Assembly (NCBI GenBank): GCA_013306675.1
Contig: JABLUY010000312.1
Location: 1 to 36,172, forward strand
Length of the DNA stretch: 36,172 bases
Source of the DNA: Thraustochytrium sp. TN22
Lineage: Eukaryota; Sar; Bigyra; Thraustochytrida; Thraustochytriidae
Reading direction: 5' to 3'
The notes under the pieces: model-generated
The model's database searches: none
Seen by the model: only the letters and a program-made list of their open reading frames with translations
Told to the model about the DNA's origin: nothing
Program-made: the position numbers and the translations under genes
Shown here: positions 1 through 36,172 of the stretch, piece by piece
Position numbering within the stretch: the first letter of the stretch is position 1
Layout: every line of letters starts with the position of its first letter

Positions 1-50
<50 letters not shown>
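1..50. repeat. (GCG)n trinucleotide microsatellite at window edge
   Basis: About 16 uninterrupted copies of a GGC trinucleotide open the window, and shorter GGC runs continue to about position 105. It lies in the presumed 5' leader or promoter of the NEK kinase gene. Because the window starts inside the repeat, its true length cannot be read. Confidence 0.95.
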
Positions 51-209
51 AGCGGTTCAGCGGCATAGCGGCGGCGGCGGCACAGCGGCGGCGGCGGCGG
101 AGGATGCGCGAGCGGCCCCCGCTGGGCCAAGAGCAGTGACGGGCCGCGCCAGGCGCGCAGGGCGGCGGCGGCAGCGCGGGTCGTCCGCCGGCTTCCGCCG
201 CAGGCCAGG

Positions 210-3200
210 ATGTACAGATACCAGGAGAGACGCGTGATCGGGCGCGGGAACTACGGGACGGCGCTGCTGGTGCGGGACCGGCGGTCGGGCGCGAAGCTGG
301 TGGTGAAGAAGATCCCGTTGAGCTCGCTCTCGGAGAAGGAGCGGCGCGACGCGGAGAGCGAGTGCAAGCTGCTCGCCAAGTTGCACCACCCCAACATCGT
401 GGAGTACATTGACAGCTTTCTGGAGGAGGAATCTCTGCACCTGGTGACGCAGTACTGTGAGCAGGGTGACCTGGCGCGGCTCATCAAACACTACAAACGG
501 CGCGGCAAGCACTTCTCGGAGCGGCAGATCGTGGACTGGTTCATCCAGATCGCCATGGCCGTGGACTACATCCACAGTTTGAACGTGATGCACCGCGATC
601 TCAAGACCGGCAACGTCTTTTTGACCAAAACCAATGTCATCAAACTCGGCGACTTTGGCATCGCCAAGGTTCTCGATTCTACGCTCGAGCAGGCGCACAC
701 CGTCGTCGGCACGCCCTACTACATGTCGCCGGAGGTCTGCGAGAATAAGCAGTACGACAAGAAGTCCGACCTCTGGGCCATGGGCTGTATCCTCTACGAG
801 CTCTGCACGCTCAACCACGCCTTTGACGCGTCCAACCTGCTCGGCCTTGTATTCAAAATCGTCCAGGAGAGCTATCCGCCCATCCCAGACATGTACAGCG
901 CGGACCTGCGCGAGCTCGTGGCGCAACTGCTCAGCAAGGACCCCAGCCGCCGGCCTTCGTGCAGAAAGATCTTCCGCCTTCCCTTCATCCGGCGCCGTCT
1001 CGAGGAGCTCGCCACGTCCGCCTCGCTTGGCAACGCGCCTGCGGCTGACGCCGCGCACCGCGGTCATGAGCCGGCTGACGCTGCCATCGCGGAGGCGCAG
1101 GTCAGCATGCACAGCCTCTCGCTGTCTACCGTGGGTGCTGGCGTGGGCGCCGGCGCAACGACCACGGACCGAGACCCTCGAGACGACGCTCGACGTCATC
1201 ACCATCACCAACAGCAGCACCACAAGCAGCATCGACCCGCGAGCGGCGTCCCATCGACGGCGCCCCATGCGCCCGCCGCACCCGCTACCGCCTTAGAGCA
1301 CAGCCAGCCGCGGCGCAACTCGCAGCGTAGCGGCCCGGCACGCTGGAAGGCAACGCCCATGCAGCGTAATTCCGAGTCGGATTCGCTCGTGCGGCCCTCG
1401 CGGCGCACCAGCAGCAGTAACAGCAGCAGTAACAACAGCAGCGGCGGCGGCGGCGGCGCCCAGATCAAGCAACCGCAGCATTCGCGACCAGACCGCTCCA
1501 GCTCGCGCACGCGACGCGACCGCATCGGCGACAGCAGCACGCACCTACATAGCGTCGTCGTCGGCGCCGCCGCTGGCGACGACGAAGAGGGCACCTACGA
1601 CATGGAAGACGAAGACGGCAATGACGACAACGACGACGACGACGAGGAGGAGGAGGAGGAGGAGGAGGTGGGCGACGACGACGACGACGACGTCGACGAC
1701 GACGACGACGATGATGATGATGCCGACGATGACGACAACTACAACATCTACGGCGGCGCGCCCCCCGTAAATGGGTTGACTCTCTCGTCGCGACGGACCA
1801 AGAGCTTGCACGCCATGCTCCCCTCGGTGAACCGAGAGAGCGAGAGCGAGCTGTCCAACCCGCCGACGCCGCCGACGCCGACGTCAACGCCCGGTGCCGA
1901 GAACCCCGCGCCGCTGGCCCTGGACGCGACCACGATCGCCACCCCAGAGAGCCGCGGTGCACGCGGTAGTAGCAGCAGCGAGCCTGGGATGATGACGCCG
2001 CAAGACCTGGCAAAGGAGCGCAAACAAGCCGAGCTTCGCAAGCGCGAGGAGGAGCTGCGCGCCGCCACCTTGAGCAACCTAGAGGTGCGCCGCGTGGCAA
2101 AGCGGCGCTCCAAGGAGTTCTTCATGCCGAGCGCCGAGAACTACCTTGCGGCAGACGCCGGCGCCGAAAGAGCTGACGGGACCGGGGCCGCCGACATGCA
2201 GGGTCGAGCGATCGCCTCGACCGTGACGCACGCGGCGGCCGGCGCCGAGACGCCGGCAAGTGCCGTGGAGAAAGAGAGCAAAACGCCCGACCTGTACAGC
2301 TCCTCCGAATACGGCGACGCGCTTCCCGCAGCACCTGCTGCACGGAGGCCCAGCGTTTCGAGCCAGCCACCGGTGCAGTCCGCCCACAGCAGCGGAGAGT
2401 GGGAAAGTGGTCTCGCAGGGTCCTCCGTGCTTCTCGCCGACCTTGCCGGGATTGGTGCTTCACAACAGGTGCTCGAGACCGCCTCGCGCGCCGCAAAGGG
2501 GCGCAGCGGGAGCGCTGCCGAGACATCACGCCAGCAGCTGCAGCGGCGGAGGGCACGCCAGCCGCACCAGCAGCACCAGCAGCACGTGAACCACCACCAC
2601 CGGTTCCTGTCGTCCCGGCCCCGGAGTAGCTCAACAAACAGCGGCGGGGGCGCCGCTGGCGCTGGCGCTGGCGCTGGCGCGAGCGCTCCGTCCGTGCGAC
2701 GCCGCACCCTGCCGACGCCGAAGCAGCACAGCGCCGCTTTGGAGGACGCGTCGGCGCTGTCGGCAGAATCTGTACCTTACCATCTCATCGACGAGCGCCC
2801 AATCAAGTCGAGCGGTCGCTACGATGTGGATGAGTGGAGCGCGGCGCGCCATCTTCCGCCGCGCTCCCTTGTCATTAGGCCCTCGTCCAATGAGTCCTTG
2901 GCCAGCGCCGACCAGAGTGACCTCGATACGGATGACAGCGACATGGCGCTTGCCTCGACCATGCTTGCTCAGAGCGGCCCGGTTTCGCCTCCGCCGCCGC
3001 CTCCGCCGCCGGCCCTGCCCGAGGACCACCCCGCGGAGCAGCTGCGGCGCGCTCAGGAGCGTTTCCAGGAGACGCTGGACGAGAAGGACGCCGCGCGTGT
3101 CCTGGCCGAGTGCAGGCGTCATGCAGAACGCCGCGACGCGTGGGCCTCCCGCGCCCCGCCGCGGCCTGCTGCATGCAATGATCGACGTCGCTCCAGCGGC

Positions 3201-3509
3201 GCAAGCAGCACCGCCACGGCAGCGAGCGAATCCGGCGCGGACTCTTCGGTGCGTCGTTCGGGCCCCGATTGGCACGCTATTGCCGACAAGCAGCGCGACC
3301 GTCTCGTCAACCTGCTGGGCCCAGACCGCTTCCAAGAGGTTTATGCGTTTCTCAAGAAGTCACATGACGCCAAGAATGGCGCTTCCTCGCAGGGCGCTTC
3401 TTCCGTTGAGAATCAGCGCCACCTGCGCCAGGTCGTTGGCAAGGACCAGCTCAGTCTGTGTTTCGACGTTGACCAGCTCCTTTACATCGAGGAGACCTAC
3501 CTCGCGTAA
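210..3509 (+). CDS. NIMA-related (NEK-family) serine/threonine protein kinase
   Basis: The 1099-residue protein has its kinase domain at residues 4-263. Visible motifs are the glycine loop GRGNYG (11-16), the ATP-anchoring lysine in VVK (K33), HRDLK (128-132), DFG (148-150), the activation-segment end GTPYYMSPE (167-175) and SDLWAMGCILYEL (186-198). HRDLKTxN and YYMSPE are typical of NEK kinases, which act on cilia, centrosomes and mitosis. The usual Q of HRDLKTQN is G here. The long tail is low complexity, with His/Gln and Ser/Asn runs and a Glu/Asp tract at about 467-509. A conserved-looking block follows at about 1019-1099 (LVNLLGPDRFQEVYAFLKK), recalling the C-terminal segment of some NEK1/NEK5-like kinases. 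The ATG is chosen because the kinase domain begins four residues later. Family assignment is firm; the subfamily is inferred. Confidence 0.95.
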   Translation: MYRYQERRVIGRGNYGTALLVRDRRSGAKLVVKKIPLSSLSEKERRDAESECKLLAKLHHPNIVEYIDSFLEEESLHLVTQYCEQGDLARLIKHYKRRGKHFSERQIVDWFIQIAMAVDYIHSLNVMHRDLKTGNVFLTKTNVIKLGDFGIAKVLDSTLEQAHTVVGTPYYMSPEVCENKQYDKKSDLWAMGCILYELCTLNHAFDASNLLGLVFKIVQESYPPIPDMYSADLRELVAQLLSKDPSRRPSCRKIFRLPFIRRRLEELATSASLGNAPAADAAHRGHEPADAAIAEAQVSMHSLSLSTVGAGVGAGATTTDRDPRDDARRHHHHQQQHHKQHRPASGVPSTAPHAPAAPATALEHSQPRRNSQRSGPARWKATPMQRNSESDSLVRPSRRTSSSNSSSNNSSGGGGGAQIKQPQHSRPDRSSSRTRRDRIGDSSTHLHSVVVGAAAGDDEEGTYDMEDEDGNDDNDDDDEEEEEEEEVGDDDDDDVDDDDDDDDDADDDDNYNIYGGAPPVNGLTLSSRRTKSLHAMLPSVNRESESELSNPPTPPTPTSTPGAENPAPLALDATTIATPESRGARGSSSSEPGMMTPQDLAKERKQAELRKREEELRAATLSNLEVRRVAKRRSKEFFMPSAENYLAADAGAERADGTGAADMQGRAIASTVTHAAAGAETPASAVEKESKTPDLYSSSEYGDALPAAPAARRPSVSSQPPVQSAHSSGEWESGLAGSSVLLADLAGIGASQQVLETASRAAKGRSGSAAETSRQQLQRRRARQPHQQHQQHVNHHHRFLSSRPRSSSTNSGGGAAGAGAGAGASAPSVRRRTLPTPKQHSAALEDASALSAESVPYHLIDERPIKSSGRYDVDEWSAARHLPPRSLVIRPSSNESLASADQSDLDTDDSDMALASTMLAQSGPVSPPPPPPPPALPEDHPAEQLRRAQERFQETLDEKDAARVLAECRRHAERRDAWASRAPPRPAACNDRRRSSGASSTATAASESGADSSVRRSGPDWHAIADKQRDRLVNLLGPDRFQEVYAFLKKSHDAKNGASSQGASSVENQRHLRQVVGKDQLSLCFDVDQLLYIEETYLA
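1615..1736 (+). repeat. GAC/GAG/GAT codon run encoding an acidic tract
   Basis: A run of GAC, GAG and GAT codons inside the kinase gene encodes some 40 nearly continuous Asp/Glu residues. It probably forms a disordered acidic linker and is a likely site of length polymorphism. Confidence 0.9.
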
Positions 3510-3678
3510 ACAGTAAGTAAATAACTAATTGCCTGACTGACCAATAGCGTGAATGAGTCAAGTTACAGTTGTTGCTTGACGAAGCTAAAGCTTAGTTACA
3601 CAATTTCATCACGAAACGAGGAATGAGGTTCTCCCCCACCCTCTCTCTCTCTGGCGCATACTCTTCTCTCTCTCTCTC

Positions 3679-3733
<55 letters not shown>

Positions 3734-3798
3734 TCGTCGTACGTTGCGTTGCGTTGTCAGGCACAGGGGCGTGTGCACGTGGAGTCACATGACGTTTG
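3510..3798. other. Convergent intergenic region between the kinase and Arf-GEF genes
   Basis: The 289 bp between two converging genes should hold both 3' ends. It is lower in GC than its surroundings and has no AATAAA; the nearest A-rich motif is TAAATAA just after the kinase stop. A pyrimidine microsatellite takes up its middle. No gene is visible. Confidence 0.7.
3641..3732. repeat. (TC)n followed by (TCTG)n microsatellite
   Basis: An interrupted TC dinucleotide run passes into about 13 copies of TCTG. The strand is almost pure pyrimidine for about 90 bases between two convergent genes. Confidence 0.95.
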
Positions 3799-6700
3799 TT
3801 AGGCGGTCATGGCCGCGGAGCCCTCAGACCAGCCAGGCGCGACTTGGCCGAGGACAGAGAGGAACATGCGCTTAGCCTCCTCCTTGGGCACCTCGCGCAA
3901 AGCGTGCCAGACCTTGTACTTGGAAAAAGAGACCCAGTCATCGACGGCGGGCGCCTCGATGGCGCATTCGCCTTGCGTGGACTGCTTAAAGTAGCCGTAC
4001 ATGAGGAGCTTCTGCTCGTCGGAGGCAATATAACGAACGTGGCTGCTTGTAAGGATAGGCTTGGCGAAGCGCAGACCGACGACGAAGCGCTGATGCAGCT
4101 GCGCCCCGTCCAGCGAGGTGATGGCTGGGTCGGCCTCGCCCGCCCCCGAGGCGGCGAGCGCCTCGAGCCAGGCCAACTTGGTCTCGAGCGGCGCGTTCTG
4201 TACATCCTCGATGGTTTGGTCGTCGTTGGCCGAGTTCGCCTCGTCGACCGGGTCCAGCTGGCGGTCCGAGGAGCCCGAGGTGGAGAAAGCGCGGAGGCTA
4301 GCCTGCTTGTGCGCGCGGGACTTGAAGATGTGGTCGTGGGCGCCGGGGCGGCGCGTCTGCAGACCCGAGGCGCTCGACATCGTTCCGTGGTCGTCGACGA
4401 GCTGCATGCCGTCGTCCTCGTCCTCGTCGTCCTCGACAGCCGCTGCCGCGGCCGCAGCGTCCGCGTCCACCTCGGTCTGCGCCGTGGTGACCGTGATGGC
4501 GTCGCTGTCGACGGTGCGCACGGTTGCATGGATGGCCGCGGCGTGCTCGCCGCTGGCAAGGTCGTCGACCACGTCCTCGTCCTCCAGCTCATCCTCGTCC
4601 TCATCGTCGTCGTCACACTCGAAGGCCTTGGGGTCGTGGATGGACTCGTCGTCGGACTCGTCAGCGCGCATGAGGGCGTCCTCCCCGTCGTCCATGTCGG
4701 ACAGCGTGTCGACCGGGCGGCCCGCGTCACGCTCCTTGCGTGTGGCGTCCGTGTGCGAGAGCGAGCGGTTCTTGCCGGCGGCCGCGCCCGCGGCGCCGCC
4801 AGCCGGCAGAGCGGCGACGAGCTGCGCCATGGCGTCAGCCTGCTCAAGCGCGCAGGCGGAGGGCGAGGGCGCGGAGAGCTGATCGCGGTAGAGCGCGTCG
4901 ATCTCATTCTTGATGTCACGCACCCAGAGCTCGCGCTCCTGGTCGGAGCGCGCCTGCACGACGAAGGACTTGCGCGGGTGGCGGATCTCGAAGACGCGCG
5001 GCGAGGCGTCCTCGCGCACCTGCATCGTGTGCAGGTTGAGCGTCTGGTGCACGTGGAGCTTGCTGCCCTTGAGCGTTCGCTGCGACGCGTAAAGGAGGAG
5101 GTCCGAGAAGAGGAAGAAGTGGTAGCGGCGGAACTTGTTGTTGCGGCTGCGCTTGAGCAGGACGCCCTCGCGTACAAAGCGCCGACCGGCCTGCACGATG
5201 CCGGCATTGCCGTCGAAGCGCTTCTGCAGCTTGACCAGCTCCTCGCGCCACTGGCGCTCCACGATCATACCCTTCATGGACTCGGTCAGCTGGTGCACCT
5301 CGCCGACCACGTCAATCACGTTGTCGGCGTCGCACGAGGTGCTCATGACATCCGCGTACCACTTATCCTTGAGGTGCTCGCCCTTGACGACGCCGAGCGC
5401 ATTGGCCGCCTCAGCATCCCCGTTCGAGTAGAGGTAGTGCACCTTGGCGAGCAGCATGGCGAAGGCCTTACGCTCATCTTCCATGCCAAGAAAGAGCGCG
5501 ATGGAGATGCACTGCGCGAGGATATCGAGCGCGTGCGAGACCGCTTCGAGCGGGTAGATCTTGGGGCGCTCCAGGATCTTGGTCACGACCGAGAAGAAGT
5601 GCACCCAGACGATCTCGAACATGACGCGCACCGCCTCCTGGTTCACCGTGGTGCTGTGGCAGCGCCACTGCGTGGCGAAGGCCGTGACGAGCGTCTGCAT
5701 GGTGCCGACGGAGCTGGCCAGGCGGCGCTGGAAGAGCGCGTTGGCCGTCTGGCGCGCCAGCACGGGCTCCGCGGTGCGCGCGCGCAGATGGGCCAGGTGC
5801 GCGGCCTCGGCGTCGTCGGCGCTGGACGCAAGGCCGCTGCCGCCGAGACCGGCGGCGGCGTGCGCATCCTCGCTGGACCACTCGCTCGTGGAGATCTCCG
5901 TGGACCCGCGGTCGCTGGACGAGTTCCCACTCACGCTGCCAGAGGACCCAGCGCCGGCGTGCGGGGGCGTGCGGGGTACGGGCGAGGACGGCGATGGCGT
6001 CGACGCGCTCGAGGCCGCGCGTTCACGCTCGCGGTCGCGGCCCGTTGGCGTGGGCCGCGCCAGGAGTTCGGCCTCGTCTTCCTCAGAAGCGAACTTGATC
6101 TCCTTGCGCTGGATCGACTTGTAAAGCCGAATGCCAAATTCGTGCGAGATGCGGTCGCCGTTCTCGATGAGCGTGATCTGCTTGAGGAACTGCTCCTGAG
6201 TCATGCGCTTCTTCTTGTTCACATTCGGGTTGTGCAGATCCGTGTTGAGCATGATGGTGGTGAAGGCAAGGAGCATGACCATGTCCTGGTCCTCCTTGGC
6301 GAATTCGTCCTGATTCTGCTCCACGAACCACGCCGCGAAGGCCTCCATGAGCGCCTCCACCTGCTGTCCCTCGCCGGGGAGGAAGAAGTGGCCTTTTTCC
6401 AGGTAGAGCCGCAGGCACTGCTCAAAGCTCTTGCCGGCGAAGGGCAGCACGCTGACGAAGGCAAGGCGGATCGGGTTCATCTTGTCGTCGTCAGACCGTG
6501 TGCCTAGATACGAGCCAACGTTGCGCTCGCCGAGCTCACGGTGGTAGAGGTGCAGGAAGGAGGCGATGTGCGCGGGCGTCGTGTCGAGCAGGCCGGCGTT
6601 GTTGAGAAACTTGATCGCCTTGCCCGCGCTCCCGCCCTTGTGCGAGAGGCGGAAGGCGGTCTCGAGCGCCCGGCTCGCGCCGCGGCGCGCGTGCTGGCGG

Positions 6701-9519
6701 GCGCGGACATACGAGCCTGCGCCGTCGGCGGCGTCGACGCCGTCGGTGGCAGCACCGCTGCTGCCGCCGCCCAGCAGGTTACGGGTCGACGACGAGGTAT
6801 CGAGCGCCTGGCCAGACTGCGCGGAGCGTTCGCGCAGGTTGCTGTCCACCTCGATGAGGCGAAACGTCCCGCTCATGTCGGTGAGCGAGCGCAGCAGCGT
6901 CACGAGCGAGGCAAGGGCGTCGAACTGCATCTCCTTGTTGATGCGGCGGTGGTGCGCCTCAGGCTCAAACATGTAAAAGCCCGGGTCGGTGAGCTGACAG
7001 AGCACCTCGACAAGGTGCTCAAAGGTGCTCCAGTTGGAGACGACCGGGTCATTCTCAAAGTTGAGGAAGAGCTGCACGAGGTCGCCCGGATGCATACCGA
7101 AGAGGGAGATCATGTGCGTGAGGCACTCGCGGCGCAGCTGCGGTGGCGTGAGCTTGTCTCGCAGCACGAAGAGCAAGACCTTCTCCAGCACGAGGCCAAA
7201 CTCCACCTTTAGGTGCTGGCGCAGGTTCTTCCAGAGCTCGGCCAGCACGGGCAGAACGAGGTCGAGGCGCTTCATGTTGGTGGCATTGTAGATGATGGCC
7301 TGGAAGGTGAACTTGCGTACTTGGTAGGCGAAGATGTGACCGGCGAAGAAGCCCTCCTCGGCGGGGCCAACGCAGCTGAGAAACTCGCGCAGCAGCTGCA
7401 TGTGCGCCACCTTGAGGTTCAGCTCGGCGTTGAAGAGGCGGCCCTTGCGCAGCGGCGCCGTGAGCAGCATTGCGCTGGCCTGGCTGAGCCAGACGAGCGT
7501 CATGACGGCATTCTCGGCGGGCGCCGACCCAAGTCGCAGGCGCTGGCACAACAGCTCGTGCAGCTCACGCGTGAAGCCGGAGTCTTCCGCGGTGAACTTG
7601 GCGAGCCGCCGCGAGGCCGCCTCGGTCACCTCCATGGCGTCGCCGATTGTGCAGGCGGCTTCCACGACGCGCTCCACGATGACCTTGCGCAGAAAGTCCT
7701 CCATGGAGCCATCCTCATCCGCATCGGAGGCCTTGGACTCTACTGTCGTGCCCGCCGCTTCCTCACTCTGTTGCCAATCTTGGTTCTCGTCAGCGTCACC
7801 GTCAGCGTCAGCGTCACCGCCGTTGTCGTTCTCCTCGTCAAGCTGGCGTTGACCGTCACAGACCGCCAGAGTCTGCGGCTGGCTGGCGCGGTGCACCAGG
7901 CTGTCAAAGATCATGGCGGGGCAGCGCAACAAGAAATTCATGTCCTCGAGCGTGACAGCACTGAGGCCGTCCAGGAGGGCGTCCGCGAGGTCGGTGGAAC
8001 CGCCAGGAGCCGGTGCGCCCCCCGTCGTCGCAGCCGCGGCGGCTGCCGCCGCGGCGGTAGCGGAGCCTGTGGAGGCACGTTCGTCGCCGGGTGCGACGGG
8101 CGCAGGGTCGTGCGCCGTGTAGCGGTGCGTGTCAGTCTGACGGTGCGGCGAAGTCCCAGTGTAGTGCTTCATGGGGTGCATGCGGAAGAAGCAGCTGCAG
8201 CGCGAGACGGCCCTCATGACAAAGTGCATGGCGCAGGGCGTGAGGCCAGCGTCGCTGCGCTCGACAACAGCGAGCACGAGCTTGAGCGCGGCGGGGAAGA
8301 CGATGTCGATGCCGAGCTCGGTAGCGTCGGCCGCGGCCTTGAGTACAATCTCCGCGAGACCGACAGCAGGCTGGCCGCCGCGGCCTGCCGCGCAGATGCG
8401 CGGCACGGCGCGCACGGCGCGCTCGAGCTTGCGCATGGCGAGCACGACGCCGGGCACGTCAGCGGCGTAGCAGGCGGTGAGCAGCGTGAAGAGCGCAACG
8501 AGCTCGTTCTGCGCAAGGCCGGAGCGCACCAGGTCAGCATGCGAGACGGAGGCCCGCCACGGACGAGGGCCGTCGAAGCGCGCCGACTTGGGCAGGAGCC
8601 GCAGAGGGCGCGTGAGCTCGCGCGTCATGTCGTAAGCGTGCAGCGGCGCGAGCAGCGAGGCGTCGCGCTTGTAGCAGAGGAAGCAGGCGCCCGTCTTGTG
8701 GCGTGGGTTGAGCGTGGCCGAGAAGCCGAGCGGCGTGCGCTCGAGCACGCCGTAGTCCTCCGGCACGAGCTCGCGATGCGCCGGGTGCACGGCGCAAATG
8801 TCAAGCAGCGGGGCGCCTTCGCCACGCGCCACGCAGAGAAATACGCGGCCCGATGCGCCCAGCCCCATGCTGAGGTCTGCAAGAAAAAGGCCGGCCACAT
8901 GCGTGCCTACGATCTCATAGCCGGGCGGCACAAACTCCTCCTTGCCCTCGTGGAAGATGATGATGCCGGTGATGGGCGAGAGGCCGGTCTCGGCGCGCCC
9001 GCGCTTGAAGCACAGGTGCAGCGACTTGCCGGCGTTGCCCTTGTTCAGGTCCACGGCCTGGTTTTTGCCCACCTGCATCACGCGCTGATAGCCGGGCGGG
9101 CACTTTTGACCGCGCACCAGCAGCTGCACGTCCACAATGGGGCCGGCCTCCTCGGCCTCGCGGTCCGCGTCCAGGAAGTTGCGCCCGGACCCATCCAGGG
9201 ACATGCCATGCAGCACGTTCAGCGATTTGCGCGAGCCGTTGGCCACGGACCGCTTCATATACGACATGCCCTCGCTAATGGACGTGCGCGGCGCGCGGCG
9301 CCGCATCGACCCGTGGCCTTGCGCCTGCGCCTGGTGCGGCGCGCCGCCCGTGCTGTCATGCGAGTGGTCCTCGCTGCTGCTTTCGTCCGACGTGTGCGAT
9401 GCCAGGCTGCCCGACCGCATCAGTTTGCTCCCGTAGCCGAGCCGCCGCACCGCCTGCACCTCATCGAAGAAGCCCGCCACCAGCTCGCGCAGCGCGTCGG
9501 CCCCGTCCGCCCCGCCCAT
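3799..9519 (-). CDS. Sec7-family Arf GEF with MABP, PH and acyl-CoA-binding domains
   Basis: This 1906-residue protein should load GTP on Arf GTPases at Golgi or endosomal membranes. Residues about 115-305 hold three blocks of the MABP beta-prism type (PPGY, VDLNKG, LHLCFKRG; then TPLGFSATLN, CFLCYKRD). A HUS-like box lies near 820 (LFLNFENDP). The Sec7 domain spans about 955-1145 with LPGEGQ carrying the catalytic glutamate (E1050) and MLNTDLHNPN. An HDS1-like stretch sits at about 1300-1360 (MFEIVW). A PH domain at about 1445-1550 ends in the usual Trp helix (ERELWVRDI). After an acidic linker, residues about 1800-1900 match an acyl-CoA-binding domain: MYGYFKQSTQGEC with K1845 at the place of bovine K32, then SKYKVW and PKEEAKRMF. 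Of four bovine ligand residues (Y28, K32, K54, Y73), three are kept and the last is Phe. The Sec7 and PH calls are firm, MABP and ACBP strong by eye. Confidence 0.93.
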   Translation of the reverse strand: MGGADGADALRELVAGFFDEVQAVRRLGYGSKLMRSGSLASHTSDESSSEDHSHDSTGGAPHQAQAQGHGSMRRRAPRTSISEGMSYMKRSVANGSRKSLNVLHGMSLDGSGRNFLDADREAEEAGPIVDVQLLVRGQKCPPGYQRVMQVGKNQAVDLNKGNAGKSLHLCFKRGRAETGLSPITGIIIFHEGKEEFVPPGYEIVGTHVAGLFLADLSMGLGASGRVFLCVARGEGAPLLDICAVHPAHRELVPEDYGVLERTPLGFSATLNPRHKTGACFLCYKRDASLLAPLHAYDMTRELTRPLRLLPKSARFDGPRPWRASVSHADLVRSGLAQNELVALFTLLTACYAADVPGVVLAMRKLERAVRAVPRICAAGRGGQPAVGLAEIVLKAAADATELGIDIVFPAALKLVLAVVERSDAGLTPCAMHFVMRAVSRCSCFFRMHPMKHYTGTSPHRQTDTHRYTAHDPAPVAPGDERASTGSATAAAAAAAAATTGGAPAPGGSTDLADALLDGLSAVTLEDMNFLLRCPAMIFDSLVHRASQPQTLAVCDGQRQLDEENDNGGDADADGDADENQDWQQSEEAAGTTVESKASDADEDGSMEDFLRKVIVERVVEAACTIGDAMEVTEAASRRLAKFTAEDSGFTRELHELLCQRLRLGSAPAENAVMTLVWLSQASAMLLTAPLRKGRLFNAELNLKVAHMQLLREFLSCVGPAEEGFFAGHIFAYQVRKFTFQAIIYNATNMKRLDLVLPVLAELWKNLRQHLKVEFGLVLEKVLLFVLRDKLTPPQLRRECLTHMISLFGMHPGDLVQLFLNFENDPVVSNWSTFEHLVEVLCQLTDPGFYMFEPEAHHRRINKEMQFDALASLVTLLRSLTDMSGTFRLIEVDSNLRERSAQSGQALDTSSSTRNLLGGGSSGAATDGVDAADGAGSYVRARQHARRGASRALETAFRLSHKGGSAGKAIKFLNNAGLLDTTPAHIASFLHLYHRELGERNVGSYLGTRSDDDKMNPIRLAFVSVLPFAGKSFEQCLRLYLEKGHFFLPGEGQQVEALMEAFAAWFVEQNQDEFAKEDQDMVMLLAFTTIMLNTDLHNPNVNKKKRMTQEQFLKQITLIENGDRISHEFGIRLYKSIQRKEIKFASEEDEAELLARPTPTGRDRERERAASSASTPSPSSPVPRTPPHAGAGSSGSVSGNSSSDRGSTEISTSEWSSEDAHAAAGLGGSGLASSADDAEAAHLAHLRARTAEPVLARQTANALFQRRLASSVGTMQTLVTAFATQWRCHSTTVNQEAVRVMFEIVWVHFFSVVTKILERPKIYPLEAVSHALDILAQCISIALFLGMEDERKAFAMLLAKVHYLYSNGDAEAANALGVVKGEHLKDKWYADVMSTSCDADNVIDVVGEVHQLTESMKGMIVERQWREELVKLQKRFDGNAGIVQAGRRFVREGVLLKRSRNNKFRRYHFFLFSDLLLYASQRTLKGSKLHVHQTLNLHTMQVREDASPRVFEIRHPRKSFVVQARSDQERELWVRDIKNEIDALYRDQLSAPSPSACALEQADAMAQLVAALPAGGAAGAAAGKNRSLSHTDATRKERDAGRPVDTLSDMDDGEDALMRADESDDESIHDPKAFECDDDDEDEDELEDEDVVDDLASGEHAAAIHATVRTVDSDAITVTTAQTEVDADAAAAAAAVEDDEDEDDGMQLVDDHGTMSSASGLQTRRPGAHDHIFKSRAHKQASLRAFSTSGSSDRQLDPVDEANSANDDQTIEDVQNAPLETKLAWLEALAASGAGEADPAITSLDGAQLHQRFVVGLRFAKPILTSSHVRYIASDEQKLLMYGYFKQSTQGECAIEAPAVDDWVSFSKYKVWHALREVPKEEAKRMFLSVLGQVAPGWSEGSAAMTA

Positions 9520-9740
9520 GGCGCTGGTCCCGCTGGCGCTTCTGCTCTGCCGCGCGGCCGACGCCGTTGCCGTCGGCGCTCAGCCGCGCTCTCTCGGCGA
9601 CGACGTCCAGGCCGCCGCCGCCCTGCTCTGCAGCCCCGCGCGCCCGCGCCCCGCGCAGCCCGCGCCGCGACCTGCACGCGCCGCGCGATCGAGCCCGGGC
9701 TGCCTGCTCACGCGCCCGACACGACAGACCGCCCGCCCGA

Positions 9741-9766
9741 CAGGCAGGCAGGCAGGCAGGCAGGCA
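9741..9766. repeat. (CAGG)n microsatellite
   Basis: About six and a half perfect copies of a CAGG tetranucleotide lie about 230 bp upstream of the Arf-GEF start codon. Confidence 0.95.
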
Positions 9767-10150
9767 CTCAGACGGACAGCCTCGCCGCGAGGCGGGCGAC
9801 CAGGGCCAGCGCCGCGCCGCGCCGCGCCGCGCCGCGCCTGCGCCTACGCCTGCGCCTGCGCCTGCGCCGCGCCCGCGCCGCCGCGCCTGCGCCGCCGCCG
9901 ACCAACTGGGTTTGTTTGAATCCGCGCCTTGTTTGAACGCCTCCTGCTTCTCTCTCTCTGCCTCTCTCTTCTCTTTGTCTCTCTCTCTCTTTGGGACGCT
10001 CCCGCCTCGTCGCCGCGGCGCGGCAGTCCCGCTCGAGCAGGTGGTCGCCCTCCCCGGCGGCGTCCTTCTCGTCTGCGAGTCTGCGCGCTCTCCTCCTCGT
10101 CGCTCGCGTGCTGCGCTGTGCTGTGCTGTGCTCGAATTGGTCGCTCGCCT

Positions 10151-10182
10151 GCGCGAGCGCGAGCGCGAGCGCGAGCGCGAGC
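10151..10182. repeat. (GCGCGA)n hexanucleotide repeat
   Basis: Just over five copies of GCGCGA in the divergent intergenic region. Related GCGAGC runs occur at about 10777-10810. Confidence 0.9.
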
Positions 10183-11063
10183 CTTGGCGACCTGACCGCG
10201 AGGACGAAGAGGACGAGGAGAACGAGCTGGACGAGGACGACGAGGACGAAGGCGAGGACCAGCGCGACGCGAGGGTGAACAAGACGACGCGGACGGAGCG
10301 AGAGGCGCCGAGGCGCTGCGCTGCGCTGCGGAGCCTCGGCGAGGCGCTCGATGGACGCCGCGCGGCTCTCGGGTTTGGTCTGTCTAGGCCAGCAAGGTCC
10401 CAGAAGGAGCGCTCGCTGCCTGCCTGCCTGCCTGCGTGCCTGCCTGCCTGCCCGGCTGGTATTCTCCCTCCTGTGTCGCGCTAATAGGCTTGGCCGCCCG
10501 CCAGCCGGCCGCTGGTTACGCGGTGCGGCGCCTGGCCGCCCTTTGGCGCACGCAAGGGTTCTACTGGCTGCCTTTCTGATCGACACGACACGTGGATGCG
10601 TCTTCACTCGACCCGACTCGATCGGTGACGGCGGACGACCGCCCTGGTGCGTGCCACGCGGCTTGGCGCCTCGCTCCCAGCCCAAAGTCCGTGCGCCTCG
10701 CGCCGTTTCCTGGTGCACGGAGGCGCTATTTCTCGTCCACCTCGACGGCCGTGGCGTGCCCACGTCAGGTACGCCGAGCGAGCGAGCGAGCGTGCAAGCA
10801 CGCAAGCGTCTAGGCCAGCGAGCGAGCATGCAGGGCCTGCAGGCAAGCGCGCGCTGACCGAGAGAGCGAGAGAGCGCTCGCCTCCACGCCTGTCCCAGCT
10901 CGCTGCTCTTCAGTCGCCTCCAGAGCGCTGGGACGCGGGCACGTCCCGTGGCCACCGCCAGCAGGACCGCGAGCTGGCTGCGACAGCCGCATTGTCCGCC
11001 TGGAGCTCCACCTTCCTGCTCGAACGGGTTCTACGGGACACCACGCCCGGTTGCGTTCCAATC

Positions 11064-11142
11064 TGCCTGCCTGATTGCCTGCCTAATTGCCTGCCTCCTT
11101 GCCTGCCCGCCCGCCCGCCCGCCCGCCCGCCGCCCGCCTGCC
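11064..11142. repeat. (CCTG)n passing into (CCCG)n
   Basis: CCTG units interrupted by TGATTG and TAATTG pass into CCCG units. The strand carries almost no A for about 80 bases. Confidence 0.85.
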
Positions 11143-11150
11143 TGTCTGCT

Positions 11151-11186
11151 CTAGCTAGCTAGCTAGAGCTAGCTTGCCAGCTAGAG
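11151..11186. repeat. (CTAG/AGCT)n palindromic repeat
   Basis: Repeated AGCT/CTAG tetranucleotides (CTAGCTAGCTAGCTAGAG and flanks) form a self-complementary block. The same motif recurs at other gene borders in this window (15662-15681, 15963-15974, 20271-20290, 21414-21429). Confidence 0.85.
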
Positions 11187-11221
11187 GCCGGCCACCTGCG
11201 TGTCCACCGCGCGCGCAACAG

Positions 11222-11260
11222 TGCTGCTGCTGCTGCTGCTGCTGGCGGTGCTGCTGCTGT
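11222..11260. repeat. (CTG)n trinucleotide repeat
   Basis: Two blocks of CTG (eight and four copies) separated by GCGGTG, in the divergent intergenic region and not in a supported gene. Confidence 0.9.
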
Positions 11261-11595
11261 CAGTGGCATGCCTTGGTTAGTTACGCGCGGCACGCAGCGA
11301 GCGGCACCGCGGCGCGCGGCTTGGCCTTGCGCAGCCGCAGCGGCCGCCATGGCTCACACAGTCAAGTCAACGTACGCTAACGTAAAGGCGGACAACTGCG
11401 TGAGGTTAGTCATGCGATCGCACCACCATCAAAGATGGCGCTCGCCACGCGCCCGCGCCCTCGCGCGCTCTTGCGCGCGCGCACTACCCGATCTCGTGGC
11501 CTGCCAGCGGTGCAGTGGCCTGCGGCGCTTGGCAGACGACCCAGGCATTGATTCTTGAAACATGTCCATCGCAACGAGCCGACAGTTGTCATGAT

Positions 11596-11698
11596 GGGAG
11601 GTGAGCGACCACGCGACCACGAGCGGCGGAGAACCTCGGCGCTGTCAAGAACCAATGACCACATCACAGGGTGTAGCACCACTGTAGCCTCACCTCCC
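11596..11698. repeat. 103-bp interval bounded by 10-bp perfect inverted repeats
   Basis: GGGAGGTGAG at 11596-11605 is matched by its exact complement CTCACCTCCC at 11689-11698, and GAT flanks both outer ends. This is the geometry of a very small MITE with a 3-bp duplication, but 10-bp arms at this spacing can arise by chance. Confidence 0.3.
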
Positions 11699-12122
11699 GA
11701 TTGATTGATCTCAACATCTCATTTGAGCTCATCAGCGCGGGCTGTGCAAAAGGCAAGGCGAGAAGCAGGCAGGAGGATAGCCATGGCACCTGCCGCAGGT
11801 AGCGAGCTCTTCACCCCGCACAAGGCCTAGGCGTAGGCCGCGGGCGTGAGCTTTTGGTGCCGCGCTTTGGGCGCGGAGCTTGGTGCAGCGCATACCGGGC
11901 CTCTCCTTGGAGCTAGTGGAGTGGAGCTCCGGCGCCTGCACAGTCCACCGCGTCAGCGCATCCAAACCAAAGAGCGCGCGCGGGTGGGCGCGAGCTGGCG
12001 GCGGCGGCGGGCGCGGGGCCGGCGGCGGCGGCGGGCGCGAAGCCGGAGGGCGGCACGAAGCCCGGTGCTGCACGAGGAGCTGGCTGCGAGGCCGAGGAGA
12101 TCATAAAGCATCAACGTCAAGG

Positions 12123-13949
12123 ATGGCGGGCCAAGGCGCGCGGCTGGCCGACAGGCTGCGCGCGCGCGCGGCAGAGGGCGAGGCGTTCTTCTCGTTTGAG
12201 TACTTCCCGCCGGTGAGCGAGAGCGGACGCAAGTCGCTGCAGACGCGCGTAGACCGCATGGCGGACATGCAGCCGCTGTTCGTGGACGTGACGGCGCGCG
12301 CCGGCAAGGTGGAGGAGACGCTGGCGCTGTGCCGCGACGTGCTGCGCTTTAGCAGCGTGGACGTGATGATGCACGTGACGTGCGGCGGCCTGGACCGCGC
12401 GGCGCTGGTGGACTTGCTGGGCCGCGCGCTGGAGGCCGGCGTGACGAACGTGCTGGCACTGCGTGGCGACGTGGCGCCGGGGCCCGGCGACCTTCAGCGC
12501 GCCGTGGACATTGTGCGCGTGGTGCGCGAGGAATTCGGGGACGCCTTCACGGTGGCGGTGGGCTGCTACCCGGAGGGCCTGGCGCCGCTTCTTGAGGGCG
12601 AGGACTGGGTGGCCAATCGCGCGCGGCACATCGAGTATCTGCGCGAGAAGGTTGACGCGGGCGCCAACTTTTGCATCACGCAGGCGGTCTTCGCCGCAGA
12701 CGTGTATGCGGCTTTTGTGAGCGACTGCCGCGCCGCCGGCATCTCGCGCGCCATCCCAATCCTGCCGGGCGTCATGCCGGTGCACAGCTTCAAGGGGCTG
12801 CACGCCCTAGCGCGCGAGCTGCACGTGACCGTGCCCTCGGCCTTTGAGGAGGCATTGGCGCCCATCAAGGACGACGCCAGCGCAGTGGTGGCCAAGGGCA
12901 TCGAGCTTGTCGGCGACTTGTGCGCGGACCTGCTGCGCGGCGAGGCGCCGGCTCCCGGTCTGCACTTTTACACCTTCAACCTGGAGTACTCGGTGCGGCA
13001 GATTGTGGAGCGGCGCCTGGCCCTGGATGCCAAGAATGAGCTGCCGTGGCGGCAGTCGGCGAACCCGCGCCGCGTCGAGGAGGACGTGCGGCCCATCTTC
13101 TGGGCGAACAGGCCGAAGAGCTACCTGCTGCGCACGGAGGGCTGGGAGCAGTTTCCGAGCGGCCGCTGGGGCGGCAGCAAGGGCGCTGGCGCCGAGAACA
13201 ACTTTGCGCGGCTCTCGGACGAGGAGGCGCTCTTCACGCGCGAGACCTTTTTCCAGCGCCAGGACATCATGCGCAAGGCCTGGGGCGAGGCGCCGCAGAC
13301 CGAGCAGGAGATTTTCGATGTCTTCGCGGGCTTTCTCGAAGGCAGCGTGCCGTTTTTGCCCTGGTGCGAAGAGAGCCTGCAGCTGGAGACGAGCGCCATT
13401 CGTGACCAGCTCGTTGCGCTCAATCGTGCCGGCTACCTGACCATCAACTCGCAGCCGCGCGTGAACGCGGCGCCATCCAGCTCCTCTGCCTTCGGCTGGG
13501 GCCCGGCCGGCGGCTACGTGTACCAAAAGGCCTACATTGAATTTTTCACGAGCCCTCGCCTCCTGCGCCGCCTCATGGACCTGCTCGAGTCGCCCGAGTT
13601 CTCCTCGCGCTCACTCGTCTACCATGCCGTGGACCACCGCGGGAACACCTACTCGAATGCGGCGCACATGAAGCCCTGCGCCGTCACCTGGGGGGTCTTT
13701 CCCGGCAAGGAGGTCATCCAGCCCACCGTCGTGGACCCAGACACCTTCTTGGTCTGGAAGGACGAGGCCTTCGCGCTCTGGGTTCGTGGCTGGGCCTCCA
13801 TTTACGAGGAGGACTCCCCCTCGTACAACCTTCTCTACGACATGCACGACGACTACTTCCTCGTCAACATCGTCGACAACGACTTTATCGACGGCGACAT
13901 TTTTGACCTCTTCAAGCGCCTCGTCAACCCTGACGGCCTCGCCGCCTGA
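12123..13949 (+). CDS. Methylenetetrahydrofolate reductase
   Basis: The 608-residue enzyme reduces 5,10-methylene-THF to 5-methyl-THF using an FAD cofactor and supplies methyl groups for methionine synthesis. The N-terminal catalytic barrel covers about residues 1-310, with FSFEYFPP (24-30) holding the catalytic glutamate (E26), MHVTCGG, LALRGD and NFCITQAVF. The C-terminal regulatory domain follows, recognised by FWANRPKSYLLRTEGWEQFP and GRWG (about 325-350). Its presence makes this the long eukaryotic form, as opposed to the roughly 300-residue bacterial one; in animals and fungi this domain binds S-adenosylmethionine. The frame stays open upstream to 11880, but the extension is Gly/Arg-rich with no clear targeting features. 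The ATG at 12123 lies in a good context (AAGGATGG) and gives the usual length. Confidence 0.96.
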   Translation: MAGQGARLADRLRARAAEGEAFFSFEYFPPVSESGRKSLQTRVDRMADMQPLFVDVTARAGKVEETLALCRDVLRFSSVDVMMHVTCGGLDRAALVDLLGRALEAGVTNVLALRGDVAPGPGDLQRAVDIVRVVREEFGDAFTVAVGCYPEGLAPLLEGEDWVANRARHIEYLREKVDAGANFCITQAVFAADVYAAFVSDCRAAGISRAIPILPGVMPVHSFKGLHALARELHVTVPSAFEEALAPIKDDASAVVAKGIELVGDLCADLLRGEAPAPGLHFYTFNLEYSVRQIVERRLALDAKNELPWRQSANPRRVEEDVRPIFWANRPKSYLLRTEGWEQFPSGRWGGSKGAGAENNFARLSDEEALFTRETFFQRQDIMRKAWGEAPQTEQEIFDVFAGFLEGSVPFLPWCEESLQLETSAIRDQLVALNRAGYLTINSQPRVNAAPSSSSAFGWGPAGGYVYQKAYIEFFTSPRLLRRLMDLLESPEFSSRSLVYHAVDHRGNTYSNAAHMKPCAVTWGVFPGKEVIQPTVVDPDTFLVWKDEAFALWVRGWASIYEEDSPSYNLLYDMHDDYFLVNIVDNDFIDGDIFDLFKRLVNPDGLAA

Positions 13950-14316
13950 CAGCCTAGCTCTAGCCAAGCAGTGACAAGTGAAGGAATGATCGAAAACGCG
14001 ACTGACGCCTGTATCATATCGCCATCGCCGTTGCCTCGGTCCGAGTCGACTCCGTGTCCATGTCCGAGTCCGACTTTGAGCCTCCGAGTCCGAGTCGGTG
14101 TCTGTATCCGCGCCCGGCCGCGGCCCGTGGCCCGGGTGCACACTCGAGATCCGTTGCGCCGGCACGTGCCGCCGCGGCCGCGTCAATCACTAGCACGTTT
14201 GCAGATTTTTCGCTCAGGCGAGCCGAGCAAGGCAAGGTCCAACGCGGCGGCGGCGCGAGGCGCGGCGGCGCTGGCGCGGGCGCGGCGGCCGTCTGCGCTG
14301 CGCTGCGCGAAGCGCC
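13950..14316. other. Tandem intergenic region between MTHFR and ankyrin genes
   Basis: This holds the MTHFR 3' end and the ankyrin gene promoter. CTAGCTCTAG follows the MTHFR stop within 10 bases, and imperfect GAGTCC/TCCGAG hexamers run from about 14040 to 14100. No gene or clear core promoter motif is seen. Confidence 0.6.
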
Positions 14317-14690
14317 ATGGACGAGCGCTTCACGTCGTTGCGCTCGCGGCAAGCGACGCGGCGCGCCAAGGTACCAGCGGCCGATACTCTGCCTGGGCAG
14401 GCGCTGCGGCCACGAGGGCAGCGACCTGTGTCCGGGGTGGACGCGCGCGCCGAGCCGGACCTGGCGTCGCTGGGCGCTGGCGCAGACGCGGTGCTGCCCA
14501 AGGCTGCGCTCGCCAGGCAGTATCACCAGCAACAGCCGTATTACCACGCGGCGTACCAGAGCGACGCATACTCCGCTGCGTGGGGGGACCACCAGCAGCA
14601 GGACTATTATGGCTATCACGATGTAGGGTACCAACAGCAGCAAGAGGAGGAGGATGCCTACTCGCAATACACGTACAGCAGCCATCACAT

Positions 14691-14753
<63 letters not shown>

Positions 14754-15552
14754 CAACAACAATAATAACAACAACATCGCCGACGAGTACAGGAGCGATT
14801 ACGAAGAAGAGTACAAGAGCCAGTACGGGGACGACTTGCACAGCCAGTACGGGGAAGCGTCGTACGGCGATGATCACAAGAGTGTCTACTCGTACGGCAG
14901 CCACGCGAATTATGGAGAGCACCAGTACCAGCACCAGCACCAGCACCAGCACCAGCATCAGCATCAGCATCGTCAGCATCATTATCATCATCATCAGCAG
15001 CAGCAGTCCCAGCCCGACGCGCAGTACGAACCAGCCACTTCATATTGCGGACATGTCCACGCAACTTCAAGCGGGTACATCAGCGCGGACTCGGCCAGGT
15101 ACGTGGACTACACGTATCCTGGCTACCAGCATCACCAAGAAGGCTACGGCCATGACGCCGGGACATACGCATACGTGGGATACGTGGGTGAGGCTTCCTC
15201 GCATGTGAGGCCTATCGCTGCCGACTCGACGGTGCCGAACATCTTCAGTCTCACGCGACACAACCGGTACGATGAGGTGGAGGAGCTGCTGGACGCCGGT
15301 GTGCCGGTGGACACGCGCGACCGCCAGGGCAACACCATCCTGTGCATCGCATGCCAGAACGGGCTCAAGCGTATCGCAAAGCTGGCGCTGCGGCGCGGCG
15401 CGGACATCAATGCGCAGAATCTGCGTGGCAACACGCCACTGCATTTTTGCTACATGTTCCAGTACGGCGACACGCTGGGCGCATACTTGCTGTCCAAGGG
15501 CGCAGACCCGACCTTGGCCAACGTGGACGGCAAGTTGTGCCACGAGACGTGA
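14317..15552 (+). CDS. Ankyrin-repeat protein with long Tyr/Gln/Asn/Ser/His-rich N-terminal region
   Basis: This 411-residue protein has two unlike halves. Residues about 67-300 are low complexity: Tyr scattered among Gln, Ser, Gly and His (DYYGYHDVGYQ), then Ser and Asn homopolymers, a Gln-His alternation and a His/Gln cluster. Residues about 306-408 hold three ankyrin repeats, with the signatures NIFSLTRHNRYDEVEELLDAG, GNTILCIACQNG and GNTPLHFCYMFQYGD. A last fragment reads LLSKGADPTLANVDGKLCHE. That ending (GADxTLxNxxGxxCYE) resembles a protist ankyrin family; this is from memory and not searched. No signal peptide or membrane segment is seen. A role in a condensate or in protein-protein contacts is inferred only from composition. 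Confidence 0.85.
14693..14776 (+). repeat. (AGC)n-(AAC)n in-frame codon repeat
   Basis: AGC codons pass into AAC/AAT codons inside the ankyrin gene and encode Ser then Asn homopolymers. It is a likely site of length variation. Confidence 0.95.
14929..14972 (+). repeat. (CACCAG)n in-frame repeat encoding Gln-His
   Basis: CAGCAC/CAGCAT hexamers give an alternating Gln-His stretch of about 16 residues, followed by a mixed His/Gln cluster up to about 15010. Confidence 0.95.
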
Positions 15553-15661
15553 TGAAGATGTACGAGTAGACATAGCGAGGGAACCCGACGATTGGCAGGT
15601 GCGGCTGGGCGAGAGCCCCCGCACAGCCACGAGCACGGATTTGTAAAGTAATTGCAAGAGC

Positions 15662-15681
15662 AGCTAGTAGGCCTACTAGCT
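15662..15681. repeat. 20-bp perfect palindrome
   Basis: AGCTAGTAGGCCTACTAGCT equals its own reverse complement. It lies 110 bp after the ankyrin gene stop and belongs to the CTAG/AGCT motif class seen at other gene borders here. Confidence 0.95.
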
Positions 15682-15962
15682 AGCGTACGATCGCTGTAAA
15701 TGGTCGGAGTGGTTGGCCATGCATGGCTCACTCGGACAATCTGCCTTGTCTTGGGCCCAAGGTATTTACGACTAATCATTGTGGAGAGAGGGAGAGAGAG
15801 AGAGAGAGAAGAAGGTGCCCGCGCAGGGTCTGAGAATGAAGTGTCGCTCATGGGAGCGCCATCGCCATCGTCAAAAGAGTTGTCATGAACAGAGAGTGGC
15901 ATCGATAGACGCCAGTTTGGGGTGGATGTGGAGTCCGGAAGGGCGGTTTGGCCCTGGGTCGT

Positions 15963-15974
15963 GGCTAGCTAGCC
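15963..15974. repeat. 12-bp palindrome downstream of H2B
   Basis: GGCTAGCTAGCC is self-complementary and starts 18 bases beyond the H2B stop codon in the sense of transcription. It could form a short structure in the H2B 3' UTR. Function is unknown. Confidence 0.8.
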
Positions 15975-15992
15975 TCGTGCGGCGGGGCGCAT

Positions 15993-16355
15993 TTAGGAGG
16001 TGAACTTGGTCACGGCCTTGGTGCCCTCCGAGACGGCGTGCTTGGCGAGCTCACCGGGGAGCACCAGGCGGACGGCGGTCTGGACCTCGCGCGAGGAGAG
16101 GGTGGCCTTGTCGTTGTACTTGCCGAGCTTGCCGGCCTCGGTGGCGAGGCGCTCGAAGACGTCGTTGATGAAGGAGTTCATGATGCTCATGGACTTCTTG
16201 GAGATGCCGGTGTCCGGGTGCACCTGCTTGAGCACCTTGTAGATGTACGAGGAGTAGGTCTCCGAGCGCTTCGCGCGCTTCTTCGACTTGTCGCCGGCCG
16301 TCTTCGTGGCCTTCTTGGCCGCCTTCTTGCTCGTGCCCTTCTGACCGGCCGCCAT
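15993..16355 (-). CDS. Histone H2B
   Basis: This 120-residue protein is a core nucleosome histone that pairs with H2A. The Lys/Ala-rich tail (residues 1-30) leads into a textbook H2B fold: [31 protein letters not shown], then [43 protein letters not shown] and the end TKFTS. The conserved ubiquitylation lysine region (AVTKF) is intact. The gene is intronless and divergently paired with H2A over a 424-bp shared promoter, which fits coordinated S-phase expression (family knowledge). It is a canonical histone with no sign of a variant. Confidence 0.98.
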
Positions 16356-16413
16356 CTTGCTGTTGCTTGGTGCTGCTGGAGTGCTGCTAGGTCGCTCGAG
16401 TTGCTGGTTTGCT
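16356..16413 (-). repeat. Shared 5' leader, H2B copy
   Basis: Read towards H2B, these 58 nt match the H2A leader (16722-16779) at 56 positions and end directly at the ATG. They probably form the 5' UTR of the mRNA. The leader is rich in CAG and CAA and free of ATG. Confidence 0.9.
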
Positions 16414-16490
16414 TGCCTGCCGCCGCCGCCGCCGCCGCTGCCGCCGCGGCCCGCCCGCCCGCCCAGCCCGCCGCCGCCGCCGTTAGGCGG

Positions 16491-16515
16491 AACAAAACCC
16501 GGCGCGCGCCGGGTC
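16491..16515. promoter_or_regulatory. 25-bp promoter element, copy 1 (palindromic core)
   Basis: AACAAA followed by the 18-bp perfect palindrome ACCCGGCGCGCGCCGGGT (16497-16514). An identical copy starts 108 bp downstream in the same orientation. It is probably a binding site for a dimeric factor controlling both histone genes. Confidence 0.7.
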
Positions 16516-16598
16516 GCGGCGGCGCCCGCCGCAGGAATTTCCCGCGGTGCCGGGCCTAGGCGTTTCGCCTATATGGGCCTAGCGGCGCCGGGGGCGCA

Positions 16599-16623
16599 AA
16601 CAAAACCCGGCGCGCGCCGGGTC
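16599..16623. promoter_or_regulatory. 25-bp promoter element, copy 2 (palindromic core)
   Basis: Identical over all 25 bp to the copy at 16491-16515; the palindrome lies at 16605-16622. The spacing between copies is 108 bp, and the TATA-like centre lies between them. Confidence 0.7.
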
Positions 16624-16721
16624 TTGGTCGCGGGGACGGCCGGCCGGCCGGTGGCGGCGCGCGCGGGAAAAACCGTGCGGGGCGGCGGCGGCGGCGGCGG
16701 CGCGGGGCGCGGCGCGGAGCG

Positions 16722-16779
16722 AGCAAACCAGCAACTCGAGCGACCTAGCAGCAGTCCAGCAGCACCAAGCACCAGCAAG
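16722..16779 (+). repeat. Shared 5' leader, H2A copy
   Basis: This is the H2A counterpart of the leader at 16356-16413, in inverted orientation with two mismatches in 58 nt. It ends directly at the H2A ATG. Confidence 0.9.
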
Positions 16780-17163
16780 ATGTCCGGCAAGGGTAAGGGC
16801 GGCCGCGGCAAGAAGGGCGGCAAGTCGACGACGCGGTCCGCCAAGGCCGGTCTCCAGTTCCCCGTGGGCCGCATTGCCCGCTACCTCAAGAAGGGCGGCT
16901 ACGCCAACCGCGTGGGTGGTGGCGCCCCGGTCTACATGGCCGCCGTGCTCGAGTACCTCGCCGCCGAGATCCTTGAGCTCGCTGGCAACGCCGCCCGCGA
17001 CAACAAGAAGGCCCGCATCATCCCGCGCCACATCCAGCTCGCCGTCCGCAACGACGAGGAGCTCAACAAGCTGCTCGGCAACGTCACCATCGCCTCCGGT
17101 GGTGTGCTCCCCAACATCCACGCCGTGCTCATGCCCTCCAAGAAGAAGGCCGCCGCCCCCTAA
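16780..17163 (+). CDS. Histone H2A
   Basis: This 127-residue protein is a core nucleosome histone. It begins [15 protein letters not shown] and continues with [75 protein letters not shown] and [17 protein letters not shown]. The tail is short (PSKKKAAAP) and lacks the SQ[ED]-hydrophobic motif, so this is not an H2A.X form; the acidic-patch residues (EYLAAE, NDEELN) are present. The frame stays open upstream to 16357, but that stretch is promoter sequence and the histone start is unambiguous. It is intronless and paired head-to-head with H2B. Confidence 0.98.
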
Positions 17164-17705
17164 GTGCGCCTCCATTCCGTGGACCTTCGGGCCGTCACCC
17201 AAACAACGACAAACAAAAACCACTGGTGTTCAATCAACACCACTCTTTGTTCACAGACACCTCTCTCGTGTGAGTGCTTTTGCACTAGCCATTCCACTCC
17301 TAGCCTTCTTTGGTAGCCTATGTCTTGACACCGTGCATTGCATTGTGCTGCAGCCTGCAGAAGCAGCAGCGAACGAACGAACGACCGCGTTAGAGCCCTG
17401 TGCCTCGCTGTCTGTCGTCTGCTTGCTACCTACCGAGCAGACTTGACGACCTGGCCGCGGGGCCCTGTCCTGTCCTTGCCTGGAATCATCACGTTGGGAT
17501 GGATCGCTGGCTCGTACTTTCGCAGTCAGCATCTGCAAGAGGGGAGCAGACCTGGGGCCAAGAGCACGGAGAGAAACTTCTTCTGTCTTTCCGAATCCTT
17601 CGCGTCTTTGGTCAACGCGTCATTTCAAGTACAAGCACAAGTAGCAAGAGCGGCACATGTTTGTTATGTTGCAGCCAGGTTGTTTGAACAAACACTGTCG
17701 CCAAT
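17164..17705. other. Convergent intergenic region between H2A and oxidoreductase 1
   Basis: The 542 bp of more balanced composition hold the H2A 3' end with one clear stem-loop and the 3' end of the first oxidoreductase gene. GAAC/GAAC-type repeats occur near 17371-17382. No gene is visible. Confidence 0.65.
17224..17242 (+). promoter_or_regulatory. Candidate stem-loop in the H2A 3' UTR
   Basis: TGGTGTT and AACACCA can pair as a 7-bp stem around the 5-nt loop CAATC, 61 nt after the stop codon and just after an A-rich stretch (AACAAAAACC). It resembles the animal histone 3' stem-loop in position and size but not in sequence or loop length. A role in 3' end formation is inferred. Confidence 0.5.
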
Positions 17706-18713
17706 TTAGGCCGAGATAACGGTCTTGCCAATGGCCTTGCCAGACTCCTGCAGCTCATGCGCCTTCTTGATGTTGTCGAGCGTCAAGCCATCGAGACGCG
17801 TCTGCGAGATCTTCTTGAGCGTGCCGGCGTCCGTGAGCTCGGCCACCTTGGTCAAGAGGGCGCCCTGCTTCTCCGGCTCGAGCTGCATCATGGGGCGCAT
17901 GAACATGATCTCCAGCGAGAGAGTGAGGCGCATCGGGAAGAAGAGCTTGTTCACGTCGATCTTGGAGCTGTCGCCCACCGTAATGCTGCCAATGTAGCCG
18001 CCGGGCCGCATCACCTCCACGATGCGATCGAACTGGTCGTCCAGGTCCACGCCGCAGAAGCAAATGTCGACCTTATCAAGGCCCACGCGCTTGAGCTCCT
18101 CGCCCAGGTCCTTGCGGTGGTTGATGACATGCGTGGCGCCCAAGCTGCGGCACCACTCCTCCGTCTCAGGCCGCGACGCCGTGGCAATCACGGTCTCGCT
18201 CCCGAGAACGTGGCGCGCCAGCTGGATGGCCGCCGAGCCGACGCCGCCGGCACCGTTGAGCATCATGAAGACCATGTCCTTGCCACTGCCGTCGGTCGGC
18301 AGGCGCAGGTTCTCGAAGAGCAGCTCCCAGGCCGTGATGTAGACGAGCGGGAGCGCCGCACTGTCGGCGGCGTCCAGCGAGGTCGGCTTCTTGGCGCAGA
18401 TGCGCGCGTCCACCGCGACGAGCTCCGCGTTGGAGCCGTCGCGCGTAATGTCACCAGCGAACATGACCTCGTCGCCCTCCGAGAAGCTCGAGACGGCCGA
18501 CCCAAGCTTGCGCACCACGCCGCAGCCATCATAGCCCAGGATGCGCGTCTCCTTGCCGGTCATGTTGGCCGCGCGGTTCTTGGTGTCCACCGGGTTCATC
18601 GCCACAGCCTTGACCTCCACCAGGATGTCATGCTCGCGAAGCTCCGGCTCGTCCACGGTCGTCTCCTTGAGCGTCTCCACGCCGCCCGCGCCCTCGCACA
18701 CGATGGCGCGCAT
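17706..18713 (-). CDS. Medium-chain oxidoreductase, zinc-type ADH-like/quinone reductase family (copy 1)
   Basis: This 335-residue MDR-superfamily enzyme probably reduces quinones or activated alkenes with NAD(P)H. The N-terminal GroES-like half carries GYDGCGVV (60-67). The Rossmann half carries GAGGVGS (154-160), then ATASRPE, LGATHVINH and MRPGGYIGSI. Cys and His ligands of the true zinc ADH sites are not apparent, so it is likely zinc-independent. It starts directly at MRAIVCEG with no extension and is probably cytosolic. Its nearest relative lies 402 bp away on the same strand, a tandem duplicate. The substrate cannot be told from sequence. Confidence 0.92.
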   Translation of the reverse strand: MRAIVCEGAGGVETLKETTVDEPELREHDILVEVKAVAMNPVDTKNRAANMTGKETRILGYDGCGVVRKLGSAVSSFSEGDEVMFAGDITRDGSNAELVAVDARICAKKPTSLDAADSAALPLVYITAWELLFENLRLPTDGSGKDMVFMMLNGAGGVGSAAIQLARHVLGSETVIATASRPETEEWCRSLGATHVINHRKDLGEELKRVGLDKVDICFCGVDLDDQFDRIVEVMRPGGYIGSITVGDSSKIDVNKLFFPMRLTLSLEIMFMRPMMQLEPEKQGALLTKVAELTDAGTLKKISQTRLDGLTLDNIKKAHELQESGKAIGKTVISA

Positions 18714-19115
18714 CCTGCTGCCGCTAGTAGCTCCGCCCGGCGCGTGCCCTGCCCCGCTCGTGCTCGCGCTCTCGCTCGCCCGCGCGCACAGTAAGTAGTC
18801 TGAGCCAGCGAGTTCGGATCTGCGTCGCCCGCGTCGCCCGCGTCGCTCGGCCTGGGCCTCGTTCGCGACGGCGGCGAATCCTCAGGCTGCGCCCGTGGAC
18901 TGACGACAGCCGAGGATCCGCCTCAGTCAGTGTCCGCCAGTCCGAGTCGCGGCAGCCAGGCAACGCAATTTTTTTCGATGGCACTCATGTCAGTCACAGG
19001 CTGGCAGGACGTTCTTTCCGAGTCCTCAGCCGAGGCTCAATAATGGCTCTCACTCAGTATTTCGCAGCCAACAAGGTCGATGATCGTTTTCTTAGAGATG
19101 TCTGTCTTTTCTTCG
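18714..19115. other. Intergenic region between the two oxidoreductase copies
   Basis: The 402 bp hold the promoter of copy 1 and the 3' end of copy 2. CGCGTCGCC-type short repeats lie at about 18822-18850. Nothing else is recognisable. Confidence 0.6.
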
Positions 19116-20267
19116 TCACTTGATGGAGATGACAATCTTGCCGACAGCCCGGCCGGACTCCTGCAGCTCGTGCGCGTCACGGAGGTTCTCCAACGTGAGA
19201 CCGTCGAAGCGCGTGCGCGCGATGGACTGCAGCGTACCGGCATCGGTGAGCGCAGCGACCCGGTCCAGAATGGCACCCTGCTTCTCGGGGTGCTGCTCCA
19301 GCATGGGCCGCATGAACATAAACTCCATGGAGAGCGTGAGCCGCATCGGGAAGAAGAGCTTGTTCACGTCGATCTTGGAGCTATCGCCTACGGCAACGCA
19401 ACCAATGTGGCCACCGGGGCGCATGATTTCCACGATACGGTCGAACTGGTCGTCCAGGTCCACGCCGCAGAAGCAAATGTCGACCTTGTCCAGACCCACA
19501 AGCTTGAGCTCCTCGCCCAGGTCGCCATGGTGGTTGATGACGTGCGTGGCACCCAGGCTGCGGCACCACTCCTCCGTCTCGGGCCGCGACGCCGTGGCAA
19601 TCACGGTCTCGCTGCCAAGTACATGGCGCGCCAGCTGAATGGCCGCCGAGCCGACACCACCGGCGCCGTTAAGCATCATAAAGACCAGATCCTTGCCGCT
19701 GCCGTCGGTCGGCAGGCGCAGGTTCTCAAAGAGCAGCTCCCAGGCCGTCAGGTAGACGAGTGGCAGCGCCGCGCTGTCCGCCGCGTCCAACGTGGAAGGC
19801 TTCTTGCCGCAGATGCGCGAGTCGACCGCAATGAACTCCGCGTTGGAGCCCTCGCGCGTGAGGTCGCCTGCGAAGATGACCTCGTCGCCCCTGGCGAAGC
19901 GCGTCACAGCGGAGCCAACCTCGCGCACCACGCCGCAACCGTCGTAGCCCAGCACGCGACGCTCCCGGCCGGTACGGTTCGCCACGCGGACCCTGTAGTC
20001 CGCTGGATTGAGGGCGACGCCTCCGATCTCAACGAGCACGTCGTGCTCGCGCAGCTCCGGCATGTCCATGGTCATCTCGTGCAGTGTCTCCACGCCGCCC
20101 TCGCCCTCGCACACGATAGCGCGCATCGTGGTCATGGTCTTGTCCCCCGTGCTACCTGCAGTGCTCGCCTTCTTCTTCTTTCCGATGCGAAGGCTTGCGA
20201 AGGCGCGCATCAAGGTTTGCGGTTTGCCGTGCGCTGGCAGGCGAGCTATCCTTTGCGAATTGCTCAC
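19116..20267 (-). CDS. Medium-chain oxidoreductase, zinc-type ADH-like family (copy 2, with N-terminal extension)
   Basis: This 383-residue paralogue of the gene at 17706-18713 has the same motifs (GYDGCGVV, GAGGVGS, LGATHVINH). The central 154 residues differ from copy 1 at only about ten positions by eye, whereas the first 110 or so differ at roughly a third. Copy 2 has 47 extra N-terminal residues (MSNSQRIARLPAHG, RAFASLRIGKKKKAS) that are basic and have no Asp or Glu before residue 42, as expected of a mitochondrial presequence. A shorter protein could start at ATG 20135 or 20126, the latter matching the copy 1 start. The long form is kept because the extension looks like a targeting peptide; this is inferred. 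Confidence 0.88.
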   Translation of the reverse strand: MSNSQRIARLPAHGKPQTLMRAFASLRIGKKKKASTAGSTGDKTMTTMRAIVCEGEGGVETLHEMTMDMPELREHDVLVEIGGVALNPADYRVRVANRTGRERRVLGYDGCGVVREVGSAVTRFARGDEVIFAGDLTREGSNAEFIAVDSRICGKKPSTLDAADSAALPLVYLTAWELLFENLRLPTDGSGKDLVFMMLNGAGGVGSAAIQLARHVLGSETVIATASRPETEEWCRSLGATHVINHHGDLGEELKLVGLDKVDICFCGVDLDDQFDRIVEIMRPGGHIGCVAVGDSSKIDVNKLFFPMRLTLSMEFMFMRPMLEQHPEKQGAILDRVAALTDAGTLQSIARTRFDGLTLENLRDAHELQESGRAVGKIVISIK

Positions 20268-20270
20268 GTA

Positions 20271-20290
20271 GAGCTAGCTAGCTAGAGCTC
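20271..20290. repeat. (AGCT/CTAG)n palindromic repeat
   Basis: GAGCTAGCTAGCTAGAGCTC-type sequence lies immediately upstream of the copy 2 start codon. It belongs to the same motif class as 11151-11186 and 21414-21429. Confidence 0.85.
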
Positions 20291-20380
20291 GCAAAGCTTA
20301 CTTTTCGGACTCCGTGAGTCAGATGAGTCTCCTCCTGAGAGAGGGAGAGAGAGCAAGTGCGAGCGCGTCGGCAGCTCCTG

Positions 20381-20485
20381 GCACGTCAGCCGAACCGCGA
20401 ACCGCCGTGTCGGGGTCTCTCTGCACGACAACCGATCCAGCCAAATGCAGGTGCTTGCAAATGCACGTCAAGTACCTGCACGTCA
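20381..20485. promoter_or_regulatory. Three GCACGTCA motifs upstream of oxidoreductase 2
   Basis: GCACGTCA occurs at 20381-20388, 20463-20470 and 20478-20485 (TGACGTGC when read towards the gene). The ACGT core is typical of bZIP sites. The last two lie in a 15-bp direct repeat. A regulatory role is inferred from position and recurrence only. Confidence 0.4.
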
Positions 20486-20493
20486 AGTTCCTC

Positions 20494-20543
20494 CATTTAG
20501 CGTGTGCGATGTGACGACGCATTTAGCGTGTGCGATGTGACGA
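20494..20543. repeat. 26-bp tandem direct repeat
   Basis: A 24-nt sequence beginning CATTTAGCGTGTGCG is repeated exactly with a period of 26 bp, next to the GCACGTCA repeats and about 230 bp upstream of oxidoreductase 2. Confidence 0.9.
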
Positions 20544-20725
20544 TGAGAGCGGAGCTGATGATGACTTGATCTGCCGGTGACCATGAGAGCGCAATTTCGG
20601 CATGATTCGGTACATCAGCCGAGGTAGCGATGTCCTTTCCACAGTCAGCGCCGCCAATCCGCAGGTCGGCACCTCTCTGCACGTGAGCCGAGTGCGAGAC
20701 CGGCCGAGCGCGAGCGCGAGGCCGG

Positions 20726-20771
20726 GCGATTGCGATTGCGATTGCGATTGCGATTGCGATTGCGATTGCGA
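20726..20771. repeat. (GCGATT)n hexanucleotide repeat
   Basis: About seven perfect copies of GCGATT, flanked by GCGAGC/GCGAGT variants. It is a plain microsatellite without CRISPR-like spacers. Confidence 0.95.
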
Positions 20772-21034
20772 GTGCGAGGCCGTGCGAGTGCGAGTTCACG
20801 TCGTCGCTGAGCTCGTTGACATGCCTCGGCAAATCTCGCGGGCCTGGCCGAGGACCAAGGTGTGTGTGGTGGTGTGGTTGCGATTGGTGGTCATGGCATC
20901 CAGGGGCCCTGGGGCAGTGGCCATGGCCGGGCGGCATTGTGTGGCCATGGTGCTGGCTCGTGCGCCTCCGTGCGTCCTGTGGACCCCTTCCTCAGGCTGA
21001 CCCTACGTCGGTGCTGGTGCTGGTGCATGCTCGG

Positions 21035-21083
21035 CCCACAGCTGCACTGTGGAGGCGGTGCCTGCTCGGCCCACAGCTGAGCT
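21035..21083. repeat. Duplicated CCACAG inverted repeats
   Basis: GCTCGGCCCACAGCTG occurs twice about 35 bp apart. Each copy is followed by a complementary CTGTGG, giving two adjacent small hairpins; the second has 8-bp arms (CCACAGCT/AGCTGTGG) around one base. Confidence 0.7.
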
Positions 21084-22633
21084 GTGGCGGACGGTTCGGT
21101 GCGGGACCCTGGATGCCAACAGCTCCTTTCGGTTGATCCTGGCTGCGGGAGCGTCGGGGCACAGCCCCGCCCGCCACCGCAAGCAGCCGCAGGCTCCGAG
21201 CTCCGAGCTCAAGTCCAGACGCGGTGCCGACCGCAAAAGCGAGGGCGCGTCGCGCGTCACGAGGCGCGTCGAGACCGTGCCACTGATGCGTCGCCAGTCG
21301 GTCCAAGTTGGCGCGGGCCCAAGCAAGGCTGACGGCCGTCGGTAGCCCCGGCGGACCTACTGCAGCCCGCGCCGGCGCAGGCGGAGTTTATACAGAGCCC
21401 CCGCGACGGCTGGAGCTAGCTAGCTAGTAGGGGGCTCCGCACTTGGGCGTGTTGGTGTCCACAGGTTGCAGAGGGGAAGAGTAGGGACGGTGGATTGCCT
21501 TGTCGGCGTGGGGAAGCCGAGAAACGCGACGCTACTAAGCTAGACGAGGGACGGCGACGCGCATGGCGGGCCGGGAGTGGTGCTTTTCGAGCTTTCGCGC
21601 GCCGAGACGCGCCTTGGGAGGCCGCCTTGGGGGGAAATTGGGCCGGGAAACGTGCTCTTCTGTGCTCTTCATTGGGGCGACGCAAAAACTTCTCTCCTGG
21701 GGCCAGCCAACCTTGACGGGCCAGAAAAACTCGCGCGCTCATCTGGGCCTACATGGCAACAAAGGATGGAGCTCTAAGAAAAGTTGACCGAATCCATCCC
21801 GACCCGCCCTGCTGCTCGTAGTGACGCCCTGCGCTTCCGCACGCGTCAAAGAGAGTGTGTCGAAGAGATAAGAGAAATGCTTGTCATGCTTTTGGCTTCG
21901 TCATGATGATATGTAGAAAAACGAAGGGCGCGTTGCCATAAGGCGTCGCGCGGCTCGAGGCTGTGTGCCGGCACCTGTACCGACAGCGTACGGACCTCGA
22001 CGTGCGGGCTTGGAGGGACGCTTGGGCGCGAGGAGCGGCCGGCTGGCTGCCGCCTGCCAAAGGGCACTCCTACGCTTGCCACTCGCTCTTAAAAGAGGCG
22101 GCTTGTCGTCGTCGTCGTCATCCTGGTCGTTGTCGCGTCCCGAGGACAGGCATCATCCGCCGCCGCATCTTTGTGCCGCGCAAGCTGAGCCGCAGAAGCA
22201 GCAGGAATGGCATCCGTCAGCAGAGAGGGAGGGCATCTGCCATGCGATGTGACAGGTGCACGTGCTGATGGTGCCAGACGCATGCTAGCTGCAACGCGAG
22301 GCATATGCACGGAAAGAAAAAGAGGGGGGGGGAGGGGAGAGTGCGGCACGATGCCGTGCGACGTGTGAAACAGCTGGCTCGCGGGCACGAACTCATCGCA
22401 GAAAGTTGCGAGTGTGCCCAACGTGAGGCCAGCGGACGCTTGTCATTCCAGCCCAGCTCGGCTCGGTCCGTCGACCGAGTGCGCCGAGCGATTGCCGCTC
22501 GCTCGCTTGCTTTGCTTTGCTGTGCTTTGCATCGCATTGCTTTGCGTGGCTTTGCTTCGCTTGCTTGCTTGCGAGCTGCTCGGAGGTCACACCCGAGCGC
22601 AGGGCGCTGCAGGGGACATCCGAAGGGCGACGC

Positions 22634-24151
22634 TCAAAAGCCTCCGGCAGCCTGACGGCGGCGCTTCTTGGCAATGCGGCTGCCAGCGTCGTCGTTGTGC
22701 TGGCAAGTGCAGACGGTGTGCGCCTGGCCGTGGGCTGGCTCGCTGTCAGAGGAACCAGAGTCGTCGACCTCGACGGGCTCCGGGTTGAGCGAGAGCATCT
22801 CGCGGGAGCCGTCGAAAACGAGGAGGCTGCACTTGCGAGCAAAGGTCTCGACCTTGTCGAAAAAGTCCATCTCGCAGGACTGATCGGCAAGGTCGAGCAG
22901 GCGGTCACCGAGCGCAGAGGCGAGCTTGGCGTTGGTGCGCAGCCAGCGCACAATGTCCTTGGTGGAGGGGCGGCTGCCGGTGAGGATCCAGCGCTGCACA
23001 GCAGCGTCAGCCTGGAGGAACTCCTTGCCGGTGGCGTTGGCGTCCTGCGCGGCCTTGAGCACGGCCTGCACGCTGTCCTCGGCGGCCTCGGCGCGGAGCG
23101 CCGGGACCTCGGGGCCGACACTGATCGGGGCGCCGGACTTGAGCGGCAGACTGCGGCCCTCGGACTGCTCGATGCGGCGGCGGCAAAAGCCCATGACGGA
23201 GGCGACGTTCTGACGCGCCGTGACGTAGTCCTGGCCGGCGCAGGCGCGCAGCGTGCGCTGCGCCTCGGCGACGCTCTCGGCGTCCTGCTTGAGGCAGTCG
23301 CCCATCTCCTGGTACGTGCAGGTGGTGTCGGCCATCATCTCGTCACGCTGCTGCTCGAGCGCGAGCAGCTTGTGCTTGAGCGACTCAATCTGGCACTGCA
23401 CCTCGTAGATCTCCTTGCCGCAAACGCGCTCGATGCTGGCCACGCGCGCCTCGCACTCGGAGCGGCGGAAGGTCTCGTGGCACTCGAGCATCTGCTGCGT
23501 GCAGATGCGCTCGCGGCGCAGGAACTCGGCCAGCTTGCACCGGTTCCGCTCCACCTCCTTCTTGTCGGCCGTCTCCAAAAAAGTCGTGGGGTCGCCCGGG
23601 TCGCTGATGTCGTCGTCCGACTCGTCCAGGCTGTGCAGGTCAAAGGACGAGCTCCAGGCGTCGTGGCCGCAGCTCGGGTCCTGTTCGGCGTCGTCGCCGT
23701 CGCGCTCCTTCCGGCGCTTGCGGGCCACCTGCGCCAGCTCCTTCTTGCGCAGCAGGTGCTCAAAGGCCGAGTTCAGCTTGCGCGAGATGTGCAGGTTCTC
23801 GTACTCCTTGAGCGCCACGCCGCCGCACGCGCCGCGCGAGTCGCTGCCGTGCCGCCAGCGCTCCTTGTCACCGGCGCCCGCCCCGGTGCCTTCGGCGCCC
23901 TCCTGCTGCAGCCGCTGCAGCAGCTGCAGCTGCTGCTGCTGCTGCTCATCCGGGTGCTGTTGCACGTTGTGCGCCACGGCGCTCCAGAAGGGCCACATGG
24001 CCGCCACGCCCCACGTCATCCCGCCGCGCACCGCGCTCGTCGTCGCCGGCTGCCGCAGCGAGTTCACCGCCACGCAGTAGCGCGCCGCCTCGGCGCCCAC
24101 TGCCGCCACCTCGGCCCCCAACGCGGTCTGCGCGCCCGGCCGCTCGTGCAT
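22634..24151 (-). CDS. Unrecognised coiled-coil protein, probably nuclear
   Basis: I do not recognise this 505-residue protein. Residues about 65-85 hold a Gln run. A Lys/Arg patch lies at about 138-148 (RKRRKER). An acidic Ser-rich stretch (SLDESDDDISD) is followed by a long helical region with heptad-like spacing and many Cys at about 190-330 (KLAEFLRRERICTQQMLECHETFRRSECEARVASIERV is typical). A second helical block covers about 345-460 (STKDIVRWLRTNAKLASALGDRLLDLADQ). The tail carries VCTCQH and a basic KKRRR, a plausible nuclear localisation signal. No enzyme motif, signal peptide or convincing membrane segment is seen. Gene status rests on the long frame, a coding-like amino-acid composition and a low-complexity pattern like its neighbours. 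Confidence 0.75.
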   Translation of the reverse strand: MHERPGAQTALGAEVAAVGAEAARYCVAVNSLRQPATTSAVRGGMTWGVAAMWPFWSAVAHNVQQHPDEQQQQQLQLLQRLQQEGAEGTGAGAGDKERWRHGSDSRGACGGVALKEYENLHISRKLNSAFEHLLRKKELAQVARKRRKERDGDDAEQDPSCGHDAWSSSFDLHSLDESDDDISDPGDPTTFLETADKKEVERNRCKLAEFLRRERICTQQMLECHETFRRSECEARVASIERVCGKEIYEVQCQIESLKHKLLALEQQRDEMMADTTCTYQEMGDCLKQDAESVAEAQRTLRACAGQDYVTARQNVASVMGFCRRRIEQSEGRSLPLKSGAPISVGPEVPALRAEAAEDSVQAVLKAAQDANATGKEFLQADAAVQRWILTGSRPSTKDIVRWLRTNAKLASALGDRLLDLADQSCEMDFFDKVETFARKCSLLVFDGSREMLSLNPEPVEVDDSGSSDSEPAHGQAHTVCTCQHNDDAGSRIAKKRRRQAAGGF

Positions 24152-25294
24152 CTCTCCGCCTCACCAAGCGCTGCTGGCGCTGCCTGCTGCTCACTTGCCG
24201 GCCCTGCACTGCCGGTCGCCTTCTCCGCGCCGCGAGACCCTTCCGGACTTCGCCGTACGCGCTGCGCTCGGCCCTCTCCGCGCGCGCCGCTGCCGCCGCC
24301 TGACCGCGCCTGCCTCCCTCTCGCGCCGCCCAAGCCTAGTTGGCAATTGGCAAACGCAGTCCCCGACCTCCGAGCCGCCGCGCGCCGCGAGACAGCGCGA
24401 GCCTGCCCACCCGCCTGCCTTCCCGCCTTCCCGCCTGCCTGCCTGCCCGCGCGGGCTGCAGACGACCTCCTTCTGCGCGCCGCGCTGCGCTGCGCTGCGC
24501 TGCGCCGTGCCGCGCCGCGGGAGCTCGCGCCGGCGAGCGGCCTGAGCGGGGTCTCGCCGTGGACGGAGCGGAGCGCTGCGATGGAGAAGCTGGCTGGGGC
24601 CTCCGAAGGCTGCTGATGGAGGGGGAGGGGAGCGCCGCGCCGCGCTGCGCCCGCGCGCCCGCGCGGAACCGCGACGCGCTGCGCCTCGCCGCGCCTCGCC
24701 TCGCCGCGCCGCGCCGCGCCGCGCCGCGCCGCGCCTCGCCCGCTCGCCCGCGCGCCGCGCGCTAGAAGCCTCGGTTGCTTGCGCCGCGCTCGGTTGCAGG
24801 TCTGCCCTCGCGCGCCGGGCGATTGGCAGCGCCGCCGCCCGCGGCCCCCACAGCGAGCTGCGCCAGCTCCGCGGTCGCGCGCGCGCGCTCCGTGCGCCGA
24901 GGCGCTCTGCGGGGCTCTTTGCGGCACGTTCTGTGCTGCACCGCAGCTGCCCCACCTCCACGCAGCTTGGTTGTTGTTGTCGGGGGGCCAATGCCCCGGG
25001 TTTTCTCTAAGCATACAACAAGCTGTCGCCCCCACTGCGGGGCCGGAGACCAACCATTGCCTCCGGGCCCTCAGAAGCGCGGCCCACAGCCAGCTTCTCC
25101 GAGCTGCGCTTTTCGGCGGCCCGACCCGGGTTTGCCCGCGCGCCCCTTGCCGCACGGCCGTGCCGCCGCGCGCACGTTGGGCCCCATCTTGCTCTGCCTG
25201 GAGGATGGATCATCATCATCATCATCTGCCCAGACCCGCGCCGCGCCGCGAGGCCGCAGCTGCAGCAGCTGCCGCAGCTGCTGCGCAGCGCCGC

Positions 25295-25345
25295 GCATCG
25301 CATCGCATCGCATCGCATCGCAGCGCAGCGCAGCGCAGCGCAGCG
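25295..25345. repeat. (GCATC)n-(GCAGC)n pentanucleotide repeat
   Basis: About five GCATC units pass into about five GCAGC units upstream of THO2. A GCAGC pentamer run also ends the window. Confidence 0.9.
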
Positions 25346-25409
25346 TCGCCTGGCGCGTGCGCAAGGAGGCGTGGGAGCGACGGCGGTGACGGCCAACGGT
25401 GACGACTTG

Positions 25410-25439
25410 GAGCTCGAGCTCAAGTTCGAGCTCGAGCTC
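25410..25439 (+). promoter_or_regulatory. Strong hairpin upstream of the THO2 start
   Basis: Two copies of the self-complementary 12-mer GAGCTCGAGCTC (25410-25421 and 25428-25439) are separated by AAGTTC and can form a 12-bp GC-rich stem with a 6-nt loop. It ends 62 bp before the THO2 ATG, so it is probably in the promoter or 5' UTR. Confidence 0.6.
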
Positions 25440-25501
25440 GAGCCCGAGCGCGACCTTGCGCTCGCACTCGCGCGAGCGCGACCGTAGGCTCGGCGCGCGC
25501 C

Positions 25502-28500
25502 ATGGTGGCGGAGCAGCAGCTGCAGGATGCGCTGCACGCGTACGAGGTGCTCGCGGAGGGCGGCGGCGCGACGCTGGGCGCCGCGGAGCTGGCTGCGCAG
25601 TGCGGCCAGGACGAGGAGCGCTGGGCGCGGTGCGGGCTTGAGCTGGTGTGGGCGGCCGTGCATGGCGGCCGCGCCGCCGACGAGGTGGTGAGCTGCATGG
25701 ACGGCATGGGGGCCCGGCTGACGCAGCGACTACCAGAGACGCTGTGGCTGGTCGGCGTCGAGGTGCGCAGCCTGGAGTCTGAGGAGGAGAAGATGCTCAG
25801 CCAGCAATGGAAACGGCTGGTGGCGCTGGTCAACGCTGTTGTGGACGGCGGCGTCGTGGACCGCCGCGCGCTGCTAGAACAGCTCGAGTTCGACCTCATC
25901 GGCGCCTGTGGCTGGGGCGACGCGCTCGCGCCCGACCGTCTCACAAAGGCGCTTGTCAAGGCCAACACCAACGCGCTCTACCGGCAGCGCAAGTACAACC
26001 TGCTGGCCGAAGAGAGCGAGGGCTTTGCCAAGCTTATTACCGAGCTGGAGACGCTCAATTCCGGAAACGCCGCCGCCGTGCTGGAGAACGTGCAGCGCCT
26101 CATCGGCTACTTTCGCCTCGACCCCAACCGCGTCTTCGACGTGCTCTTAGAGGTCTTTGAGCGCGACGCAAACAATGACGCCTTCGTCACGCTCATCGCG
26201 AGCTTCCGCGTCTCCAACCTTAAACAGCTGCTTGGCTTTAAGTTCCAGTCCTATCAGCCGGATCAGCCCTGGCCGGCGTCCAGCAGCAAGGACGACGCGG
26301 GCGCCGGTGACTCGGCGGCGCCAGCTAAGCCCACGCTGCCGGTCCCGCCGCCGCCGACTCCGCTCTCGCTGTACTACCTGACGGCCAAGCTCATCATGCG
26401 CGGCGACAAGCACCTGCTCACGCTCAAGGACGTGCTGCCGCACCTGTACCCGCCCGCCGAGGACGTGGAGACCATCGCGCGCGCGCGCGAACGCCGCATT
26501 CAGGACGCTGTTCGCAAGGTGGGCGTGGTCCGCCTCCGCACGCGCACCGCAGAGGAGGCCAAGGTCGAGGCCGAGGCCGAGGCCGAGGCCCGCAAGGTGC
26601 TCGCGGCGCAGACGCTCTTTGAGGATACGACGCACCAAAAGTTCGGCCTCGTTGCTGGTTTTTTGGCCGCCGGTTACTGGACCGAGGCCATCGAGCTGGC
26701 CTCCTCGCTCGACAAGGACGCCGCTCTGGACCACCCGGCCGTGCAGCGCGTCGTCTTTGCGAAGCTGCACAAGGCGCTCGACCCCGTGTATAGGTCGGAT
26801 GCGTGCCCGCTGGGCGCCCTCGCGGCCAAGCTGCGCCCCACGGATCGCGCATCTCACGCTCCCGCGTCCGCAAACAAACAGGAGGAGAAGGGCGACGGCC
26901 AAGAAAAAGAAGAAGAAGAAGAAGAAGAAGAAGAGAGAGACGAAGAAGGAGATGAAGTGGGCCACTTTCGGCCGGCGCGGACGCTGGACGACTTCTTTGA
27001 GCGTCTCAGCGACGTGGTGGTCACCATGGCGCACCGCCTGCATCAGGACGTGGCACTGCTTACCAAGGTGGTTCGCATCGCGCGCGCGCAGGCGAACGCG
27101 CCGGGTGATATGGACATGGCGCGCAAGCGCAAGCTTATCCGCATGATGAGCCACGCGCTCTTGCCGGCGGCCGCGCTGCTGCCGACGCCCAACCCGCCGC
27201 TCATGTTGGAGCTCTGGGAGGTCATCAAGGGCTTCTCCTTTGCCGTGCGCTTCGACCTGTACGAGGTGCAGCGATCCGACCTTTACGAGCGCGTGCCGGC
27301 GTTGCAGCTCGTGCAGGCGCAGACGGCACACGAGGCCAAGGGAGTGCTGAAACGTGTCGCCAATAACAAGGACGTCATGCGCCTGGTCTCGCGCGGCCTT
27401 GGCAAGATCTCGCACAACTGTCCCATCGTGACACTGTCCGCCATGATTAGCAATGTGCAGGTCTACGACAACCTCATCGGCATCATGGTGGACGCCATCA
27501 AGTACCTGTCGCCGCTTTCCTTTGACGTGCTGGCCTACCTCATCATCGCGCACCTGGGCAAGGACGAGCAGCTCAAGATTAAGGAGGATGGCCAGTCGCA
27601 CGCCAACTGGCTGCAGGCGCTCTGCAAGTTCGCCGGGTTCTTTTACGCCAAGTACCCCGAGATCGAGCTCTGCGGCCTGCTTGAGTACCTGTGCAGGCAG
27701 CTGGGCGACAAGCACAGCCTGGACCTGCTCGCGCTGGAAGAGCTCATCTCGCGCATGACTGGTCTGGACATCATTGAGAACGTCTCGGACGATACTATCG
27801 CGGCCATGGGCGGTGGCGAGAAGTTGCGCGCGCAGGTGCGTGCGTCCATGGGCACGGCCACTCAGGTCATCAAGAAGCGGCCCATGCAGGCGCTGCGCGA
27901 CGTGCTCAAGGACAACGGTCTGGTGATGCCGCTGCTCGTGCTCATCGCGCAGCAGCAGCAGACCACGCTCTACAGCGCTGTCGACAGCAACCTCAAGCTC
28001 ATCGGTCACAAGCACGACAAGTGCGTCTCGGTGCTTGAGCAGTTTGTCGAGTTCCTCACGGTCCAGGTCCCCGTCCAGACGTTGGCCGATGAGCACATGC
28101 TGCCGCTCACAGACTTGTGCGACCGCTTCTTTGTGGAGCCCGTTGTCGCCTTCCACATGGTGCGCCCGCTGCTCAGCGCAGCGCTGCACCAGGAGCTCTT
28201 TGCAAGCTCCGACAATGCCTTCAAGGCGACCTGCGCGGAGCCGCGCTGGGCGCTGCAGGGCGAGGCGCTGGCACGCTGGGCGCCCGCCAGCGACGAGCTC
28301 ATGGCCGCGGCGCGCGCTCAGATCGAGGCGCGCGCCAAGTGGAAGCTGCTCTCTCCCTCGCTCTACGTCGCCTTCTGGTCGCTCTCGCTTTACGACATTT
28401 CCGTGCCTCGCGCTCAGTATGACGAGGAGACGGACCGCCTGAAGGATCGCGTTGCGGGGCTCCAGGGCAACAACGCCGATCCGGCGCTTTCTGAGAAGAA

Positions 28501-29697
28501 GCGCAAGGTCGAGCTGCAGCGCTGCGAAGATGCCATCGCCACACTTCAGCGCGAGCTGCACCTTCAGAATGAAAATCGCGCGCTCGTGCTGCAGCACTTT
28601 GACGCCGGCATGCCGGCCTGGATCCCGTCCATGGAGGGCGCGACCACGCCGGCCAACCTGCAGGCGCTCAACGAGTTTCTGCACATTTGTGTGCTTCCGC
28701 GCGCGCTCTTCTCGCTCACGGACGCACTCTACTCGGCGCGCTTTTTGCGCCTCATGCATGAGCGCGGCGTGCCCAACTGCCCGACCGCTTTTCTCTACAA
28801 AAAGGCAGTCCAGTTCGTTGTCGCAAACATGGTCTGCGTCACGGAACGCGAGGCGGAGAATCTCGGCATCTTTCTCAAGAACCTCCTTGACCACCTCGCC
28901 ACCTGGACCAAGGACCGCAAGACCTACCAGTCCCAATTCGAGAGCAAGCCGGGCGCCTTTCGCACCTTCACGGACCCGGCCTCGTCCAAGGTCACCTTCG
29001 AGGAGTTCTCCGCGCTCGTGCGCAGGTTTCATGACAACGTTCTCACCATCTGCCTCGGCTCGCTTGGATCCACCTCCTACATGCACATCCGCACGGCGCT
29101 TCTCATCACCGGCAAGATTGGCGACTACTTCCCCACGCACGCCTCCGTGGCCATCAAGCTGCGTAACGTTGCCGCGCGCCTCGCAAAGACTGACGAACGC
29201 CAGGACATCGTCACCATGTCACGCCGCTACGAGACTTTTCTTGACACACGGATGCGCACCGAGAAGCTTGTTATGGACGTCAAGGAGGGTCTCCCCAAAC
29301 CCGCCAAGTCTGCCAAGCCCACCAAGCAGGCCGCCGCGGCAGAGGAGCCTGCCAAGCCCACGGCGGCGACCAAGGCGGCGCAGAACCGCGCTGGGCGCCG
29401 CAAGAATGTTCCGACTGGGGCGGACGGCAATGCGGCGCCGAGCTCTGAGGCAAAGACCGCTGCCCCGGTTGCGCCCCCGGCGCAGGGCAAGAAGCGCTCC
29501 CGTGAGGATGCCGCGCCTGCTGCAGGAAATGGGTCTCCGTCGCCTTCCGGCAAGCGCGCTCGCGTGGACCCCAAGTCGAAAGACCAGAAGCAGCCGCAGC
29601 CGAAGTCTCAGCAGCCGCAGCCGAAGCCTCAGCAGCCGAAGCCCAAACCTCAGCAGCAGCAACAGCAGCAGCAACAACAACAACAACAACAACCGCC

Positions 29698-29730
<33 letters not shown>

Positions 29731-30131
29731 GTCGTCCAAGCAGGACGACCGCAAGTCCGCCGAGCCACGGCGCCGCGACTCGCAATCCAGCTCGGATGCG
29801 GACCGACGCCGGCCCTTGCCGCAATTGGCCTCGGCCAGAGACCGTGACCGCGACCGCGACCGCGACCGCGACCGCGACCGCGACCGCGACCGTGATCGCG
29901 ACCGTAGTCGTGACCGCGACCGTGACCGTAGTTACTACTCTGGCCGCGATCGTGGCGGCGACGGTCGTGATGCTCGCGACGCGCGTGATGCTCGAGATCG
30001 CGACTCTCGCGATGCACGTGACCGGCCTCGCGACTGGCGGCCGAACGATCAAGGCAAGCGGCCCTCGCCTGCGAGGCGGCCTTCGCCCACGAGACCAGAA
30101 CCGAAGGGCGGTCCTCCTGGTGGTACTGGTC

Positions 30132-30172
<41 letters not shown>

Positions 30173-30262
30173 AATGGTGCCGGAGGGAACAACAACAGCA
30201 ACAATGGCGGCGGCGGCGGCGGTGGTGGTGGTGGACGTCGTCGGCGTGGAAGTCGCCGTTAA
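25502..30262 (+). CDS. THOC2: THO complex subunit 2 (THOC2/Tho2)
   Basis: This 1586-residue protein is the scaffold of the THO/TREX complex, which couples nuclear transcription to mRNA packaging and export. The N-terminal THO2 signature is at about residues 150-180 (LVKANTNALYRQRKYNLLAEESEGFAKLI). The central conserved core is at about 632-690 (GKISHNCPIVTLSAMISNVQVYDNLIG, then IKYLSPLSFDVLAYLIIAHL). The Tho2 C-terminal helical domain includes LYVAFWSLSLYDISVP (about 952-967). A Lys/Glu insert lies near 465-480. The tail from about 1270 is disordered: Lys/Ala-rich, Gln/Pro-rich, an Arg-Asp dipeptide run at about 1447-1476, and Gly runs ending in RRRRGSRR. Length is close to that of the human protein. 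Convergent with ARFRP1. Confidence 0.96.
29650..29730 (+). repeat. CAG/CAA codon repeat in the THO2 tail
   Basis: Mixed CAG and CAA codons encode about 24 Gln interrupted by a Pro pair. The mixture of synonymous codons argues for selection on the protein sequence as well as slippage. Confidence 0.9.
29840..29930 (+). repeat. (CGCGAC)n repeat encoding Arg-Asp dipeptides
   Basis: A CGCGAC hexamer run encodes about a dozen RD dipeptides, with RS and RDRS units after it. Similar mixed-charge RD stretches occur in U1-70K-type splicing proteins (family knowledge). Confidence 0.9.
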
Positions 30263-30332
30263 TGCGAAAGCGCCGGGGCTCCTGCACGACGGTCAAGGCC
30301 TCATCTTAAGAAAGATCTGTTCTGCATCTGAG

Positions 30333-30348
30333 CTAGAGGGCTCTCTAG
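30333..30348. repeat. Small hairpin after the THO2 gene
   Basis: CTAGAG and CTCTAG are complementary 6-bp arms around GGCT, 70 bp after the THO2 stop. It may be a 3' UTR structure and is another CTAG-containing inverted repeat at a gene end. Confidence 0.6.
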
Positions 30349-30390
30349 AGTAAGTACAACGAAGCTTGGGTCGCCCACCCGCGCCTGCGC

Positions 30391-30450
30391 CCGTGCCTGC
30401 GCTGACAGCCGCGCCCGCGCCCGTGCCTGCGCTGACAGCCGCGCCTGCGC
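30391..30450. repeat. 30-bp tandem duplication
   Basis: Two adjacent 30-bp units (starting CCGTGCCTGCGCTGACAGCC) differ at one base; degenerate GCGCC/GCGCT units flank them. Confidence 0.9.
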
Positions 30451-30526
30451 CAGCGCCGGCGCCCGTGCCCGCACCAGACAGACCCACACCCGCTCGTCGC
30501 GGGTCACACAGAAAAATGCTCAGAGG

Positions 30527-31231
30527 TCAATGGGGACGGCGCGCGCGAACAACGTCAGGGTTGTTGAGCACGGAGTCGATGAGCCAGCGTACGCCCTCCT
30601 CAATGCCGGAGCAGGTGAGCGCGCTGACAGACTGTAGCCTGCGCTCCCGTCTCCTGCCCATGGTCGAGCGGTGCACGTCCATACGCAGTGGCGACGTCTC
30701 GGCGTCGGTGAGCGTGCCGGCGCCGCCAGCGTGCTTGGCGAGCATGGCGGCGTGCTTGGCGGCGTCGTCGGTAATCTGAAAGTAGGCGTCGATTTCCTCA
30801 AAGCCGCGAGCTGTGGCAAGATCCTGCTTGTTCGCGCAGACGAGCAAGGGGACGCCGGCAAGCTCAGGATGGTCGACGAGCGACTCCATGGCGGCCTTGG
30901 CCTCCTCGAAGCGGTCCGTGTCGGCGGAGTCCAGCACGAAGATGAGTCCGTGCGCCTCCGAGTAGTACTTGTCCCATATTGAGCGCAGCGCGATCTGGCC
31001 GCCCAGGTCCCAGAAGATGACGCGGCAGTTGTTGATGTCCATGCGCCCAATGTTGAGCCCGACGGTGGGCGGGATCTTGTCGAGCGGGATCTGGTTCGCC
31101 GACTTGTGAAAGATGCCCTTCATCTGCTCCAGCAGCGTCGTCTTGCCCGCATGATCCAGGCCGATGATGAGGATCTGCACCTCCGTCTTGGAGAAGAGCC
31201 ACTTGAAAAACCCGGACAGCAGCGTGAACAT
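30527..31231 (-). CDS. ARFRP1: ARFRP1/Arl3p-type small GTPase (Golgi)
   Basis: This 234-residue Arf-like GTPase belongs to the family that controls trans-Golgi recruitment of ARL1 and its golgins. Motifs are the P-loop GLDHAGKT (24-31), switch I PTVGLN (55-60), WDLGGQ with the catalytic Gln (74-79), IWDKYYSEAHG (85-95), NKQD (134-137) and SAL (203-205). The start MFTLLSGFFKWLF matches the N-terminus of human ARFRP1 (MYTLLSG). It has no Gly2 for myristoylation; Met-Phe is a NatC acetylation substrate, the route used by yeast Arl3p. The frame is open 45 residues upstream, but that part is an Ala/Arg run from a GCGCC repeat and is rejected. An insert of about 30 residues at roughly 155-192 precedes the last nucleotide-binding motif and is absent from the human protein. 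Confidence 0.94.
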   Translation of the reverse strand: MFTLLSGFFKWLFSKTEVQILIIGLDHAGKTTLLEQMKGIFHKSANQIPLDKIPPTVGLNIGRMDINNCRVIFWDLGGQIALRSIWDKYYSEAHGLIFVLDSADTDRFEEAKAAMESLVDHPELAGVPLLVCANKQDLATARGFEEIDAYFQITDDAAKHAAMLAKHAGGAGTLTDAETSPLRMDVHRSTMGRRRERRLQSVSALTCSGIEEGVRWLIDSVLNNPDVVRARRPH

Positions 31232-31257
31232 CGCGTCGCGCACGCGGGTCGCGCCGG

Positions 31258-31305
31258 CCGCGCCGCGCCGCGCCGCGCCGCGCCGCGCCGCGCCGCGCCG
31301 CGCGC
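31258..31305. repeat. (GCGCC)n pentanucleotide repeat
   Basis: About nine GCGCC units end 27 bp upstream of the ARFRP1 ATG. Similar GCCGC runs follow at about 31370-31420. Confidence 0.95.
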
Positions 31306-32026
31306 GAGCCAGCCACCAGCCGCGCTGCCTCGCGCGTGCGCCGCGCGCGACGGAGGAGCGCGGCACCTACCGCGCCGCGCCGCCGCGCCGCCGCGCCGCC
31401 GCGCCGCCGCGCCACGATCCGCGCCGCCGCGCGGGCGCGCGGGCGCGCGAGCGCGCAAGCCTGGAGACAAGCGAGCCGCGGCGGCTCGTCCGCGCCCGCG
31501 CCGCCGCCGCCGCCCGCTGCCGCCGCGTCTCGGCTTGCCCTTGCTAGACTGTGACTGGCGCCAGCGGGCGTTGGCACGTTGCCGGTCAAGGAAGGCGGCG
31601 CCACGGCGGCGAGGCGGGGCGAGGCGAGGCGAGGCGAGGCGCGGCGGCGAGCGCCGAGGAGGCCCGCGAGCGCGGCTGCCGCGTGCACGTCGGGACGCTG
31701 GCCCCTTTCGTGGCTGTGCCCCGGCCACCAAGGCTGTGTCGCGTCGTCATGAGGCAAGTCACAGACAGGTCGGGCAAGCTTTGATGTGAGTTCATGCATG
31801 CAGACATTGACATTTCATGCGCGCTTGAACTCGTGAGGGCGCCATTGTGGAGGAGGTGGAGTAAATGTCGTTGCGGCGTGAGCCGATAGCTGAGCTCATG
31901 CACAGGACAAGGACGAGCCTGCTTGAGCGTGAGCCTGAGCTTGCATTTGGGAGGGTTGTGATGGTGGAGAACATGGAGAGGACGTTATCGTGGCGTGAGC
32001 TGAGAGCTAGTACAAAGACAACCGAC

Positions 32027-32052
32027 GAGCTTGAGCTTGAGCTTGAGCTTGA
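32027..32052. repeat. (GAGCTT)n hexanucleotide repeat
   Basis: Just over four copies of GAGCTT, with scattered related units from about 31920. Confidence 0.9.
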
Positions 32053-32243
32053 TCGTTCGATCGCTTGGTCGTCCGATCACTTGGGCTTGAAAACTCGAGC
32101 TCTTGAGTCTAAGAGCTTGCGCTTGCCAAGCACTCCTGAGGGTACCTTGGTGATGGATGGTATGTCATCGTGCTGACGGATTGTTGGTCCAGTCTCGCTC
32201 TCGCTCTCTCTCTCGCGCTCGCTCGCTCCCGAGCGACGCAGTC

Positions 32244-35095
32244 TCACACATAGTGGAGGTCGTCCGGCGGGGCGCCGTCGAAAAAGTCGGTGACGATGGT
32301 GGAGGTGCCATCGTCGTCGGCGCCGTCAGGATCTGGCATGACCTCGAGAAGCGAGGTGGCAGGGGCGTTGAGCCGGCACAGCAATTGGATCTCTTGCATG
32401 CGCGAAAGGCCCGGGCCGGAGCCAAATGCGGCGTCCGGAAGCACGTCAGCGAGCGAAGGTGACATGGCAAAGGGGGGAGGAAAGGCGAGGAAGCGGCAGG
32501 CGAGCCTGCGCAGAATCGGAAAGGCGCTTCCGTGCAGGCGCCAAAAGGCGAGTGCGGCGCCGTTGGTGGATGCTAGAAAGGGGTCGCGCAAAAAGTCGCC
32601 GGTCGGGTGCATGGTGCCCCAGTGCACGGTGAGCGAGAGCCAGCGGCGCAGCTCATCGCTGTCGAGCGAAGGAGCAAGGCTAGGGCCGATACCGACGGTG
32701 TTGGCGAGCGCGAGGAGCGCGTCGGTCGAGGCGTTGTTGGTGTCGGGGCGCCAGTTGCCCATTGTGAAGACAGAGGTGGGCAGCGCCGACTCGGCGGCGC
32801 CGCGCGGGATGCTGTCCACCTCGTTGACGAAGGCCTGCTCAAAGGCGGCAAGCGAGCGATAGAGTAGGTCCTTGTAGGCCGGGAGCAGGTGCATGAGGCC
32901 CTGACCCAGGCTGACAAAGACTGGGTCGCAGAGCATGGCAACCAGGTGGTCATGGTGCAGGTTATTGAGCACGGCATCGAGCGTGTTGGCGAGCGCGACG
33001 CGCATCTCGTCGGCCGCGGCGCAAAGCTCAAGCAGGGGCGGCGGCCCGGGCGGCAGGTCGCCGTACGGGTGGCGCGCTTGCGACGGCGAGCCCGGGTGGG
33101 AGAGGTGCGGGTCGAGTGGGAGGCAGGCCGCCTCGCGACGCGGCAGCGCCCAGCCGCGCTTGCCGCGTTGCGCGGACGCATGGGGCGAGGGCATCGGGGG
33201 GGCGCCCACCTCGCCGGATGCCGAGGTATCCGTGGGCCCGACCGCGATGGCGAGCGAGCCGCGGCCAAGGAGGCAGCGCGCGCGCAGCAGCGCAAGTACA
33301 GCGACGCCCGTGGTCGGGAGAACCTCAGGGGGGAAAGGAAGCGCGAGCGCGGCGTGCAGCACGGCCTCGAGCTGCGCCAGGCTTGCCCACCAAGCGTCGG
33401 CGCGCCAGTCGGCCATGAGGCCGGCGTCGGCGACGCCCGCGTCCAGCAGGGCGTCGGAGGCGAGCGCAGCATGGATGGCAGGGCGCTCGAGCAGGAGTGC
33501 CTGCAGCAGGAACCAGGGCGCCTCCTCCTGCGCGGCGAGCAGCGGCGAGGAGAAAGGCACCGCGAGCTGGTCGCGCACGAGCGCCCAGAGCGAGGGCACG
33601 CCTAGAATGCTGCGCCAGAGCTGGAGCGCCTCGCTGAGGAGTTTGTAGGCCGACTCGACGCGCGCCTCGGGCGCGCCGAGCAGAAGCTCGCGCGCGCGCG
33701 CCTCGAGCGAGGGCTCGCGCGGCGGCAGCGAGCGCACGGAGGCCGGGTCGAGCTCAAGCGCGCGCAGGCGCGGCAGGAGGGCGACGCCAGGCACGGCGGC
33801 CGCCAAGGCAAACTGCATGCGATCCCAGGACCGCGGGTCGATCCAGGAGATGAAGAAGACGGAGCCGCCGCGCGCGAGTGGGTCGCTCTGCAGCGCGAGG
33901 CGGCCGGGCACGCCGCTGTCGACGTTCGGATCGCCGTCGTCGGCGCCAGGACCGTCGTCGGCGCCGCCCCCGGCGCCGTCCGCGGTTCCACTGTTGCTGC
34001 TGCGCACGGCAATCGCAGTGGCGTGGTGCTCGACACAGTGCGCCTGGCGCTCGGCCGCGAGCGAGGATCGCACAAGGCGCAGGCGGCGGCCGAAGTCTGC
34101 GGCGCAGTCCTCCTCGCGCGGCAGCGCAGCCTGCATGAGCGCGGGCATGAGATCGACGCCGAGTCGGTTCGCGGCCTGCAGGGCCTCGCGCAGAGCCGGC
34201 GCGCGCGTCGTGTCTAGCGAGGCGCCGGTCTGCAGCAGCAGCCGCAGCACGCTGGAGCGCAACGTCACGGCGAGGGGCGAGGCGGCCAAGCTCGAGCCCG
34301 ACTTGCGCGGTTCGTGCAAGCCGTATACACCGCCGGCAACCTGCGGCCTGCCCATGCCTCCTCCCGGGCCGCCAGGCTCGGGCGGCCCCAGGTTTGTGGC
34401 GCGCGTCGTCGCCGAGAATCGGCGCCGCTTGGCGTGCTGCTGCGCTGGCGCTTGGTGCTGCGGCTGCGCGTGCGTCTGCGCCACACCAGCCGCTGTTGCA
34501 GCTGCTGCCGTGCCTGGCGCATCCCCCGCGGAGGCGCCCGAGGCGGCTGCGCTGCCATCACCGCCCGCGGCAACGGCGTCCTGGGCGGCCGGCGCCGAGG
34601 CCCGTTTGTGTCGGAGACTCTCCCAGACCTCGGAGTGGTTGTTGTTCAGGTGTGAGTTGGCATTGGCGCTCTTGGCCTTGCCGTCCACAAAGTAGACGGC
34701 CACGAGGCAGTCTTGCCACGGCCGCTGTGCCTCTTCGCAGAGCGCGCACATGTGCGTGCAGAGCGAGCCGGCCTTGTTCACCTGCGGCACCTCGAGGCGC
34801 AGGATGTAGTCCCACGCCGGCGCGCGCTTGTCTTCCTTGTAGAACCTCCTCCGCACATGGGGAAACCGCGCCTCCAGCATCTCCACCGTCTGAACGTACT
34901 CATCCACGCTGTTGAAGTGCTGCCCCTGCAGCTCCGGCAGCGGCGACGCGAACTCCAGTGTCTGCCATTCCTGCGACTTGCGGTGCTTTACGCGCACCGA
35001 GAACTTCCGCTGCGTCGCCTCTTGCTGCGCGTGCTGCGAGTGCTGCGTGTGCTGCGCATGCTGCGCGTGCTGCGCGGCCTGCGCGTGCTGCGCGG

Positions 35096-35131
<36 letters not shown>

Positions 35132-35264
35132 GCCGCCGCTGCTCGGCCGCCTCTAGCTCCTGCTCGTGTGCCTGCGGCGCGAGCCCGTCCTCCTCCTCCT
35201 CCTCCTCCACCCCCTCGCCCTCCGCCGGCTGCAGCCGCTGCAGCGCGTCCTCGCCCTCCTCCAT
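32244..35264 (-). CDS. BED-type zinc finger protein with hAT-like dimerisation domain (probable domesticated transposase)
   Basis: This 1006-residue protein starts with acidic and Gln-rich stretches (residues 1-85, including repeated QHA units). A BED-like finger follows at about 145-215: a Trp, CALC (Cx2C), then NSHLNNNH (Hx4H) and EVWESL. A basic KRRR lies near 290. The middle is Ala/Leu-rich and shows no clear DDE-type catalytic site by eye. Residues about 810-830 include HLVAMLCDPVF, recalling the hAT segment around LDPRF. Residues about 891-941 read DPFLAS, LAFWRLHGSAFPILRRLACRFLAFP, which matches the hAT C-terminal dimerisation domain (W...FP.L..lA...LA.P). BED plus hAT dimer domain is the layout of ZBED proteins. 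The frame is intact, no terminal inverted repeats or target duplication are evident, and this suggests a host gene. Confidence 0.78.
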
Positions 35265-35640
35265 CGCCCAAGCGCCTTTGGCGACGATCCTCTCTTCTTC
35301 CCCTCCTCCTCACAGACAGACACACCGTCGGGCAGGCTCTGCTCGCTCTGATCCACCTACTTCTCCCCATCCTCGCCCCTGTCCCGCCGCCAGCGGGCAA
35401 AAAGCGCTATCCCCGCTACGCCGCGCGGCGCCCGGAAGCGGGCGCTCGCCCCCTGCACGGGTCGCCTGTGGCGCTCCATCCCAGGCGTGCTGCGCACTGT
35501 TATCGGGGGTAGTTAGTTAGTTAGCTGCAGCCTGGAGCTGGCTAGCGAGGCGGGAGCGGCGGCGCAGCGGCGAACGGCGAAGGCCGCCTCGGCCGCGCGT
35601 CGGCGCGGCTCGCGCGGCTGCGAGGCGGCGGGTCAGGCCA

Positions 35641-35670
35641 GGCCAGCGGCCAGCGGCCAGCGGCCAGCGG
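35641..35670. repeat. (GGCCAGC)n heptanucleotide repeat
   Basis: Just over four copies of GGCCAGC in the presumed promoter of the BED/hAT-like gene. Confidence 0.9.
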
Positions 35671-35906
35671 CGGTCACGGTGCCGCTGCGCGGCGGCCGGC
35701 TGGCGGCGGCGGCGGGCCTTGATTCGATCTGCCCCTGCTCAGCTCTCTCATCAGGCTGGCCGCTGTCCAACTCAAGTTCGTTTGTTTGAATTTTGAAATT
35801 TTGAATTCACAGTCATCAGTCACAAGGCCGTGACGCCCGCCACGCCACGCCGCGCCGCGCCGCGCCGCGCGGCCTGGCAGGCCGCACAGCTTCGTGCCAC
35901 GTGAGC

Positions 35907-35960
35907 GCCGAGGCAGCCGAGGCAGCCGAGGCAGCCGAGGCAGCCGAGGCAGCCGAGGCA
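35907..35960. repeat. (GCCGAGGCA)n nine-base repeat
   Basis: Six perfect copies of GCCGAGGCA. The frame across it gives a repeating tripeptide but has no gene context. Confidence 0.95.
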
Positions 35961-36118
35961 GAAGGCCCCGGCCGGCCCTCCCTCGCCTTCGCGCCCAGAC
36001 TCTCTCTCTCCCAGCCCTGCCGGTACCCTGCCGGTGCCACCGTGCCGTGCCAGTGCGCCCGCCCGCGCGCCTCTCGCCAAATCAGAATCGCGCCCGCGAC
36101 GGCGGTCGCGTTGGCGCC

Positions 36119-36172
36119 GCAGCGCAGCGCAGCGCAGCGCAGCGCAGCGCAGCGCAGCGCAGCGCAGCGCAG
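36119..36172. repeat. (GCAGC)n pentanucleotide repeat at window end
   Basis: At least ten copies of GCAGC run off the end of the window, so its full length is unknown. It does not resemble a eukaryotic telomere repeat. Confidence 0.95.

Follow-up and report, generated by a model that had tools for sequence, protein, structure and literature searches.

An Arf exchange factor core joined to MABP, PH and acyl-CoA-binding domains in a single coding frame

Introduction

Can a Sec7-type Arf exchange factor carry both an MABP domain and an acyl-CoA-binding (ACBP) domain within one polypeptide, and might such a combination tie Arf activation to the acyl-CoA pool? This question is raised by a long open frame in a 36,172-nucleotide stretch of genomic DNA, referred to below as the window. 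Based on the sequence alone, the original prediction had placed in this frame, in order, an MABP beta-prism, a HUS-like box, a Sec7 domain with its catalytic glutamate, an HDS1-like box, a PH domain and a C-terminal ACBP domain. All of these domains were found, in the same order and in one coding frame, with HDS1 as the weakest call, and the intact, unusual domain combination on a large-type Arf exchange factor is real. When Pfam profiles were used as the yardstick, the prediction stood for Sec7, PH and ACBP, all of which scored above their cut-offs, but not for the MABP-family profile (MVB12/DUF2464) or for HUS, both of which fell below theirs.

The coding frame and its surroundings

The frame occupies the minus strand (window 9519..3799), a detail absent from the original prediction, and runs uninterrupted from an ATG at 9519 to a stop at 3799, giving the 1906 residues that had been claimed. 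From stop to stop it measures 1926 codons and therefore opens 20 codons upstream of the ATG. Considering that the GC content of the window is 67% and that the mirror frame on the opposite strand contains 2 stops in 1907 codons (a near-open state that accounts for the long plus-strand ORFs), the frame might be suspected to be an artefact of assembly or composition, or its two ends to belong to separate genes or mRNAs. Several results make such an explanation exceedingly improbable. When the frame was divided into blocks of 100 codons, GC content ranged from 0.74 to 0.96 at third codon positions and from 0.29 to 0.60 at second positions in all full blocks (19/19), linkers included, and a coding signature is present over the entire length of the frame (3799..9519, minus strand). 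As a chance control, the 5721 bases were simulated 300 times with a first-order model and read in six frames; the median length of the longest open frame was 320 codons, and none exceeded 684. The short distance between the opening of the frame and its ATG argues in the same direction, as does the finding that the strand of the gene has a single splice donor of the consensus GTRAGT, at codon 1196, although other donors are possible. The 1906-residue frame is apparently a single exon.

The neighbourhood was surveyed by a Pfam scan of twelve other ORFs of the window. Matches were obtained for four, which seem to be unremarkable genes: that of a protein kinase (210-3509) on the opposite strand, convergent with the Arf exchange factor gene and ending about 290 bases from it, and those of MTHFR (11880-13949), an ankyrin protein (14317-15552) and THOC2 (25502-30262). 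The remaining eight, including a 1006-residue ORF at 32244-35264, had no Pfam match. A near-perfect TCTG tandem repeat of 16.8 copies (3667-3733) lies between the kinase gene and the Arf exchange factor gene, and additional short repeats are located upstream of the latter (9741-9991).

The Sec7 core and its flanking regions

The Sec7 Arf-exchange domain comprises residues 966-1141 (6097..6624, minus strand). It was recognized by Pfam with an E value of 5.4e-42 and 143.9 bits (cut-off 22), covering positions 17-183 of the 183-position profile, and its best PDB match is BIG1 (3ltl, 9.9e-29). The proposed catalytic glutamate was confirmed as E1050 within FFLPGEGQ (6370..6372, minus strand), aligned to the LPGE of BIG1 and BIG2, and the NTDLHNPN motif is also present.

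For the regions surrounding Sec7, three paralogs of the same genome were used for alignment, namely C450 (DCB-HUS-Sec7-HDS, a BIG), C435 (GBF1-like) and C199 (HUS-Sec7). The HUS-like region (residues 696-846; 6982..7434, minus strand) scored 21.7 bits against Pfam HUS, under the cut-off of 27.3, and was upheld by profile comparison with the three paralogs (hhalign 95.1%, E 3e-8). Its box, at residues 820-824, is altered to NFEND, as compared with NYDCD or NFDCD in the paralogs and with the published form N(Y/F)DC(D/N) given in a passage of PMC553965. The HDS1-like region (residues 1296-1361; 5437..5634, minus strand) received weaker support (66.2% and E 5.6e-5 in hhalign against the paralogs); residues 967-1366 also fall within one alignment to the BIG paralog C450, at 30% identity (E 6e-21). 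A DCB domain gave no Pfam match at E values up to 1 and would lie beyond the hhalign alignment with the paralogs; a multiple alignment does set a region of the window protein opposite the paralog DCB, which proves nothing by itself. Similarly, neither the Pfam Sec7-like_HDS profile nor the GBF1-like repeat, both sought for HDS2 and HDS3, gave a match at E values up to 1, and the space after HDS1 is occupied by the PH domain, an acidic, hydrophobic-poor linker and the ACBP domain.

Since HUS- and HDS1-like regions are present, though divergent, the core resembles that of a large (BIG/GBF) Arf exchange factor. In a ten-row tree built from Sec7 alone, the domain sits without support on an end branch of 3.86 changes per site; because this tree is unable to place it, we infer BIG/GBF-type descent from the flanking regions. 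The length of this branch, together with a two-residue insert relative to BIG1 directly ahead of the FLPGE loop, also means that exchange activity is not assured, and with the altered HUS box these features would fit a protein whose Sec7 domain is catalytically weak or dead and which serves as a membrane scaffold rather than as an exchange factor. Given that the catalytic glutamate in its Pro-Gly-Glu loop and NTDLHNPN are intact and that the profile score and coverage are as given above, we consider a scaffold of this kind decidedly unlikely.

The PH domain and the acidic linker

The predicted PH domain was substantiated by Pfam (residues 1449-1540, 43.6 bits against a cut-off of 25.1), and comparison with known structures added a type to it that the original prediction had not mentioned. 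PDB matches of this part are FARP1 (4h6y, 4.7e-16, residues 1404-1554), FARP2 (2e-12) and FGD5 (1.7e-9), with the FARP1 match beginning 45 residues ahead of the PH domain. In these three structures, the segment preceding PH is the final portion of the RhoGEF (DH) domain. Matches to the PH part within the same genome include C228 (FYVE-RhoGEF-PH) and C151 (a RhoGEF protein), while the RhoGEF domain itself gave no Pfam match in the window protein at E values up to 1. As the FARP/FGD-type similarity starts before PH, a Dbl-type gene, rather than one of cytohesin type, seems to be the source of this domain. The Dbl-type tail and PH together span residues 1404-1540 (PH proper 1449-1540; 4900..5310, minus strand). 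They are followed by a linker of 255 residues (1546-1800; 4120..4884, minus strand), delimited by its composition (25% Asp+Glu) and by the coding signature.

The MABP domain

The three-block MABP beta-prism, predicted at about residues 115-305, was located by homology and predicted fold at residues 123-292 (8644..9153, minus strand). Its score of 18.1 bits against Pfam MVB12/DUF2464 lies under the cut-off of 22, so that a protein with an MABP domain is claimed here and membership of the MVB12 family is not. The region has relatives within the same genome and matches human MVB12B in a profile comparison, and the best matches of its predicted fold are the MABP domain of MVB12B and the C-terminal domains of MACPF proteins.

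MABP proteins of the MVB12 and DENND4 types share the three-block beta-prism with the window protein; unlike DENND4, the latter has no DENN part and its MABP domain is joined to a Sec7 core. Two other frames of the genome contain related stretches. One is a DENN protein (C375; L030:909-7118, minus strand) with an N-terminal MABP-like stretch related to the MABP domain of the window, an arrangement resembling that of animal DENND4 but occurring in a protist genome. The other is a 2495-residue frame (C443; L028:916-8400) with RanBP2 zinc fingers and a ubiquitin hydrolase domain in two stretches, in which MABP-like blocks precede the final ubiquitin hydrolase stretch.

The acyl-CoA-binding domain

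At the C terminus, the ACBP domain expected at about residues 1800-1900 was identified at residues 1805-1893 (3841..4107, minus strand) by three approaches. Pfam ACBP matched residues 1832-1888 with 44 bits (cut-off 28.3), the last 117 residues gave a best PDB ACBP match of 9.8e-11, and the predicted structure of the same 117 residues is a helical bundle (pLDDT 86.9) whose top 23 Foldseek matches are all ACBPs. In bovine ACBP numbering, we take Tyr28, Lys32, Lys54 and Tyr73 to be the acyl-CoA ligand residues. Alignment with human ACBP shows that the first three are kept as Y1841, K1845 and K1867, in agreement with the claim of three ligand residues out of four, and that Tyr73 is replaced by Phe (F1886).

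ACBP domains elsewhere in the genome provide a context for this replacement. Tyr73 is present in all six of the other matches and the complete set of four ligand residues in 4/6, and the window domain has the lowest score among the seven found. Among these frames, a 983-residue one (C7; L023:1363-4311, minus strand) combines two ACBP domains with NAD_binding_4 (male sterility, fatty acyl-CoA reductase-like) and a short-chain dehydrogenase, and represents a second ACBP fusion in the same genome; another (C256; L022:2469-3977) joins ACBP with ankyrin repeats, an arrangement known elsewhere.

The Phe at position 73 and the low score would be expected if the ACBP domain were inert or served the exchange factor as a structural or protein-binding module that has lost its regulatory acyl-CoA ligand, and a section of PMC6514682 presents ACBD3, itself an ACBP-domain protein, as a scaffold. 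Since Tyr to Phe is a conservative change, the other three ligand residues are retained and the predicted fold appears to preserve the full ACBP bundle, loss of the ligand is rated as unlikely, although it should be given some weight.

Genome-wide comparison and the probable host

The genome searched comprises 37.9 Mb in 453 contigs. Profile searches revealed at least 6 Sec7 loci and at least 7 ACBP matches in 6 loci, and among these the two coincide only at the window. The five remaining Sec7 loci detected lie on contigs with neither an ACBP match nor a match to the MABP piece, and Pfam scans of these five Sec7 frames identified no ACBP (for C450, 1771 residues of its 2074-residue frame were scanned). 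One of these five, a Sec7-like frame (C207; L019:4255-7962), covers only the first half of the profile (positions 4-90), which points either to interruption by an insert or to degeneration. In the open-access literature searched, no protein combining Sec7, ACBP and MABP is described, and the original statement to this effect holds within that literature; eukaryotic protein databases lay outside the scope of the search, and such a protein may sit unremarked in predicted proteomes.

The original prediction had attached particular interest to the locus if its host were an oleaginous protist, and the genome offers support for this proviso. A 3044-residue frame matches omega_3_PfaA with 2539.7 bits summed over its pieces (cut-off 1010.1); in 14 control genomes, the same profile gave weak matches in 11/14 and none above the cut-off (0/14). 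Next to this PfaA-type PUFA synthase frame, the other strand carries a frame of 2083 residues (C124:26703-41142), and a separate frame of 5691 residues (C410) matches parts of the omega_3_PfaA family. Thraustochytrids, a group known for omega-3 oil, carry a PUFA synthase of this kind with its genes in this arrangement. The co-occurrence of a PfaA-type PUFA synthase and eukaryotic genes thus suggests that the host is probably an oleaginous thraustochytrid.

Relationship to known exchange factors and ACBP proteins

The large exchange factors BIG1, BIG2, Sec7p, GBF1 and Gea1/2 share with the window protein the ordered HUS-like, Sec7 and HDS1-like regions and the catalytic glutamate. Compared with the BIG/GBF proteins, the window protein shows no detectable DCB, HDS2 or HDS3, carries in addition MABP, a PH domain that appears to be of Dbl type, and ACBP, and bears NFEND as its HUS box. 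In cytohesin, EFA6 and IQSEC/BRAG, Sec7 is followed by PH, as it is in the window protein; in the latter, however, an HDS1-like region stands between the two and the PH domain is apparently of the Dbl (FARP/FGD) type. ACBD3 (GCP60) is likewise a membrane-traffic protein with an ACBP domain, and to our knowledge it has no Sec7 domain. Sections of PMC6514682 describe ACBD3 as a Golgi protein that binds palmitoyl-CoA and contains a GOLD domain. A further parallel is found in alveolates, in which TBS (TBC-Sec7) is a lineage-specific Arf exchange factor with an added module, as presented in passages of PMC553965; both proteins are protist-specific fusions of extra modules to Sec7, TBS adding a RabGAP-type TBC domain and the window protein instead MABP, PH and ACBP.

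Proposed function and implications

Taken as a whole, this anatomy makes it fairly probable, in our judgement, that the protein is a divergent, lineage-specific Arf exchange factor of the large type from a thraustochytrid-like protist. A HUS-Sec7-HDS1 core of presumed BIG/GBF-type descent would have shed HDS2 and HDS3 while acquiring MABP at the N terminus, a PH domain of Dbl type and, at the C terminus, an ACBP domain on a long acidic tether. MABP and PH would bring the protein to a membrane, at which Sec7 would load Arf with GTP, and the tethered ACBP domain would bind long-chain acyl-CoA, so that acyl-CoA supply could set where or how strongly the exchange factor acts. Alternatively, the exchange factor might deliver acyl-CoA to sites of membrane or lipid-droplet making. 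According to part of PMC10512945, the membrane association of GBF1 requires its HDS3, and replacement of the later HDS domains by PH and ACBP would therefore be expected to alter targeting.

Published observations bear on this proposal in both directions. Passages of PMC2586367 give a precedent for a link between Arf and lipid use: cultured cells overstore lipid when treated with BFA or when Arf1 or GBF1 is knocked down. Knockdown of BIG1 or BIG2, unlike that of GBF1, has no such effect, which counts against the proposed role. In vitro Golgi budding requires palmitoyl-CoA, as stated in a portion of PMC6582194; the same portion ascribes this old requirement to S-acylation of cargo and not to an exchange factor, which also counts against it. 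A tie between Arf activation and the acyl-CoA pool is plausible and compatible with the domain anatomy from which it is inferred.

In a stricter form of the same idea, long-chain (perhaps very-long-chain polyunsaturated) acyl-CoA on the ACBP domain would act as a metabolic gate that switches the PH-Sec7 unit on or off. The Tyr73 to Phe change, the divergence of Sec7 and the cargo-acylation reading offered in that part of PMC6582194 all speak against so direct a gate, and we hold it to be quite unlikely. If it did operate, coat assembly or lipid-droplet traffic in an oil-making protist would start only when acyl-CoA is plentiful.

The presence of Sec7 and ACBP in a single protein would turn an indirect link between acyl-CoA and Arf traffic into a direct biochemical question. 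In addition, it shows how extensively a single lineage can replace the regions of large Arf exchange factors that lie outside the catalytic domain.
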